Assembly (NCBI RefSeq): GCF_002849225.1
Contig: NZ_PKMC01000002.1
Span: 186,001-250,000 of the forward strand
From: Actinomyces sp. UMB0138
Lineage (GTDB): Bacteria > Bacillota > Negativicutes > Veillonellales > Veillonellaceae
DNA: 64,000 bases
Direction of reading: 5' to 3'
The position numbers were made by a program, and so were the translations under genes. The notes below the pieces were generated by a model. That model was not told where the DNA came from. It searched no databases and saw only the letters and a list, made by a program, of their open reading frames with translations. Of the stretch, positions 1 through 64,000 are shown piece by piece (the stretch's first letter is position 1; each line of letters opens with the position of its first letter).

Positions 1-2
1 TC

Positions 3-2096
3 GTGCAGGCGCCCATGGCGATCGTCGTTGCGATAGTTGCCGGCAGCTCCTACTTCCTACTGAACCCAACCCACTGGGTGCAAGGCGCGGCCGCCGGCGA
101 ACTGTGCGGGTGGATCTTCGCCGCCATCGTGGGCTGCATCGTGGTAGACCGGCGCCTGCCCGGAGCTAACCCCGGCGCAATCGTTCGTGAATACGCTAAG
201 TACCTGGGCGCTATTGCCCCAGCCGTATTGGTCGGGTGGGTGATACTGCATTTCATGGGCGCCATGTCGGGCAGTGCGGATTCGTCCACGACAGCGCGTT
301 TTGCTGGGGCACTAGCACGCGTTACCATTGTCGGCTTCGTCATGCTAGGCATCTACCTGGCTGGCCTGTTTCTGCTGCGTAGCGAGGGAGTCAAGATCAT
401 CTCTGGCCCCCTTGCTGCACGGCTGCATCTGGGTCGGTCTGCTAATGGCGCGAAGGCCGAAAATAGTGAGAAACTAGAAGACATGACATCTAAGCCGGAG
501 GAAGCCGTGGCTACCGAAGATCACGAAGAACCCATCATTTCGGGCCGAGACGCCCACTTTGTTCTTCTGCCTGCAGCAACAGCCGAACAGGCGCCCGAAG
601 CACAAACCCCCCTTGCCGCCACCGCGACGCAGGACGAACCTCCGGTGCCCGCTCCTGCACAGAAGGGTGCTAGTGCTACCGCTGCCGGGGCCGCTTCTTT
701 CCCGCCGCCCCCGCCGGGCGAGGGCGAAGCCGAAGCACAAGAGGAACACGGCGAATCTTCCGCACAGGAACAAGACCAACTCGGCGAGTCCGTGGCAGAA
801 GAAACGACCGACCAGGAAGACGCTCACCCCGCGAGCAACACCCCCGAAGCCATGGCGTCACTGTCGCCACAGCGCTGGGATTCACTAAAGTCGGCGCTGC
901 TAGGAAAGGCCTCGGCCTCCCAAAGCCAGACTCCCGCCTCGCCTTCGCAGGAGCAGGGCCAGGAAGGTTCTTTCCCGCCGCCCCCGCCGGGCGAGGGCGA
1001 AGCCGAAGCACAAACCGGGTCAACGGCCCTTGCGAGCACCCCGGAGAATCAGGATTCGGCAGCCGCCCCTGCCTCGACTTCGGCAGCCGGAAGCTCGCCG
1101 GTTCCTGCGGCCCAGGCACAACCGCAGGAAGAAGGGTCTGCAGAAGAGGCTTCGCCCTCGAAGGCAGCAGACCAGGAAGCCGAAGGCGGCGAAACTGAGG
1201 GCGAGGAAACCGTCCACGTCACCCAGAACGCCTCTCCGCGCAAGGTAAGCGGCGTTCCCCTAGTTGGCACTAAGAACGCAATCATTCCGCCGGCCGCTGA
1301 TGCCGAGAAGGACATTGAGGCCAATACCGCTTCCTTCGAAGCCATCCTGATGGGCCAGGAGCCCGCCAATTCGGACACTAGTACCCGGCAACTGCCCATG
1401 TTCGGCGCCGCCCCGAAGCCGGTGCCGCCACGAACCGCCCCGAAGGTGCAGCGTCGTGACGAAGAGGACGATTCTCCGCTCATCAATCCCGTCCGTCGCA
1501 CCATGATCGGTGCGGCAGCCGGCGCGGGCGTCGCCCTCCTCCTCGGACTCATCCTGGTGGTGCCGCCGCTGCTGTCCTCGCCCTCGGCAAAGGAGGCCGC
1601 GCCCAAGACTTCCGCCTCCCAATCCCAGCAGGGTGGGGCCACTAAGAAGCCCTCGGCGCCCACTGCGAAGAAGCCCGAGATTGCCGCAGTGGCCTCCCTC
1701 GATCCCGAGGGCGACCAAAATGAACACCCCGAAGATCAAGACAAGATGGTGGACGGCGACCCGCAGTCCGTATGGATGTCGCGCTACTACCAGAATCCGA
1801 AGTTCGGCTTTAAGTCCGGCATCGGCGTCTCAATCTTGCTGAAAGACAAGGCAAAGGTTAGCCAGGTCACCGTGGCCACTCCCGCCACCGGGGGCACTAT
1901 CGAACTGCGCTCAACTTCGGCTGACAAGCCGCACGAGGGCGAACCACTCGCCACTGGCGAATTCGCCCAACCCACCACCACTTTGAAGCTAAAGAAACCG
2001 GTGGAAGCTGACTCGCTTGTGCTTTGGATTTCCGAGCTGCCCCGTGACGGCGAAGGGCGAAACCGCGCAGTTATTAGCGAAATCACCGTCAAATAG
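3..2096 (+). CDS. murJ: MurJ-family lipid II flippase, C-terminal part, fused to a disordered linker and extracellular domain (5' partial)
   Basis: The reading frame is open to the left edge, so the start lies outside the window; 697 residues are visible. Residues 1-135 hold several hydrophobic helices of the type that end MurJ/MviN, the peptidoglycan lipid II flippase. Residues about 145-500 are a low-complexity Ala/Glu/Gln/Pro/Ser-rich cytoplasmic linker, followed by one membrane helix near 505-525 and an outside C-terminal beta-rich domain with a discoidin-like look (motif DGDPQSVWMSRYY). Mycobacterial MviN has a comparable C-terminal extension, but with a pseudokinase domain between; no kinase-like motifs are visible here, only the linker. 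The position just upstream of trxB-trxA is the usual actinobacterial place for murJ. Identity of the flippase part rests on helix pattern and location, because most of it is outside the window. The linker contains an exact 46-bp repeat. Confidence 0.75.
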   Translation: MQAPMAIVVAIVAGSSYFLLNPTHWVQGAAAGELCGWIFAAIVGCIVVDRRLPGANPGAIVREYAKYLGAIAPAVLVGWVILHFMGAMSGSADSSTTARFAGALARVTIVGFVMLGIYLAGLFLLRSEGVKIISGPLAARLHLGRSANGAKAENSEKLEDMTSKPEEAVATEDHEEPIISGRDAHFVLLPAATAEQAPEAQTPLAATATQDEPPVPAPAQKGASATAAGAASFPPPPPGEGEAEAQEEHGESSAQEQDQLGESVAEETTDQEDAHPASNTPEAMASLSPQRWDSLKSALLGKASASQSQTPASPSQEQGQEGSFPPPPPGEGEAEAQTGSTALASTPENQDSAAAPASTSAAGSSPVPAAQAQPQEEGSAEEASPSKAADQEAEGGETEGEETVHVTQNASPRKVSGVPLVGTKNAIIPPAADAEKDIEANTASFEAILMGQEPANSDTSTRQLPMFGAAPKPVPPRTAPKVQRRDEEDDSPLINPVRRTMIGAAAGAGVALLLGLILVVPPLLSSPSAKEAAPKTSASQSQQGGATKKPSAPTAKKPEIAAVASLDPEGDQNEHPEDQDKMVDGDPQSVWMSRYYQNPKFGFKSGIGVSILLKDKAKVSQVTVATPATGGTIELRSTSADKPHEGEPLATGEFAQPTTTLKLKKPVEADSLVLWISELPRDGEGRNRAVISEITVK
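695..1013 (+). repeat. Exact 46-bp direct repeat inside the murJ linker
   Basis: Positions 695-740 and 968-1013 are identical over 46 bp. They are 273 bp apart, a multiple of three, so both copies are read in the same frame and encode a five-proline stretch followed by GEGEAEAQ. The pair could support in-frame deletion or duplication of 91 codons of disordered linker. Confidence 0.9.
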
Positions 2097-2152
2097 GAAT
2101 ATTGCGCCCTGCCAAGCTTGTTACAAGGACGCACGCTAAATAAGGAGTACGC

Positions 2153-3082
2153 ATGGCAGAAACTGTCCACGACGTAATCATTGTGGGCTCCGGCCCGGCC
2201 GGGTACACGGCGGCCATTTACACGGCTCGCGCGGGGCTGAACCCCGTCATGATCGCTGGTTCCGTCACCGCTGGTGGCGCCCTCATGCAGACCACTGATG
2301 TGGAAAACTATCCCGGTTTCCGCGACGGCATACTGGGGCCGGATCTAATGGAGCAGATGCGTGCCCAGGCGGAACGCTTCGGCGCCGACATTCGTCTTGA
2401 GGACGCCGAGGAGCTAGTGCTGAGCGGCGACGTCAAGAAGGTCGTCACCGACGAGGGCGAATACTTGGCTAAGACCGTAATCGTTTCTACCGGCTCTGAA
2501 TACCGCAAGTTGGGCGTGCCCGGAGAAGAGGAATTTTCTGGCCGCGGCGTTAGCTACTGCGCCACTTGTGACGGGTTCTTCTTCAAGGACAAGCCGATCG
2601 TCGTTGTGGGCGGCGGCGACTCCGCCATGGAAGAGGCAACCTTCCTAGCGAAGTTCGGTTCGTCAGTGACCGTCGTTCACCGCCGCGACCAGCTGCGCGC
2701 CTCTCAGGCCATGCAGGATCGGGCCAAGGCCAACGACAAGATTGACTTCGTGTGGAACAGCGTGGTGACCCAGGTGAATGGCCAGCAGGGGGCCACCTCC
2801 GTGACACTGCACAACCGCGAAACTGGCGAAGATTCTGAGCTGGAAGCTGCAGGCATCTTCGTGGCGATTGGCCAGATCCCGCGCACCGAACTGGTCGACG
2901 GGCAGTTGGAGCTAGGTCCGGAGGGCTACATTAATGTTGCTTCGCCCTCGCAGGCCACCAACATTCCAGGCGTTTTTGCTTGCGGCGACGTTGCTGACCC
3001 CCGTTACCAGCAGGCGGTAACTGCTGCCGGCTCTGGCTGTAGGGCAGCCCTGGACGTAGAACACTATCTGGAGCAACTTTAG
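2153..3082 (+). CDS. trxB: Thioredoxin-disulfide reductase
   Basis: Reduces thioredoxin with NADPH through FAD in the cytoplasm. The 309-residue length is normal for the low-molecular-weight class. The FAD-binding motif GSGPAG is at residues 12-17, the redox-active CATC at 136-139, and the NADPH-binding GGGDSA at 153-158; the C-terminal ACGD motif (FAD binding) is also present. A good ribosome binding site (aaggag) lies 6-8 bases before the ATG. trxA follows after 9 bases, so the two form an operon. Function is secure. Confidence 0.97.
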   Translation: MAETVHDVIIVGSGPAGYTAAIYTARAGLNPVMIAGSVTAGGALMQTTDVENYPGFRDGILGPDLMEQMRAQAERFGADIRLEDAEELVLSGDVKKVVTDEGEYLAKTVIVSTGSEYRKLGVPGEEEFSGRGVSYCATCDGFFFKDKPIVVVGGGDSAMEEATFLAKFGSSVTVVHRRDQLRASQAMQDRAKANDKIDFVWNSVVTQVNGQQGATSVTLHNRETGEDSELEAAGIFVAIGQIPRTELVDGQLELGPEGYINVASPSQATNIPGVFACGDVADPRYQQAVTAAGSGCRAALDVEHYLEQL

Positions 3083-3091
3083 GAAGTAGAT

Positions 3092-3412
3092 ATGGCAACT
3101 GTTGAAGTAACCGATCAAGATTTCATCGACAAGGTAATCAAGTCCGACAAGCCCGTGCTGGTTGATTTCTGGGCCACCTGGTGTGGACCGTGCCGGCAGA
3201 TGGGTCCGGTTGTGGACGAAATTGCTACCGAACGCGACGACGTGGTTATTGCCAAGCTGGATATTGATAAGAACCCGGCTACCGCAGCTAAGTATGGCGT
3301 CGTATCGATTCCTACGTTCGCGATCTTCAAGGACGAGGACTTGGTGCGGACCCTGGTGGGTTCGCGCCCGAAGAAGGATCTGCTAGCGGCCCTCGATGAG
3401 GTCACTAAGTAG
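3092..3412 (+). CDS. trxA: Thioredoxin
   Basis: Small cytoplasmic dithiol protein of 106 residues, the normal length. The active site WCGPC is at residues 30-34 and the conserved cis-proline segment SIPTF follows near 74-78. It is the second gene of the trxB-trxA operon and is followed by a strong terminator at 3429. Reduced thioredoxin would serve ribonucleotide reductase, methionine sulfoxide reductases and general thiol homeostasis; the neighbouring CydDC-like exporter on the opposite strand may also bear on thiol balance. Confidence 0.97.
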   Translation: MATVEVTDQDFIDKVIKSDKPVLVDFWATWCGPCRQMGPVVDEIATERDDVVIAKLDIDKNPATAAKYGVVSIPTFAIFKDEDLVRTLVGSRPKKDLLAALDEVTK

Positions 3413-3428
3413 CAACACTTTTTCTGTA

Positions 3429-3460
3429 GGGGGCAGGCCGTGTGCCTGCCCCCTTTTCTT
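3429..3460 (+). terminator. Rho-independent terminator after trxA
   Basis: A perfect 10-bp stem (3429-3438 with 3444-3453, gggggcaggc and its complement) with a 5-base loop is followed by ttttctt. It ends trxBA and lies at the 3' end of the convergent cydC-like gene. Confidence 0.9.
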
Positions 3461-5075
3461 ATGCCTTGAGTGCGCCTTCTTCGAGTTCTACGTGACGCAC
3501 CGTAGTATCCACGCGATGCGTTATTTCTAGCACCGTCTTTCCGTGCAGCGCGCCGCGCAGATTCGCTCTGACTGTCTGCAGGGTGGCTTCGTCCAGGTGT
3601 GAGGTGACTTCGTCCAGCACGTAGGCGTCCGCGTCCATTAGGAGCCCTCGTGCCAGCAGTAGCCTCTGCTTCTGGCCCCCAGACAACTGGTTTGGGCGAA
3701 GGTGGGCCTGCAGCCCCCCGAGGGCGGCTACGTCCTCTTCCAGCGCAACTACCTTCAATACTTTTTCGAGGGCGCCTCCTGGCACCTGCTTGCCAAGTTT
3801 CAGGTTGTCGGCGACCGTGCCATCAATCAGGCTGCCGTCCTGACTGATTACGCAAATCCGTTGGCGCACCGCCTGGGGCGATATTCGGTTTAGGTAAATC
3901 CCGTCAACTATGATTCCGCCCTTATCCGGATCCCAGGCGCGGGCCAGCAATGCACCGATAGTGGATTTCCCCGACCCCGAAGGGCCGGACAGGCACGTGT
4001 ACTGCCCAGGGTGCAGCGTTAGCGTCAATCCTTTCAAGCCGCGTTCAGTCTTCGGATACTTGAAGTAGACCTGATCGAACACGATCTGCGGCGCTACCCC
4101 AACCTGCCAGTCGTCTCCATCGAGCTGCTCGCCTGCGTTGTCGATCATCGCAAAGAGTCTGCGTGCGGATTCCTTCGCAGCCACTCGGCCCTCCCCACCT
4201 TCGCGCAACGCGGTAGCGCTAGCTAGGGAACCAACCGCAAGTCCCAGGGCTGCCAAAGTTTGCGGCAGGCTTTGCTGCATTGAAGCGACCATGCCGGCCA
4301 CGGTAATTAGAAGAAACGCATCCCAGCACAGTCCTACTGCCCCGCGCACACCTTTCCACCGCTCAGCCTTCTCGAGTGCTCGGCCTATCTGCTCCCCGTT
4401 GTTGGTGATTCTAGTTAGCGCCTCGTCCTGCTTCTGATTCGACAGGAGTTCTGCCAGTGCGATGCGACTGCGGGTTAGCTCCCTAGACAGCTCACTTCGC
4501 ACCTCTAGTTCACCCTGTTTGGCTCTAGCTATCTGGCCCTCGGTTAGGGCCGTAAGTGCAAAGGCGCTAGCCCATAGACCTACGCACAAAATCAATCCTG
4601 CAGTAAACCCCGTCAACTGCATTACCGCTGCTCCCGCGAGCACCGGAACTACTACCGCCGCTATCCGAGGCACGATCGTGTGGGCATAGAAAGCCTCGAC
4701 CCGATCGATGTCTCGCACAGCCGAGGGCAGCACGTCTGCAACGTCCATTTCGCTAATGCTCGCCGGCGCCCTCTTCGCCAGAGCTACATACAGCCGCACC
4801 CGCAGTCCGGCCAGCATGGTGAAGGCAACCAGGTGCCCGGAGTAATGCTCTAGGTAGGAACACCCCGCCCTCACAAGGCCGGTAATAACCAGGGCGACTC
4901 CCAGCTGTAGGCGTGGGGCTTTCCCGGCAACGGCACAGCCGACTAGCACGAAGCCAAGAGCGAAGATCGCCATCCGCGCGCACGCACCGACAATTCTTGC
5001 TAGCGCCGACACAATCAGGGGGCGGCGAGTTCCTTTCGCCTCTCGAAGCAGTCGCCTTGTTACGGATCGTTTCAT
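3459..5075 (-). CDS. cydC: ABC transporter ATP-binding/permease subunit, CydC-like
   Basis: Half-transporter of 538 residues: a membrane domain with about six helices (residues 20-290) followed by an ATPase domain. Walker A is GPSGSGKST, the signature is LSGGQKQR, and Walker B reads YVLDEVTSHLD, keeping the catalytic Glu although the usual Pro after it is Val. It overlaps the upstream cydD-like gene by 4 bases (ATGA), so the two are translationally coupled and should form a heterodimer. CydDC exports cysteine and glutathione (or haem-related reductant) and is needed for cytochrome bd assembly. No cydA or cydB is present in the window, so a general thiol or other small-molecule exporter remains possible. 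The family assignment rests on pairing, length and neighbourhood with trxBA. Confidence 0.72.
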   Translation of the reverse strand: MKRSVTRRLLREAKGTRRPLIVSALARIVGACARMAIFALGFVLVGCAVAGKAPRLQLGVALVITGLVRAGCSYLEHYSGHLVAFTMLAGLRVRLYVALAKRAPASISEMDVADVLPSAVRDIDRVEAFYAHTIVPRIAAVVVPVLAGAAVMQLTGFTAGLILCVGLWASAFALTALTEGQIARAKQGELEVRSELSRELTRSRIALAELLSNQKQDEALTRITNNGEQIGRALEKAERWKGVRGAVGLCWDAFLLITVAGMVASMQQSLPQTLAALGLAVGSLASATALREGGEGRVAAKESARRLFAMIDNAGEQLDGDDWQVGVAPQIVFDQVYFKYPKTERGLKGLTLTLHPGQYTCLSGPSGSGKSTIGALLARAWDPDKGGIIVDGIYLNRISPQAVRQRICVISQDGSLIDGTVADNLKLGKQVPGGALEKVLKVVALEEDVAALGGLQAHLRPNQLSGGQKQRLLLARGLLMDADAYVLDEVTSHLDEATLQTVRANLRGALHGKTVLEITHRVDTTVRHVELEEGALKA

Positions 5076-6637
5076 CGTGCCTCAACTCTTACTACTCGCT
5101 GCGCTGCCGCAATCGCTTCGGCGCGATGCGCTATGTGCAAGATCGTTCTTTTCCCTGTCTGCTCTGCCAACGTCTTCAAGATGAGTTTCTGGCTCTGCTC
5201 GTCGATTGAGGCGGTGGGCTCATCCAGAAGTAACAGCTCCTTGTCGCTCGCCAACGCGATCGCGATGGCTATTCTGGCCCGCTGTCCACCAGAGAGATTC
5301 TTTCCACCTTCTATAAGAGGCAAATCTAAACCTCCGTTTGCTCGGAGCCAGCTGCCGATCTGCGCATCTTCAAGCGCCTGCCAAATTGCGGTTTCCGTTC
5401 TACTACCGAAGCACTGCCTTACTGTGTCGCCCAGCAGGTACGGATTCTGCGGCACGTATGCCACGCAAGAAGCAGCAGGATACCGGGCGCTGGAGTCAAC
5501 CCCGTCAATGGCAACCTTTCCGGAAAGTACCGGAACAAAACCTTCTAACACCCCGGCGATGGTACTTTTCCCCGCGCCGGTTGCCCCGACCAGGGCAACG
5601 TGTTCCCCTTTGCGAACACTCAAAAAGAAATTGCGTAAAACCGGCTTATCCTGCGCATATCCTGCCGTTACGTCAACTAGGTCAACTATATTGTGTGGGT
5701 TAGGCTGCCCATAGACGGCTGATTCTGACCTTTTCAGCGAATGCTCAAATCCGCTCAGCGCCCTCTGGGCACCCCGCCCTCCCATTGCCGAAACAAAGTA
5801 GAGTCCTGCGCGGTCTACTGGACGCAACGCGATTACCAAACTGGCGCACGCTGCCACGGCCATCCCGGAGTAGGGTGCTTCTACGCTCAAGACAAGAGCA
5901 GAAGCGGTGAAGGCAACCGCAAAGGCGGCCATATGGATCACGAACAACACCGACTGGTTCACTGCTAAGAGGGACATGGTTCGCCGTCTTTGCACTTCTG
6001 CTGATTCCTCAACACGCTCAGTCAGGAAGTCCTGCCCATTCAAATAGGAAGCCGCTCCAAGAGCTCGCAGCGACTGCAGGTATGATTCGCTGAGACGGGC
6101 TTCGGCGCGTCTATTCGCCACCGAGGACTTGCGAATCTTCTTCAGAAAAAAGCGAACCAGAACGTAAGCCAGCCCCGAGGTGGCGCTCAGCGTCAGAGCT
6201 GACTTCCACATCCCCCATAGCGCCCAAACGACGCTTACACAGAACGGGGAGTAGAGCATGGCCAACAGTTCCGGCAAGACTTTAGTTTTGGCGCCGGCTA
6301 CCCGCTCTACGATTCCGGTAGCAATGGCAGTAATCCGCCCTGCCGAGGGCGCTCCTACCGGACCGACTGCATATACCTTATTTAATATGCGCGATCGCAA
6401 GTCGCCCTCGAGCCGCCCGGCTGCTTTGCCTCCCCCAAGTCGAGACGCCAAGGAGCAAAGTGCGGCTACGGCTACAAGCACTAGCGGTAGCAGCAAAGTC
6501 CGCCTTGGTGCAGCCTGCCCTGACAGGACAGCCTGCAGGTAAGGAGCAGCTCCCAGGACAGCGTCCGTGAGCAGCAACGGCACTAACACTGCCGCTAGCA
6601 CATTAGGTAGCAGAGGTGGTTTCGACAAAGTTCGCAC
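5072..6637 (-). CDS. cydD: ABC transporter ATP-binding/permease subunit, CydD-like
   Basis: First gene of the two-gene exporter operon, 521 residues with a GTG start. The N-terminal half carries about six membrane helices. The ATPase domain has Walker A GATGAGKST, signature LSGGQRARIAIA and Walker B LLLLDEPTASID, followed by the switch His in HIAHR. CydD and CydC act together as an inner-membrane heterodimer that exports thiols. Divergent from the aminotransferase gene at 6758, with about 120 bases between them for both promoters. Bacteriocin or peptide ABC exporters have similar layout, but no peptidase C39 domain is present here. Confidence 0.72.
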   Translation of the reverse strand: MRTLSKPPLLPNVLAAVLVPLLLTDAVLGAAPYLQAVLSGQAAPRRTLLLPLVLVAVAALCSLASRLGGGKAAGRLEGDLRSRILNKVYAVGPVGAPSAGRITAIATGIVERVAGAKTKVLPELLAMLYSPFCVSVVWALWGMWKSALTLSATSGLAYVLVRFFLKKIRKSSVANRRAEARLSESYLQSLRALGAASYLNGQDFLTERVEESAEVQRRRTMSLLAVNQSVLFVIHMAAFAVAFTASALVLSVEAPYSGMAVAACASLVIALRPVDRAGLYFVSAMGGRGAQRALSGFEHSLKRSESAVYGQPNPHNIVDLVDVTAGYAQDKPVLRNFFLSVRKGEHVALVGATGAGKSTIAGVLEGFVPVLSGKVAIDGVDSSARYPAASCVAYVPQNPYLLGDTVRQCFGSRTETAIWQALEDAQIGSWLRANGGLDLPLIEGGKNLSGGQRARIAIAIALASDKELLLLDEPTASIDEQSQKLILKTLAEQTGKRTILHIAHRAEAIAAAQRVVRVEAR

Positions 6638-6757
6638 AACACAAGCCTAGTCGACCCAACCCTACATAAACATTCGGTAATGTTGATCCTCTGTATGGCA
6701 AACTTTTAGAAAATAGTGGCACTATAGATTGCATAGTTGCCAATAGAGGAGGCACAT

Positions 6758-8035
6758 GTGACCGCTAAGAAGGCGCACGGTTCTAAAGCGTCTAACCTGG
6801 ACCAATGGGACGATATCTATTCCGAAAAGGCTCGCAATCTTCGCCAAAGCGAGATTAGGGCACTATTTTCGGTTGTGTCACGTCCCGAGGTAGTTTCCCT
6901 TGCCGGCGGAATGCCCAATATCAAGGATCTTCCGCTCGACCGACTGGCTGAATCGGCCAAGCAACTAATTGCTAGGCACGGCGCCCAGGCTATGCAGTAT
7001 GGCGGCGGTCAAGGGTACCCGGAACTGCGCGAACAAATAAGCCAGGTTATGACTTACGACGGTTACGCCCCGAACCCCGACAACATCGTTATTACTACGG
7101 GCTCTCAACAGGCCCTGGACTACGTCACTCAGATCTTTATTGATCCAGGCGACGTAATTGTGGCCGAGTCTCCCTCTTACGTTGGTGCGCTAGGTGTATT
7201 CGAGGCCTACAGAGCCGACGTGCGACACGTCCCACTCGATGACGACGGTGTTATCCCCGAGGCGCTGGACGAAATCCTTACGCAGCTAGAAAAGGCCGGC
7301 ACACCTGCGAAGATGTTTTATACGGTCCCGAATTATCACAACCCGGCCGGGGTGACCCTCTCAGCTGAGCGACGCCCTCGGGTAGCAGAGATTTGCCGCA
7401 AGCATCACGTGCTCATCTTGGAAGATAATCCATATGGTCTGCTCGGGTTCCATTCTGACCCGATCCCTTCGCTACATTCCTACGATCCCGATTCGGTGGT
7501 CTATCTAGGTTCCTTCTCGAAGATGTTTGCCCCCGGCTTCCGAATTGGCTGGGCCACTGCTCCTCCGGCTATCCGACAGAAGCTGGTTCTTGCCTCTGAA
7601 TCGGCAGTGCTCTCGCCTTCGATGGTTGGGCAGATGGCAATCAGCGGCTACCTGCGCGATTACGACTGGTATTCCCAGGTCAAGGTCTTCCGAGCCATGT
7701 ACGAGGAACGTTGCAACGCAATGCTTTCGGCGCTCGAAGAATTCCTGCCTTACTGCACATGGACAAAGCCGCAGGGCGGTTTCTACACCTGGCTAACTGT
7801 GCCCGAGGGCATCGATACCAAGGACATGCTGCCTCGCGCCGTGACTGAACTGGTCGCTTACACTCCCGGCACCGCGTTCTTTGCCAACGGCTCTGGGCGC
7901 CGCAATATTCGACTTTCGTACTGCTACCCCGAGCCCGAACAAATTCGCGAGGGCGTACGGAGGCTTTCCGTTGTAATGGATCACGAACTGGAGCTACTGA
8001 AGTTGTTCGGTGGCCCAAAGGCTAAGGAGGACTAA
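6758..8035 (+). CDS. PLP-dependent aminotransferase (class I/II, 2-aminoadipate/aromatic type)
   Basis: Cytoplasmic fold-type I aminotransferase of 425 residues. The Schiff-base lysine lies in SFSKMFAPGFRIGW, with upstream NYHNPAG and LEDNPYG motifs typical of the LysN/Aro8 branch. No N-terminal GntR DNA-binding domain is attached, so this is the stand-alone enzyme rather than a MocR regulator. I chose GTG 6758 because aggagg (6747-6752) sits five bases in front; an in-frame TTG at 6737 has no such site, and ATG 6756 is out of frame. ddl follows after two bases and the two are probably cotranscribed. Substrate is not determined by sequence. Confidence 0.88.
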   Translation: MTAKKAHGSKASNLDQWDDIYSEKARNLRQSEIRALFSVVSRPEVVSLAGGMPNIKDLPLDRLAESAKQLIARHGAQAMQYGGGQGYPELREQISQVMTYDGYAPNPDNIVITTGSQQALDYVTQIFIDPGDVIVAESPSYVGALGVFEAYRADVRHVPLDDDGVIPEALDEILTQLEKAGTPAKMFYTVPNYHNPAGVTLSAERRPRVAEICRKHHVLILEDNPYGLLGFHSDPIPSLHSYDPDSVVYLGSFSKMFAPGFRIGWATAPPAIRQKLVLASESAVLSPSMVGQMAISGYLRDYDWYSQVKVFRAMYEERCNAMLSALEEFLPYCTWTKPQGGFYTWLTVPEGIDTKDMLPRAVTELVAYTPGTAFFANGSGRRNIRLSYCYPEPEQIREGVRRLSVVMDHELELLKLFGGPKAKED

Positions 8036-8037
8036 CA

Positions 8038-9048
8038 ATGGTTAATGAAGAACAGGCTCCTACGCCTCAGGAGCTCCCTAAGTCCGTCGCCGTGGTTGCC
8101 GGCGGAATCACTCAAGAGCGGGAAGTTTCCCTTGCGTCGGGCACCCGCGTAACCAATCGGCTAGTTCGAGCCGGCTATGACGCCCACCTGGTGGAATTTG
8201 GTCCCCACCTTTTAGAGAACCTAAATAAGTTGCAGCCCGATGTAGTATTTCCGCTGGTACACGGCTCTTTCGGCGAGGACGGAACACTGCAGGCGCTGCT
8301 GAAGCTAGCTGGTTTCCCCTTTGTTGGATCCGGCCCACAGGCCTGCAAGCTCTCTTCGGCTAAACCGGTAGCCAAATCCGTCGTGGCCAAGAACGGCCTT
8401 ACTACTCCCCCGGCTGTGTCGCTGCCGCAGGAAGTTTTTAGGCAGCTCGACTCCGATCAGATCCTGGATCTGCTAGAAAACAAGCTCGGTCTGCCCATGA
8501 TGGTAAAGCCCGCTTCCGGCGGATCCGCCCTCGGGGTAACCTACGTGAACGATCGGGCGGATCTAGCGCGCGCTATGATTTCAGCTTTCTCCTACGACGA
8601 AGAGGTGCTGGTAGAGCAATACGTTTCAGGTCGGGAGCTGGCAGTCTCGATAATCGATTCCGAGGACGGCCCGGTGGCTCTTCCAGTTGTCGAGATCATG
8701 CCAGAAGAGGGGCGGTACGATTACGATGCTCGATACGAGGTCGGCCGCTCCGCCTTCACTGTTCCCGCAGAGCTGGACCAGGAAGCGCTGGAAGCTGTCC
8801 GCGATCTAGCACTTGGCTGCCATCGCGTATTGGAACTGTCCCACCTGAGCCGCATCGACGTCATCCTGAACGAACAAGGCACCCCCTGGTTTATCGATGC
8901 TAACGTTGCACCCGGCATGACGGACACTTCCCTCTTCCCCCAGGCAGCAGAAGCAGCAGAGGGATCCAGTTTCCAGCAGATTCTGCAGGACCTAGTTAAT
9001 AGGGCCTACCAGCAGGGCTCTCGCGAAGTTACCGACGTAGCAGATTAG
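8038..9048 (+). CDS. ddl: D-alanine--D-alanine ligase family protein (ATP-grasp)
   Basis: ATP-grasp ligase of 336 residues. Visible Ddl features: the N-terminal GGITQEREVS segment, PLVHGSFGEDG, the ATP-binding loop PASGGSALGVTYV, and the C-terminal metal/substrate segment DANVAPGMTDTS. Joins two D-alanines for peptidoglycan precursor synthesis. The segment IDANVAPGMT differs slightly from the usual EVNTxPGMT, so a paralogous D-Ala-D-X or other dipeptide ligase cannot be excluded; a second ddl elsewhere in the chromosome would favour that. Starts two bases after the aminotransferase stop, with aaggagg inside the upstream gene. Ends at a bidirectional terminator facing parB. Confidence 0.82.
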   Translation: MVNEEQAPTPQELPKSVAVVAGGITQEREVSLASGTRVTNRLVRAGYDAHLVEFGPHLLENLNKLQPDVVFPLVHGSFGEDGTLQALLKLAGFPFVGSGPQACKLSSAKPVAKSVVAKNGLTTPPAVSLPQEVFRQLDSDQILDLLENKLGLPMMVKPASGGSALGVTYVNDRADLARAMISAFSYDEEVLVEQYVSGRELAVSIIDSEDGPVALPVVEIMPEEGRYDYDARYEVGRSAFTVPAELDQEALEAVRDLALGCHRVLELSHLSRIDVILNEQGTPWFIDANVAPGMTDTSLFPQAAEAAEGSSFQQILQDLVNRAYQQGSREVTDVAD

Positions 9049-9067
9049 AACTGCATAGTTAACCAAG

Positions 9068-9104
9068 AGTGGCGGCTACCAATCAGGTAGCCGCCACTTT
9101 GTTT
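9068..9104. terminator. Bidirectional terminator between ddl and parB
   Basis: A perfect 13-bp stem (9068-9080 with 9086-9098) with a 5-base loop separates the convergent ddl and parB genes and runs directly into parS site 1, with a short T-rich tail on the plus strand. Confidence 0.85.
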
Positions 9105-9115
9105 CACGTGAAACA
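9100..9115. promoter_or_regulatory. parS: parS site 1
   Basis: Perfect 16-bp match to the bacterial parS consensus TGTTTCACGTGAAACA, a palindrome loaded by ParB. It lies in the ddl-parB intergenic region, directly after the terminator stem. Confidence 0.97.
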
Positions 9116-9150
9116 ATTGCTGCGGAAGAGCAACCGCATATCTAGCGCGA

Positions 9151-10236
9151 TTACTTCAGCAATCCAGCAATGCGCTGGAAGTCCTCCGCATCGGCATATT
9201 CGATGACGATCTTTCCCTTTTTCTTACCCGGCTTGACGATAACCCGGGTATCCAGCTTGTTGCCAAGGTTATCTTGGAAGGACTGTTCCGCCGCACTGAT
9301 AGCAGTCGTGCTCCTGGCAACCTTCCTGCTTGGGGTCGTTGGCTCCGAGCTGAGGAATAGCGCGATCTGTTCCTCTGTCGATCGCACCGACCAACCTTCG
9401 GCCACAATACGTGTCGCGAAGCGCTCCATGTCCTCCGGTTCGGAAAGACTCAGAAGGGCACGAGCGTGCCCGGCGGACAGTACGCCGGCTGCAACGCGTC
9501 GTTGTACGGGAGCCGGAAGCTTCAGCAATCGAACAGTGTTTGCAATCTGCGGACGGGAGCGCTTGATCCTCACCGCCAGCTCGGACTGCGTGCACTTGAA
9601 ATCGTCCATTAGCTGCTGGTAGGCCGCAGCCTCTTCCAGCGGATTCAAATTAGACCTGTGTAAGTTTTCCAGCAACGCATCGCGCAGCAGGTCTTGCTCT
9701 TCGGTCTTGCGCACAATGGCCGGAATAGTTACTTTCCCCGCCTGTTTCGAGGCCCGCCACCGGCGCTCGCCCATGATCAGCTCGTAGTGTTCCCCCTTGG
9801 GGCCAAGCTGGTGCAACGGTCGCACCACGATCGGTTGCAGTACTCCTACCTCGCCGATGGACGCCGCTAACTCTTCAAGCTCCTGCTGATCGAAGTTCTG
9901 CCTGGGCTGCTTCGTATTCGGAATAATGTCGGCAATAGCTACCTCGCCAAAGGAAGCACCCGGTACCTTCACCAGATTTGTTTCACGTGAAACATTCTTC
10001 TGCGGCTCAGTTACCTTGGTTTCTACCTTGCGCGCAGCATGGGCCTTTTTCCCGCTTTTCTTTTCCCGCTTGCGAGGTGTCAGCAGATCCGAGGCCGACC
10101 CACCGCTTGGGTGACTTCCGGAATCTGGGAAGAAAATATCAACAGGCTTCCCCTTTTTGGTAGCAGGTTCGCGCTGCTCCGACGGGATTAGGGCACCCAA
10201 CCCTCGGCCGAGCCCGCCTGCACGACGTGCGTTCAC
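9151..10236 (-). CDS. parB: Chromosome partitioning protein ParB
   Basis: CTP-dependent DNA clamp that loads at parS and slides to form the segregation complex recognised by ParA and SMC. 361 residues. The N-terminus (LGRGLGALIP) is typical for chromosomal ParB and carries the ParA-contact segment. The CTP-binding motif GERRWRA follows near residues 155-161, then the HTH domain (ALLENLHRSNLNPLEEA region) and a C-terminal dimer domain. A Lys/Ser-rich variable segment separates the N-terminus from the core. One parS site lies inside this gene and is read as NVSRETN. Overlaps parA by 4 bases. Confidence 0.96.
   Translation of the reverse strand: MNARRAGGLGRGLGALIPSEQREPATKKGKPVDIFFPDSGSHPSGGSASDLLTPRKREKKSGKKAHAARKVETKVTEPQKNVSRETNLVKVPGASFGEVAIADIIPNTKQPRQNFDQQELEELAASIGEVGVLQPIVVRPLHQLGPKGEHYELIMGERRWRASKQAGKVTIPAIVRKTEEQDLLRDALLENLHRSNLNPLEEAAAYQQLMDDFKCTQSELAVRIKRSRPQIANTVRLLKLPAPVQRRVAAGVLSAGHARALLSLSEPEDMERFATRIVAEGWSVRSTEEQIALFLSSEPTTPSRKVARSTTAISAAEQSFQDNLGNKLDTRVIVKPGKKKGKIVIEYADAEDFQRIAGLLK
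9979..9994. promoter_or_regulatory. parS: parS site 2 (inside parB)
   Basis: Perfect 16-bp palindrome TGTTTCACGTGAAACA inside the parB coding sequence, translated as part of NVSRETN. Confidence 0.97.
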
Positions 10237-11102
10237 TCGAAGCTCCTCTTGTTAAGTTCGTAAGCGGCTTCTTTGTAGGCCAACGCCCCCAAGCCCTTAC
10301 GGTCGTAGCTAATAACTGTCTGCGAATAGCTCGGTGCCTCCGAAACCGTGATGTTCCTTGGAATGGCGGTCTGCAGCACCTGATCAGAAAAGTGCTCGCG
10401 CACTTCCCTTTCCACGTCCTTTCCCAGACGCGTGCGGCGATCCAGCATAGTCATCAAGATGGCAGAAATATGAAGCTTCTCATTGAAAGCCTCGCTAATG
10501 CCGTTTATAGAACGCTGTAGCTGCGACAGACCTTCAAGAGCGTAGTATTCTGCCTGCATCGGAATTAAGACTTCTTCTGCCGCTACGCAGGCGTTCAAAG
10601 TAAGCAGTCCAAGCGAGGGCGGACAGTCAATAAATACGTAGTGCGGATGGTGCTTCTCGACGTACTCTTCTAACGCATCCCGTAGCAGGTATTCTCTGCG
10701 CTCGGCGTCGGGCAATTCCATTTCCGCTCCGGCAAGATCGATTGTGGCCGGTACAACCTTCAGCGACGGAAATTCTGGGTTGGTAACCACTGCGTCTTCA
10801 ATACTGGTTTCGCCAAGGAGTACCGTGTAAGTATCAGCGGTCCCAATTCCGTGGGGCGCACCCAGGGCCGTGGAGGCATTCCCCTGGGGGTCAGAGTCGA
10901 TGACCAGCACCTCTAGACCATTGTCCGCTAGCGCGGCTGCTAGATTCACGACGGAGGTAGTCTTACCTACGCCACCCTTCTGGTTAGCAACTGCGATGAT
11001 GCGCGTACCCTGAGGCTTTTTAAACTTCAACTTCTTCAGCTGGCGAGCCTTTTCGTTCCTGGCTGTCAGCTTGTCTGCAAAAGACTTGGTGCGTGGGCTC
11101 AC
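10233..11102 (-). CDS. parA: Chromosome partitioning ATPase ParA
   Basis: Walker-type ATPase of 289 residues that forms a gradient on the nucleoid and pulls ParB-parS complexes. The deviant Walker A motif KGGVGKTT with the signature lysine, the DSDPQGNAS Walker A' region and FIDCPPSLGLLT are all present. I take GTG 11102 as start because ggagg lies seven bases ahead; a frame extension to ATG 11138 adds 12 residues without a ribosome binding site. Together with parB it forms an operon downstream of rsmG, with parS site 3 in the gap. Confidence 0.95.
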   Translation of the reverse strand: MSPRTKSFADKLTARNEKARQLKKLKFKKPQGTRIIAVANQKGGVGKTTSVVNLAAALADNGLEVLVIDSDPQGNASTALGAPHGIGTADTYTVLLGETSIEDAVVTNPEFPSLKVVPATIDLAGAEMELPDAERREYLLRDALEEYVEKHHPHYVFIDCPPSLGLLTLNACVAAEEVLIPMQAEYYALEGLSQLQRSINGISEAFNEKLHISAILMTMLDRRTRLGKDVEREVREHFSDQVLQTAIPRNITVSEAPSYSQTVISYDRKGLGALAYKEAAYELNKRSFE

Positions 11103-11243
11103 GTGCAATCCTCCATTAATCTTGTACCTATCTATCATAGATGCCAGCTCTGGCTAATGGCGCATTGTTTTACGGTTGCAAGCTATAGAAACATCACACA
11201 GCATTTCCAACACCCCGCCACATAAGGGCATAAAGAAAGGGAG

Positions 11244-11259
11244 TGTTTCACGTGAAACA
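11244..11259. promoter_or_regulatory. parS: parS site 3 within a 26-bp palindrome
   Basis: Perfect parS between rsmG and parA. The symmetry extends beyond the 16-bp core: 11239-11264 is a perfect 26-bp palindrome, so the RNA could also fold as a hairpin between rsmG and parA. Confidence 0.97.
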
Positions 11260-11292
11260 CTCCCCGTCCTCGACCCAAAGTAGGGTCACAAG

Positions 11293-11967
11293 CTAGATCC
11301 GCAAGGCCTCCACAATCCGCGTAATCTCTTCCGGATCGTCAGGCGCTGCAGGCGAAGGCATCTCGTGTACCTTGACCTTAATCAGCTTCGCCTTGCGAAG
11401 CACATGTCGCGCTTCTTCGACCTCTTCCTTTGCCTTGCGCCCCTTCAGGGCAAGCAGCTTTCCCTCCACGTAAAGCAAAGGAGAAACCATCGGGGCAAGC
11501 TTCATCATGTTCGCCACTGCCCTGGCGGTAACGAAGTGGAATTTCTTGGCACTCTTGCGCTGCATGGCTTCTTGGGCTCGCCCGTGAATCAGCGTGACGT
11601 TATCCAAACCCATTTCATTGATTACATCGTCAAGCCATTCAATGCGACGCTCCATGGGCTCGATCAACGTAACGTCGATGTCCGGGCGCATAGCCGCCAA
11701 CACGATACCCGGAAAACCAGCTCCCGAACCGATGTCAGCCAGCCTCAGGGGCAACTCAGCGTCCAAATCCTCGGGGGGCAAAAATTCCGCGACCTGCGCA
11801 GAATTGACGATGTGCCTAGTCCACAACCGGGGCAACTCGCGCGGCCCAATTAGTCCGCGCAGTTCGCCCTCGTCGCGCAGCATGAAGGAAAAGTGCTCTA
11901 GCGGGCCGAAGGAATACCCCAGGTAATCCTTTACAGTCTGCGAGGGAACTTCCAGTTCGCCGCTCAT
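11293..11967 (-). CDS. rsmG: 16S rRNA (guanine-527-N7) methyltransferase RsmG
   Basis: SAM-dependent methyltransferase of 224 residues that modifies G527 of 16S rRNA. The SAM-binding loop DIGSGAGFPG and the conserved VTARA segment are visible. Overlaps jag by 4 bases, in the conserved rpmH-rnpA-yidD-yidC-jag-rsmG-parA-parB order. Loss of this enzyme gives low-level streptomycin resistance in several bacteria. Confidence 0.94.
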   Translation of the reverse strand: MSGELEVPSQTVKDYLGYSFGPLEHFSFMLRDEGELRGLIGPRELPRLWTRHIVNSAQVAEFLPPEDLDAELPLRLADIGSGAGFPGIVLAAMRPDIDVTLIEPMERRIEWLDDVINEMGLDNVTLIHGRAQEAMQRKSAKKFHFVTARAVANMMKLAPMVSPLLYVEGKLLALKGRKAKEEVEEARHVLRKAKLIKVKVHEMPSPAAPDDPEEITRIVEALRI

Positions 11968-12545
11968 TCGTCACCTTCGGGGGCAAGCACAACGACGTAG
12001 CGCTTCGGCTCGCTACCCTCGGATTCAGAGGTCAGTCCAGCTTCGGCAACCACATCGTGGCAAACCTTCCGCTCGAACGGATTCATAGGCTTCAGCTCTA
12101 CGTCATCGCCGCTTTCGCGCACCTCGGCAATAGCCTTCTCGGCAATCTTCCGCAGTGCCGCCTTGCGGTCTGCACGGTAACCGGCCACGTCGAGCATCAG
12201 CCTGGACCGCTGTCCCGTACGCGCCTGTACGGCGAGTCTGGTCAGTTCCTGCAACGATTCCAGCACGTGCCCATCCTTACCGGCAAGGCGCTTCAGGTCG
12301 CGCAGGTCCTCGCCCTCGGCAATAATTTCGACGCTGGCGCGGTCATTTTCCACGTCAATGTCGATGTCGCCACCGAGGTCGGCAATGTCGAGCAGTTCTT
12401 CCAGATAGTCGGCGGCAATGTCGCCTTCTTCCTCGAGCTGTTCCAGCCGCTCGTCTGCGCCAGGAGTGGTCTCTTGGTCCTCGCCAATTACTTCGATGGC
12501 GTTGTCATCGGTCACCAGACCGTTGTCAGTTAGGCTCTTCTGCAT
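11964..12545 (-). CDS. jag: R3H/KH-domain RNA-binding protein (Jag/KhpB family)
   Basis: 193 residues. The acidic N-terminal 60 residues are followed by a KH-like segment (residues 60-115) and an R3H domain with MNPFERKVCHDVVAEAG near 155-170. The Jag_N domain of Firmicutes proteins is missing, as is usual in Actinobacteria. Binds RNA and is linked to cell-envelope and ribosome functions; it sits between yidC and rsmG and overlaps rsmG by 4 bases. Confidence 0.88.
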   Translation of the reverse strand: MQKSLTDNGLVTDDNAIEVIGEDQETTPGADERLEQLEEEGDIAADYLEELLDIADLGGDIDIDVENDRASVEIIAEGEDLRDLKRLAGKDGHVLESLQELTRLAVQARTGQRSRLMLDVAGYRADRKAALRKIAEKAIAEVRESGDDVELKPMNPFERKVCHDVVAEAGLTSESEGSEPKRYVVVLAPEGDE

Positions 12546-12556
12546 CTTTTTGGCCC

Positions 12557-13963
12557 TTACTTCCGTTTCTGGTTTTTCTTCTTACGTTTTGCCCTTGCAG
12601 CGCGCTGCCTTTCGACACGGCGCCTTTGGATTTCCTCGTCGCTTAGTTTACCTTTACCCGGCTCGGTAGTGTTCTTTACCGCGTTGCGACGACGCTTTGC
12701 TTCAGCTGCGCGCTCGGCCTTCGACATGTTTCGAGAGGGCTGGTAGCGCTGCTGGCCACGCTGAGTGCCGGAAACACGCTGGGCCTGCTGGGCCAGCTGG
12801 TTCTGTTCTTCGGCCTTCTTCATGACCTTTTCCATGAAGGTTTCTTTGGTGCGCGGCTTGGGCTTTTCGTTTTCAAGCTGCAGCTTCACGCGGCGCTGGC
12901 GCAGTTCTTCCTGCATCTGCGCGCGAGCTTCCACGCCCTTCCGAAGCGCATCCGCGTTGGGGTGGCCTTCGAGGGCGGATTCTGGGTCCTCGTCGCCCTT
13001 TGCGGCAGCCTTCGAAATCTTTGTGGCGGCGGACTTTACTTCGTCGTCGCTAACACCGAGGCCGGCCAGGTGGTTCTGATATTGGCCTTCGCGCTCGCTG
13101 CGGTAGGTGGCGTATTTGCCCTTGTTCTTCTCGATCAGGCGGTCGTGTGCGGGCGAACCGGGCGTAGGCATGCGCCAGAGGACGAAGGCCTGCTGGAAGG
13201 TGGTGAAAATGTTGGTGGTCCCCCAGTAAATCAGCACGCCGATAGGTAGTGCCCAACCCGAGAAAGCCATGATCAGGGGCATCGTGTACATCATGGACTT
13301 GTTCATGCGTGCCATTGGGTTGTCTCCGGACAGTGCAGAGGCCGGCATATTCTTCATGGTCAGCTGGCGCATGGTCAGGAACTGGGTGACCATCATGAAG
13401 ATGATCAGCGCGAGGGCGACAATCTTGGTGCCCCAGTCGTTGGAGTTGACCATGGATGTGGACAGCGGTGCCCCAATGAAGGTGGAGTGCTGAATCTGGT
13501 TTGCTAGCGTGGCATCGATCGGCCCGATGGCAGGCTTTGCGTAGGTGCCGTTAGCTACTGCACCCAGTGCCCACAGCAGGCGGAACAGTGCCGCGAAGAT
13601 GGGTAGCTGCACCAGCATCGGCCAGCAGGAGGCCATGGGCGAAACGCCGTACTTTTTGTACAGGGCCATGGTTTCCTGACTCATCTGCTGCTGCGAGACC
13701 TGGTCCTTGCGGCCTTTGTACTTTTCGCGGATCTTCATCATCTCGGGCTGCACAACCTGCATGGAGCGCGAGGACTTGATCTGCTTTAGGTACAGCGGCC
13801 AGATGGCGCCTCGGATGATGATGGTCAGGCCAACGATTGCCAAAACCCATGCGGGGCCCGCACCGTTACTAAAGCCTAAGAAGGTCAAGCCTTCGTGAAC
13901 CCCATACATGATCCAGGCGATTAGCCACTTGATGGGGAAGAGAATTGTGTCGTACCAACCCAT
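12557..13963 (-). CDS. yidC: Membrane protein insertase YidC
   Basis: Inserts membrane proteins with or without SecYEG. 468 residues with about five membrane helices between residues 10 and 270, lacking the large periplasmic domain of Gram-negative YidC. The first conserved helix region carries IIRGAIWPLYLKQIKSSR, with the conserved Arg of the hydrophilic groove. A long charged cytoplasmic tail (residues 285-468, Lys/Arg/Gln-rich, ending KRKKKNQKRK) would contact ribosomes. Part of the rpmH-to-jag operon; yidD lies eight bases upstream. Confidence 0.95.
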   Translation of the reverse strand: MGWYDTILFPIKWLIAWIMYGVHEGLTFLGFSNGAGPAWVLAIVGLTIIIRGAIWPLYLKQIKSSRSMQVVQPEMMKIREKYKGRKDQVSQQQMSQETMALYKKYGVSPMASCWPMLVQLPIFAALFRLLWALGAVANGTYAKPAIGPIDATLANQIQHSTFIGAPLSTSMVNSNDWGTKIVALALIIFMMVTQFLTMRQLTMKNMPASALSGDNPMARMNKSMMYTMPLIMAFSGWALPIGVLIYWGTTNIFTTFQQAFVLWRMPTPGSPAHDRLIEKNKGKYATYRSEREGQYQNHLAGLGVSDDEVKSAATKISKAAAKGDEDPESALEGHPNADALRKGVEARAQMQEELRQRRVKLQLENEKPKPRTKETFMEKVMKKAEEQNQLAQQAQRVSGTQRGQQRYQPSRNMSKAERAAEAKRRRNAVKNTTEPGKGKLSDEEIQRRRVERQRAARAKRKKKNQKRK

Positions 13964-13971
13964 TAGGTGTC

Positions 13972-14355
13972 CTAACTGTGTTGCGGGCCAGCGCCGGCAT
14001 CTGCCTTCCGTTTTGCCAGCGCAGTTTCCACGATGTGCATTGCTTTACCGCTTCGGCCGGCGTCAAGCGCCTGCCAGTAGGCGGTGAGTTCTTGTTCTGT
14101 GAGCCGCTCAGATGGGCCCGGTTTCCACTGTCCTTTTAGAGGAACGTAGTCGAGTCCGCCTTTGCTCCAGGGGTTGCAGCGCGCTAGGCGCCACGCAGCT
14201 AGTATGCTGCCTTTTATTGCCCCGTGTATGTTTATCGCGCTAAGAGCGTAGGCCGAACATGTGGGGTAATACTTACAGCGCGGTCCCGATAGGGGCGAGA
14301 TCCATCGTTGGTAGCCCCTGATCAGGCCTTTTAATACAGCTTTGGCAGGATTCAT
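13972..14355 (-). CDS. yidD: Membrane protein insertion efficiency factor YidD
   Basis: Small protein of 127 residues with the family hallmark [12 protein letters not shown] and an N-terminal amphipathic segment ([13 protein letters not shown]). The C-terminal 45 residues beyond the core are longer than usual. Helps YidC-dependent insertion at the inner face of the membrane. Overlaps rnpA by 4 bases. Confidence 0.95.
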
Positions 14356-14696
14356 TTAGCCTCCGCCTTTTTGGCGGCTTTCCCGAGGGCGGTATCTAGC
14401 GCCTGCCCTAGCTGTTGGTAGTTGGCTTCGCGCACGCCAGGCAGTACCCGGATTGCTATTTTTCTTCCCTGAATTTGCTCTAGCCGAGTTGCCATTAGGT
14501 GCCGCAGCCTACGGCGTACGAGGTTGCGGTCTGTGGCGTGTGGGAGCACTTTTTTGGGCACAATGAAGCCGACCAGAGTGCCACTGTCACTCTGGTCGCT
14601 CATGTGTACCACCAAGTATTTGGATCCCCCGCGCACCCCTTTTATTGCGGTGGTGAAATCCGCGGGATTTGCCATCCGGTGCTCCCGGGGAAGCAC
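14352..14696 (-). CDS. rnpA: Ribonuclease P protein component
   Basis: 114 residues, GTG start (the N-terminus LPREHRM is typical). The conserved RNA-binding motif [11 protein letters not shown] (RNR motif) is present near residues 58-68. Supports tRNA 5' processing by the RNase P RNA. The rpmH stop and rnpA start are one base apart, so the two are translationally coupled, the usual arrangement. Confidence 0.95.
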
Positions 14697-14697
14697 C

Positions 14698-14838
14698 TTA
14701 GGCGCTCAGGGACTTGCGGCCCTTGGAGCGACGCCTTGCGATGATTGCGCGGCCGGAACGGGTACGCATGCGAGCGCGGAAGCCGTGCTTGTTAGAGCGG
14801 CGACGGTTGCTGGGCTGGTAAGTGCGCTTTGTACTCAT
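14698..14838 (-). CDS. rpmH: 50S ribosomal protein L34
   Basis: 46-residue basic protein read on the minus strand from ATG 14838 to TAA 14698. The sequence starts [14 protein letters not shown] and ends with a [12 protein letters not shown] tail, the full L34 pattern. A gagaa-type ribosome binding site lies upstream, and the 5' leader contains a small hairpin (aggggGATTcccct, 14856-14868). First gene of the rpmH-rnpA-yidD-yidC-jag-rsmG-parAB direction, divergent from dnaA. Confidence 0.97.
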
Positions 14839-15015
14839 AAATTCTCCTGTTGTTTAGGGGGATTCCCCTCAAGTCTCGTGGTGGCCCTAAAGAGGGCACA
14901 AACAAACATCAAGGGTACGTACCCCGCGAACCTATTTCAACAAGCCATGGCCAGGTGTGACGCATTTAGCGAACTTTGCTTGCTGGAGCCCATTTTTGCA
15001 CAGGCTGTGAGTAGT

Positions 15016-15172
15016 TGTGAATAACAACGATGTAGTTATCCACAATGTTTTCCCCAGGTGTGGATAACAAGTGGGGGTGTTTGCACAGATCACTTCGAAA
15101 TCACACCTTTGTAATTAGCGGGGTATTACATCGACGTAGTTTATCCCCAGCTGTGGAAAAACCTGTGGAATA
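15016..15172. promoter_or_regulatory. DnaA-box cluster between rpmH and dnaA
   Basis: Within the 387-base rpmH-dnaA gap there are two perfect DnaA boxes, TTATCCACA at 15036-15044 (plus) and 15059-15067 (minus). One-mismatch boxes are at 15016-15024 (minus), 15141-15149 (TTATCCCCA, plus) and 15152-15160 (minus), with a weaker one at 15164-15172. Likely roles are dnaA autoregulation and part of a bipartite origin. The rest of the gap (14870-15010) shows no gene. Confidence 0.85.
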
Positions 15173-15225
15173 TGATTTATTAAGGGTAATCTCGTATCTA
15201 CGTGTCTCAACTGAACGGAGAAGTA

Positions 15226-16674
15226 ATGGACCAAGACGCCCTCGTTACGGCGTGGAAGCAGATCGTGGAATCTTTTGCTAACGATCCCACGCTCGGCAAA
15301 GCACAAGTCGGCTTCTTGGATATGACCGAACCATTAGGCATTTTGTCCGATACAGTTCTACTTTCCGTACCGAATGAGTACACCAAAGGGGTCATCGAGG
15401 GCGGGCTCGCGGGCACAGTCGAAGAGGCTCTTTCGCACGCTTTTGGGCGCCCTCTTTCCATCGCTATTTCAGTTAAACCTATAGAGACAACTATCGGTTC
15501 GAAGCCGGTGGAAAACCCACAGCCCCCTACCCCTGCTGTGGAAAAGTCTGATTCTGCGCAGGATAGTCAGCAAAAACCGGTCCCGGATCCCTCGGAGCCG
15601 CCAAAATTGGGCCTTGTTCCCAATCCCAACGCCGACTTCGACACCCACCTAAACGCCAAGTACACCTTCGAGACCTTCGTTATTGGTTCGTCGAACCGGT
15701 TTGCGCACGCCGCTGCGAATGCCGCCGCAGAAACTCCCGCTCGTGCCTACAACCCGCTGTTTATTTATGGCGGCTCCGGCCTGGGCAAAACCCACTTGTT
15801 GCACGCGATCGGGCACTACGCACTGAACCTTTATCCGGCTATCAAGGTCCTTTACGTCAACTCGGAAGAGTTCACCAACGACTTTATTAACTCTATTTCC
15901 GCTGGTAGAGCCGAAGATTTCCAGCGGCGTTACCGCGATATCGACATCCTTCTGATTGACGACATCCAGTTCTTGCAGGGTAAAGAGCAGACAGTGGAAG
16001 AGTTTTTCCACACTTTTAATACGCTCTACAACGCGGACAAGCAGGTAGTGATTACTTCGGATGTGGCCCCCAAGGAGCTGGGCGGCTTCGAAGAGCGCAT
16101 GCGTTCTCGTTTCGAGATGGGCTTGATGACGGACGTGCAGCCGCCGGATCTGGAAACCCGTATCGCTATTTTGCGAAAGAAAGCGCAGGCGGAAGGCCTA
16201 GAGGTTGATGACGACACTCTCTCTTACATTGCCTCTAGGTTCGCCACGAATATTCGCGAACTCGAGGGCGCATTGTTGCGTGTCACCGCTTTTGCCTCAC
16301 TGTCGGACACGAAGGTTTCGCGCTCGCTGGCCGAGATGGTGTTGAAGGATATTGTCTCTGATCCCGAGGATCCTGAGGTCACGCCGGCGCTGATAAAGGT
16401 GCAGACCGCAGAGTATTTCGGAGTCACTTTGGATCAGCTGTGCTCGGCCGATCGTTCGCGCGCGCTGTCGGAGGCTCGCCAGATCGCCATGTACCTGTGC
16501 CGCGAGCTGACTACTTTATCTTTGCCAAAGATTGGCCAGGAATTTGGCGGACGCGACCACACCACGGTGATGCACGCCCAGCGCAAGATAACCGAGCAGA
16601 TGGCGAAGAAACCGCAGACTTTTAACCATGTTACGGAGCTAACTAACCGCATCAAGCAGAAGGCGCGCGGGTAA
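15226..16674 (+). CDS. dnaA: Chromosomal replication initiator protein DnaA
   Basis: 482 residues. Domain I (residues 1-85), Pro/Ser-rich linker domain II (to about 140), AAA+ domain III with Walker A GGSGLGKTHL and Walker B ILLIDDIQFL, then domain IV with the DNA-binding signature GGRDHTTVMHA. Binds DnaA boxes and opens oriC. I prefer ATG 15226, which has ggag five bases ahead, over an in-frame GTG at 15202 without such a site. Boxes sit on both sides of the gene. Confidence 0.97.
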   Translation: MDQDALVTAWKQIVESFANDPTLGKAQVGFLDMTEPLGILSDTVLLSVPNEYTKGVIEGGLAGTVEEALSHAFGRPLSIAISVKPIETTIGSKPVENPQPPTPAVEKSDSAQDSQQKPVPDPSEPPKLGLVPNPNADFDTHLNAKYTFETFVIGSSNRFAHAAANAAAETPARAYNPLFIYGGSGLGKTHLLHAIGHYALNLYPAIKVLYVNSEEFTNDFINSISAGRAEDFQRRYRDIDILLIDDIQFLQGKEQTVEEFFHTFNTLYNADKQVVITSDVAPKELGGFEERMRSRFEMGLMTDVQPPDLETRIAILRKKAQAEGLEVDDDTLSYIASRFATNIRELEGALLRVTAFASLSDTKVSRSLAEMVLKDIVSDPEDPEVTPALIKVQTAEYFGVTLDQLCSADRSRALSEARQIAMYLCRELTTLSLPKIGQEFGGRDHTTVMHAQRKITEQMAKKPQTFNHVTELTNRIKQKARG

Positions 16675-17246
16675 CCGGCAGGTTAATTGGGTGCGGAACC
16701 GAATTTTAACGCACTATTCCGGGATTTTATCCCCATCTGTGGATAAGTCTGTGGATGACTGTGGAATTACAAGTCTTATCTGTTCACAAGTTTGCTCATT
16801 CTGGGGACGAAGCAGAGGGCGAATTACAAGAATTCCACAACACTCCCAGTTTTCTCACAGCCTTCTCCACTTTTTTGTCCCAAGTGTTTTCCCTGCGTTA
16901 GCAACGAAAGAGTAGTTTTTCCACGAAATCCACAGTACCTATGACGACTATGAAACTAAGTTAATGGGATTTTTCTGTGGATCGATACCAAAGGGCTGAC
17001 GCGGACGATCACGGTGGCCCGGCAAGTAGAAAAATCTTCCGAATGATTCACGTTTTGGGGCGATTTTTGGTCCGCTCGGACAGTTAACCCGAAGTTTCCT
17101 TGCAATAGTCGCTACCGCTCACTGGCGGCTACGCAGATGTTTTGTCAGACTCGCTTGCACTGCACTAAAGTGTGAGTAGCTTGCGTCAAGTAGACGCGCG
17201 GGCAAATTACAATTTGCTCGAAGTTTTCTAGAGAAGGGAAAGCGGC
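16675..17246. other. oriC: Replication origin (oriC) candidate, dnaA-dnaN intergenic region
   Basis: A 572-base gene-free stretch between dnaA and dnaN, the usual actinobacterial oriC position. DnaA boxes cluster at its left end: TTATCCCCA at 16727-16735, a perfect TGTGGATAA (minus) at 16738-16746, TGTGGATGA at 16750-16758 and TGTGGAATT at 16760-16768. More degenerate TCCACA/TGTGGA elements follow to about 16983. The middle part (16850-16980) is AT-rich and could be the unwinding element. The right third (17000-17246) holds the dnaN promoter but no clear box. Confidence 0.85.
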
Positions 17247-18377
17247 GTGAAGTTCCGTGTAGACCGCGATGTACTGGCCGATGCCGTAACTTGGACGGCC
17301 CGAACTTTGCCGCAGCGACCCGCGGTTCCTGTATTGGCTGGCGTTCGCCTCACTACCGAGGGTTCGATTGTTGTTCTTTCTTCCTTCGACTACGAAACTT
17401 CTGCTCGCTCTACTATCGAAGCGCAAGTTGACGAGGACGGAGAGGTACTCGTTTCCGGCAGGCTCCTTGCTGACATCTGCAAGGCTTTGCCCGCTAAGCC
17501 TGTGGACGTAGTTCTGGATGGGCCGAAGGTTCGCATCCAGTGTGGTTCTTCAAAGTTTTCGCTGCTCACCATGCCTTTGGATGATTATCCAGCACTGCCT
17601 GCGGTCCCCCCGGTTGTCGGTACTATCGATTCGGCAGATTTTTCGCAGGCTGTTTCTCAGGTGGCAGTTGCCGCATCGCGCGACGACACTTTGCCGTTGC
17701 TAACCACTATCAACTGCGAAATTAATGGCGACACTTTGACCATGCTTGCCACTGACCGTTACCGGTTGGCCCAGCGCGACATCAAGTGGAATCCTTCCGA
17801 AGGTTCGCTGCAGGTAGGCGCTCTGGTGCGGTCGAAGATGCTGACCGATATGACCAAGTCGCTCTCGGGTGGCGGTGAAGTAAAGATCTCGCTATCTACC
17901 GAATCCGGTTCTGCTGCAATTTTGGCTATGGAGCAGGGTGGCCGGCGCATGACCAGTCAGCTCACTGATGGCGACTACCCGCAAGTGCGCCGCCTCTTTC
18001 CCGAAAATACTTCTATTCATGCTGTAGTCGACCGGGTTGAATTGCAATCCGCCCTCAAGCGTGTGTCGCTTGTGGCTGAACGCAATACTGCGGTGCGACT
18101 AACTTTGGAACCTGGCCAACTCACTCTAGAGGCAGGTCAGGGCGAAGATGCACAGGCTCGTGAAGATGTGCCGCTTCACCTAGATGGCGAACCGATCGTT
18201 ACGGCTTTCAACCCCCACTACCTGTTGGATGGGCTAAACGCCATTGACGATCCGTACGTGAAGATGTCCTTCAATCACCCGTCCAAGCCTGCTGTACTAA
18301 CGGGACAGGAAGAGCCGGGCGCCGGTGAAGATACTTCCTATCGCTACCTGCTGATGCCTATTCGCTACGGCATATAA
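17247..18377 (+). CDS. dnaN: DNA polymerase III beta subunit (sliding clamp)
   Basis: 376 residues, GTG start with a gagaaggga site upstream. Three clamp domains of similar size are expected; visible family segments include LTMLATDRYRLAQR in the middle and the C-terminal YLLMPIR ending. Forms a ring dimer that tethers the replicative polymerase. recF starts eight bases after its stop. Confidence 0.97.
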   Translation: MKFRVDRDVLADAVTWTARTLPQRPAVPVLAGVRLTTEGSIVVLSSFDYETSARSTIEAQVDEDGEVLVSGRLLADICKALPAKPVDVVLDGPKVRIQCGSSKFSLLTMPLDDYPALPAVPPVVGTIDSADFSQAVSQVAVAASRDDTLPLLTTINCEINGDTLTMLATDRYRLAQRDIKWNPSEGSLQVGALVRSKMLTDMTKSLSGGGEVKISLSTESGSAAILAMEQGGRRMTSQLTDGDYPQVRRLFPENTSIHAVVDRVELQSALKRVSLVAERNTAVRLTLEPGQLTLEAGQGEDAQAREDVPLHLDGEPIVTAFNPHYLLDGLNAIDDPYVKMSFNHPSKPAVLTGQEEPGAGEDTSYRYLLMPIRYGI

Positions 18378-18385
18378 GGACCAGG

Positions 18386-19546
18386 GTGCACCTAACCGAC
18401 CTTGCGTTAGACGATTTTCGATCCTACCGGCATGTTGTTACACGCCTTTCCGGTGGGATCAACGTCTTTTTGGGCAAGAATGGGCAGGGCAAAACTAACT
18501 TGGTCGAGGCCGTAGCCTACCTTTCTACGTTTTCGTCCCACCGGGTGGCAGCCGATACGGCGCTGGTTCGCATTGCCAGCGCGGGTGAGCCGACGCCCTC
18601 GGCAGGGGTGATCCGGGCCCGCGCTGTGGAAGATGGCCACGAGAAGCTCCTGGAAGTGGAAATTGTGCGCGGTAAGGCCAATAGGGCTCGGCTGAATAGG
18701 GGTTCTATCAGGCCTAAAGAGCTGTTGGGTATTGTGCGCACGGTGGTATTTGCCCCCGAGGATCTGCAGATTGTTCGCGGTGACCCTGCAGGTAGACGCC
18801 GGTTTGTGGATGACTTGGTGGTGCAACTACAGCCCATGATGGCGCCCGTGTACACGGAGCATGACAAGATTTTGCGGCAGCGTTCTGCCCTGTTGCGGAC
18901 CGCTGGGAAGAAGCCTGCTTCGCTTTCGACTTTAGATGTGTGGGACGCTCATTTGGCGCAGGTAGCGGCCAAGATTATTGCCGCTCGGGCCCGAGTGGTG
19001 CAGTCTTTGGCACCGTTATTGGTGGGCGCCCACGCGGCCATTGCCGAGGACGCGCGCGATCTGAACATTTCCTACCAAAGTTCGTTGGCGGGCAAGATCG
19101 CTTTTGCCGAGGCGGACTTGTTGGATCCAGAAATAATGGAAGAAAAGATGGGTCAGGCGCTAGCACTGTTGCGGCCACGCGAATTGGAGCGAGGGGTCAA
19201 CCTGGTGGGGGCGCACCGCGACGACATTTTCTTGGCGCTTGAGCAGATGCCGATCAAGGGGTACGCCTCGCACGGGGAAACATGGTCTACCGCACTAGCA
19301 CTGCGGCTGGCGGCGTTTGCGCTGCTCAAGGACGATGGAACTGAGCCAATACTCATATTGGACGATGTTTTTGCGGAACTCGATGCGCACAGGCGGGCCT
19401 CTTTGGCAAAGGTCATGCAAGCTTCTGAACAGGTGATTGTGACAGCAGCTGTGGGCGAGGACTTGCCCGAGATTGCAGAAGCGACATATTTTGATGTCAC
19501 TTTTGATTCGGATGAGGGAACCCAGATTGAGCGACGCGATGGATGA
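18386..19546 (+). CDS. recF: DNA replication and repair protein RecF
   Basis: 386-residue SMC-like ATPase that helps load RecA at gaps. Walker A is GKNGQGKTNLVEAV near residues 29-42, the RecF signature VGAHRDD appears near 271, and Walker B is PILILDDVFAELD near 316-328. GTG start eight bases after dnaN. Its 3' end overlaps the start of the DUF721 gene. Confidence 0.95.
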   Translation: MHLTDLALDDFRSYRHVVTRLSGGINVFLGKNGQGKTNLVEAVAYLSTFSSHRVAADTALVRIASAGEPTPSAGVIRARAVEDGHEKLLEVEIVRGKANRARLNRGSIRPKELLGIVRTVVFAPEDLQIVRGDPAGRRRFVDDLVVQLQPMMAPVYTEHDKILRQRSALLRTAGKKPASLSTLDVWDAHLAQVAAKIIAARARVVQSLAPLLVGAHAAIAEDARDLNISYQSSLAGKIAFAEADLLDPEIMEEKMGQALALLRPRELERGVNLVGAHRDDIFLALEQMPIKGYASHGETWSTALALRLAAFALLKDDGTEPILILDDVFAELDAHRRASLAKVMQASEQVIVTAAVGEDLPEIAEATYFDVTFDSDEGTQIERRDG

Positions 19547-20114
19547 AAAGCTGCGGTATGCTCGCGCTGCATTGCGGAAGGCGCAGCAGGATGCGTGGGA
19601 GAAGGGGCAGGCGCGGCTAAGCGCGAAGCAACTGGCGCATGTGCGTTCCCCGAAAGAACGCAGTGAGGACGAACCCGCCCTCGAAGTGCCCAGTTCTGAA
19701 CAGGTGTGGCAGGCTCCCCCGGGCATTGCGCGTGGGGGTACCGGGCCGAGGCCGTCGCGGCGCGATCCGAAGAAAGTTTCTGTTGTTGCGTCGTTTCTTA
19801 CCCGCAAGAACGGGTGGAACAAGCAGCTACGCTCGGCTTCCATTGAGGCTAAGTGGCCCGAGATTTTGGGGCCAAAACTGCTTGAGCATGCTCAGATTGA
19901 AACGATTCAGGCCCCGAAACTGGTGATTCGGGCTTCTTCTACCCCCTGGGCTAATGCGCTGCGAATGCAGATCCCTACCCTGCTTAACCGTATTGACCAG
20001 AAAATCGGTGCCGGCTTTATCACCGAGGTTACGATTTTGGCGCCCGCAGCACCGAAGTGGACGCACGGCCGGTTGCGAGTGAAAGGAAGGGGCCCGCGCG
20101 ACACTTACGGGTAG
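19527..20114 (+). CDS. DUF721 family protein (DciA-like)
   Basis: 195 residues in a frame overlapping the recF 3' end. The N-terminal 85 residues are charged and probably unstructured; the C-terminal 100 residues are the DUF721 domain (WPEILGPKLLEHAQIE, WANALRMQIPTLLNRI). DciA proteins of this family are the ancestral DnaB helicase operators in bacteria lacking DnaC or DnaI, so this gene may act with the dnaB at 44302. TTG 19527, with gaggg eight bases before, gives the N-terminus (M)SDAMDEK; ATG 19539 is an alternative start. Confidence 0.85.
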   Translation: MSDAMDEKLRYARAALRKAQQDAWEKGQARLSAKQLAHVRSPKERSEDEPALEVPSSEQVWQAPPGIARGGTGPRPSRRDPKKVSVVASFLTRKNGWNKQLRSASIEAKWPEILGPKLLEHAQIETIQAPKLVIRASSTPWANALRMQIPTLLNRIDQKIGAGFITEVTILAPAAPKWTHGRLRVKGRGPRDTYG

Positions 20115-20309
20115 TATTTTTTGCCGACCTACTTAGCGGGAAACCAAGCAAAGTCACGCTTGCTTTCAAATATGGGCCCTAGAAGCGTTTGAAGGCCCGG
20201 TTCTGTACCCCTGGCCCTATCAAGTTCGGCAACCGCGCAAAAGCGCGATAGAATAGTTTAAGGATTTGACGCACTTCCTAGCTGTTTTAAAGAAAAAGAG
20301 GGGTTGTAG

Positions 20310-22337
<2,028 letters not shown>

Positions 22338-22349
22338 AGGGGAAAATAA

Positions 22350-25046
22350 GTGTCTGACGAAAAGAACGATCCAAAACGCTATGCCCCGGAGGATGCCACT
22401 GATGCTTTCGGCATGTCTACGGGTGACGATGTTGCTTCAGCGGAGTTGATCCAGACCGAGGCCGGCGGCCGACTGATGCAGGTCGACCTCGAAAACGAAA
22501 TGCAGAAGTCCTATTTGGACTATGCAATGTCGGTCATTGTTGGGCGTGCGTTGCCTGACGTGCGCGATGGTTTTAAGCCGGTGCACCGTCGCATTTTGTA
22601 CACGATGTATGACGGCGGCTACCGGCCTAATGCTGGTTTTTCGAAGTGTATGCGCGTCGTTGGCGACGTCATGGGTAACTTCCACCCTCACGGTGACGCT
22701 GCAGTGTATGACGCCTTGGCCCGCCTGGTGCAGCCGTGGTCGATGCGCTACCCGCTGGTTGCTGGCCAGGGTAACTTCGGCTCCCCCGGCAACTTGGGGC
22801 CGGCGGCACCGCGTTACACAGAGTGCAAGATGGCTCCGATGGCCATGGAGATGGTGCGCGACATTGACGAGGACACCGTTGACTTCATGGACAACTACGA
22901 TGGTCGTTCCCGCGAGCCCGTCGTGTTGCCGTCGCGTTTCCCCGCCCTGTTGGCTAACGGCTCTGAAGGCATTGCGGTGGGCATGGCCACCCGCATTCCG
23001 CCGCACAATCTGCGCGAGCTAAATGATGGTATTCAGTGGTACTTGCAGAACCCGGAGGTTTCTCGCGAAGAATTGCTGGAAGGCCTGATGGCGCGCATCA
23101 AGGGTCCGGACTTCCCCACCGGGGCAACGATTCTGGGCCGCTCGGGGATCGAGAAGGCGTACCGTACTGGGCGCGGTTCCATCGTGCAGCGCGCGGTGGT
23201 AAATGTCGAGGAAATTCATGGTCGGCAGTGCCTGGTAGTTACCGAACTGCCCTACCAGGTAAACCCGGACAACTTGGCAGAAAAGATCGCCCAGCTGGTA
23301 AAGGATGGGCAGATCAGCGGCATTGCTGACATTCGCGACGAAACTTCCGGTAGGTCGGGCCAGCGCCTGGTCATCATTTTGAAGCGGGACGCCGTTGCGA
23401 AGGTTGTGCTCAACAACCTGTACAAGCGCACTCAGCTGCAGGATTCATTCCCGGCCAACATGCTGGCTCTGGTAGATGGCGTGCCACGCACCCTGTCTTT
23501 GGACGGCTTCATCAAGCACTGGGTGGACCATCAGATCGAAGTGATTCGCAGGCGCACTCAGTTCCGGTTGAACAAGGCTTTGGAACGCCTGCACATCTTG
23601 GAGGGCTACTTGAAGGCCCTCGACATGTTGGACGAAGTGATTGCGCTGATCCGCCGCTCGCCCACTGTCGATGAGGCTCGCGAAGGTTTGATGGACCTGC
23701 TAGATGTCGATCAGATTCAAGCCGATGCGATCTTGGCCTTGCAGCTGCGGCGACTGGCCGCCCTCGAAAGGCAGAAGATTATCGACGAGCACAGTGAACT
23801 GAAGGCTCGCTGTGATGACTACCGCGACATTTTGGCTTCGGATGCCCGCCAGCGTTCCATTGTCGGCGAGGAACTGGGCCAGATTGTCGAAAAGTATGGC
23901 GACGAGCGTCGTACCCAGATCTTGCCCTTCGATGGCGAGATGAGCATGGAAGACCTGATTCCTGAAGAGGACGTGGTGGTCACCATTACTCGTTCGGGTT
24001 ACGCCAAGCGTACGCGCATGGACCAGTACCGGTCTCAGCGGCGCGGCGGCAAGGGCGTGCGCGGGGCTCACCTTCGTTCGGACGATGTGGTGGAACACTT
24101 CTTCACCACGACCACGCACGATTGGCTGCTCTTCTTCACTAACTTTGGACGCGTCTACCGCGTGAAGGGTTACGAATTGCCCGAGGGCGGTCGCGACGCC
24201 AAGGGACAGCACGTCGCTAACCTGTTGGCCTTCCAACCGGACGAACATATTTCGCAGGTACTGCAGATCAAAGATTACGAGCAGGCGGATTACCTGGTGC
24301 TTGCCACTAAGCGTGGCCTCGTGAAGAAGACGCGGCTGAGCGAATACGATTCGAATCGTTCTGGCGGCATCATCGCGATCAATCTTCGCGAGGACGCCGA
24401 GGGCGTGTCTGATCAACTAGTGTCGGCGGTGCTGGCAAACGCGCAAGACGACCTGATTATGGTGTCGCGAAAGGGCCAGTCGCTGCGCTTTACCGCGTCG
24501 GATGAGGCGCTGCGTCCAACCGGGCGTGCCACTTCGGGGGTAACAGGTATGCGCTTCCGCGACGACGATGAGCTGCTGGCTATGCGCCGCGTGGAAGATG
24601 ACGCGGACTTGTTCGTCCTCACCGAGGGCGGCTACGGCAAGCGCACCTCGCTAAGCGAATATCGCGTACAGGGCCGTGGCGGCCTTGGTATTAAGGTGGC
24701 AAACCTTGTTGAAGCACGCGGTGACCTGGTGGGCGCCCTAGTTGTTGGCGAAGGCGACGAAGTGATGGTCATGATGCACGGCGGCAAGGTGGTTCGCTCT
24801 AGAGTTGACGAGGTTTCGCGCACTGGCCGTAACACGCAGGGCGTGATCTTCTCTAGGCCTGACAAGCGCGATTACGTGATCGGTATGACGCTCAACTCCG
24901 AAACTATCGAGGAAGAGGACGAGGCGGAAGCCGAAGCAACTGATAACAAAACAGAAACTGATTCCGCACAAACCGGCCCTGCCCGGCGCGAAGCTGACGA
25001 AAAGCTGGCAGAATCGGAAAACGAATCCGAAGATGAGGAGAACTAA
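22350..25046 (+). CDS. gyrA: DNA gyrase subunit A
   Basis: 898 residues. The catalytic tyrosine is Y156 in AAPRYTE, the GyrA box is QRRGGKG (about residue 560), and the C-terminal beta-pinwheel domain is followed by a 45-residue acidic tail. The quinolone-resistance region reads GDAAVYD at residues 115-121: alanine replaces the Ser83 position of E. coli, and the next position is also alanine, while the acidic D121 is kept. No intein is inserted, unlike in some mycobacterial gyrA genes. Overlaps the DUF3566 gene by one base. Confidence 0.97.
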
Positions 25047-25441
25047 TGAGCACCGACGTGGAACAGCCGGCCACTGACGGGCCCCGTCAGGTAGACCTGG
25101 TCGTATCGCGCATTGATCCGTGGACCATTATGAAACTGACATTTCTGCTGTCGGTTGCTTTTGGCGTAGCCATGATTTTGGCGGCCCTGGTTATTTGGCT
25201 GCTTCTGAATGGCTTGCAAGTGTTTAGCTCTGTGCGCAACTTCGTCGAATCGATTGATTCCGAGAACACGTTGGGATCGCTAATCGAAATGATGAAGCTG
25301 CCGCGCGTGTTGGGACTAACTACCGTGTTTGCGGTTTGCAATGCCGTACTACTAACTGCGCTGGCCACCATTTCGGCCTTCCTCTACAACATCGCAGCCA
25401 CTTTGGTTGGTGGCGTGAAGCTGACGTTGATGGACGAATAA
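25046..25441 (+). CDS. DUF3566 membrane protein
   Basis: 131 residues with two membrane helices (about residues 32-58 and 92-120). The conserved VDLVVSRIDPWTIMKLTFLLS segment marks DUF3566, an actinobacterial family found directly after gyrA. Function unknown; the mycobacterial homologue lies at the same place. It overlaps the gyrA stop by one base and ends the operon at a strong terminator. Confidence 0.9.
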   Translation: MSTDVEQPATDGPRQVDLVVSRIDPWTIMKLTFLLSVAFGVAMILAALVIWLLLNGLQVFSSVRNFVESIDSENTLGSLIEMMKLPRVLGLTTVFAVCNAVLLTALATISAFLYNIAATLVGGVKLTLMDE

Positions 25442-25457
25442 GCTGCTAAAAGTAAGG

Positions 25458-25488
25458 GACCCGCACAGTTAACTGTGCGGGTCTTTTA
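25458..25488 (+). terminator. Rho-independent terminator after the gyrB-gyrA-DUF3566 operon
   Basis: A perfect 26-bp palindrome at 25458-25483 (gacccgcacagtt and its complement) is followed by tttta. Confidence 0.92.
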
Positions 25489-25605
25489 CATGGTGGGCGT
25501 CACCAAGAAGGCGGCACTATGTGATACCCATAACTGAATGCGAAATCAGTTTGTCTTTGGTGCCTTTAGTGGTTTATAGTCTAACGGTGTCGCAGTTGCG
25601 ACGGC

Positions 25606-25679
25606 GGGCTTATAGCTCAGTTGGTTAGAGCGCTTCCCTGATAAGGAAGAGGTCGCTGGTTCGAGTCCAGCTAAGCCCA
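25606..25679 (+). tRNA. tRNA-Ile (GAT)
   Basis: A 74-base cloverleaf with acceptor stem GGGCTTA paired to TAAGCCC, D-arm TAGCTCAGTTGGTTAGAGC, anticodon GAT in the loop of the CTTCC...GGAAG region, and T-arm GGTTCGAGTCC. CCA is not encoded. First of the conserved Ile-Ala pair downstream of gyrA in Actinobacteria. Confidence 0.97.
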
Positions 25680-25682
25680 CAG

Positions 25683-25702
25683 GCCGCGAAAGCGGCTTTT
25701 CT
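25683..25702 (+). terminator. Short terminator-like hairpin between the two tRNA genes
   Basis: Stem gccgc/gcggc with a gaaa tetraloop followed by tttt. It could end or attenuate transcription after tRNA-Ile, or simply be a processing structure. Confidence 0.6.
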
Positions 25703-25707
25703 TATGA

Positions 25708-25780
25708 GGGGCTATGGCGCAGCTGGTAGCGCATCTGCTTTGCAAGCAGAGGGTCGCGGGTTCGAGTCCCGCTAGCTCCA
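25708..25780 (+). tRNA. tRNA-Ala (TGC)
   Basis: A 73-base cloverleaf with acceptor GGGGCTA paired with TAGCTCC (one G-U pair), anticodon TGC in the loop between CTGCT and AGCAG, and T-arm GGTTCGAGTCC. CCA is not encoded directly after the discriminator. Confidence 0.97.
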
Positions 25781-25788
25781 CCCAGTAA

Positions 25789-25822
25789 CTCGCGGTTAGG
25801 TATTCCTTTCCGCGAGCTTTTT
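25789..25822 (+). terminator. Terminator after tRNA-Ala
   Basis: Stem ctcgcgg/ccgcgag with a 14-base loop followed by ctttttat. Confidence 0.75.
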
Positions 25823-25936
25823 ATATCCAGGTGCATTAGTCGGGTGGGCACCGCAATAGCATTAAAAAATTACAGAATCTCTAATCTTTTCCTCATTTTG
25901 TCTACAATAGGGTTATGTCGACTAGGAGGTGTGACC

Positions 25937-27013
25937 ATGGGCGATGCTAGAAATGACGGATTTAATAGGATCCTTGGCGGTAGGCCGGAAATTGCACTAC
26001 GAAAAAAGAAGACCGGGGGAGCCCGCAAAGCGGTAACCATCAATGATGTGGCCCGTGAAGCTGGAGTTGCGCCCTCGACAGTGTCTAGGACGTTTTCTAG
26101 GCCCGGTCGCGTAAATGCGGAAACGGCCGAAAGGGTACGTGAGGCGGCCAAACGACTGGGCTATCGTACCGGTCCCATTTCGAGGGCGGTTTTCACCCCC
26201 GTAAATAAGATGCTCGCAATAGTCGTCCAGGACATCTCTAATCCGTTGTTAGCGGAGGCTGTGCGCGGCTTTATGGCTAGGGCCGCGAAGCTGGGTTACA
26301 TGGTAATGATCGTGGATTCCCTAGAGGATAGTCCGAAGCAGCGCACTTCCATGGAGCGGGTACTAGCTATGGCCGACGGGGTGGCGCTTACGTCGTCGCG
26401 CATGTCGGATTCGGCAATTAGGCAACTGATCAAGGTGAAGCCGGTTGTGACGATCAACAGGGCGGTGCAGTCTATTCCGTCGATTGTCACTGACACACGA
26501 GCGGGTATGCGCTATGCCGTGGAGCATCTGGCCTCGCTGGGGCACAGGCGGCTGTCCTACCTTGCTGGGCCCGAAAACGACTGGGCGGACGGAGTGCGGT
26601 GGAGAGCGCTCCTGAAGGCTTGTGAAGCTTTGGGCATCCGTGGTCGGCGTACCAGTCCGCAACCGCCCACGGTCGAGGGCGGGTATGCGGCAGGCAAGGA
26701 ATTGCTGCATTCGGAAGCTACCGGGGTTATTGGTTATAACGATGTGATGTCTGCGGGTTTGATTCGGTTCTTGCGCGAGAACGGCAAGTCGGTGCCGGAG
26801 GATGTTTCTGTGGTGGGTGTTGGCAACACCATTGCGGCTACCCTATCTGTACCGCCGCTGACGGCCGTGGCTTCGCCTGCCTACACCATGGGGGTAACCG
26901 GTGCGTCGATGCTGATCGGGCAGATTCGGAAGCATGGGGCCGCGCAGGTACCGGCCATGGTGTTACCTATGAAGCTGATAGAGCGTGCCTCTACAGGCCC
27001 TGTAAAGGCGTAG
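25937..27013 (+). CDS. LacI-family transcriptional regulator
   Basis: 358 residues. The N-terminal helix-turn-helix VTINDVAREAGVAPSTVSR (about residues 32-50), with hinge EAAKRLGYR, is preceded by a 30-residue basic extension. The rest is a periplasmic-binding-like effector domain with a VISIN-like core (VVTINRAVQSI) and VVGVGNT near the end. ATG 25937 has aggagg seven bases ahead. The likely target is the BCCT transporter gene 175 bases downstream, because the two are co-oriented and nothing else is in between. LacI proteins normally sense sugars, so the effector here is unclear. Confidence 0.9.
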   Translation: MGDARNDGFNRILGGRPEIALRKKKTGGARKAVTINDVAREAGVAPSTVSRTFSRPGRVNAETAERVREAAKRLGYRTGPISRAVFTPVNKMLAIVVQDISNPLLAEAVRGFMARAAKLGYMVMIVDSLEDSPKQRTSMERVLAMADGVALTSSRMSDSAIRQLIKVKPVVTINRAVQSIPSIVTDTRAGMRYAVEHLASLGHRRLSYLAGPENDWADGVRWRALLKACEALGIRGRRTSPQPPTVEGGYAAGKELLHSEATGVIGYNDVMSAGLIRFLRENGKSVPEDVSVVGVGNTIAATLSVPPLTAVASPAYTMGVTGASMLIGQIRKHGAAQVPAMVLPMKLIERASTGPVKA

Positions 27014-27188
27014 CAGCAATACCAGTAGCACCCTTTAACTACCTTCGTTTTCGCTGCTAATTTTCCACCAACCGTGCATTAAGAAGTGGTGAGAGGTGGT
27101 ACAAAGTGAGATTCTTGCAGTTAAAGCTCGAGATCTTCGAAATACATGAGAAGATTAAATAGCTTTAACAAAAAAGATAGGATCCATA

Positions 27189-29063
27189 GTGAATTCGGAG
27201 AAGAAGACCGGCAGTCGTCCTCAAATTGTCACAGAGGCACTGCGCATAGCGCGCAAACCGATTATCTCGATTCACCCAGGCCTGATCCCCGGAATTGACG
27301 TTGCCGATACCGGCCGAAAATTCCCCACAAATAAGACCGTGTTTGCGGTGGCACTCGCGTTCATCGTAGGCATCGTCGGGTGGGCCGGCGTTGCCCCAGA
27401 AAATCTGAAGACGGTAGGCACCACCGTGCAGTCCTGGCTCATTGGAAATTTTGGTTGGTTGCTGAGCACGCTCATGGTGGTGTGCATAATCTTCATGTTG
27501 GTGATCGGTTTTGGACCAACGGGTAAGATCCGTTTAGGAGCCGACGACTCTGAACCCGAATACTCCACCACCTCCTGGATTTCGATGCTTTTCGCCGCAG
27601 GGCTGGGCATTGGCCTGGTCTTTTATGGCCCAATGGAACCGTTGCAGCATTTCTTGACCCCGCCTCCGGGAACCCCGGATGGGCAGGGCTCGGAAGCGGT
27701 TTACACGGCAATAGCGCAGGCACTTCTACACCAGGCGTCGTTGGCTTGGGGCGTTTACGCCATGGTTGGTGGCGCCATTGCCTATTCGGCATACCGGCGA
27801 GGCCGACTTCCCCTTATTTCGGCCCTATTCGAACCAGTATTCCCTGATGGATCCAATCGCGTCCTAGGCAAGATTATCGATATTTTGGCTGTGTTGGTGA
27901 CCATATTGGGAACCGCGACTTCGTTGGGTATTGGAGCCCTGCAGATTCGCACGGGCACTTCCTTCCTTACCGGAAAGTCACTTGAAGGCAACACCTTTGT
28001 CGTGGTGATCATGGTTCTTTTGACGATCCTGTTCACCTTCTCGGCCGTCAGTGGCATCAAGCGCGGCATTCGGTTCCTATCCAATTCGAACATGGTGCTG
28101 GTAGTTGTATTGGCCCTGTTTGTGCTGATCTCCGGTCCTACCGTGTTCTTGCTCGATGCGATTCCAGCTTCCCTCTATTCGTTTGTTGACAGCTTCTGCC
28201 GCATGTTGGCGTTGAACGCTTCCCAGGGCCAGGATGCGAAGGAGTTCGTGACCACCTGGACCATGATGTACTGGGCATGGTGGATTTCCTGGTCGCCGTT
28301 TGTTGGCACGTTTATCGCCAAGATTTCTAAGTCGCGCACGTTGCGCGAGTTCGTTTCGGTAGTCATTTTTGTTCCGGCCGGGATCTCAGCTATCTGGTAT
28401 GTGCTGTTGGGGGGTACCGCAATTCGCATGAATATGAATGGCACTGGCCTGCAAATCAAGGGGTCAGGAGAAAACGTCATGTTCGATCTGCTGGAGCGGT
28501 TGCCACTCAGTACGATTACCGAAATTGTGGTTCTGCTTGCAGTGGTCATCTTCTTCGTCACTGCCGCTGATTCTGCAACCAACGTGGTCGCATCCATGTC
28601 TCAGACTGGTCGGCCTAACCCAGCTACCGTAGTGACCGTGGTGTGGGGCGTCGCCCTCGGAGCGGTAGCAATCGCACTGCTGCTTGCCGGTGGGCAGGAT
28701 GCCCTGTCCGGTTTACAAGCAATGATGGTTACTTTCTCGCTGCCATTCGCCGTGGTACTACTGGGCGTCATGATTGCCTGGGCGAAGGATCTACGCAATG
28801 ACCCGTACATGATTCGCAGAGCCTACGCCCGGCACGCGATCGCGAAGGGCGTACACTCCGGCATTGAAGAATACGGAGACGATTTCGTGTTCGGAACTTC
28901 TGAGGTGCCTTCTGGCGAGGGCGCGGGGGCTTCTACAGACTACGACAGTGCCGACCCGTCTTTATCCGAGTGGTACACCGAGGTAGATAGCAAAGGGGCA
29001 GTCAGCTCCGGGGGTACGGACACGCCAGAAGGACAGAACCAAAATGAGGGTGAAAATAGGTGA
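27189..29063 (+). CDS. BCCT family transporter (betaine/carnitine/choline)
   Basis: 624 residues with about twelve membrane helices. The family signature MYWAWWISWSPFVGTFIAKISKSRT (residues about 355-380, the aromatic substrate box region) and the glycine-rich AAGLGIGLVFYGPMEP of helix 3 are clear. The N-terminal 50 and C-terminal 85 residues are hydrophilic; the C-terminus is acidic rather than the basic osmosensing tail of BetP, so osmotic gating is less likely. Imports or exchanges a quaternary ammonium compound. The carnitine genes at 53-58 kb suggest carnitine or a related betaine. GTG start. Confidence 0.9.
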   Translation: MNSEKKTGSRPQIVTEALRIARKPIISIHPGLIPGIDVADTGRKFPTNKTVFAVALAFIVGIVGWAGVAPENLKTVGTTVQSWLIGNFGWLLSTLMVVCIIFMLVIGFGPTGKIRLGADDSEPEYSTTSWISMLFAAGLGIGLVFYGPMEPLQHFLTPPPGTPDGQGSEAVYTAIAQALLHQASLAWGVYAMVGGAIAYSAYRRGRLPLISALFEPVFPDGSNRVLGKIIDILAVLVTILGTATSLGIGALQIRTGTSFLTGKSLEGNTFVVVIMVLLTILFTFSAVSGIKRGIRFLSNSNMVLVVVLALFVLISGPTVFLLDAIPASLYSFVDSFCRMLALNASQGQDAKEFVTTWTMMYWAWWISWSPFVGTFIAKISKSRTLREFVSVVIFVPAGISAIWYVLLGGTAIRMNMNGTGLQIKGSGENVMFDLLERLPLSTITEIVVLLAVVIFFVTAADSATNVVASMSQTGRPNPATVVTVVWGVALGAVAIALLLAGGQDALSGLQAMMVTFSLPFAVVLLGVMIAWAKDLRNDPYMIRRAYARHAIAKGVHSGIEEYGDDFVFGTSEVPSGEGAGASTDYDSADPSLSEWYTEVDSKGAVSSGGTDTPEGQNQNEGENR

Positions 29064-29081
29064 AATATTAGCTGATGGTTC

Positions 29082-31409
29082 CTACTCCTCTAAGGAATGT
29101 AACGTGTGTCGATTCTTCGGTAGGCGAATGGCCTCAGCTAGGAAGATTACGATCAGGAGTACAGGGGGGACTAGCCAGAAGTATCCGGCGCTGATCTGGT
29201 GTGGGGTGGGCCCGCGTCCCGCCACTGCCGGAGTAGACATTAGCCTGCCAATTATCGTTGCAACTACGATGGAGCAAAGATAGGGGCTCAACTCCCGCAA
29301 TCTGAGATTACGCAACAGGGCATCCCCTCCACCATAGTTGTTCACCACGAACCGGAGGGCAGTGTCGCGTTTACGCGCCAAAGCAAGACCCGTCCCTATT
29401 AATACGACACTAAGAATGAAGCCCACAGCTAAAACTGCCAAAGATAACTTATGCAATGAAGAGGTGTTCACACTAGTGGGTTCGGTTATTGCTATTGACG
29501 GGGAAACCGCACTCGCCGCTCTTCTGAATATAGTCTGTCTGGATAGAGATTTTCTCGCGAAATCTGGAATGTATACCCATCGATCAGGTCCAGGTAAGAT
29601 ACCGGCATTTTTCAAGCGTGGATTATCAGGATCGGCTATCCAGTCGGGCAGATTAGCTTGACCAATTCTGTAATTTATTTTATCTCCGATATTTGTTTGA
29701 GTTAGAATATTAGCTTTATCTGAAAAATTGTCGAAACCTAGAATATAAAAATCACTATCGCCCTGACTCTGACGTAGTTCAGGTGAACTATCGCCGACTT
29801 GGACGAGGGTACTGCGTTGAGTGTTCAAGAAACTTAAAATACCAATGAAACCGCGGCAGTCAGTTAATGACTTACCTTGATTGTTGCATTTAGTGTATTT
29901 TTCAGAAGCTATACGGACGAGCTTTTGGGACTCATCGGGAAGCACAAAAACAACGGCATTTCTCATGATGTCAGGAAATTGTTTTTGTAGATAAGCGACA
30001 TGGGCGGGACTGACATGTTCAATAGTCATGTAGTCGTCCCCATCTGGTTTGCCGTAGTCTAAGGCATTGGCATGCCCCTGAAAAGAGATTGCTACCAGGG
30101 TAGTGATTGCAATAGCTATGGCAACCATAGGGGCAAGAGTAATAGTGGCAGCCGAGGTGACCATACCTGCCTCCCGCAATGGTTTGCCGATACTAACCCA
30201 TGATAAAGCATACGCGAGTAGGGCGGCGCCCGTTACCGCCATAATGATCGATGGGAAATACAGGATTGATGTATGTGTGACGGCAAACCAGATTGCAACA
30301 GCAGCGATTGCAAGAAGCGCAACACCGAACACCACAATGGTCTTCAGAGAGCTATTTTCAACTCTTACTAGCGGCTTGTGGCGCCTCCTGTTACGCCATT
30401 TATGGTAGACGAATAATATTACGGACGAAATAAGTATGGTTGCAAAAACTCGGATGTAACAGGCGTATACACTACTTGGCTCGTAGGCTGTCCAAAGCTG
30501 ATCGAAACTTTGGCCTATGTAACCGCATAGGAGCCACATACCTAGATGAGCAAACAGGCCCCCAAGCGTGACACTACAGATTAGTAAGAAAGAGATCATT
30601 CCGGCAGATAACAGCCATGACTGGCGCCTTTCCAAGCCTATGGAGCAAAGCGCTTGGATGGTTGTAGTAGCCGCGCGGTTAGCGGTATTGATACCTGCTA
30701 CAAGAAGTGTAATAGTGGCTAGCAATAATACTGCCGATAGTACCTGCCAACTATTCAAAAGTGCACTCTTTTCACCCCGGAGTAGGTAATCTACAGCTCC
30801 TTCTACTGAGTTCACACGAATTAATCCTAAGCGTGTATCAGAGAGAAGATTTTCATTTAGCTCAGGATCGACATTGGTTAGCCACGTAGTAGCGTCCTGT
30901 TGCTCCTCTTCACTCATCTCTTGAACAGCAAATTGTTCACTTATGTGTGCGGGGAGAAGTGCAATACCTACTACATCGAAAGTATTATTATTAATCCGTA
31001 TCCTATCGCCGACCTCAGCCTGTAATGCTTTTGCAGTTGCGCTTGAGAGTACTATTTGTCGGTTACGTCTCTGTCTGCGTCCGTCGATTAATATCCCGTA
31101 TGCAAAGTTGTCGCCGGCATGTATAACGGTAGCGCTCGTGGAACGCGTACCTCTTTCGAAAATCTCACTCGTGCGAGTGACGGGTAGTAATTCTTTCTTA
31201 TTGACATTTTGGAGTAAACGGGCTCTGGATGTAGAATTTGTAGTTCCAATCCGATACTGTTTACCACCGTAAGTTGCATAGACGTCTTTTTCAATAGTAT
31301 TGACAAAATTACTGTGTAACATACCAGAAAGGGATGCGCATAGAGACAGAAATAATAACGCTAGACAAAGTGTCGTAGCTATTCGGAAATGTTGCTGAAT
31401 AAAGCCCAC
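29082..31409 (-). CDS. Large FtsX-like ABC permease of the putative peptide-export system
   Basis: 775 residues with a GTG start. One membrane helix near residues 12-32, a long outside segment, a block of helices around 215-350 and 365-470, a second outside domain, and helices near 650-680 and 710-760: two FtsX-like repeats as in MacB-type permeases. Base composition is lower in GC than in neighbouring genes. The gene follows an ABC ATPase and a small secreted peptide gene; this layout recalls the lactococcin 972-type bacteriocin export systems (a large membrane protein next to a dedicated ATPase). It overlaps the ATPase frame by 101 bases. Exported substrate is inferred, not shown. Confidence 0.75.
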   Translation of the reverse strand: MGFIQQHFRIATTLCLALLFLSLCASLSGMLHSNFVNTIEKDVYATYGGKQYRIGTTNSTSRARLLQNVNKKELLPVTRTSEIFERGTRSTSATVIHAGDNFAYGILIDGRRQRRNRQIVLSSATAKALQAEVGDRIRINNNTFDVVGIALLPAHISEQFAVQEMSEEEQQDATTWLTNVDPELNENLLSDTRLGLIRVNSVEGAVDYLLRGEKSALLNSWQVLSAVLLLATITLLVAGINTANRAATTTIQALCSIGLERRQSWLLSAGMISFLLICSVTLGGLFAHLGMWLLCGYIGQSFDQLWTAYEPSSVYACYIRVFATILISSVILFVYHKWRNRRRHKPLVRVENSSLKTIVVFGVALLAIAAVAIWFAVTHTSILYFPSIIMAVTGAALLAYALSWVSIGKPLREAGMVTSAATITLAPMVAIAIAITTLVAISFQGHANALDYGKPDGDDYMTIEHVSPAHVAYLQKQFPDIMRNAVVFVLPDESQKLVRIASEKYTKCNNQGKSLTDCRGFIGILSFLNTQRSTLVQVGDSSPELRQSQGDSDFYILGFDNFSDKANILTQTNIGDKINYRIGQANLPDWIADPDNPRLKNAGILPGPDRWVYIPDFARKSLSRQTIFRRAASAVSPSIAITEPTSVNTSSLHKLSLAVLAVGFILSVVLIGTGLALARKRDTALRFVVNNYGGGDALLRNLRLRELSPYLCSIVVATIIGRLMSTPAVAGRGPTPHQISAGYFWLVPPVLLIVIFLAEAIRLPKNRHTLHSLEE

Positions 31410-32094
31410 CGCAACTTTTACCTGCAGGTTTCGAGCTATTTTTTTCGATTAGTTTGCATTCTGACACTTCCAACACTCTGTCAGCAACATCAGCTACCGC
31501 TGGGTCGTGGGTGACAGTGATTATGCATACGTCGAGTTCATGTGCTAATTCGCCGAGTAATTCAGCTATGGCGTTCGAAGAGTCCTTGTCTAAGGCGCCT
31601 GTCGGTTCGTCAGCTAGGATGACCTTTGGTTTGTTCGCTAAAGCTCTAGCAATTGCGACTCTCTGCGCCTCGCCTCCAGAGAGCTGATCGGCGCGTGAGT
31701 CGGCTATATTCCCTAGCCCCAGACGCTGCAATAATTCGGCTGCAGTATCAGGGTTGTGGTCGAGCGTACCCGCAACTTGCTGCGCCAGCCGAATGTTGTC
31801 GCAGGCGCTGAGGTAGGGAATTAGCCGGTAGTCCTGGAATACGCGAGCCAGTACCTTCCCACGGAGGTCTTTTAGTGCGAAGTCGGAAACCGGTTTTCCC
31901 GCTATCTTCACGACTCCTTTTTCGGGATTTAAGGAGCCGTCCAGCAGATTCAGCAACGTAGTCTTCCCCGACCCGGAAGGGCCCATAACCACGTGAAATA
32001 AGCCGGATGCGAATTCGGCATCCATATTCGCGAAGATTGTTCGAAGTCGCTGAGCGTCGGGAAAATGGAACGATATTCCAGAACACGTAATCAT
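31309..32094 (-). CDS. ABC transporter ATP-binding protein (LolD/MacB type, bacteriocin export-like)
   Basis: 261 residues. Walker A GPSGSGKTT near residues 38-46, signature LSGGEAQRVAIARAL near 140, Walker B VILADEPTGALD and the switch His in TVTHD. The normal domain ends around residue 220; the last 35 residues (after KPAGKS) are in a different frame over the start of the permease gene and do not look like family sequence. The ORF therefore probably lost its original stop codon. Lies 15 bases after the small secreted peptide gene and is translationally coupled to it. Confidence 0.85.
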   Translation of the reverse strand: MITCSGISFHFPDAQRLRTIFANMDAEFASGLFHVVMGPSGSGKTTLLNLLDGSLNPEKGVVKIAGKPVSDFALKDLRGKVLARVFQDYRLIPYLSACDNIRLAQQVAGTLDHNPDTAAELLQRLGLGNIADSRADQLSGGEAQRVAIARALANKPKVILADEPTGALDKDSSNAIAELLGELAHELDVCIITVTHDPAVADVADRVLEVSECKLIEKNSSKPAGKSCGGLYSATFPNSYDTLSSVIISVSMRIPFWYVTQ

Positions 32095-32109
32095 GAATTA
32101 TCCGCAGGG

Positions 32110-32445
32110 CTATCGGTGGGCTTGGTCAGTACGGGCGTATCTGGCCTGCCATGAACCCCACTTTGCCGCCCAACTGGTGCTGTGTTTCCGGCCAGTGTCA
32201 TAGAACCATCCAGAAGTGTAGTCGGGCCAGACAGGGATGACCATAACAACTTGGACCTTAGTGTCCCTAGCGATAGAAGAGCAGACTCCCTCCGCTTGCT
32301 GAGATCCTCCATTCGTGTTTAACCAAGCTTTACAACTTGATCCTAATGCTGACGCGTCGATAGTGGATGCAGCAGCAAATCCGCCTGCCAACACAGCTGT
32401 GCCAGCAAGAGTGGTTGCGAGCTTACGACCTATTGTCGATCTCAT
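32110..32445 (-). CDS. Small secreted two-cysteine peptide, candidate bacteriocin
   Basis: 111 residues from ATG 32445, chosen because aaaggag lies six bases ahead. Residues 1-33 are a Sec signal peptide (basic MRSTIGRK, hydrophobic core, predicted cut after ASA). The mature part of about 78 residues has two cysteines (C38 and C55), likely one disulfide, and is rich in Trp and Tyr (PVWPDYTSGWFYDTG, WAAKWGSWQARYAR). First gene of the peptide-ATPase-permease operon. I cannot assign it to lactococcin 972 itself because the typical YSNYYH-like core is not visible; it may be a distant relative or another exported peptide. No immunity gene is recognised, so the permease may serve that role. Confidence 0.7.
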   Translation of the reverse strand: MRSTIGRKLATTLAGTAVLAGGFAAASTIDASALGSSCKAWLNTNGGSQQAEGVCSSIARDTKVQVVMVIPVWPDYTSGWFYDTGRKHSTSWAAKWGSWQARYARTDQAHR

Positions 32446-32612
32446 TTCAAACTCCTTTGTTCTTTTGGTTAGGTGCAAGGGCATCTTCCTGCAAATCCGG
32501 CGGAGTGAGCTCCCTTGTATTGCGAGAATAGCGAGGTGGATTCATCCTCGCATAACGTTAAAAGACTCTAATGCGGCAGAATTTCCCGCACGGTCTTCTA
32601 CCTAGTCGATGG

Positions 32613-32655
32613 CAGCACCCGACATAGCTGGTAACAGGAAAAATGTCGGGTGCTG
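32613..32655 (-). terminator. Terminator-like hairpin downstream of the DUF2156 gene
   Basis: A perfect 13-bp stem (32613-32625 with 32643-32655) with a 17-base loop but no T run. It lies between the DUF2156 gene and the peptide operon. The peptide gene's promoter must lie in the AT-rich stretch 32446-32600. Confidence 0.6.
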
Positions 32656-32681
32656 ATAGAGGCGCGATCTTTGGGGTAGGG

Positions 32682-35123
32682 TCAGACTCCCAGTTTCGCC
32701 CTCAACCAGCGAGCCCCCATCATGGAAGCATCCGTTACCCCAAAATCGGGTAGGTAGGCGCGCCCGATGGCAAACCCGACCGCGGGGAGCTCAGCAACAT
32801 CCGGCACCAGTAGATACATGGGTTCGTATGCGGGCTGAAACTTTGCTTTAAACCTCGCTAACGACCTGAACCCATAGACCGGCTCCAGCATGCGCCCAAC
32901 CCGGTCTAAAGAATCGGACAGGAATGCGCGTTCTTGAATCTCGCTCTGTTCTGCGCTTGCCGGCGCTGGAGCCAATGGCGCCCCCGACAAAGACACGAAC
33001 TCCAGGCCGGCCTCTTGGCAAGCAATAGCCTGTTCGACCAGCAGTAATTCGATGACCTGCTTAAAGCCGCCCTCACGTCTACGCATCACGTCCAAGGTGC
33101 GCCCCACCAACACTCCGTCGCGATATACGGGTAGCCACGAAGTCACTCCATGAATGGTGCGATCGTCATCGACAGCGATCAGCAAAGACACTGCCGGATC
33201 CTCCAACTCGGCTACCCCACCCAGAGTGAAATGCATTTCCGGCAAAGCTTTACCTTCGACCCACTGTGCGCAAATTGCCCGTATCTGGTCGCGTCCGCCC
33301 TCGGGAAGATCCGCCCACGTAACCTCTTCGACATGAACGCCCTCGCGCGCAGCCCTGTTCTTTGCGGTACGCAAATCCTGATACTTCTTGCCCACTAAAG
33401 TAAACGATTCCATGGGTACCACAGCCTCTTCAGCCACGCGCACCGCCGTCCACCCCAGGTCTTGGGCTGCTTTCGCTACTTTCGCATGGGTGGAATAGAG
33501 GGCGGGAATCCACCCATTCTTTTGTGCAAATGCCCCAAACTCGTGCACAATTCGAGCCGTGTCTACCACCTTGCCTACGGGGTCTGCGGTGGCCAGCGCT
33601 ACGCCCTCGACCACTCGGTAGCCCCATCCGGCCTCACCCATCCGGTCGATCCACGGCTGGTTGCCCGCCCACGTCGACATCCACGAAAGGGAACCGCCGC
33701 CCTCGGTGACTAGGCGACGCAGGTGAGCACCCGCATCCTGTTCTTCTGGACGCACGAAGAAGCGCTCTGAAGGCACCACCTGGCCGGTTGCTGCAAAGGT
33801 GCGCCACAGCAAAATAGTAAGTGCGATTGCCAACAGCTGGGCGGGCGCCCCCGCGATGAGCTGCACGAAGCTTTGCGGGGCTGACCAGGCGCGCGGTTCC
33901 AGGGCGTACAGCAAAGCCAGTACGATCAGCCCGGTAACAATGATGAGCGCCGCCCGTTTGGCAGCCAACTGGTAGGTGCCGGTTCTGGCGCGCACTTGGA
34001 AGGAACGGTGCGTGCATAGAAGCAGGATTAGCGCGCACACACTGATCCCGATCTGGAAGTACAGGGGAGGCAGGGCGGAAAGGATGTGGTGGGACGGGAA
34101 AACGACGTCAGCGGGCACAAGGTGTACCCACACCAGGCCGCGCACAATGGCGAACAATTGTGTAAAGACCGCAATAAACCAGGCCGCCCGGCGTGAACGG
34201 GACAGGCCATCCGCCAGCGCAATAAATAGTAGGAAAAGGGCGACGTGGTGCAAGATAGGCGAGATGGCCCCACCGCTGGCGCGCGCCAGTTCCACCGCGC
34301 AGGACGGGTCGGCTATGCGAGTGGTGATAGAAGAAAAACCGTTCGGGAAACAGTGGTTCGCCAACGAAATGGGTCGTAGGCGCGACACAAAAATTAGTCG
34401 TTCGATCTGCGCCATAGGGCCGGCCGGGTGTCGAAAAATGGCGCTGATTAGGCCGGATGTTCCTAGCGCGGCGATGATGATGGCAATGTTTGCGGGAATG
34501 TCTGCCCGCGCCCCCATGGGCTTACCGCGGCGACCGCCCGCGGCGGGGGTGTAGCCGAAAGCCAAGCCGGCTAGTGCCGCCCCGATTCTTACGACCTCGA
34601 CTAGGTTCCCGACTATCAGGTAGAGCACGGTCAGGGTCACGAAAGTGGCAACGCGAATGCGGCGGGAGCCGACGCGGTCCACGCGCCAGGTAGTTGCCAT
34701 AAGGATGGCGATTACCCACGGGGACATGGAGATGACTGTTTCATCCACTAGGACCGCGGATTTGGTGAGCCCTACGGCAAAGAGGGCGAATACCACTGCG
34801 GCACCAAAGATGATGCCGCATAGTTGGCCGCCAACGGCGATTAGAGCAAGTCGCCACGATCCAAGCCGCGGCTCGGCCCATGCGCCCACCGCCAGTGCAA
34901 ATGAGGTGGCCAGGAGCAGAGCTAATCCATCAGAGGTGGTAAAAACTGCCACCAACGGGCGGGACCAGCCGGGGATGTGAGTTACCTGGGCTAGTGGGCC
35001 GCCGGTTGAGGCGGCCGGGCCTATCCCAAGACCCACGGCCAACCCCACGTTGGCGATCCACCCAATAGCCACCAAGGTGAGGGTGGCGGGACAGTGACGC
35101 AGAGCGTTTAAGATCTTGCTCAT
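32682..35123 (-). CDS. Membrane aminoacyl-lipid synthase-like protein (DUF2156/MprF C-terminal domain)
   Basis: 813 residues from ATG 35123, which overlaps the esterase stop (ATGA). The N-terminal half has many helices; the first ones (residues 10-190) look rhomboid-like, a fold seen at the N-terminus of some actinobacterial DUF2156 proteins. The C-terminal 330 residues are the DUF2156 domain that transfers an amino acid from tRNA to a lipid in MprF/LysX enzymes (SLSWMSTWAGN, KYQDLRTAKNRAAREGV, the GLEFVSLSGAPLAP end motif). No lysyl-tRNA synthetase domain is fused, so it is not LysX. Likely substrate lipids are phosphatidylglycerol or diacylglycerol. Coupled to the esterase upstream. Confidence 0.78.
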   Translation of the reverse strand: MSKILNALRHCPATLTLVAIGWIANVGLAVGLGIGPAASTGGPLAQVTHIPGWSRPLVAVFTTSDGLALLLATSFALAVGAWAEPRLGSWRLALIAVGGQLCGIIFGAAVVFALFAVGLTKSAVLVDETVISMSPWVIAILMATTWRVDRVGSRRIRVATFVTLTVLYLIVGNLVEVVRIGAALAGLAFGYTPAAGGRRGKPMGARADIPANIAIIIAALGTSGLISAIFRHPAGPMAQIERLIFVSRLRPISLANHCFPNGFSSITTRIADPSCAVELARASGGAISPILHHVALFLLFIALADGLSRSRRAAWFIAVFTQLFAIVRGLVWVHLVPADVVFPSHHILSALPPLYFQIGISVCALILLLCTHRSFQVRARTGTYQLAAKRAALIIVTGLIVLALLYALEPRAWSAPQSFVQLIAGAPAQLLAIALTILLWRTFAATGQVVPSERFFVRPEEQDAGAHLRRLVTEGGGSLSWMSTWAGNQPWIDRMGEAGWGYRVVEGVALATADPVGKVVDTARIVHEFGAFAQKNGWIPALYSTHAKVAKAAQDLGWTAVRVAEEAVVPMESFTLVGKKYQDLRTAKNRAAREGVHVEEVTWADLPEGGRDQIRAICAQWVEGKALPEMHFTLGGVAELEDPAVSLLIAVDDDRTIHGVTSWLPVYRDGVLVGRTLDVMRRREGGFKQVIELLLVEQAIACQEAGLEFVSLSGAPLAPAPASAEQSEIQERAFLSDSLDRVGRMLEPVYGFRSLARFKAKFQPAYEPMYLLVPDVAELPAVGFAIGRAYLPDFGVTDASMMGARWLRAKLGV

Positions 35124-36418
35124 CGCTGTTCCTTTTCTAGTTCTAGTTGTTGCATCATCCATGGCCACTGCGATTTCAGCAGCGTTCGCCACACGGCCCA
35201 CGAGTGCCGCCCGGAAGTGTAAACAATGTTGCCTACGGCTATCTTTTTCTTCTTTGCTAAGGCGTGTATGCGCCTAGTTTTTGGCCCCGAGAAATCATCT
35301 TTCACTCCGAGGCCGAAACGCCCACTTAGCTGCGGGTAGGACCGCTGAGCCAACAGTGGTTCAATCTGGTAGCGAGCCCACTGGTCCGTGTTGGAAGCGA
35401 ACGCGTTTTTAATGGTGTAGGCGCGCGTGAAGAGTTTTTGTTCCGCTTCGCCAGACATGTCGAAGAAATGTCTGTAGGCGGTTGGATCTTGCAGTGCGAA
35501 CTGCACGGCGCAAGTACCCCCGAAGCTGACTCCCACCACCATCCACTGCTGGGGGCTGTCCGCTGCGGGCAGATTTTTCTTTACCCAGGCAGGAATATCT
35601 TTCGTGGCGTAGGTAGACGCGTTGCCCCGAACCGAATCGGCACACAGGGTGTTGAAGGTGGTCGCGCGGGTTACATCAGCCAACACCAGGATGGGAGCCA
35701 CGCCGCCGTGGGTGGCGGCGTACTGTTCCGCTATTTGCGGGCCGGTTCCCAGCCTCACCCAATCATTCGGAGTACCCGGAATTCCAGGCAGCATGACCAC
35801 TACCGGCAGCTTTGGGGGGTTTGACCCCAACGCGGCGGGTGGCAGGTAAATGTTCGCCGCCCTCGCTTTGAATCCGGAGCGTGCCCCCGGAATGCGCACC
35901 TGGGTAAGGATTCCGTGCCCGGAAGCGATGGCTCTTGCGGCACTTGCTTTACCCTTGCCCGGTTTTAGGTGCAGATCGGTCCACTTGACTGTCTGGATGG
36001 AGCCCCGCCCCAGGAAAGCGGAAAGGGTGGGGTAGGCCTGGTAAACCTCATTTGTGCCTAGACTCGCGCCCACCGCAAACAGCGCCACCGCAACAATTGC
36101 ACCGAGGATGCGTGTCGCCCTCCAGGCGGGTCTTCCTTTTCGCACGAGGGCGAAACCCAGTAACACAAGGTCAGTTCCAGCCAGAAAGATCCAGGCGTAG
36201 ACATGCCAATCTAGGCCATCTGGAAACGGCACCCACACGTAGTCCATTGCGATCCAGGTGCCGGTGGTAGCGAGCGCGCCCACGGCCAATGCCCAAAGTA
36301 GAGCTTTGCCGAGGCGACGCAGTGGAGCTGCAAGAAACAGGGCAAAAAGTGTTGCCAGAGCCAACAAAAGCCAGGCTAGCCAAAGCGCGCCGGAACAAAG
36401 CAGATTAGCGTCCCGCAC
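35120..36418 (-). CDS. Membrane-anchored alpha/beta-hydrolase esterase (PF00756 type)
   Basis: 432 residues from GTG 36418 (aggag five bases before; a TTG at 36460 has no site). Four membrane helices in the first 130 residues anchor an outside catalytic domain of the esterase D/antigen 85 type, with the nucleophile in GVSFGGT and a C-terminal His in SGRHSW. It overlaps the aminoacyl-lipid synthase-like gene by 4 bases. Corynebacteria have an alanyl-diacylglycerol synthase; a paired esterase could remove the amino acid again. That role is inference from coupling. Confidence 0.8.
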   Translation of the reverse strand: MRDANLLCSGALWLAWLLLALATLFALFLAAPLRRLGKALLWALAVGALATTGTWIAMDYVWVPFPDGLDWHVYAWIFLAGTDLVLLGFALVRKGRPAWRATRILGAIVAVALFAVGASLGTNEVYQAYPTLSAFLGRGSIQTVKWTDLHLKPGKGKASAARAIASGHGILTQVRIPGARSGFKARAANIYLPPAALGSNPPKLPVVVMLPGIPGTPNDWVRLGTGPQIAEQYAATHGGVAPILVLADVTRATTFNTLCADSVRGNASTYATKDIPAWVKKNLPAADSPQQWMVVGVSFGGTCAVQFALQDPTAYRHFFDMSGEAEQKLFTRAYTIKNAFASNTDQWARYQIEPLLAQRSYPQLSGRFGLGVKDDFSGPKTRRIHALAKKKKIAVGNIVYTSGRHSWAVWRTLLKSQWPWMMQQLELEKEQR

Positions 36419-36645
36419 CTTATCTCCTATTCGTTGGGGGGCTCCCGCCCGGCAATTCAAAACATCTAAAACTAGTCGCTATTATCTGTGTGAATCCTGA
36501 GGATTTACTATTATTTCTGAAGAAAAGTGCGTTTTGTGGTCTTTATCGACCTCGAATCGAGCTGAATGCAGGGAAGGTAAAGGTTGCTGCCCTAGCTCAA
36601 GCTGTAGGGTAAGAAGTGCTCAGCGAGCACGTAGAAGGGGGAAAC

Positions 36646-39024
36646 GTGGCGGATCCAAAAAAGGATGGGCCAGGCAAACTGACGCGCCGCGAGTTGCGCC
36701 TGCAACGGCAGAGCCGCAACACAGCCGCTTCCAAGTCGGGGAGTGGCCCCGAGTCGACCCCTAGAACTGGCAATCCCACTGGCGCGGCGTCCCGCCCTAG
36801 CAGGACTACGTCCTCGAAAAGCACGTCTTCGCGGCTGTCGCATCCGAAACGGTCGGGTGCGCACACGCCGCCTCCCTCGTACCAGCCGAAGCAAAAAGGC
36901 ACTTCTACCCGTTCCGACAAGTCGGTGCAAAAGCGCAACAAAAAAACCACTAGGTCGTGGCCGAAACGGCTTGGCATCGGGCTCCTTGGCGCTTTCCTAT
37001 TAGGCATCATTGCTGCTGGCACTACATTCCTGGTCGCGTACGTAACCATGGATATTCCGGGGCCAGACAAGTTGGCCCGGGCCCAAACCTCTACCGTTTA
37101 CTTTGCCGACGGCAAGACTGAAATGGGCAAGTTCCAAACCCAGAATCGGCAAATCATCGACGCCAGTAAGCTGCCGGATTATATTGGGCACTCCGTCGTC
37201 GCTTCGGAAGACTCCACTTTCTTTGAAAACAACGGCATCGACGTTAAGGGCATCGCAAGAGCCCTGGTAAACAACGTCATGGGCAAGCCGCGGCAGGGTG
37301 CTTCAACCCTTTCCCAGCAGTACGTCGAAAACTACTACACCGGTTCCACGAACAACGTACACGGCCTGCGCGCCTACCTGGCGAAGTTCAAAGAGACCAT
37401 CTTGGCGTTGAAGATCAACCGGGAACAGTCCAAGGACGAAATCCTGGGCAACTACCTAAATACCATCTATTGGGGTCGCGGCGCCTACGGGATCGAGGCA
37501 GCATCTCACGCGTACTTCAACAAACCCGCTGCTGAGCTGACCCCATCCGAGGCGGCACTTCTAGCTGGGATCATTCCCGCACCCTCTTCCTGGGATCCCG
37601 CAATCGACCCAGAGATGGCCCGCCAGCGGTGGGATCGGGTCGTGGATCGACTAGTTGAAGGTAACTGGATTCGGGCCGAAGAAGCCAAAAAGATGGCCTT
37701 CCCGAATGTGGCTCCCCCGCATCAGGTACAGCCATCCCTTACCGGCACCAATGGTTACCTGTTAGCTCACGTGCGTTCCGAAATGCGTCAGAAGGCCGGC
37801 TACACGGACGAGCAAATCGACACTATGGGCTTACAGATCGTCACCACCATCCAACCAGACCGGCAAAAAGCCGCCGTTGACGCGGTGAACAACCTTCCGG
37901 CGGATCGGCCGAAGCAGCTTCGCACAGGCCTGGTGTCGGTAGACCCAGAAACTGGCGGGATCGTTGCTGAATACGGCGGTGCCGACTTCCAGAAAGTACA
38001 GAGGTCGGCTGCCTTCCAGGACAATGCCATGGCCGGTTCTACTTTCAAGCCCTTCGCGCTGATCGCCGCGCTGCAGGGCGGCGATTCAATCTATTCCACA
38101 GTGGACGGGTCTTCCCCCATGGCATTAGGGGCCGCCAATGTTTCCAACTATGCTTCCATCTCCTTTGGACCGGTCACCTACAAGAAGGCCACCCAATATT
38201 CGATCAACACCGCATACGTGCGCATCAACCAAAAGGTTGGGCCAGCCACCACCAAGCAAGTAGCAATCGATGCGGGCTACCCGGAAAACACCCCGGGCCT
38301 AGACGAATCACCCACCAACGTGCTGGGCTCGTCCTCGCCGCACACAGTGGACATTGCCACCGCATATTCCACCATCGCCTCGCGCGGCGTGCGCCGTGAC
38401 GCGCACATCGTTGACCAGGTCAAAGACAAGGCAAACGACGTGTTGTACAAGGCCGACACTGCTGGAAAACGGGTGTTTGACGAAGACATAATGGATCAAA
38501 CCACCGAGGCGCTGCAAGCCGTAGTACGCGGCGGCTCCGGCGACAAAGCCCAAGCCCTGGGCCGTCCCGCAGCAGCCAAGACTGGCTCCTCTGAGGAAAA
38601 CCGCTCTGCCCAATTCGCCGGTTTTGTGCCCCAGCTAGTCACTGTCGTGTCTATGTACCAGGTGGGCGAGGACGGATCCGAACAATCCATCACCCCATTC
38701 GGTGGGGTGGGGGAAGTAACCGGCTCAACCTGGCCGGCGCAAGTGTGGACCTGGTACATGCAGGACGCGCTAGCGGACACTCCCGTCCAGCAATTCGAAG
38801 GATGGGCGCCGGCTTCTAGTAGCAGGCAGGCTCCCGCCCCCGCCCCGGCTCCTGCGCCCAGTCAGCAGGAACAGCGGTCTGAAAGCCCCAGCCCTTCGCC
38901 CTCGGAAGAGGTCACTGAAAGCACCATCGAAGAAGAGCCTGACCAGCAACACGAAGAAGAACATAAGCAGCAAGGCCGCCAGTCCAGCCCTTCGCCCTCG
39001 CAAAGCGGCGGACGGCGCCAATAA
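36646..39024 (+). CDS. Bifunctional penicillin-binding protein (class A, PBP1A type)
   Basis: 792 residues from GTG 36646 with a gaaggggg site. A basic, Ser/Pro/Arg-rich cytoplasmic tail of about 105 residues is followed by one membrane helix (LGIGLLGAFLLGIIAAGTTF). The glycosyltransferase domain has EDSTFFENNGIDVKGIARA and GASTLSQQYVEN; the transpeptidase domain has STFK (catalytic Ser), SIN and KTGSS. The C-terminal 100 residues are low-complexity Pro/Ser/Glu/Gln. Polymerises and crosslinks peptidoglycan; divergent from the esterase. Confidence 0.95.
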   Translation: MADPKKDGPGKLTRRELRLQRQSRNTAASKSGSGPESTPRTGNPTGAASRPSRTTSSKSTSSRLSHPKRSGAHTPPPSYQPKQKGTSTRSDKSVQKRNKKTTRSWPKRLGIGLLGAFLLGIIAAGTTFLVAYVTMDIPGPDKLARAQTSTVYFADGKTEMGKFQTQNRQIIDASKLPDYIGHSVVASEDSTFFENNGIDVKGIARALVNNVMGKPRQGASTLSQQYVENYYTGSTNNVHGLRAYLAKFKETILALKINREQSKDEILGNYLNTIYWGRGAYGIEAASHAYFNKPAAELTPSEAALLAGIIPAPSSWDPAIDPEMARQRWDRVVDRLVEGNWIRAEEAKKMAFPNVAPPHQVQPSLTGTNGYLLAHVRSEMRQKAGYTDEQIDTMGLQIVTTIQPDRQKAAVDAVNNLPADRPKQLRTGLVSVDPETGGIVAEYGGADFQKVQRSAAFQDNAMAGSTFKPFALIAALQGGDSIYSTVDGSSPMALGAANVSNYASISFGPVTYKKATQYSINTAYVRINQKVGPATTKQVAIDAGYPENTPGLDESPTNVLGSSSPHTVDIATAYSTIASRGVRRDAHIVDQVKDKANDVLYKADTAGKRVFDEDIMDQTTEALQAVVRGGSGDKAQALGRPAAAKTGSSEENRSAQFAGFVPQLVTVVSMYQVGEDGSEQSITPFGGVGEVTGSTWPAQVWTWYMQDALADTPVQQFEGWAPASSSRQAPAPAPAPAPSQQEQRSESPSPSPSEEVTESTIEEEPDQQHEEEHKQQGRQSSPSPSQSGGRRQ

Positions 39025-39132
39025 TGTGGCAGGCTCCGCCCAAAAAAGGGGTAGTAAGTCGGCGGCGAAGCCGTTAGACTAAACACTTGGCTGTACTTTG
39101 CACCCGCAAAGAAGGCCAACGCAGACCCTCCT

Positions 39133-39170
39133 GTCACGGAAGGACCGTGACCGTTTAGACCAAAGGAGGT
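39133..39170 (+). promoter_or_regulatory. rpsF leader hairpin and strong ribosome binding site
   Basis: A perfect 7-bp stem (39133-39139 with 39145-39151, gtcacgg/ccgtgac) lies 28 bases before rpsF, followed by aaaggaggt at 39162-39170. Leaders of rpsF operons in many bacteria carry an S6-S18 binding motif; whether this hairpin is such a site is only a suggestion. Confidence 0.45.
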
Positions 39171-39179
39171 GGGTTATCA

Positions 39180-39467
39180 ATGCGTGAGTATGAACTCATG
39201 GTCATCCTGGACCCGCAGCTCGACGAGCGTGCGGTCCCCGCATCCATGGAAAAGATCACCAAGTTTGTAACCAACAATGGTGGTTCCGCGGAAGTTGACG
39301 TTTGGGGCAAGCGCCGCTTGGCCTACGAAATTCTGAAGCACTCCGAAGGCATCTACGTGGTCATCAAGCTGAAGACCACCCCCGCCGACGCTAAGGAACT
39401 CGACCGTCAGCTCACTCTGAACGAAACCGTTCTTCGCACCAAGCTGATGCGTTTGGACAACAAGTAG
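39180..39467 (+). CDS. rpsF: 30S ribosomal protein S6
   Basis: 95 residues, normal length. N-terminus [16 protein letters not shown] is diagnostic, as is the GKRRLAYEI segment. First gene of rpsF-ssb-rpsR-rplI, the standard order. Binds S18 in the small subunit. Confidence 0.97.
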
Positions 39468-39494
39468 TAACCCGATAGAACCAACGGAGGAATC

Positions 39495-40085
39495 ATGGCC
39501 GGAGACACCGTAATAACGGTAGTAGGAAACCTAACCGCTGACCCGGAACTCAGGTTCACGGCATCTGGCGCGCCCGTCGCGTCGTTCACGATCGCCTCCA
39601 CTCCCCGCCGGTACAACCGTCAGTCAGGGCAGTGGGAAGATGGCGAAGCCCTCTTCATGCGCTGCTCCCTGTGGCGGCAGGCAGCAGAAAATGCTGCTGA
39701 CTCGCTACAAAAAGGTATGCGCGTCATTGCGCAGGGGCGGTTGCAGCAGCGCTCTTATGAAACCCGCGAGGGTGAGAAGCGTACTGTCGTCGAAATGCAA
39801 GTAGACGAAATCGGCCCCTCACTAGCCTTCGCCACCGCAAGGGTGGAACGCTCCCAGCGGGGCGGATCCGGCTTTGGTGGCGGCCAAGGCGGCTACGGTG
39901 GCGGCCAGCAGAACCAGGGCGGCTACGGTGGTGGCCAGCCCCAAAACTATGGGCAGCCAAACCAGGGTCAGGGATTCGGTTCTAACGCAAGCTACAATGC
40001 GCCAACCGGCGGTTCGCCCGAAGATCCGTGGAGCACCGGCGGAGCACAAGCCGGCTCCAGCTTCGACGACGCACCCCCGTTCTAA
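39495..40085 (+). CDS. ssb: Single-stranded DNA-binding protein
   Basis: 196 residues. OB-fold at residues 1-115 ([22 protein letters not shown]), a Gly/Gln/Tyr-rich linker with GGYGGGQ repeats (residues 115-160), and the acidic C-terminal tip DDAPPF used to recruit replication and repair partners. Lies between rpsF and rpsR as in most bacteria. Confidence 0.97.
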
Positions 40086-40169
40086 AGCGCAAAGGGCACA
40101 CAGCCCAATTTCCAGGATTCCGCCCTCGTTAGAGGGCTGCCGCAAGGCAACAGACCATAAGGAGAAGGC

Positions 40170-40418
40170 ATGGCAAGGCAGCAAAAGGCTCGCACTGTTA
40201 AGCCAATTAAGAAGAAGGCGAACCCGTTCCGGGGCGTCGAAAATGTAGTAATCGATTACAAGGACACCGCTCTGCTGCGCAAGTTCATTTCGGACCGCGG
40301 CAAGATCCGCGCCCGTCGCGTGACCGGTGTTTCCGTACAGCAGCAGCGTCTAATCGCCAAGGCCGTCAAGAACGCCCGCGAGGTCGCACTGCTTCCGTAC
40401 TCGTCGTCCGGCCGCTGA
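40170..40418 (+). CDS. rpsR: 30S ribosomal protein S18
   Basis: 82 residues with core motifs [17 protein letters not shown] and [12 protein letters not shown]. No zinc-ribbon CxxC cysteines are present, so this is the zinc-independent form. The 84-base gap before it contains an imperfect hairpin but no terminator. Confidence 0.96.
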
Positions 40419-40431
40419 TAGGAGGGGAACA

Positions 40432-40893
40432 ATGGCAGCACAGACAAAAGTCGTACTAAACGTTGACGTCCCGAACCTAGGCGTTACTGGTGACGTTGTA
40501 ACCGTTCGCGCAGGCTACGCACGTAACCTGCTGTTCCCGCGTAACTTGGCCTCCAAGTGGACCCCGGGTGCACAGCGTCAGATCGATCAGATGCAGGCAG
40601 CTCGCCGCAAGCGCGAAATCGCCTCGATCGACGATGCTCGCGCAATCCGCGATGCACTGCAGGGCTCCGAGGGCGTTGTCATCTCTAAGAAGGCAACCGA
40701 CACCGGCCGTCTGTTCGCGTCCGTGTCCACTGCCGAGATCGCTGCTGCGGTCAAGGAACAGCTGGGCCAGACCATCGATCGTCGTGGCGTCTCTTGGGAA
40801 GCCCCGATCAAGAGCACTGGTTCTTACAAGGTGAACGTTTCCCTTCACCCCGAGGTCGACGCGACCTTGGCAGTAAAGGTTGACGGCGAATAG
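40432..40893 (+). CDS. rplI: 50S ribosomal protein L9
   Basis: 153 residues, full length. N-terminal L9 domain KVVLNVDVPNLGVTGDVVTVRAGYARN with the conserved GYARN(L/Y)L FP motif, connecting helix and C-terminal domain. Ends at a terminator. Confidence 0.97.
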   Translation: MAAQTKVVLNVDVPNLGVTGDVVTVRAGYARNLLFPRNLASKWTPGAQRQIDQMQAARRKREIASIDDARAIRDALQGSEGVVISKKATDTGRLFASVSTAEIAAAVKEQLGQTIDRRGVSWEAPIKSTGSYKVNVSLHPEVDATLAVKVDGE

Positions 40894-40908
40894 TTTTTAT
40901 TCAGCATT

Positions 40909-40944
40909 ACGGCCCGTGAGCGTTTAGGCGCCCGGGCCGTTTTG
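40909..40944 (+). terminator. Terminator after rplI
   Basis: Stem acggcccg/cgggccgt with a 16-base loop followed by tttgct. Confidence 0.85.
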
Positions 40945-41155
40945 CTATCCCGGTGGCGCGTTTGTTTACTCCGCGAAAGCACATCTAATTGCCTAGAGCA
41001 CTTGGATTGGTTGAAAGCACATGGAAATGCGTACCGGGAGGCATGCTTTCGACGTGTTGGTGTGCTTTTGGCGCAGACCAGCCAGGAAGCTCCAGCTTTA
41101 TAACGCAAAATTGCGTCCCGGATCTAGGGGGCGTCGGTCCCGGTAGGGTAAGAGT

Positions 41156-42079
41156 ATGGATCAGACGGTAATTGACCGGGCGCGCGGCGCCCTTCTTGGG
41201 CAACTCGTCGGCGACGCATTTGGCGCCCAAATGGAGTTCATGAGTCCCGAAGAAGTCAAGGATCAGTTCGCAAATCATACCGTCATGGGGCCATCTGCCG
41301 TCCACGGGACCATAGCGGGTCAGATCACTGACGATTCTGAGATGGCGCTCTGCCTGGCTCGCTCGATCATTGCCGAGGGCGAATATTCTTCGGCTGCAGC
41401 TTTTGCGGCGTATCGGGAATGGGGGAATTCGCAGCCCTTCAGCATGGGCATGGCCACCCGTTCCGCACTGGCAGGCAGACGCTCAAAGGAGACCCAGGCC
41501 AATGGCGCCCTCATGCGCATCAGTCCACTAGGAATCTACGGGTGGCACGCACCCCTACACCAAGTGGGCACGTGGGCCGCCACCGACGCCGCACTAACCC
41601 ACCCGCACGCGGTAACGCGCGCAGCCAACTCGCTCTACGCCATGGCAATCGCACTTGGCGTACGCGGACTGACTGCAGCCGCTATCTACAGGATGGTCCT
41701 CAACTGGGCGAAGGAAATGCGCGTGCCAGACCCGGTTCTGCGCGCGATAATCCGGGCGCAAGACAATCTTCCCGAAGATTTCATGACTCATCAGGGCTGG
41801 GTGATGATAGCCCTGCAAAATGCGTTCTACCAGTTGTTGCATGCTATCTCGGGCGAGGACGCCATCCGCACGAGCGTTTTGCAGGGCGGGGATACGGATA
41901 CAAACGCTGCCATAGCCGGGGCCCTAGTAGGGGCCGCCGGGGCCAGTTTTCCGCCCTCGTGGGTGCAAGTCGTATTAGAGGCCGAACCGGAACAGGCCAG
42001 TGCCCACCCGCGGCCTCCACGCCTATGGGGAGCCAACGCACTAGTACTTGCTGAACAGCTGGTACATCTGGGGCTGTAG
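41156..42079 (+). CDS. ADP-ribosylglycohydrolase family protein (DraG/ARH type)
   Basis: 307 residues. Family metal-binding motifs are visible: GALLGQLVGDAFGA at the N-terminus, ITDDSEMALCLA near residues 57-68, NGALMRISPLG near 117, and GGDTDTNAAIAGALVGA near 244. Enzymes of this family remove ADP-ribose from proteins or small molecules using two Mg ions. No ADP-ribosyltransferase partner or nitrogenase gene is nearby. The 260-base gap upstream holds the rplI terminator and no supported gene. Confidence 0.9.
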   Translation: MDQTVIDRARGALLGQLVGDAFGAQMEFMSPEEVKDQFANHTVMGPSAVHGTIAGQITDDSEMALCLARSIIAEGEYSSAAAFAAYREWGNSQPFSMGMATRSALAGRRSKETQANGALMRISPLGIYGWHAPLHQVGTWAATDAALTHPHAVTRAANSLYAMAIALGVRGLTAAAIYRMVLNWAKEMRVPDPVLRAIIRAQDNLPEDFMTHQGWVMIALQNAFYQLLHAISGEDAIRTSVLQGGDTDTNAAIAGALVGAAGASFPPSWVQVVLEAEPEQASAHPRPPRLWGANALVLAEQLVHLGL

Positions 42080-42367
42080 AAATATTTCTGTAAGAGGCAG
42101 ATCATAAAGGGGTATAGCGCGGTTGCAATTTTACTTCCCCAGACCGTTGCTGGAATCTCTGGACCGGCCTAAGGCTGACTCGCAGCGGACGTGAACGTTT
42201 GGCATACGCCTGGTGCTGTTGAATGTAGTCAATTTGCTGAAGCTGCGATAGCTGATTACGTTTTTTCAGACCAGAAGCCCACAGTTGCCAGAGGATGACG
42301 TTGCACTTATGGTACGAATGGGAAATGCTTCCCGCGGAGCAAATAAGTACTGTAGAGAGAAGAAATA
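42080..42367. other. Gene-free spacer before the small membrane protein
   Basis: 288 bases between the ADP-ribosylglycohydrolase and the 89-residue protein. No convincing terminator, repeat or small ORF with a ribosome binding site is visible. It probably holds the promoter of the downstream gene. Confidence 0.5.
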
Positions 42368-42637
42368 ATGGCCAACAAAGACGTGGGCCGGTTCAGCCCT
42401 TCGGCGGCATCGACACTGCTAGTGAAGATCGGCATCGGCATCTACATTTTTTCGCTGATCATGCGCACACTCGGCTCGTATCTAATGAACTGGGGCGACG
42501 GTCAGGTTGGATCTGCAAAGCCGCTGGGAGCCGTGGTCAGCTTCTTAGTGGGGGAGATGCAGGCACTCTCGCTGCCGACGGTTGCCACGGTCTGCATTAT
42601 TGCGGCGATCGTGATCCGCCACTGCTCGCACCGGTAG
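42368..42637 (+). CDS. Hypothetical small membrane protein
   Basis: 89 residues with two hydrophobic segments (about 18-40 and 62-85) and a short polar loop between. I do not recognise a family. ATG with gagagaag ten bases before. It faces the MATE gene end to end, with two bases between the stops, and no terminator is seen in that gap. Confidence 0.6.
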   Translation: MANKDVGRFSPSAASTLLVKIGIGIYIFSLIMRTLGSYLMNWGDGQVGSAKPLGAVVSFLVGEMQALSLPTVATVCIIAAIVIRHCSHR

Positions 42638-42639
42638 GC

Positions 42640-44049
42640 TTACCCTTCGGCGTTTTCCATCCACTTGCTGCCGCGCGCCCTCAACGCCAGGACCACGGCA
42701 CGCGCGCCGAACATGATCGCCGCGTAACCGATCCAAACCCATACCAGATTGGTGCCAGCGTGGTTGCCCCCAAGGATCCACCCGTAAGAGGGCGCCGTCG
42801 CGGGTAAGGACTGTCCGCCCGCCAAAGCTGCCGACCAGGTGTTGCCAAAGTGGGCGATTGCTAGGGCAGCGGGAGCGTACACCGCCAACACCACCACGTA
42901 AGAGGCGGCCATGTACTTTGAATCGTTTGCCCCGATTAGCACTCCGTCAAGCATGTAAACCACTCCGGCCAGCGGTTGCATCAGCCCGGCCACGATCAGT
43001 CCAATTGCGGTAGCCATCAGCACCTGCTGGTCAGAGGAATAAATGCGGCCGATCACAGGCGAGCCCACAATGATTATTGCCCCCAGGAAGACGCCCACGC
43101 CGGCGCCCCAGGCTAGGCACCGACCGAGCACCGCCTTCACCCGGTCGAAATTGCCAGTACCTAAAGCGTGGCCTGTCAGTGCCTGCGCGGCGATCGCCAA
43201 AGCGTCGAGGCTGAAAGAGGACAATGCCCAAATAGAGTTGATCACCTGGTGCGAAGCTAGGGTTAGGTCGCCCAGGCGGGTGGCTGCGCTAACGGTCAGC
43301 ACGCCACACAACTGCAGTGCGAGGGACCGAATCAGTAGTGGTAGCCCAGAGAATCCAGACTTCCTAATGCCCTCTATGGACGGGCGGACAGATACGCCCT
43401 CGCGCCTGGCCCCGCGGTAAACAATCAGGCACAGCGCGACAGCCATGCCAGTTTGTGCTAGTGCCGTACCAATGCCGGCGCCCCGGATACCAAGGTCAAC
43501 CCCGTAAATTAGGGTGGCGTTCAAACAAACGTTTGCCAGGGCGCCCAGTGTGGCCACGACGAACGGCGTGCGAGTGTTGAGCATGCCGCGCAGGGTGCCG
43601 GTGGCAGCCATGACCGTAAGCATGGAAATGAGGCCGGGTGCTGCCGCCCGCAAGTAGATGCCGGCGTACTCGGAAGCAGCGGGGGAGGCGCCAAATAGGG
43701 AAGCCAGTTGGGGAGCGGCGGCCAATAGCACCAGTGCGAGCAGCAAGCCGATGCCAGCTGCAAGCCACATCCCGTCAATGCCGCCGCGCAGTGCGCCTTT
43801 CTTGTCCCCAGCTCCCAGGCGCCGCGAAGTCAGTGCCGTTGTGGTGTAGGCCAGGAAAATGCACATGCCGACGAACAGGTTCAAGATGGTGGTGCCCACC
43901 GCCATGCCGGCTAACTGCTCCGTACCTAGGTGGCCGACCATGGCCGAATCAGCCATGGTCATAAGTGGTTCTGCTACCAGTGCGCCGAGGGCGGGTATCG
44001 CCAGTTCTAGGATTTGTCGGTTCAAGGTGCTCTGGCGCGGCTTGTCCAC
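42640..44049 (-). CDS. MATE family efflux transporter (DinF-like)
   Basis: 469 residues, GTG start with ggagg four bases ahead. Twelve membrane helices in two halves; the N-terminal motif PALGALVAEPLMTMADSAMVGHLGTEQLAGMAVG is typical of the DinF branch, which exports drugs or cell-envelope precursors using an ion gradient. Its promoter shares the intergenic region with dnaB and its DnaA boxes. Substrate unknown. Confidence 0.9.
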   Translation of the reverse strand: MDKPRQSTLNRQILELAIPALGALVAEPLMTMADSAMVGHLGTEQLAGMAVGTTILNLFVGMCIFLAYTTTALTSRRLGAGDKKGALRGGIDGMWLAAGIGLLLALVLLAAAPQLASLFGASPAASEYAGIYLRAAAPGLISMLTVMAATGTLRGMLNTRTPFVVATLGALANVCLNATLIYGVDLGIRGAGIGTALAQTGMAVALCLIVYRGARREGVSVRPSIEGIRKSGFSGLPLLIRSLALQLCGVLTVSAATRLGDLTLASHQVINSIWALSSFSLDALAIAAQALTGHALGTGNFDRVKAVLGRCLAWGAGVGVFLGAIIIVGSPVIGRIYSSDQQVLMATAIGLIVAGLMQPLAGVVYMLDGVLIGANDSKYMAASYVVVLAVYAPAALAIAHFGNTWSAALAGGQSLPATAPSYGWILGGNHAGTNLVWVWIGYAAIMFGARAVVLALRARGSKWMENAEG

Positions 44050-44066
44050 TTTTCCTCCGAAATTGG

Positions 44067-44225
44067 TTATCCACAGCCTGTGTATAAAGCTGTGGACTTT
44101 TTAGCCGGTGAAAGCCGGTTTACCTGCTTTACTGTGGTTTTATCAGCAGTTTTTGTCCACACGCTTTCCACAGGGTGGGAGATTTTATCCCCAAGAACTC
44201 CACAATAGTGGCCAGCTTATCCACA
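44067..44225. promoter_or_regulatory. Phased DnaA-box array in the MATE-dnaB intergenic region
   Basis: Four box-like sites in the same orientation: TTATCCACA at 44067-44075, TTGTCCACA at 44153-44161, TTATCCCCA at 44185-44193 and TTATCCACA at 44217-44225. The last three start exactly 32 bp apart, about three helical turns. Weaker TCCACA and TGTGGA elements lie between (44165, 44198). The array ends 76 bases before the dnaB start and could regulate dnaB or titrate DnaA. Confidence 0.8.
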
Positions 44226-44301
44226 TGCCAGCCGGAAGCAGCTTGGTTTTTTCCGTCCTCTTGTTCGATACTTAGAGCAAAGTGACTTCCAGGGGGTATA
44301 C

Positions 44302-45639
44302 ATGGCTGAAGAGTCCGCTTACGATCGCGTTCCGCCTCACGACAATGATGCAGAGCAGTCCGTATTGGGCGCCATGTTGCTGTCTAAGGATGCGATCGCG
44401 GATGTTACCGAGCAGATGCGCGGTTCGGACTACTACGCCCCGAAACACGAGATCATTCACAACGCGATCATTGACCTGTACGGCCGGGAAGAACCCGCTG
44501 ATGCCGTTACCGTTGCGGCGGAGCTAGAGCGTAAAGGCGACCTGAATCGCGTAGGTGGCGCCCCTTACCTGCACACTCTGACTACGGTCGTCCCCACGGC
44601 CGCCAACGCAAACTACTACGCCAGGATCGTCCGCGAGAAGGCGCAGCTGCGGTCGCTGGTAGATGTGGGTACCCGAATCGTGCAGCTGGGTTACAGTGCC
44701 GAGGGCGGCGATCCAGCCGAGATTATCAACACCGCGCAAAGCGAGATCTATGCGGTCACGTCGAACCGCACTGCCGAAGATTATGTTCCCATTTCGGATG
44801 CCATCGAACCGCTGGTTGAAGAACTGGAGGCAATCGAGAACAACAAGGGCGAAGCCCAGGGGGTACCCACGGGATTCCACGATCTGGATCGGCTCTTGGG
44901 CGGTCTGCACGAAGGGCAGATGATCATTGTTGCTGCCCGTCCCGCAATGGGTAAGTCCACCCTGGCACTGGACTTTTGCCGGTCCGCTTCCATTCATCAC
45001 GGGGTAGCTTCGGTTATCTTCAGCTTGGAAATGTCGCGCGGCGAGATCGCTATGCGTATGCTCTCTGCCGAAGCGCGCGTGCCCATGTCGAAGATGCGGC
45101 GAGGCGAGATGGAGAGGCAGGACTGGGTGAAGATTGCCGAGGTAATCGGCAAGACCGATGAAGCCCCCCTCTTTATTGACGATTCCCCAAACATGTCTAT
45201 GACCGAGATTAGGGCAAAGTGCCGCCGGCTAAAGCAGCAGCATAATCTGGGGCTGATTGTGGTTGACTACCTGCAGCTGATGACTTCGGGACGCGCCGTG
45301 GAATCGCGCCAGCAGGAAGTGTCTGACTTCTCGCGTTCGCTGAAATTGTTGGCAAAGGAATTGGGAGTGCCGGTTATTGCGGTAGCGCAGCTGAACCGTG
45401 GCCCCGAACAGCGCACCGATCATAAGCCGATGATGGCGGACTTGCGTGAATCCGGCTCGCTAGAACAGGACGCTGACGTAATCATGTTGCTGCATCGTCC
45501 CGAAGCGTACGAAGAAGATAACCGTCCGGGCGAGGCAGACATTATTGTGGCCAAGCATCGTAATGGTTCTACGGGCACTATTGCCGTGTCTTTCTTGGGA
45601 CACTACGCCTCTTTTGCCTCACTGGGCCCAGAGGCTTAA
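44302..45639 (+). CDS. dnaB: Replicative DNA helicase DnaB
   Basis: 445 residues. N-terminal collar-forming domain (residues 1-155), then the RecA-like motor with Walker A ARPAMGKST at 212-220 and Walker B LIVVDYLQLM, and the RESGSLEQDADVI segment near the end. Hexameric 5'-3' helicase at the fork. No intein is inserted. gggggt lies ahead of the ATG. Its promoter region carries the DnaA-box array; the DUF721 protein at 19527 is a candidate loader or operator. Confidence 0.97.
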   Translation: MAEESAYDRVPPHDNDAEQSVLGAMLLSKDAIADVTEQMRGSDYYAPKHEIIHNAIIDLYGREEPADAVTVAAELERKGDLNRVGGAPYLHTLTTVVPTAANANYYARIVREKAQLRSLVDVGTRIVQLGYSAEGGDPAEIINTAQSEIYAVTSNRTAEDYVPISDAIEPLVEELEAIENNKGEAQGVPTGFHDLDRLLGGLHEGQMIIVAARPAMGKSTLALDFCRSASIHHGVASVIFSLEMSRGEIAMRMLSAEARVPMSKMRRGEMERQDWVKIAEVIGKTDEAPLFIDDSPNMSMTEIRAKCRRLKQQHNLGLIVVDYLQLMTSGRAVESRQQEVSDFSRSLKLLAKELGVPVIAVAQLNRGPEQRTDHKPMMADLRESGSLEQDADVIMLLHRPEAYEEDNRPGEADIIVAKHRNGSTGTIAVSFLGHYASFASLGPEA

Positions 45640-45674
45640 TCTCAAATAGTAAATACTTTATTGCGCAGCATTTT

Positions 45675-45710
45675 TTGATGGTGATATAAAAATATCATCC
45701 TATTTTATCT
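45675..45710 (+). promoter_or_regulatory. Promoter/operator candidate of the thiosulfate uptake operon
   Basis: A TTGATG element (45675-45680) is followed by an inverted repeat TGATAT-aaaa-ATATCA at 45682-45697 and a TA-rich tattttatct stretch. The palindrome would lie in the spacer of a promoter, a position fit for a repressor or activator. Confidence 0.4.
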
Positions 45711-45725
45711 ATCTAAAGGGATGTT

Positions 45726-45836
45726 ATGCGCACTGAATTCGCTGCTTTGTCACACACCGCCACAGCTTCTTTCCAAGCTGTCGCGATGATGTGCGTTTCA
45801 GCTGCGCATATGTGTTTGATGCACCCTTCGCGCTAA
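45726..45836 (+). CDS. Short Cys/Met/His-containing leader ORF upstream of the thiosulfate transporter
   Basis: 36 codons from ATG 45726 to TAA 45834-45836, with aaaggg five bases ahead. The C-terminal half holds MMC, HMC and a closing MHPSR; the two Cys codons sit among Met and His codons. Actinobacteria use short upstream ORFs with Cys codons to sense cysteine supply by ribosome stalling (described in mycobacteria). Here the next gene, 105 bases downstream, imports sulfur. A stem ctccg/cggag lies in that gap. Translation and regulatory role are inferred. Confidence 0.55.
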   Translation: MRTEFAALSHTATASFQAVAMMCVSAAHMCLMHPSR

Positions 45837-45941
45837 ACTTTTCAGCCTTCGCCCAGGCATAATTAGGGCTACCCTCCACTCCGATTTTATTTAGCGGAGC
45901 TATATCCATTTTCTCTTTCTTTCCCAATTCAGGAGATTACT

Positions 45942-47000
45942 ATGCTCATTTCTGGATTAATTCTAGGAATAATTCTTGGTTTCATATTCCAGCGAGGCCG
46001 ATTTTGTGTCACCGGCGCTTTTCGTGACGTGTGGCTATCGCGTTCGACTAGGTGGTTTAACGCTTTCTTGCTAGCAATTGCGCTGCAATCTGTAATAGTC
46101 GTTGCGCTTGCTGGCCTTGGTGTAGTGAGCCCTGAAGTTGATAAATTCGCGCCCTTTGCAGTGTCGATCGGCTCCCTCCTATTTGGTGTCGGCATTGTTC
46201 TATCCGGCGGTTGCGCCACCGGCACCTATTACCGCGCTGGCGAGGGCCTAGTGGGCTCTTGGATCGCCCTGGTGCTGTACGCACTATCGTCCTCGGTGCT
46301 CAAATTTGGGCTAGGCGCGAGCCTAACTAAGAAACTCCGCGGCGCTACCGTCAACGCAACCACCGTCTACGACACCCTGGGTGTGCCCTGGTGGACGCTC
46401 TCGCTTCTTCTGGCAGTAGGGGTGGCATACCTGGTTACCCGCGAGCTCGCAGCCACTCCGAAGGTGGCAGCCTTGCCAGCAAAGAAGACTGGCGTAGCAC
46501 ACTTTCTATTCGAAAAGAAGTGGCACCCCTACTTCACTGCCACCCTCGTTGGCCTGCTCGCTGCAGTAGCCTTCCCCCTGTCCGCAGCTACCGGCCGCAA
46601 TGCCGGCCTCGGCATCACCACTCCCTCCGCCAAGCTGATCCAATTCCTGACCACCGCTGACATCAGCAACGTCGACTGGGGCGTGCTACTAATCCTGGGG
46701 CTAATCCCAGGCTCCTACCTGGCAGCCAAGCTCTCGGGCGAATTCCGCGTTCGCGTCCCCGACGCGAGGACGGCCGTGCGCGCGGTGTGGGGCGGCCTAC
46801 TAATGGGCGTCGGTGCCGTGTGGGCAGGCGGATGCACTATCGGTAACTCGCTGGTAGACACGGCCCTGTTCGGCTGGCAGGGGTGGACCGCCTTCCTGTT
46901 CACCTTCCTGGGCGTGGGACTCGGTGCCCGCCTGTTTATCCAAAACCACACCCGCGCAGGGGCCACCCTGCAGCCTCAGCCCGTTCTAGAAAACGCTTAA
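45942..47000 (+). CDS. tsuA: YeeE/YedE family thiosulfate transporter (TsuA-like)
   Basis: 352 residues with about nine to ten helices in two pseudo-repeats. Cysteines C22 (GRFCVTG), C91 (SGGCATG) and C298 (AGGCTIGNS) match the three membrane cysteines that relay thiosulfate in TsuA. Moves thiosulfate inward for cysteine synthesis. ATG 45942 with aggag upstream. The TusA-like gene follows after 14 bases, the usual TsuA-TsuB pairing. Confidence 0.88.
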   Translation: MLISGLILGIILGFIFQRGRFCVTGAFRDVWLSRSTRWFNAFLLAIALQSVIVVALAGLGVVSPEVDKFAPFAVSIGSLLFGVGIVLSGGCATGTYYRAGEGLVGSWIALVLYALSSSVLKFGLGASLTKKLRGATVNATTVYDTLGVPWWTLSLLLAVGVAYLVTRELAATPKVAALPAKKTGVAHFLFEKKWHPYFTATLVGLLAAVAFPLSAATGRNAGLGITTPSAKLIQFLTTADISNVDWGVLLILGLIPGSYLAAKLSGEFRVRVPDARTAVRAVWGGLLMGVGAVWAGGCTIGNSLVDTALFGWQGWTAFLFTFLGVGLGARLFIQNHTRAGATLQPQPVLENA

Positions 47001-47014
47001 AGTAAAGGAAAAAC

Positions 47015-47314
47015 ATGAGCTTTTTAGGAATAAAATTCTCCACCAAAGAAAACAAGAAGACTCCCGCCCCGGTTCTTACGGGTTCGGAAAAGAGCTACCG
47101 CCTAGACGCTGTGGGCCAGGTGTGTCCTTTCCCGCTAGCAGAGGCTAAGAAGGCCATCGCCCAGATCAACAGCGGCGATACCCTGCAAATAGATTTCGAT
47201 TGCACGCAGGCGACGGATTCAATTCCCGCATGGGCTGCAGCGCAGGGCCACGAGGTGCTGGACTTCAAGCAGCTCGGAGAGGCTATTTGGACTATCACCT
47301 TGCGCAAAGCGTAG
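47015..47314 (+). CDS. tsuB: TusA/YeeD-family sulfur-carrier protein (TsuB-like)
   Basis: 99 residues. The active Cys is C37 in the CPFP motif of GQVCPFPLAEAKKAI, the TusA hallmark, after a 28-residue variable N-terminus. Partner of the YedE-like transporter, taking the sulfur from imported thiosulfate on the inside. Ends at a terminator. Confidence 0.9.
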   Translation: MSFLGIKFSTKENKKTPAPVLTGSEKSYRLDAVGQVCPFPLAEAKKAIAQINSGDTLQIDFDCTQATDSIPAWAAAQGHEVLDFKQLGEAIWTITLRKA

Positions 47315-47322
47315 GTGTTGCG

Positions 47323-47370
47323 AAAAAGTGAGTGGCCAGGCTCCGGGGGAAACCTGGCCACTCACCATTA
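47323..47370. terminator. Bidirectional terminator between the thiosulfate operon and araB
   Basis: Perfect 13-bp stem (47328-47340 with 47353-47365) with a 12-base loop. The minus strand has a run of five T after the stem; the plus strand has only attattta. Confidence 0.9.
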
Positions 47371-47375
47371 TTTAG

Positions 47376-49049
47376 CTACTTGGAGCGCGCTTCGTTGCGG
47401 ATCTTTCGCAGCCTATGCATGATGTCGGTATTTTCGCGACCGAAGTAGTCGTGCAGTTCCCGGTAAGTCTCGTACAGAGGCCGGTAGGCCTCAACGTTTT
47501 CGGGAATCGGCTTGTACTTGGCCTCGATCTTCTTGCCCATTGCAGCGGCAGCCTCGTACACGTCCTCGTAGGCACCGGCCGCAACCGCGGCGAAAATGGC
47601 CGAGCCCAACGCGCCCGCCTGTTCCGTTGCGGAAATAGAAATCGGCAGCCCGGTCACGTCTGCGTAACCCTGCGTGTAAATCGGGTTCTTCAGCAGCCCA
47701 CCGGCAATGACGACCTCCTTGATCTCAACCCCGTGCTCCACGAAGTTGTCAATGATCGTCTTGCCGCCAAAGATGGACGCCTCGATCAGGGCGCGGTAGA
47801 TGTCCTCGGGCTGGGTGGACAGTGTCTTGCCCAGCACCATGCCAGCCAACCTGGGGTCAGACAGGATCGAACGGTTGCCGTTGTGCCAGTCCAATGCCAC
47901 TAGGCCGTGCTCGCCGATCTTCTGCTCCATCGCCTTCTGCGTAAGCAAGTCGTGTACGTTGATGCCCTTTTCGTCGGCCTCTTCGTAGTAGCGCAGGGGT
48001 ACGAAGGTGTCCTTGAACCACCCAAAGATGTCCCCAACGGCCGTCTGTCCGGCCTCGTACCCCCATTTGCCTGGGCAAATACCGCCATCGACGGTGCCGA
48101 AAACGCCCGGCACAAAGTGGAAGTCCTTATCCGAAACGAGCAGCACCGAAGACGTGCCGGCGATGATGGTCATGACGCCGTCTTCAATCGCATTCACACC
48201 GAGGGCGTGCGCGTGCGCATCGATGGAACCAGCCACGACGGTGGTTCCCACCTTCAGTCCGGTCCACTCTGCGGCCTCTTCGCTTAGGCCGGCAACAGGC
48301 TCTGCTAGCTGCACGATCGGGGCAGACATCTTCTGTTCATACACATCGCCGAAACCTTCTGCCAGGGCCTCCAAGTATTCGGTGGAGGGGTATTCGCCGT
48401 CCTGGTAGATGCGCTTGTAACCGGAAGGTCCAGCCGACTGCTTGTGCACGCCGGTAAGACGCCAGTTGATCCAGTCCATCGCGTCGGTAATCGCTCCTGT
48501 GGCCTTGTAGACCTCGGGCGCCTTCTCGAATACTTCCAGCGCCTTCGGCAGCAGTAGTTCGGAGGAGATAATCCCGCCGTAGCGGGCCAGCCACTTCTCC
48601 TGCCTCTCGGCAGCTAGCGACTGGATGCGGTCCGCCTGCTCCGCCGCCCCGTGGTGCTTCCACAACTTCACGTACGCGTGCGGGTTGTTGCGGAATTGCT
48701 CAATTTCGCTCATCGGGGTGCCGTCCTCGGCAGCGAAGACGACTGAGGCAGAAGTGGTGTCAACGCCAAGGGCGATCACTTCGGAGGCACTGACGCCGGC
48801 CTCCTGCAACGCGGCGGGCACAGTTTCCTTGATCGCCCTGATGTAGTCGCTCGCATTCTGCAAAGCGAAATCGGCGGGCAATTCCTGCCCATCGGCGCAG
48901 CTGAGAGTCTTATCCATGACGGCGGACTCGTATGCGTGCACGGCGGTACCTAACGTTTTGCCGTCCGAAACACGCACCACTGCGGCACGCGCGGATAGAG
49001 TGCCGAAGTCTATCCCGATTGTGTAGGAATGTTCCTTATCCATTTCCAT
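47376..49049 (-). CDS. araB: Ribulokinase family FGGY kinase
   Basis: 557 residues, the length of AraB. N-terminal phosphate-binding IGIDFGTLSARA, the AraB-type YVKLWKHHGA, RYGGIISSE and AMDWINWRLTG, the second domain IDAHAHALGVN, IIAGTSS, and GYEAGQTAVGDIFGWF. Phosphorylates L-ribulose or a related keto-pentose or pentitol. No araA or araD is nearby, and the partner gene is an AraM homologue, so the natural substrate may not be L-ribulose. ATG 49049 and ATG 49043 are both possible starts; aagga fits the second better. Confidence 0.87.
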   Translation of the reverse strand: MEMDKEHSYTIGIDFGTLSARAAVVRVSDGKTLGTAVHAYESAVMDKTLSCADGQELPADFALQNASDYIRAIKETVPAALQEAGVSASEVIALGVDTTSASVVFAAEDGTPMSEIEQFRNNPHAYVKLWKHHGAAEQADRIQSLAAERQEKWLARYGGIISSELLLPKALEVFEKAPEVYKATGAITDAMDWINWRLTGVHKQSAGPSGYKRIYQDGEYPSTEYLEALAEGFGDVYEQKMSAPIVQLAEPVAGLSEEAAEWTGLKVGTTVVAGSIDAHAHALGVNAIEDGVMTIIAGTSSVLLVSDKDFHFVPGVFGTVDGGICPGKWGYEAGQTAVGDIFGWFKDTFVPLRYYEEADEKGINVHDLLTQKAMEQKIGEHGLVALDWHNGNRSILSDPRLAGMVLGKTLSTQPEDIYRALIEASIFGGKTIIDNFVEHGVEIKEVVIAGGLLKNPIYTQGYADVTGLPISISATEQAGALGSAIFAAVAAGAYEDVYEAAAAMGKKIEAKYKPIPENVEAYRPLYETYRELHDYFGRENTDIMHRLRKIRNEARSK

Positions 49050-49051
49050 CC

Positions 49052-50425
49052 TTAGTTGTCTTCATTGACGGGGTGACGGTGCTGCCCCCAGAATCCTTCA
49101 GGGCTGAACAGGTGCTCGATAACCGAATCCAGGGCACCCAGATCCACCAGCACGTCAAACACGGTGTAACGAGGACGGATCATCTGCGCCTGAATATGGG
49201 TCTTCCGGAAGCGATCCCAGTCGATCTTGATCTGCTCGGGGTGGTAGGGAGCGCCCGCTGCCTTCAGATCTTCAATTGCCTGTTCAGGCGAAATAATCTG
49301 CTTCGAGCAGGACTCACGAATATCTGCCCAGTTGTCCTTTAGCGTCTGCAAGCGCTCGCGGAGGGCGTCGCCCTCTAGGTACTTGCTAAGGGTGTGCTTT
49401 ACAGCCACGTCTTCGATCTTGTCGATGATGTATTCGCGGACGCGCGCTTCGACCTCTTCCTTGGGGCGGGTGGCGGCAACAACCTTTTCGATGTCCAGGT
49501 TGTCGATATCCATCGCCAAGAATTCCTGCCACAGGGCCAGCGAGGCAACGGTGCCGATGCCTACCTTCATGCCGTGGGAAAGCGGCGGCTCCCAATCGAG
49601 TCCGTGTCCTTCCATCTCCCAGGTGTGGCTGAACTGGTGGCCTGCGCCGGAGGCGGGACGCGAAGAGGAAAGGGCCTGCATGGCTAGGCCGGACATGATG
49701 TTGCCCTTTGCTAGTCCCGCAATAGCGGCGGGGTTACCCGATCCAAGTTCGGCCGGATTGGCCAGCGCCTGGCGCAGCGGCCCCTGCACTAGGGACCAGG
49801 TGTAGTCGTCAATCGCCTCTACGCCCAGGCGATCGGCAAGGATCCAGTCAGCGCCGGCAGGAATCTTTTCCAGCAGATCGCCGTAGCCGGTAGCGGTAAG
49901 ACGCGCCGGAGCGTTGGCAATAACTTTCAGGTCGGCAATAAGGCCGGCGGGAGCGGGGCATTCGCGGGTGATCTTGAAACCGTCGCGAGTGATGGCAGCC
50001 CCGTATGCGGCGTAGCCGTCCACCGAGGCGGCGGTGCACACGTTCATGTACGGGCGTTTCAGTTCGCCGCTGGCCAGTTTCGAAATGTCGTTCAGAGTGC
50101 CCGAAGCGATGGAGCAGATGACCGTGTCATCTAGACCCTTGAGGTGTTCACGTACCTTAGAAACGTTGTCGTAATCGGCGTAGACAGTGGGTTTGCCGGG
50201 GAAGATCATGCGGTCGATGATCTGCACGCCAGCTTCTTCCAGCGAGGCAACTACTTCTTCGCCGGCAGCACCGAAAGTGTTTTCGTCGGCTACCAGTAGG
50301 GCCTTCTTGTCATTGAAGAGGTCCTTGAACATCTTCCCGGTCTGATCCAGGACGTCCTCGCCAATAACTATGGCCTTGGTGTCCTTGGCGGTAGACAGAG
50401 CTTTTTGAATCAGGTCTTCTGCCAT
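49052..50425 (-). CDS. araM: sn-Glycerol-1-phosphate dehydrogenase (AraM/EgsA family)
   Basis: 457 residues. Iron-containing alcohol dehydrogenase fold: the NAD site SGTLNDISK, then AASVDGYAAYG with D136, and metal-ligand candidates H267 and H284 in GHQFSHTWEMEGH and PLSHGMKVG. AraM makes glycerol-1-phosphate from dihydroxyacetone phosphate and sits in the arabinose operon of Bacillus. It precedes araB by two bases. Glycerol-1-phosphate is the archaeal-type backbone; its use in an actinobacterium is unclear, and a sugar-phosphate or polyol substrate is possible. Confidence 0.82.
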   Translation of the reverse strand: MAEDLIQKALSTAKDTKAIVIGEDVLDQTGKMFKDLFNDKKALLVADENTFGAAGEEVVASLEEAGVQIIDRMIFPGKPTVYADYDNVSKVREHLKGLDDTVICSIASGTLNDISKLASGELKRPYMNVCTAASVDGYAAYGAAITRDGFKITRECPAPAGLIADLKVIANAPARLTATGYGDLLEKIPAGADWILADRLGVEAIDDYTWSLVQGPLRQALANPAELGSGNPAAIAGLAKGNIMSGLAMQALSSSRPASGAGHQFSHTWEMEGHGLDWEPPLSHGMKVGIGTVASLALWQEFLAMDIDNLDIEKVVAATRPKEEVEARVREYIIDKIEDVAVKHTLSKYLEGDALRERLQTLKDNWADIRESCSKQIISPEQAIEDLKAAGAPYHPEQIKIDWDRFRKTHIQAQMIRPRYTVFDVLVDLGALDSVIEHLFSPEGFWGQHRHPVNEDN

Positions 50426-50491
50426 TCTTGTTCAGTCTCCTTTGTCTAAACGGGTCAGTGAGTCGTCCGTCTCATTCATAATCGTACCTGC

Positions 50492-50519
50492 TGTTAAAAA
50501 TAACAATATGCGTGCGCAT
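50492..50519. promoter_or_regulatory. Twin palindromes upstream of araM (operator candidate)
   Basis: TGTTA-AAAA-TAACA at 50492-50505 and ATGCG-TG-CGCAT at 50508-50519 stand two bases apart, 67-94 bases before the araM start. Such paired small palindromes are good operator candidates for the araM-araB operon. Confidence 0.45.
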
Positions 50520-51060
50520 CGTGTCAGGACTATGCGACCAGGCGCACCTTTGTGCATGGGTGAATCTAGGAAGTAGGAGGGCGAGCCTGCCTCCTTCGCG
50601 CGACGCGCCGCCCAATCGTGCGGTTGCAGCGGATGTAGAGCGGCAATGGCAAAGCTTCTTATTTCTATGGTGAGAAATATGGCTATTGCGACCAGAATGC
50701 CGAATATAGAGGTGTGTAGGCGCAGATATAGCTAATAGGGCCACAAGTAGACATGGTTGTCTGTGACGTAATACCTGGGCCATAAGTCCTACTCAGCGCA
50801 AAAATAAATGTAACACCGCAGGTGGCAGGGTGGATGGTGGAAGGTGTTGCCGCCACGCCTTGCTCCCTTACTTATTTCGCGGCCGGAAATAACGGACTCA
50901 CTAATTACCGGGGCGAAAAGAAAGGTGCGCAATCTGCGGTTAGACCAGCTTTAAAGTGCACTCCTGATTTTTATAGAAAAAACTGCGAGAATTTCACTTC
51001 CATGCCGCACCTATACGGGTAAATGTTACTAACTACCGCTTGGTAGAAATTATTTTTCGT
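50520..51060. other. Gene-free stretch between the araM-araB and carnitine operons
   Basis: About 540 bases without a supported gene. Two ORFs over 60 codons in it (50472-50783 minus, 50822-51022 plus) have no ribosome binding site or family features. Base composition is mixed, with AT-rich parts near 50680-50720 and 50950-51060. Confidence 0.5.
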
Positions 51061-51154
51061 GCTCACGGGCTGCACATCCGTGCAACAGCGGGTGAGCAAA
51101 AATGCGCCGGCGTTCTTTCGCTCTCATAAATAAGCCCAGTACAAACCGGGTTTG
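51061..51154. promoter_or_regulatory. Structured leader and palindrome upstream of the carnitine operon
   Basis: A two-tier hairpin at 51061-51097: outer stem gctcac/gtgagc and inner stem tgcac/gtgca around atcc. Further on, CAAACC-g-GGTTTG at 51142-51154 is a perfect 6-bp inverted repeat with a one-base centre, fit for a dimeric regulator. The operon start is at 51325. Confidence 0.4.
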
Positions 51155-51324
51155 CAGTGGCTGACATCATCTTTCGCATGTAGGGACGAAGGGGTAAGAG
51201 CCCAAAAAAATCTCGTGGTTGAATTTCACTCAAGCGGAGGAATATCAGGTCTTAATAACCGAACTGTTGGTTAGGCCCGATGCAAAGTCGCTCACTAGGG
51301 TCAGCTTTAGAGAATAGGAAAAAT

Positions 51325-52674
51325 ATGGCTAAGTCCGTAATAGGAGAGAAGAGTGTGAAGGATCTGTCCCGCCTTCACCGCATCTTTCTTTTAGTGCTCG
51401 TTTCAATGGGCAGCTCAATTATTTACACGCCTGCTTACTTGAAGAACGTCTTCTACGATCCGCTAATCAAGGCGTTGCACGCTTCTAACGCGCAGATCGG
51501 GCAGCTACTGGCGGCTTACGCCCTCACCGCAACTATTTGCTATCTTCCTTCCGGCATCGTGGCCGACAAGGTTCGCGTACGCACCCTGTCCTGGGTCGGT
51601 TTTGTTGGCACCGCAGCCCTCACCTTCGTGTACGCCTTCCTGCCCTCCATCGCAGTGCTGTACATCGTGTTCGTGGGAATGGGCATCACCTCCATCCTGA
51701 TTTGGTGGGGCGTGCGCTTCAAGCTCGTGCGCCTGATCTCGGAAGAAAGCGAATACTCGCGTAACATCGGCATCTCCTACGGACTGTACGGCGCCGCCGG
51801 CCTAGTAGTCGGCCTCGTCATCCTGTGGATCGTCCAATCCCTGTTTGCAGGCAACACTGTCGGTGGGGTGCGCGCAATGCTCATCTTCCTTGGCGTAATC
51901 ATTGGCCTGCTTGGCGTGCTGTCCTACATGTTCATCCCGAAGTTCGAGGGCGAAATTGACCCCACCAAGTCCTCCTTCGACTTCGGCGAAGTACTGGACG
52001 CGCTGAAGAGCCCTGTCGTGTGGCTAGCCGCAGGCTGCATGTTCTTCGTCTACTTCTACTACACCGGTATCAACTACACGACCCCGTACTTCAAGGACGT
52101 CATGGGCGCCTCTCTTGGCGTTGTCTCCTTCGTGTCGATCGTGCGTACCTACGGTGTCACCCTCCTGTCTGGCCCCATCTTCGGCACCATCGCCGAAAAG
52201 GTGGGTTCGCCCTCGAAGGTTATCGTCGGCGGCTCCGTGGTCGCGGTTGCCGGCCTTGTTGCCTTCACCGTTCTGCCCGCAAAGCCGGCGTCGGCATTTG
52301 TTGCTGCGGGCATCATGATCGTCCTCGGTTTCCTGGCAAACGGCGTGTTCGGCGTCGTCTCTTCCCAGCTAACCGAAGGCAAAGTGCCGCTAACCATCTT
52401 CGGTACGGCAACTGGGTTGCTTTCGGTCATCGGCTTCCTACCTGACTCCTTCTCATCCATCTGGTTCGGAGCGATGATCGACGCCCAGGGTAACGATGCT
52501 TACCACGGGATCTTCCTGATCCTGGCTGGTGCGGCCGTTATTGCCGCCCTGTTCGCGGTGGCCTTGCTGGTCTACGTGTCGCGCAACAAGGCGAAGCTAG
52601 AAAACGCACAGCAGGAGGCCGCCGAGGCCGTTGCCGAGAACGTCGAAGAAGGCCGTAAATGCCTAACAAGGTGA
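51325..52674 (+). CDS. MFS transporter, first gene of the carnitine cluster
   Basis: 449 residues from ATG 51325 (ataggaa upstream); an in-frame extension to 51280 lacks a site. Twelve membrane helices; motif-A-like PSGIVADKVRVRTLS after helix 2. The C-terminus is a short charged helix. Overlaps the alpha/beta hydrolase gene by 16 bases. It stands where enterobacterial clusters have the BCCT antiporter CaiT, so it may carry a carnitine-related substrate or product; substrate cannot be read from sequence. Confidence 0.85.
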   Translation: MAKSVIGEKSVKDLSRLHRIFLLVLVSMGSSIIYTPAYLKNVFYDPLIKALHASNAQIGQLLAAYALTATICYLPSGIVADKVRVRTLSWVGFVGTAALTFVYAFLPSIAVLYIVFVGMGITSILIWWGVRFKLVRLISEESEYSRNIGISYGLYGAAGLVVGLVILWIVQSLFAGNTVGGVRAMLIFLGVIIGLLGVLSYMFIPKFEGEIDPTKSSFDFGEVLDALKSPVVWLAAGCMFFVYFYYTGINYTTPYFKDVMGASLGVVSFVSIVRTYGVTLLSGPIFGTIAEKVGSPSKVIVGGSVVAVAGLVAFTVLPAKPASAFVAAGIMIVLGFLANGVFGVVSSQLTEGKVPLTIFGTATGLLSVIGFLPDSFSSIWFGAMIDAQGNDAYHGIFLILAGAAVIAALFAVALLVYVSRNKAKLENAQQEAAEAVAENVEEGRKCLTR

Positions 52675-53627
52675 ACGTTCCCGCCCTCTGGTCTGAACAG
52701 ACGGGCCAGGTAGTGGCGAAGCAGAAAGAACTGGCTTCCGGTGCCTTTGACACCAACCAGTCTCTATCTGACCTGCGCAGCGCATACGAAACGGAGCGGG
52801 CATTCTGGAACGAAGGCGGCCCCGAAATGGCCAGCCAGCGCCAGTACAGCGTGCCTACTGCGTACGGCGAAGTTCCGGTTACTGTCTTCTACCCTGCCGA
52901 GGGCGTGCTGCCGATCATCGTGTTCGCGCACGGCGGCGGTTTCACGGTCGGTTCGGTGAACACGCACAACCGAATTGCTCGCACTCTGGCAAGCCTGACC
53001 GGCGCGGCCGTAGTCTCGGTTGACTACACGCTGTCCCCGGAGGCGCACTACCCGCAGCCTGTCGAGGAAATTGTGGCTGTGGTGCAGGATCTGCGTGCCC
53101 GTGGGGCCGAATTGGATTTGGATCCGTCCTCGATCTCTTTCGCAGGGGATTCGGGCGGGGCCAACCTGGTTGCCGGCACGTACCTGCATTTGCGCGAGGT
53201 CGAAAAGGACGTTTCGGGTCTAGGCGTGAATCTGTTCTTCTACGGCTACTTCGGGCTTGACGATTCCATTTCCGCCCGCCTGCTGGGTGGCGAATGGGAC
53301 GGTCTTACCGAGGCTGACATCGACTACTACTGGGGCCAGTACCTGGGCGAGGAACCGGCTGAAGATCAGCGATTCTTCAAGATCGTCAACAACGAACTGG
53401 CCGACGGCTTCCTGCCTTCTTACATTGCCGCAGCCGATCTGGATCCGCTTCGGGACAACTCTGAACTGTTGTTCAAGATCCTCACCAATGCCGGCATTGC
53501 AGCCGAATTTGACCCGGTTCCCGGTGTCATCCACGGCTTCTTGCATAACTCCCGCCTGCTTGACGCGGCAGGGGAGTGCATGGAGGCCGCAGCAAAGTTT
53601 TACAACAAGCACGCACACAACAACTAG
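52659..53627 (+). CDS. Alpha/beta hydrolase (hormone-sensitive lipase/acetyl esterase type)
   Basis: 322 residues. The oxyanion-hole motif HGGGF (in [12 protein letters not shown]) and the nucleophile GDSGGAN, with a C-terminal His in GVIHGFLHN, define the HSL family. Soluble carboxylesterase. Overlaps the MFS gene by 16 bases and lies 11 bases before caiA, so it belongs to the operon. In this context it might hydrolyse acylcarnitines to free carnitine; that is inference from the neighbourhood. Confidence 0.87.
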
Positions 53628-53638
53628 AAAGAAAGAAC

Positions 53639-54772
53639 ATGGATTTTTCGCTCACTGATGAACAGCAACTCATGGTTGACGGGTTCACCGAACTGATGAA
53701 TTCCCGCAACTGGGAGACCTACTTCCACGAATGCGACGAAAAGCATGAATACCCCGAAGAATGGGTAAAGGCCATCTGTGACCTGGGCTTTGACCGCATC
53801 ATGCTGCCGGAAGAATATGACGGCTTCGGCGCAGACTGGACCACCCTGTGCGCTGCTTACGAAGCTCTAGGTCGCGCCGGTGGCCCGACCTACATCCTGT
53901 ACCAGCTGCCCGGCTGGGACACGGTCCTGCGTGAAGGCACCGAGAAGCAGAAGGAAACCATCCTGTCCTTCGTCGGTTCCGGCAAGCAGATGCTGAACTA
54001 CGCAATGACCGAGCCGTCCGCAGGTTCGTCGTGGGACGACATGCGCACCACCTACACCCGCAAGAACGGCAAGGTGTACCTGAACGGCCACAAGACCTTC
54101 CAGACTTCCGCTATGAAGGTCCCCTACATGGTCGTCATGGCCCGCAACAGCGAAGACATGTCGGTTTACACCGAATGGTTCGTTGACATGTCCAAGGAAG
54201 GCGTCACCCGCGAACCGCTGCAGAAGTTGGGCCTGCGCATGGACTCCTGTGCAGAGGTTTACTTCGACAACGTAGAGCTGGAAGAAGAAGACCTGTTTGG
54301 CACCGAGGGCAACGCCTTCATGCGTGGCGTCAAGGACTTCGATCTGGAGCGTTACCTGGTGGCTCTGACCAACTACGGCCAGGCCTACTGCGCTTTCGAG
54401 GACGCAGCCAAGTACGCGAACCAGCGCATCCAGGGTGGCCAGGCAATTGCCCGTCACCAGCTAATCCAGCAGAAGTTCGCAGACATGAAGGTCGCTCTGA
54501 CCAACATGCGCAACATGCTTTACGAAATTGCTTGGAAGCAGGAAAACGGTCTGCTGGGCCGCGGCGATTGCTCCATGGCTAAGTACTACTGCTCGCACGC
54601 CTCCTTCGAGGTCGTCGACTCGGCTCTGCAGGTGCTGGCAGGCGTCGGCATCACCGGCGAACACCGCGTCCAGCGTTTCTACCGCGACCTGCGCGTAGAC
54701 CGCGTCTCCGGTGGCACCGACGAAATGATGATCCTGACCGCTGGCCGCGCAGCACTGCGCGAGTACCGCTAA
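53639..54772 (+). CDS. caiA: Crotonobetainyl-CoA reductase (CaiA)
   Basis: 377 residues from ATG 53639, close to the 380 of E. coli CaiA. Acyl-CoA dehydrogenase fold. Long stretches match what I remember of Cai[56 protein letters not shown] and the terminal [15 protein letters not shown]. Uses FAD to reduce crotonobetainyl-CoA to gamma-butyrobetainyl-CoA with electrons from FixABCX. Followed by caiB after 10 bases. The match is far beyond general family similarity, so the substrate call is good though unproven. Confidence 0.88.
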
Positions 54773-54782
54773 GGAGCCAGCC

Positions 54783-55994
54783 ATGTTGCCAACTGAAAAA
54801 CCATCATTTGGCCCTCTAGATGACGTCAAAGTCATCTTCTCGGCTGTAGAAATCGCTGCTCCGACCGCCGCCGGCCTGATGGCCGAATGGGGCGCCGACG
54901 TGACCTGGATGGAAAACATCTGGTCGGGCGACTCCATGCGCGACACCAAGTGGGTAAAGGAAATGGAACGCCGCAACATGCGCTCTATCTCCATCCACCC
55001 GTTCAGCGACGAAGGCAAGGAAGCGCTGCTCGGCCTCGTCAAGGACGCGGACATCTTCATCGAATCGTCCAAGGGCCCGGTGTGGGCACGCAAGGGCATC
55101 ACCGATGAGGTGCTGTGGGAGGTCAACCCCGACCTGGTAATCGTGCACGTCTCTGGCTTCGGCCAGGACGGCGATCCGGAACGGGTCAACTCGGCTGCCT
55201 ACGACCTGACCGTTGCCGCCTACGCGGGCATCATCGCCCAGAACGGCACTCAGGAACAGCCGATGAACATTGCCCCCTACTCGGTGGACTACTTCAACTC
55301 GCTAATGGTTGTTTCGTCCTCGCTAGCCGCACTACACAAGGCGCGCGCTACCGGCCAGGGCGAAAGCATCGACCTGGCAATGTACGAAACCATGATGCGC
55401 ATCGGGTCCTACTACCTGATGGACTACATGAACGAGGGCATTGTCTGGCCGCGTCCGGGTAACCGCCACCAGAACCTGTGCGCCATCGGCGAATGGGAAT
55501 GCAAGGACGGCTACATCGGGCTGTGCGTCTACGGCGTACCGCAGAATAAGTACCTGCTCGAAACCATCGGCCTGGGCGAGTTGTGGGGCACTGAGGACTA
55601 CCCAGAGGACACCTCGGCTCTGTGGCTGAACGGGCCTAAGGCCGACCTGATCCAGCAGAAGCTGACCGAATACCTGAAGACGCAGTACAAGAAGGACGTG
55701 GAGCGCGACTTCACCGCCCACAAGATTGCGGCGCAAGTTGTCAACGAGTTCGAAGAGGTTGTCAAGGAAGAGCACATGTACCAGCGTGGCGTCTTCACCG
55801 AATGGGAAAACGAAGATGGCCAGAAGATCAAGGGCATCGGCGTCTTCCCGAAGTTCAAGAACAACCCGGGCAGGCAGTGGCGTCCCATGCCGAAGCTGGG
55901 CGAAGACACTCGTTACCTGCTTGAACGGGCTGGTTTCAGCGAAGAAAAGATCAATGAATTCAAGGAATCTGGCAAGCTCAAGTTTGCCGAGTAA
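54783..55994 (+). CDS. caiB: L-carnitine/crotonobetaine CoA-transferase (CaiB)
   Basis: 403 residues (E. coli CaiB 405). Class III CoA-transferase; the catalytic Asp is D169 in YSVDYFNSL, the same number as in E. coli CaiB. Segments FGPLDDVKVIFSAVEIA, SKGPVWARKGITDEVLW, HVSGFGQ, LAALHKAR, GESIDLAMYE and PKFKNNPGRQWR follow the CaiB pattern. Moves CoA from gamma-butyrobetainyl-CoA to crotonobetaine or carnitine, closing the cycle. caiC follows after 33 bases. Confidence 0.88.
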   Translation: MLPTEKPSFGPLDDVKVIFSAVEIAAPTAAGLMAEWGADVTWMENIWSGDSMRDTKWVKEMERRNMRSISIHPFSDEGKEALLGLVKDADIFIESSKGPVWARKGITDEVLWEVNPDLVIVHVSGFGQDGDPERVNSAAYDLTVAAYAGIIAQNGTQEQPMNIAPYSVDYFNSLMVVSSSLAALHKARATGQGESIDLAMYETMMRIGSYYLMDYMNEGIVWPRPGNRHQNLCAIGEWECKDGYIGLCVYGVPQNKYLLETIGLGELWGTEDYPEDTSALWLNGPKADLIQQKLTEYLKTQYKKDVERDFTAHKIAAQVVNEFEEVVKEEHMYQRGVFTEWENEDGQKIKGIGVFPKFKNNPGRQWRPMPKLGEDTRYLLERAGFSEEKINEFKESGKLKFAE

Positions 55995-56027
55995 GGAGAG
56001 TGCGGGGTCTCCCGCGCAGGTGAAATA

Positions 56028-57563
56028 ATGTTTCAAACTGGCGATGGAACTACGGTGCGTAGCCTTGTGGAATACCAGGCACAAACACATCCGGAGCAGG
56101 TCTTCCTAATTTTTGAGGACTGCGACGCGGACGTGCGGCGGGTATACACCTACGCCCAGTTCCATCGCCTCTCCAACAAGGCGGCCAATCTGTTCCTTGA
56201 AAGGGGGGTCCGCCGGGGGGATCGGGTAGCTGTCCAGCTAACCAACTCCCCCGAATGTCTGGAGGCCCTGGTGGGCCTCGCCAAGATAGGGGCGATCTAC
56301 GTGCCCCTGAATTCCTCCTACACCACCGCAGAGTGCGCCTACATTATGAAGGCGTGCGACGTTTCCCTTCTGCTTACTCAGCCGTCCCTCTACCAGATGC
56401 CGGGCATGGACGAATTGATCGAGGACGTGCTGGTAGTTGACGGTTCGCCCTCGGGATATGAGACCTTGCGGGATGCGCAGTCGGAGGAACTGGCTAGTGA
56501 GCACGAACCGGTAAGTGCGGATGTCGTGGAAATTATGTTCACTTCGGGGACTACCTCCACGCCTAAGGGAGTAATGCTCACTAACGCCAACATGATCTTC
56601 TCGGGTCTGTACGTGAACTGGCAGCTGGCCATGAATCACGAAGACCGCTACATGACTTCCATGTGCGCTTCGCACGTGAATTTCCAACTTTCTGCTCTGC
56701 TGCCAGTGCTGACGGTGGGAGCAACCCTGATTTTGGCATCCCGCTATTCGGCTACGCGTTTTTGGAACCAGGTGCGCCGAAATGATGCGACTTTGGTGCA
56801 GTCGATGGCGATGATGGTGCGCACTATGATGCGCCAACCGGTTGCCGAGGGCGAACGCGATCATCGGGTCCGCCAGGTGCACTATTTCCTCCCTATATCT
56901 AGGAAGGAAAAGGCCGCTTTTGAGGAGCGCTTCGGCGTGACGCTGCTGAACAACTACGGTTCTACCGAATCACTGGTGGGGGTCATAACCGACTACCCGT
57001 ACGGACCGCGCAAGTGGCCTTCGATTGGGCGAGTAGGCCCGGGCTACCAGGTGCGCATTGTCGATGCCGAGGGCGAAGATGTTCCTCCTGGCGAATGCGG
57101 GGAAATTCTGGTGCGGGGCCGGAAGGGTTATTCGCTGATGGCCGGCTACTGGAAGGATCCGGAAGCAACCGCTGCGGCGATTGACCAGGACGGCTGGTAT
57201 CACACGGGTGATTTTGGTTCCTGCGACCAGGATGGGTGGTTCTATTTTGCTGACCGCCACATCGATCTGATCAAGCGCGGTGGCGAAAACATTTCCACTA
57301 CCGAAGTGGAAAACATTCTCGAAGAAATGCCGGGAATTGCAGAAGCGGCAGTAGTGGGAGTGCCCGATCCGGTGCGCGACCAGGCCGTGAAAGCGGTACT
57401 TGTACTGACTCCCGGGTCGAACATTACCGAGGCCGAAATTTCGGCCTATGCGGCGGCCAATCTGGCCTCGTTCAAAGTTCCTTCCGTAATCGAGTTCCGC
57501 AAGGCTTTGCCGCGTGGAGCCTACGGAAAACTCCTGAAGCATCTATTGGTGCCAAGTAACTAA
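56028..57563 (+). CDS. caiC: Carnitine/crotonobetaine--CoA ligase (CaiC-like)
   Basis: 511 residues (E. coli CaiC 517). AMP-forming acyl-CoA synthetase: P-loop MFTSGTTSTPKGVMLT, the NNYGSTES adenine site, HTGDFG and the hinge region DRHIDLIKRGGENIS, ending with the catalytic Lys in PRGAYGKLLK. Primes the CoA cycle by making carnitinyl-, crotonobetainyl- or butyrobetainyl-CoA at the cost of ATP. Position after caiB matches the E. coli order. Confidence 0.85.
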   Translation: MFQTGDGTTVRSLVEYQAQTHPEQVFLIFEDCDADVRRVYTYAQFHRLSNKAANLFLERGVRRGDRVAVQLTNSPECLEALVGLAKIGAIYVPLNSSYTTAECAYIMKACDVSLLLTQPSLYQMPGMDELIEDVLVVDGSPSGYETLRDAQSEELASEHEPVSADVVEIMFTSGTTSTPKGVMLTNANMIFSGLYVNWQLAMNHEDRYMTSMCASHVNFQLSALLPVLTVGATLILASRYSATRFWNQVRRNDATLVQSMAMMVRTMMRQPVAEGERDHRVRQVHYFLPISRKEKAAFEERFGVTLLNNYGSTESLVGVITDYPYGPRKWPSIGRVGPGYQVRIVDAEGEDVPPGECGEILVRGRKGYSLMAGYWKDPEATAAAIDQDGWYHTGDFGSCDQDGWFYFADRHIDLIKRGGENISTTEVENILEEMPGIAEAAVVGVPDPVRDQAVKAVLVLTPGSNITEAEISAYAAANLASFKVPSVIEFRKALPRGAYGKLLKHLLVPSN

Positions 57564-57577
57564 AAGAAAGGAATGCC

Positions 57578-58453
57578 ATGGCTATTAACACTGATATGGT
57601 CGGGCAAACATTTGGTCCCTTCACTCGCGACTACACGTTCCGTGATCTGGAACTGTTCGCCCTTGGGTGCGGTGCGGGTATCGACGGCAAAGACGGCCTC
57701 GAATACATCAACGAAAAGGATCCGCAGAACCCGCAACTGAAGGTGCTGCCCATGTTCGGCGCAATGCTGATCGTAGACAGCGAAGTCACTCGTACGATCG
57801 ACTACGGCTACAACTACGCAGGGTCGCTGCACTGGGGCTTTGACATCAAGTTCCACCAGCCCATCACCAAGATGTCCGATCACCTAGAGACCAAGGTGAA
57901 GCTTGAGGGCCTGTACGACCGTGGCGAAGGCCGCGGGCTGCTAGCACAGCACATTGGCGACACCTACGATTCGGATGGCAACCTGCTGTTCACCAACGAA
58001 TCCTGGGACTGCCTGATTTATGACGGCGGCTGGGGCGGCCCCAAGCCTCCGAAGGATCTGGTGGACATGCCCGATCGCGAACCCGATTACGAAATTAGCG
58101 AGCGCATTCCAGAGAACCAGGCGCTAATCTACCGCCTGTCCGGGGACTACCACCCGCAGCACATCGACTGGGATTACGCCGCCAAGAACGGTGAGCCCCG
58201 TCCGATTCTGCACGCTATTTCTTACGCGGGCGTCGTCATGCGCCACGCCATCAACCAGTTTGTGCCGGGCGAGCCCGAGCGCATTACTCGTTTCAAGACC
58301 CGTATCACCTCTCCGGTCCACCCTGGCACCGTCCTGAAGACCCAGCTGTGGAAGGTGGGCGAGGGCGAGCTGCGCTTCCGCCTAGTTGACGAAGATTTCG
58401 AAAAGACAGGCGCGAAACCGCACCTGAACTGGGGCATCATCGAATACCGGTAA
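57578..58453 (+). CDS. MaoC-like hydratase-2 family enoyl-CoA hydratase, in place of CaiD
   Basis: 291 residues, a double hot-dog hydratase 2. N-terminal half has LFALGCGAGID and KVLPMFGAML; the C-terminal half holds the catalytic pair D190 and H195 in SGDYHPQHID, followed by PRPILHAISYAG. These enzymes hydrate trans-2-enoyl-CoA to (R)-3-hydroxyacyl-CoA. L-carnitine is the (R)-3-hydroxy form, so the enzyme would suit crotonobetainyl-CoA to L-carnitinyl-CoA. No crotonase-fold CaiD is present. Fifteen bases after caiC. Confidence 0.85.
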   Translation: MAINTDMVGQTFGPFTRDYTFRDLELFALGCGAGIDGKDGLEYINEKDPQNPQLKVLPMFGAMLIVDSEVTRTIDYGYNYAGSLHWGFDIKFHQPITKMSDHLETKVKLEGLYDRGEGRGLLAQHIGDTYDSDGNLLFTNESWDCLIYDGGWGGPKPPKDLVDMPDREPDYEISERIPENQALIYRLSGDYHPQHIDWDYAAKNGEPRPILHAISYAGVVMRHAINQFVPGEPERITRFKTRITSPVHPGTVLKTQLWKVGEGELRFRLVDEDFEKTGAKPHLNWGIIEYR

Positions 58454-58488
58454 ATCCAAATTAGTCACGACTAAAGAGGGGGACACGC

Positions 58489-59808
58489 ATGGCGAAAGAG
58501 GCAGTATTACTGGATGATCTGGGAGTTACTCCCTTCTTGCGGCGTGTCACCCTCTTCTCGTCGGGCGGCCCCTTTCTAGAGGGGTACGTCCTCGGCGTCG
58601 TCGGCATCGCTATGGTGAAGATGGTGCCCGACTTGCATCTAACAGACTCGCAGGTCGGGGCGATCGGGACGATCGCCCTGGCCGGTCTGTTTGTCGGGGC
58701 CATCCTTGGCGGGTGGGCGACCGATAAACTGGGGCGTCGCAAAATGTTCGTCATCGACGTACTAGCAATTGCCGCCCTTTCGATTGGGAACTTATTTGTG
58801 CACGATGCGATCCAACTGATCGCCGTACGCTTCCTGATCGGAGTTGCGATCGGAGCGGATTACCCGATAGCCACCTCAATGATTGCCGAGTTCACCCCAC
58901 GGCGGTATCGAGCAATATCGATGGGCTTTATTGCGGCCGTGTGGTACGTGGGCGCAAACGTGTCTTACCTGGTCGGATACCTGGTGCTTGAATGGCGTAA
59001 CGGATGGCGGTGGGCACTGGCGTCCTCGCTAATTCCGTGCATAATCATTTTGGTAGGCCGCTGGTCGATCCCAGAATCGCCCAGGTGGCTGTACTCGAAG
59101 GGGCGCAAAGAGGAAGCCGATCAGATTCTGCACGACATTTTCGACCATTGGGTGGTACTCGAGGAGGAACCCTCCGAGCGCACCCGCTTTGGCGAAATTT
59201 TCAAGGGCGTGTATCTAAAACGCATCCTTTTCGTGGGCTTTATCTGGCTGTGTCAGGCAATCCCAATGTTTGCCATCTACACCTACGGTCCCCAGATCAT
59301 GGGAGCCTTCGGATTCGATTCTGGCAGGGGCATCCTGATTGGCGAATCGATAGTGGGAACCTTCTTCTTGCTGGGTACGATCCCCGCGATGTTCCTTGCT
59401 GAATGGCTGGGCCGGCGCCCCCTAATTATCTATTCGTTTTTGCTGATGACAGCTGCTATGGCCGTGTTGGGTTGGTATAAGGGTGCGCCTATTGCCGTCG
59501 TCATTGCTTGCTTTGGTATCTATGCGATCTGTTCCGGTGGCCCCGGAAACCTGCAATGGCTCTATCCAAACGAACTGTTCCCAACCCAAGTGCGCGCGTC
59601 TGCCATGGGAGTGGCAATGGCTTTCTCTCGAATCGGCACGGTCTTTTCGATCTATTTGCTTCCGGGACTTATCAGTACCCGGGGCATTGAGGCCGTTATG
59701 CTGATGGGCGCCGGCATATCCGCGCTTGGGGCCCTAGTGTCGATACTGTTTGCCCCCGAAACAAAGGGGCTCACTCTGGCGGCAGCCAGCTCCGTCGAGA
59801 GAAGGTAA
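58489..59808 (+). CDS. MFS transporter (metabolite:H+ symporter, sugar-porter-like)
   Basis: 439 residues, twelve helices. Motifs GGWATDKLGRRKMF after helix 2, RFLIGVAIGADYPIA, PESPRWLYSKGR after helix 6 and EWLGRRPLI after helix 8 mark the sugar-porter/metabolite-symporter group. Sequence unlike the first MFS of the operon, so the two are not recent duplicates. It may import or export a carnitine-pathway compound. Overlaps the metallohydrolase by one base (TAATG). Confidence 0.87.
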   Translation: MAKEAVLLDDLGVTPFLRRVTLFSSGGPFLEGYVLGVVGIAMVKMVPDLHLTDSQVGAIGTIALAGLFVGAILGGWATDKLGRRKMFVIDVLAIAALSIGNLFVHDAIQLIAVRFLIGVAIGADYPIATSMIAEFTPRRYRAISMGFIAAVWYVGANVSYLVGYLVLEWRNGWRWALASSLIPCIIILVGRWSIPESPRWLYSKGRKEEADQILHDIFDHWVVLEEEPSERTRFGEIFKGVYLKRILFVGFIWLCQAIPMFAIYTYGPQIMGAFGFDSGRGILIGESIVGTFFLLGTIPAMFLAEWLGRRPLIIYSFLLMTAAMAVLGWYKGAPIAVVIACFGIYAICSGGPGNLQWLYPNELFPTQVRASAMGVAMAFSRIGTVFSIYLLPGLISTRGIEAVMLMGAGISALGALVSILFAPETKGLTLAAASSVERR

Positions 59809-60437
59809 TGATGTACCGCATTGAAAAGCATGTTGTAAGTTCTTACGAAACTAATTGCTATTTCTTAATTAGTGAAAATGAAACGCTAATTATTGATCCG
59901 GGCGATAACGCAAATCTGCTTCTACATAAGTTGCAGGGGAGGAATCCGGTCGGCATTGTGGTTACGCACTGCCACTCAGACCACATCAGCGCAATAAACG
60001 AGCTGGTAGAGGCCTATTCTATACCGGTAATGGTCGGCGAGGACGACGTTGCCGGGGTGGCTGATCCGCACCTGTCAGGATCCGACGACGACGGCACTTT
60101 CTACAAGGTTGATGTTCCATGCACCGGTCTTCGCGAGGGCGAAGTGATCCAGTGGGGCGATGCCACTTTGCAGGTGTTGTCAACGCCGGGGCACACCCCC
60201 GGTTCTATCTGTCTGTTGGATACCGAAAATAGCATCATATTTACTGGTGATACGCTATTTGCGGGCTCTGTAGGAAGAACCGATTTTGTGCGGGGAGACG
60301 CGGCCGCGATGCGGCAGACTTGCAAGCGGCTGGCAGGGCTTAATCCCGCCCTTTCGGTACTGCCGGGGCACGGTCCCGCCACGACCATGGAGGTCGAACA
60401 ACGCTTGAATCCCTTCCTAAGCTCTTTTACCTACTGA
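59808..60437 (+). CDS. Metallo-beta-lactamase-fold hydrolase (glyoxalase II-like)
   Basis: 209 residues. Zinc ligands H54, H56, D58 and H59 in THCHSDH, then GHTPGSICLLD and FTGDTLFAGSVGRTD, then the last His in PGHGPATT. This resembles small glyoxalase II/YcbL-type hydrolases that split thioesters. Starts in the stop of the MFS gene, so it is coupled to the operon. A thioesterase for a CoA or low-molecular-weight thiol ester is possible; substrate unknown. Alternative start is the next codon, ATG 59811. Confidence 0.85.
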   Translation: MMYRIEKHVVSSYETNCYFLISENETLIIDPGDNANLLLHKLQGRNPVGIVVTHCHSDHISAINELVEAYSIPVMVGEDDVAGVADPHLSGSDDDGTFYKVDVPCTGLREGEVIQWGDATLQVLSTPGHTPGSICLLDTENSIIFTGDTLFAGSVGRTDFVRGDAAAMRQTCKRLAGLNPALSVLPGHGPATTMEVEQRLNPFLSSFTY

Positions 60438-60542
60438 AATAAAGCGTCGAATCTTCCTCTAGAAAACCATATTAACGGTGCAAAATTGGCCTCTCACCTG
60501 CAGAAACTATTTCTAATATTTCCACAAAGAAATAAAAAGAAA

Positions 60543-60572
60543 TTGTGATTTTTAGGGAGAAAGTCCTATTAA
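60543..60572 (+). promoter_or_regulatory. Promoter candidate of fixABCX
   Basis: TTGTGA (60543-60548) and TATTAA (60567-60572) with an 18-base spacer, in a 210-base AT-rich gap between the metallohydrolase and fixA. The TGTGA half-site resembles a CRP/FNR-family half-site but no second half is clear. Confidence 0.4.
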
Positions 60573-60647
60573 AAATAGACACTGCTGCGGTTGGATTGTG
60601 GGTAGCAAACAAATGCGTATTCACTATTCCTGGAGGAGGAATATTAG

Positions 60648-61406
60648 ATGACTGTTGCGGTTGCGTATAAATATGCGGCAAACCCCCAGGACGCTAACGT
60701 CCGTTCTGATGGGTCCGTCGATTGGTCTCGCGCCAAGGCTGCCGTCTCCGACTACGATCCCGTAGCCGTTGAGGTCGGTCGCAAGCTGGCAGAAGCCGCC
60801 GGGGCAGAACTGGTTGGCATCTCTGTTGGTGGCAAGAACCTGTCTTCGTCCATGGCAAAGAAGAACGCCATGTCCAAGGGCCTCGATCGTGGCCTAATCC
60901 TTTCCGACGAAGCCACCACTTCGTGGAACAGCGCAAAGATTGCTTCCGCCCTGGCCGAACTGGCCAAGCAGGCAGAGGCTGAAGTTGTTCTGACTGGTGA
61001 CTCCTCCATCGACGAGGGCGTCGGCGTCATGAGTGCATTGGTTGCAGGCTACCTAGGCTGGCCATGCTTCCAGGAAGTCGTCTCGATTACCCCGGCCGAC
61101 GGCGGTTACGAAATCGTCCAGGCTGTTGGCGGCGGCACTCGCACCCTGACCGTGAGCGGCAACGTGGTTGTCTCTGTGGCCACCGACGCAGCTCCCGTGA
61201 AGGTGCCTTCCATGAAGGACATTCTGGCTGCAGGCAAGAAGCCCGTCGAGGTTGTTGCTGCTGACGCAGTTTCTGCAGCACCCGTCGAGGTCGAAGTTAC
61301 CGGCACCGAGAAGCCGGCTGTTAAGGACCGCAAGAACCAGGTCTACACCGGTGAAGAAGCTGTCGCCGAACTTGTTGGAGCACTGCGCTCCGAGGGCGTT
61401 CTGTAA
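60648..61406 (+). CDS. fixA: Electron transfer flavoprotein beta subunit-like protein FixA
   Basis: 252 residues. ETF-beta fold with VAYKYAANPQDANVR at the start and the nucleotide-binding segment VVLTGDSSIDEGVGVMSALVAGYLGW, then AVGGGTRTLTV. Pairs with FixB to carry electrons to CaiA. Strong site ggaggagg ahead of ATG 60648. First of fixA-fixB-fixC-fixX. Confidence 0.93.
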   Translation: MTVAVAYKYAANPQDANVRSDGSVDWSRAKAAVSDYDPVAVEVGRKLAEAAGAELVGISVGGKNLSSSMAKKNAMSKGLDRGLILSDEATTSWNSAKIASALAELAKQAEAEVVLTGDSSIDEGVGVMSALVAGYLGWPCFQEVVSITPADGGYEIVQAVGGGTRTLTVSGNVVVSVATDAAPVKVPSMKDILAAGKKPVEVVAADAVSAAPVEVEVTGTEKPAVKDRKNQVYTGEEAVAELVGALRSEGVL

Positions 61407-61425
61407 GGGAAGGATTTAGTCAAAA

Positions 61426-62292
61426 ATGGCAAACGCATGGGTTATCGCGGCGGAATCTCACGTCGCAAAGCTGATCGAACTCGGTAAGGCTGCCGCCGGC
61501 TCCGTCACCGTCGTCACCGTGGGTGACGTCAAGGTTGCGGGCGCGGACAAGGTCCTGAACGTCGCCCTCGCCGAGGGCGTCCCCGCAGAAGCTGCAGCTC
61601 CCGCAGTGGCAGAAGCAATCACCGCAGAAGCTGGCGACGTTGTGCTCGCTGCTTCCCGCCCGGTCGAAAAGGTGCTGGCTGGCGCCGTTGCTGCCAAGCT
61701 GAACGCTCCGCTGCTCACCTCCCCGCTGGAAATTGGGGCTTGCCAGGCGAAGCTGTCGCGCTTCGGCGGCATCTCGACCGAAACCGTCACCTACTCCGGC
61801 GTGGCCGTGTTCATCGCCGAAGGTGGAGCCGACGCTGCTGGCGATGCCGCAGCTGAAGAGGTCGCCTTCTCCGGCTACGACGCCAAGGTCACCGCAGTGG
61901 CAGAATCTTCGGCAGCTCAGGCAAACCTGGGCGACGCCCGCAAGATCGTCTCCGTCGGCCGTGGCTTCAAGGCAGAAGAAGACCTGCAGCTCGCCCGCGA
62001 TCTGGCAGGCGCGCTCGGAGCAGAAATTGCTTGCTCGCGTCCGGTTGCTGAAGGTTCCGGCTGGCTAAGCCGCGACCGCTACGTTGGCGTGTCCGGCCAG
62101 TCCGTCTCGCCAGACCTGTACCTGGCAGTCGGCATTTCCGGCCAGATCCAGCACACCGCTGGTATGGATAGCTCCAAGCTCGTTGTTGCGATCAACTCCG
62201 ACAAGGACGCTCCTATTTTCGCAAAGGCAGATTACGGAATCGTCGGCGACCTCTACGAAGTGTTGCCGGCCCTAACTGAGGCAGTTCGATAA
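61426..62292 (+). CDS. fixB: Electron transfer flavoprotein alpha subunit-like protein FixB
   Basis: 288 residues. The ETF-alpha FAD domain is in the last 120 residues: VSVGRGFKAEEDL, SRPVAEGSGWLSRDRYVGVSGQSVSPDLYLAVGISGQIQHTAGM and the NSDKDAPIF end. The N-terminal domain is Ala-rich and diverged. Forms the flavoprotein heterodimer with FixA. Confidence 0.94.
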   Translation: MANAWVIAAESHVAKLIELGKAAAGSVTVVTVGDVKVAGADKVLNVALAEGVPAEAAAPAVAEAITAEAGDVVLAASRPVEKVLAGAVAAKLNAPLLTSPLEIGACQAKLSRFGGISTETVTYSGVAVFIAEGGADAAGDAAAEEVAFSGYDAKVTAVAESSAAQANLGDARKIVSVGRGFKAEEDLQLARDLAGALGAEIACSRPVAEGSGWLSRDRYVGVSGQSVSPDLYLAVGISGQIQHTAGMDSSKLVVAINSDKDAPIFAKADYGIVGDLYEVLPALTEAVR

Positions 62293-62296
62293 ATAA

Positions 62297-63595
62297 ATGA
62301 CCGAAGAAGAGTACGACTTTGATGCCATCGTCATCGGTGGCGGAATTTCGGGTGCGGTTTGCGCCTACCTGCTCGCCAGCCAGGAAAAGGAAGTCCTGCT
62401 GATTGAGCGCGGTGTGGAACCGGGTTCGAAGAACCTGTCCGGCGGTGTTTTTTACTGCCGCGTAATGCAGGAAATCTTCCCTAACTTCATTGAAGAAGCC
62501 CCGATTGAACGAAAGATTACGCGTAACTGCATTTCCTTCTTGAACAAGGAATCTTTCGTCAACGTGGACTACTGGGATGGGCGTCTAGCCGAACCTGTGA
62601 ATGCGGTGACCGTCCTACGGGCCAAGTTCGATCCGTGGCTTTCGCAGCAGTGCGAAGAAGCGGGCGTGACCGTGATGCCTGGCATCAAGGTCGACTCTTT
62701 GGTCAAGGAAGATGGACGTTACATTGGCGTCCGCGCTGGTGAGGACGAACTGAAGGCGCGCGTGATTATTGCGGCTGACGGCGTCAACTCCTTCATCAGC
62801 AAGGACGAGGGGCTGCGCGATCGCGAACCTAAAGAGAACCTGGCGGTGGGCGTCAAGTCCGTCATCCAGCTTGGGGAAGATCGCATTCGCGAACGCTTCA
62901 ACCTGAACGAGGACGAGGGTGCCGCCTACGCGATCGTGGGCGATTGCACCGAGGGCGTCGCAGGTGGCGGATTCATGTACACCAACAAGGAATCCGTATC
63001 CATCGGCATCGTGGCGCGTCTCGATGACATCGAGAAGAAGGGCAAGGTCTCTTCCGATCTGCACGACCACTTCCTTTCCCATCCCGCAATCGCGCCGTTC
63101 CTCAAGGATGGGGAACTGCTCGAGTACGGCTGCCACCTGGTAGCTGAAGGCGGAGCCAAGATGCAGCACGACCTGGTCCACCCCGGCCTGATTGTTATCG
63201 GCGACGCCGCTGGATTCACCCTGAACACCGGCTTCACCGTTCGCGGCATGGACCTAGCTGCTGGTAGCGCGCAGGCTGCAGCCCGAGCCGTCCTCGCCGC
63301 CCTAGACAAGAAGGACTATTCGAAGGAAGCGCTGAGCGCATACATCACCGAATACGAATCCATGTTTGTCGGCAAGGATATGAAGACTTACGCAGGCGCT
63401 CCAGAATTTCTGGAAAACGACGAAATGTATGGCGAGGTCGGCGAACTGGTGGCGAATGTCCTGTACGGCGTTTACAACCACGACCTCACCCCGCGCAAGC
63501 ACCTGGTGAAGGCCGCGTGGGATGCGTTCAAGGAATCGCCGCTGAAACTAACCAAGCTAGCCAAGATCGCCGTTCAAGGTATGAGGTCGATGTAA
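62297..63595 (+). CDS. fixC: FAD-dependent oxidoreductase FixC (ETF-quinone oxidoreductase type)
   Basis: 432 residues. Dinucleotide-binding IVIGGGISGAVCAYLLA near residues 11-27, a second FAD contact ADGVNS and VIGDAAGFTLNTGFTVRGMD near 302-321. Passes electrons between the ferredoxin-like FixX, FixAB and possibly quinone. Four bases after fixB; its stop abuts the fixX start. Confidence 0.94.
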   Translation: MTEEEYDFDAIVIGGGISGAVCAYLLASQEKEVLLIERGVEPGSKNLSGGVFYCRVMQEIFPNFIEEAPIERKITRNCISFLNKESFVNVDYWDGRLAEPVNAVTVLRAKFDPWLSQQCEEAGVTVMPGIKVDSLVKEDGRYIGVRAGEDELKARVIIAADGVNSFISKDEGLRDREPKENLAVGVKSVIQLGEDRIRERFNLNEDEGAAYAIVGDCTEGVAGGGFMYTNKESVSIGIVARLDDIEKKGKVSSDLHDHFLSHPAIAPFLKDGELLEYGCHLVAEGGAKMQHDLVHPGLIVIGDAAGFTLNTGFTVRGMDLAAGSAQAAARAVLAALDKKDYSKEALSAYITEYESMFVGKDMKTYAGAPEFLENDEMYGEVGELVANVLYGVYNHDLTPRKHLVKAAWDAFKESPLKLTKLAKIAVQGMRSM

Positions 63596-63892
63596 ATGGA
63601 AGAATACATTGGGGGAACCGTTCCGGACCGCCTGGCCAGGAACGTATACGAAGTAGACGAAGGTAACCCGCACATTGAGGTAAATCAGGAGATTGCGAAG
63701 GCCACGGGCACTGGCAAGCTGCTGGTTCGCATTTGCCCGGCGCACGTGTACTCCGAAGCGGAAAATGGGGACATTGAGGTCGAATACGCGGCCTGCCTCG
63801 AATGTGGCACCTGTCGCGCGGTAGCTGCCCCTGGCGCTTTGACCTGGCATTACCCGCAGTCCTCTATGGGCATCATGTTCCGTGAAGGCTAA
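63596..63892 (+). CDS. fixX: Ferredoxin-like protein FixX
   Basis: 98 residues. Four cysteines C47, C67, C70 and C73 in ICPAHVY and CLECGTC fit one 4Fe-4S cluster, as in E. coli FixX; the end SSMGIMFREG also matches. Directly follows fixC (stop and start adjacent). Completes the FixABCX set. Confidence 0.94.
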   Translation: MEEYIGGTVPDRLARNVYEVDEGNPHIEVNQEIAKATGTGKLLVRICPAHVYSEAENGDIEVEYAACLECGTCRAVAAPGALTWHYPQSSMGIMFREG

Positions 63893-63910
63893 CTAAGTCG
63901 ATAGACTAGA

Positions 63911-63943
63911 CCCGGCTCCTTTAATGGGGCCGGGAAGCTTTTT
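63911..63943 (+). terminator. Terminator after fixX
   Basis: Nine-pair stem (63911-63919 with 63926-63934, one T-G pair) with a 6-base loop, followed by aagcttttta. Confidence 0.85.
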
Positions 63944-63983
63944 ATGCGGCTAGGGCACTGTGGTGCCAGAAGGTGGGGAGCAA

Positions 63984-64000
63984 GTGGCAGTCGATAAGTC
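63984..64000 (+). CDS. Possible start of a further gene (3' truncated by the window)
   Basis: GTG at 63984 with aggtgggga nearby opens a frame (VAVDK) that runs off the window end. Only five codons are visible, so this is a hint rather than a gene call. Confidence 0.25.

Follow-up and report, generated by a model that had tools for sequence, protein, structure and literature searches.

The cluster described here is very probably an actinobacterial-type carnitine-respiration locus. Judged from sequence, it would convert acylcarnitine or carnitine to gamma-butyrobetaine with electrons delivered via FixABCX, and a MaoC-type hydratase would take the part of CaiD. Twelve genes, all on the + strand, occupy positions 51280-63892 in the open reading frame list of the window, the 64,000-nucleotide stretch of DNA that we analysed (Table 1). 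The carrier is a human-associated actinobacterium, Winkia or a close relative. Such a system in an actinobacterium, as described by the sequence-only reading, was already reported in 2020 (PMC7650540) and 2024 (PMC11007987), in the portions of those papers available to us. What is new here is the hydratase step, for which we propose MaoC rather than CaiD.

Table 1 Features of the cai-fix cluster, in window positions.
Feature	Position	Strand	Family, model or motif
mfs1, MFS transporter	51280-52674	+	PF07690
Alpha/beta hydrolase (Aes/HSL-type esterase)	52659-53627	+	PF07859
caiA, crotonobetainyl-CoA reductase	53639-54772	+	NCBIfam NF002885
caiB, L-carnitine CoA-transferase	54783-55994	+	NF002914
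caiC-like carnitine/crotonobetaine-CoA ligase	56028-57563	+	Best model NF005947, below cut-off
maoC, hot-dog-fold hydratase	57578-58453	+	PF01575 + PF22622
yaaU homologue, MFS	58489-59808	+	PF00083
MBL-fold hydrolase, glyoxalase II type	59808-60437	+	PF00753
fixA, electron transfer flavoprotein subunit	60648-61406	+	PF01012
fixB, electron transfer flavoprotein subunit	61426-62292	+	PF00766 + PF01012
fixC, FAD oxidoreductase, ETF:quinone type	62297-63595	+	Similarity to YdiS/FixC
fixX, ferredoxin-like protein	63596-63892	+	42% to E. coli FixX, CLECGTC motif
Terminator-like hairpin 3' of fixX	63911-63934	+	9 pairs, 8 G-C, then T run

Organization of the cluster

From mfs1 through the MBL gene, neighbours are spaced by -16 to +35 bases; 210 bases separate the MBL gene from fixA, and the fixABCX genes lie 0-19 bases apart. 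The gene set and direction given by the sequence-only reading stand; its start for mfs1 (51325) is a later one than that at 51280. The caiA product is 377 aa long from its ATG, and a longer GTG form begins at 53576. Terminator-like sites in the region number 16, not above the 12.9 found in shuffles (sd 3.8), and a sigma-70 scan of the region returned only two promoter-like sites, both on the - strand and fewer than in shuffles. No match to caiD, caiE or caiF was found within the cluster or in its nearest-genome copy, in agreement with that first reading, and the same holds for caiT.

Gene set and order are largely alike across Actinomycetaceae and Eggerthellaceae. We compared 46 Actinomycetales-type loci, including four pairs with identical CaiB and probably a fifth (L023 and L104, whose caiB is split in the same way), and 35 Coriobacteriia loci, among which L020 and L066 have identical CaiB. 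A class-wide search of 394 genomes with the P. freudenreichii CaiB as query gave a match only in the nearest Winkia genome.

CaiA and CaiB group with the E. coli enzymes

CaiA scores 725 bits against NF002885, above the cut-off of 540, and is 61.8% identical to E. coli CaiA. It falls within a 71-row CaiA clade (support 100/100) that includes the E. coli enzyme and leaves YdiO outside, and Glu237 is kept in all 71 rows. CaiB also passes its model (669.8 bits against a cut-off of 413 for NF002914), is 43.7% identical to E. coli CaiB and has that protein (1xk6) as its best match among solved structures (E 3.9e-107). The 75-row clade containing E. coli CaiB has an SH-aLRT value of 98 in a quick tree without bootstrap, and P. 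freudenreichii CaiB (P0059) is placed inside its Actinomycetaceae branch. Both trees exclude identical rows and those with less than 85% coverage, and a long-branch warning applies to both. The sequence-only reading had named such trees as its check; in them, CaiA and CaiB join their E. coli counterparts and stay separate from the paralogues included. On the trees and equivalog scores, we reject the reading of CaiA and CaiB as general acyl-CoA enzymes. Alignment also confirms that CaiB Asp169 has the same residue number as in E. coli; all 75 CaiB-clade rows have D there, but since 14 of 15 paralogue rows carry it as well, Asp169 alone is no marker of CaiB.

CaiC is nearest to carnitine-CoA ligase, below that model's cut-off: its best model is NF005947 (CaiC) at 618.3 bits, against a cut-off of 651, and the next best model reaches 380.5. 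It is 41.0% identical to E. coli CaiC.

Electron supply, transport and accessory proteins

Similarity and gene order bear out the presence of fixABCX after the cai block. FixA has PRK03359 (FixA) as best NCBIfam model, at 118 bits (cut-off 219), and is 33.7% identical to E. coli FixA. FixB is 36.7% identical to E. coli FixB, with an equal bit score to YdiR, and is under the NCBIfam cut-offs. FixC reaches 405 bits against PRK10015 (cut-off 466) and 371 against the FixC model (cut-off 610), and is slightly closer to YdiS (42.5%) than to FixC (41.0%). As FixA, FixB and FixC are all under NCBIfam cut-offs, the fixABC names rest on similarity and order. FixX is 42.0% identical to its E. coli namesake and scores 23.3 bits to PF05187 (cut-off 24). 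The sole PF00378 gene of the nearest genome is MenB, which points also to menaquinone.

All 45 Actinomycetales loci that we compared contain a match to mfs1, and the protein is a probable importer of acylcarnitine or carnitine. The neighbouring hydrolase scores 357.9 bits to an acetyl esterase model (cut-off 389), has acetyl esterase 4krx as its closest solved relative (E 4.5e-69) and carries HGG at 91 and GDSGG at 163. It occupies the same place in the cluster as the P. freudenreichii hydrolase, compared by position rather than sequence, and is probably an acylcarnitine esterase. The second MFS protein is 51.5% identical to E. coli YaaU, a homology overlooked in the sequence-only reading; E. 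coli yaaU sits immediately after fixX. A yaaU homologue is present in 42 of the 46 Actinomycetales-type loci, and its product is possibly a carrier of carnitine and gamma-butyrobetaine. The MBL protein has an HCHSDH motif; of 45 Actinomycetales loci, 36 have a match to it, and across 33 Eggerthellaceae loci there is a single match, a weak one (25.5%). Outside the cluster, the nearest genome has four BCCT genes whose products are 23-30% identical to CaiT.

A MaoC-type hydratase proposed in place of CaiD

The gene immediately 3' of caiC, in 45 of the 46 Actinomycetales-type loci, is maoC, and its product is the most conserved protein of the Actinomycetales loci (median identity to the window protein 88.7%), with the esterase far lower at 49.8%. 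CaiD was searched for in 38 of the 39 CaiB-positive genomes (all except G355) and in eight Eggerthellaceae; among the 38 CaiB-positive Actinomycetaceae genomes, the best match reached only 1.2e-27 at 34% identity. A hidden CaiD elsewhere in the nearest genome is ruled out, its PF00378 gene being MenB only. The Eggerthellaceae crotonase is likewise ruled out as CaiD, since two of these crotonases reach only 179 and 181 on a CaiD model with a cut-off of 500, on which E. coli CaiD scores 563. We propose that MaoC is the crotonobetainyl-CoA hydratase in CaiD's place.

MaoC matches human hydratase 2 (1s9c) at E 1.4e-31, and its predicted structure aligns to the same fold with a TM score of 0.82; the model (mean pLDDT 70, residues 29-83 mostly below 50) was used for fold only. 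The motif reads GDYHPQH, with His192 at the position of the motif Asn. Among 204 aligned rows (the window protein, 120 of 1265 database matches and 83 locus-derived rows), His replaces Asn in 204, so that the G-D-x-N motif is absent, and Gln replaces Leu in 201; Asp190 is conserved in 203 of 204 rows and His195 in all of 203, and part of this conservation reflects how the rows were picked, by similarity to the window protein. A strict motif pattern missed 64 of the 204 rows, and the alignment placed the motif in all. Asn and Leu occupy these positions in the five solved hydratases with alignments shown, of eight matched. The variant also occurs in proteins of Sporomusa, Desulfobaculum, Shewanella and Ferrimonas. 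A literature search for the catalytic residues of hydratase 2 turned up no paper.

Known hot-dog hydratases of the MaoC type make D-series 3-hydroxyacyl-CoA, and natural carnitine and acylcarnitines are of the L form. A role for MaoC at the carnitine step therefore raises a stereochemical puzzle, as all known hot-dog hydratases use one face, opposite to that required for L-carnitine. Our tentative view, to which we give somewhat less than an even chance, is that a distinct MaoC subfamily, which bears G-D-x-H-(P/Q)-Q-H where other hydratases have G-D-x-N-P-L-H, hydrates crotonobetainyl-CoA in carnitine-reducing actinobacteria and perhaps also in the Sporomusa, Desulfobaculum, Shewanella and Ferrimonas species that have it. 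It would then replace CaiD with an enzyme of unrelated fold. For L-carnitine it would need to add water onto the opposite face, with the Asn-to-His exchange part of the change.

Alternative readings

The same facial selectivity, wrong for L-carnitine in known hot-dog enzymes, would fit a locus that reduces crotonobetaine or carnitine while the substrate of MaoC is a different acyl-CoA, perhaps derived from the acyl chain that the esterase sets free; carnitine would then lose water through some enzyme not recognised here, or crotonobetaine would be imported ready-made. In favour of this reading, 21 of 35 Coriobacteriia loci have a crotonase as well as MaoC, MaoC is away from cai in 4 of 33 Eggerthellaceae loci (of those four genomes, two have a full CaiB match elsewhere, one a partial match and one no match at E 1e-60), and median identities to the window proteins there put CaiB (62.2%) above MaoC (59.7%) and CaiA (58.8%). 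We nevertheless consider it unlikely, given the position of maoC in caiD's place, the conservation of MaoC far above that of the esterase in Actinomycetales, and the lack of any CaiD match better than 1.2e-27 in the 38 CaiB-positive Actinomycetaceae genomes. Still less likely is that MaoC serves D-carnitine instead of, or besides, the L form; D-carnitine would then be dehydrated and reduced in Actinomycetaceae, with MaoC and crotonase interconverting both forms in Eggerthellaceae. The D-series product of known hot-dog hydratases and the joint occurrence of both hydratase types in those 21 loci would suit such a role; the L form of natural carnitine and the assignment of CaiB as an L-carnitine CoA-transferase equivalog argue against it. 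MaoC also departs from the solved hydratases at a motif residue, so its facial selectivity cannot be assumed.

That the acyl-CoA dehydrogenase and CoA-transferase act on a non-carnitine substrate seems to us very improbable. In its favour, CaiC falls below its cut-off, and the Eggerthellaceae genomes that we searched have many further acyl-CoA dehydrogenases and class III CoA-transferases; the trees and equivalog scores, and the association with carnitine metabolites described for P. freudenreichii in the available part of one report (PMC11007987), speak against it.

Proposed pathway and its significance

From the gene identities, order, conservation and tree position observed, and with no CaiD found, we infer a pathway in which all substrates, the function of MaoC, the transport steps and the direction taken by the electrons are predictions. 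Mfs1 would import acylcarnitine or carnitine, and the esterase would free carnitine from acylcarnitine. CaiC would convert carnitine or crotonobetaine to its CoA ester, and CaiB would transfer the CoA of gamma-butyrobetainyl-CoA to a further carnitine. MaoC, in CaiD's place, would turn carnitinyl-CoA into crotonobetainyl-CoA, the substrate that CaiA would reduce to gamma-butyrobetainyl-CoA. FixAB would supply the electrons for this reduction and would in turn receive them from FixCX, with the menaquinone pool as their probable source. Exchange of carnitine for gamma-butyrobetaine may fall to the YaaU-like MFS. The system was first called complete; CaiA, CaiB and FixABCX are present, but with no CaiD it would be complete only if MaoC replaces that enzyme.

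Winkia, Schaalia, Actinomyces, Trueperella, Varibaculum and Eggerthella are host-associated genera. If the pathway is correct, these actinobacteria would take carnitine and acylcarnitines from the host and give off gamma-butyrobetaine, from which trimethylamine can be formed. For Winkia, the suggested connection with gut trimethylamine is weak; it matters more for Eggerthella lenta, whose core cluster is the same. Surveys that rely on caiD, on caiT or on the gene layout of enterobacteria could overlook such clusters. The hydratase step poses its own question: can a hot-dog enzyme make an L-series product, or is D-carnitine what these bacteria consume?

Comparison with known systems

Homologues of caiABC and fixABCX in P. 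freudenreichii and P. acnes were reported in 2020 (PMC7650540, in the portion available to us). The P. freudenreichii cluster, tied to metabolites in 2024, consists of MFS, alpha/beta hydrolase, caiABC, (MFS, hydratase) and fixABCX (PMC11007987). It has the same layout as the cluster in the window, the flanking genes being likened by description rather than sequence; its hydratase is described simply as 'enoyl-CoA hydratase', and the available description names no MBL gene. According to the available part of that report, isolates with the MFS and hydrolase genes showed depleted C8 and C10 acylcarnitines and raised carnitine and putative gamma-butyrobetaine, and were without caiD and caiT; the evidence is statistical association and metabolomics (PMC11007987). 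Because the layouts are alike and these isolates deplete acylcarnitines, the cluster in the window probably begins from acylcarnitines, its front serving these beyond free carnitine alone. Reduction of carnitine to gamma-butyrobetaine, as first suggested, is still the best reading, from the trees and by analogy with the P. freudenreichii metabolites, but free carnitine is probably not the sole starting point.

The E. coli caiTABCDE/fixABCX and yaaU genes (L047) share with the cluster relatives of CaiA, CaiB, CaiC and FixABCX, a yaaU homologue, and the arrangement of cai and fix as separate blocks. As the sequence-only reading recognised, the gene order is nonetheless unlike the enterobacterial one: the blocks are divergent in E. 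coli and co-directional in the window, where CaiD, CaiE, CaiF and CaiT are missing and MaoC, the esterase, mfs1 and the MBL gene are added. The Eggerthella lenta type-strain cluster (G543, L070) has mfs1-est-caiA-caiB-caiC-maoC-yaaU in the same order, with a MaoC 62-63% identical to that of the window; it differs in having no MBL match and in an opposed crotonase that adjoins fixABC, and fixX was not seen within the stretch fetched. With 2-enoyl-CoA hydratase 2 (the MFE-2 hydratase; 1s9c, 1pn4, 3khp), the window MaoC shares the double hot-dog fold and the motif Asp and His, and differs in having His and Gln in place of the Asn and Leu of the solved enzymes.

Organisation and identity of the cluster

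The cluster comprises twelve forward-strand genes, from the first MFS gene (mfs1) through fixX. Gaps across the first eight genes, MFS to MBL, run from -16 to +35 bases and those inside fixABCX from 0 to 19 bases, whereas a spacer of 210 bases separates the two blocks, an arrangement pointing to a pair of transcription units like that of E. coli, here with both in one direction. A terminator-like hairpin lies 3′ of fixX, and the frequency of such hairpins in the region is not above that in shuffles. Window CaiB is 99% identical to that of G001, the nearest genome, and 96% identical to that of Winkia neuii DSM 8576, and 92% of the window's sampled words are common to G001. These comparisons assign the window to Winkia or a very close relative. 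The presence of dnaA in the same window, about 35 kb away, places the cluster on the chromosome. G323, of the same genus as G001, gives no CaiB match at E 1e-60; members of the genus therefore do not all carry the cluster.

Coordinates and content of the features discussed
Feature	Location	Strand	Content or position
dnaA	window 15202-16674		about 35 kb from the cluster
Thiosulfate transporter, then TusA	window 45942-47314		transporter TsuA/YeeE-type (below model cut-off)
Ribulokinase and glycerol-1-phosphate-dehydrogenase-like gene	window 47376-50425	-	opposed to the cai cluster
Cluster	window 51280-63892	+	MFS, esterase (est), caiA, caiB, caiC, maoC, second MFS (yaaU), MBL-fold hydrolase (mbl), fixABCX
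Second acyl-CoA dehydrogenase, nearest Winkia genome	G001:C1 2042162-2045236		near a second class III CoA-transferase
Curtobacterium plasmid locus (L057)	NZ_CP126272.1 9658-15639		mfs1, caiB split over two frames, caiC, maoC, mbl
Actinomycetaceae locus (genome G436)	L102 2000-20000		fixABCX divergent from cai block
Actinomyces marseillensis locus	L015 4053-9972		mfs1-est-caiA twice in tandem; incomplete matches for the first caiA copy (ending at residue 339 of 377) and for the second mfs1 copy (starting at residue 330)

With the crotonobetainyl-CoA dehydrogenase model CaiA reaches 725 bits (cut-off 540; next family 432), and CaiB reaches 670 bits against the L-carnitine CoA-transferase model (cut-off 413; next family 144). 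For CaiC the crotonobetaine/carnitine-CoA ligase model is the top match by a wide margin, at 618 bits, under its cut-off of 651. FixA (118 bits, cut-off 219), FixB and FixC are likewise under their cut-offs; FixC is about equally near to YdiS (42.5% identity) and FixC (41.0%) of E. coli. The second MFS protein shares 51.5% identity with YaaU of E. coli, where the yaaU gene lies directly 3′ of fixX. The sequence-only reading had proposed a carnitine-reducing system of caiABC, maoC, two MFS genes, an esterase, an MBL-fold hydrolase and fixABCX; all were found, on one strand. A carnitine-reduction cluster, of a kind already outlined in P. freudenreichii, is well supported.

Phylogeny and distribution

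The trees combined E. coli CaiA, CaiB and YdiO with the cluster proteins of the loci and with paralogues drawn from the same loci and from four genomes; long branches were flagged in both. The CaiA clade (71 of 91 rows, support 100/100) includes E. coli CaiA and excludes YdiO, while the CaiB clade (75 of 90 rows; SH-aLRT 98, quick tree without bootstrap) includes E. coli CaiB. Both window enzymes group with the E. coli carnitine enzymes, apart from the paralogues used; the grouping with non-carnitine enzymes that would have refuted the sequence-only reading was not seen. Glu237 of CaiA, at the position of the catalytic Glu in isovaleryl-CoA dehydrogenase, is present in all 71 CaiA-clade rows and in 7 of 20 outgroup rows, YdiO among them. 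E. coli CaiA groups with the Coriobacteriia rows and a single row from Propionibacteriaceae (100/95); such branching inside actinobacterial CaiA would fit transfer between phyla. P. freudenreichii CaiB is nested in the Actinomycetaceae part of its clade.

CaiB was found in 39 of 200 Actinomycetaceae genomes, and a MaoC relative in 34 of 138 genomes of a family taken to be Eggerthellaceae and in 4 of 296 sampled across the phylum. All 46 Actinomycetales-type loci carry caiB and maoC on the same strand, with maoC directly after caiC in 45; yaaU, fixA and fixX occur in 42, 45 and 42 of them within the stretches fetched. Of the 35 Coriobacteriia loci, 31 have both caiB and maoC; the two genes share a strand in 30 loci, and maoC directly follows caiC in 30. 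The other four have maoC without caiB; elsewhere in these genomes there is a full CaiB match in two, a partial one in one and none in the last. In L102 the fixABCX and cai blocks diverge, as they do in E. coli, while those of the window are co-directional. The Curtobacterium plasmid locus has no caiA or fix match, and its partial cluster hints that MaoC and the ligase may be useful without the reductase.

The hydratase of the cluster

The sole PF00378 gene in G001 is MenB (523 bits, cut-off 378). With E. coli CaiD as query against 38 CaiB-positive Actinomycetaceae genomes, two gave nothing at 1e-5, 34 gave best E values of 2.3e-16 to 1.8e-11, and the last two gave 2.4e-20 and 1.2e-27 (34% identity); we read these matches, of which the one in G001 was tested by model, as MenB or general crotonases. 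MaoC holds the position of caiD, and no hydratase besides it could be recognised in the window cluster. It is also the most conserved cluster protein in Actinomycetales, with a median identity to the window of 88.7% across 45 loci (duplicates included), against 81.2% for CaiA, 71.9% for CaiB and 50.9% for CaiC.

MaoC resembles hydratase 2 in sequence (structure 1s9c, E 1.4e-31) and, as a predicted model, in fold (TM 0.82). All five solved hydratases among the alignments listed have the motif G-D-x-N, whose Asn we take to be a catalytic participant in the Candida hydratase. His replaces this Asn in 204 of 204 MaoC rows, the window included, and two residues further on Gln replaces Leu in 201. 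Relatives at 58-65% identity occur in Sporomusa, Desulfobaculum, Shewanella, Ferrimonas, Endozoicomonas and Enterobacillus.

L-carnitine is R by CIP only because CH2-N outranks CH2-CO; spatially it corresponds to (S)-3-hydroxyacyl compounds. Crotonases such as CaiD yield this (S)-like series and known hot-dog hydratases the opposite one, so MaoC either works with a reversed face, acts on D-carnitine, or is not the carnitine enzyme. We tentatively favour a reversed face, since CaiB is the transferase for L-carnitine and acylcarnitines occur naturally in the L form.

Replacement of CaiD by MaoC is a weaker proposition in Eggerthellaceae, because there MaoC is no better conserved (59.7%) than CaiB (62.2%) or CaiA (58.8%) and a crotonase gene can accompany the cluster. 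Such a gene, opposed to the cai genes, occurs in 21 of 35 Coriobacteriia loci (among L068-L084 and L092-L099, in part), with fix genes next in 13 of the 21 within the stretch fetched. Two Eggerthellaceae crotonases tested as CaiD scored 179 and 181 bits against a cut-off of 500, which by model makes them something other than CaiD; the nearest model for both is EchA19. Coriobacteriia loci with both genes place two hydratases of opposite expected stereochemistry within one locus.

Comparison with published systems

Our literature searches found no paper on MaoC in a crotonobetaine/carnitine hydratase role or on Actinomyces with caiB and carnitine, and for Winkia with carnitine no more than one mention of each in a single paper; they also gave no paper confirming the catalytic part of the Asn in the Candida hydratase. 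Bacteria that form trimethylamine from gamma-butyrobetaine are reported to have no cai operon, and vice versa (PMC8364193), so a second organism would be needed for trimethylamine. PMC7650540 describes homologues of caiABC, and of fixABCX in a cluster, for P. freudenreichii and P. acnes and proposes carnitine as electron acceptor; elsewhere it states that the FixABCX complex of Azotobacter had no homologues. According to PMC11007987, P. freudenreichii isolates in which genes for an MFS protein and an alpha/beta hydrolase adjoin caiABC deplete octanoyl- and decanoylcarnitine, with carnitine and putative gamma-butyrobetaine raised. The cluster described there lacks caiD and caiT, and the MFS and enoyl-CoA hydratase genes between caiABC and fixABCX are suggested as possible gap-fillers; by that description its layout is the same as the window's. 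To this the present analysis adds the occurrence of the cluster throughout parts of Actinomycetaceae and Eggerthellaceae, its connection with yaaU, and an unusual hydratase.
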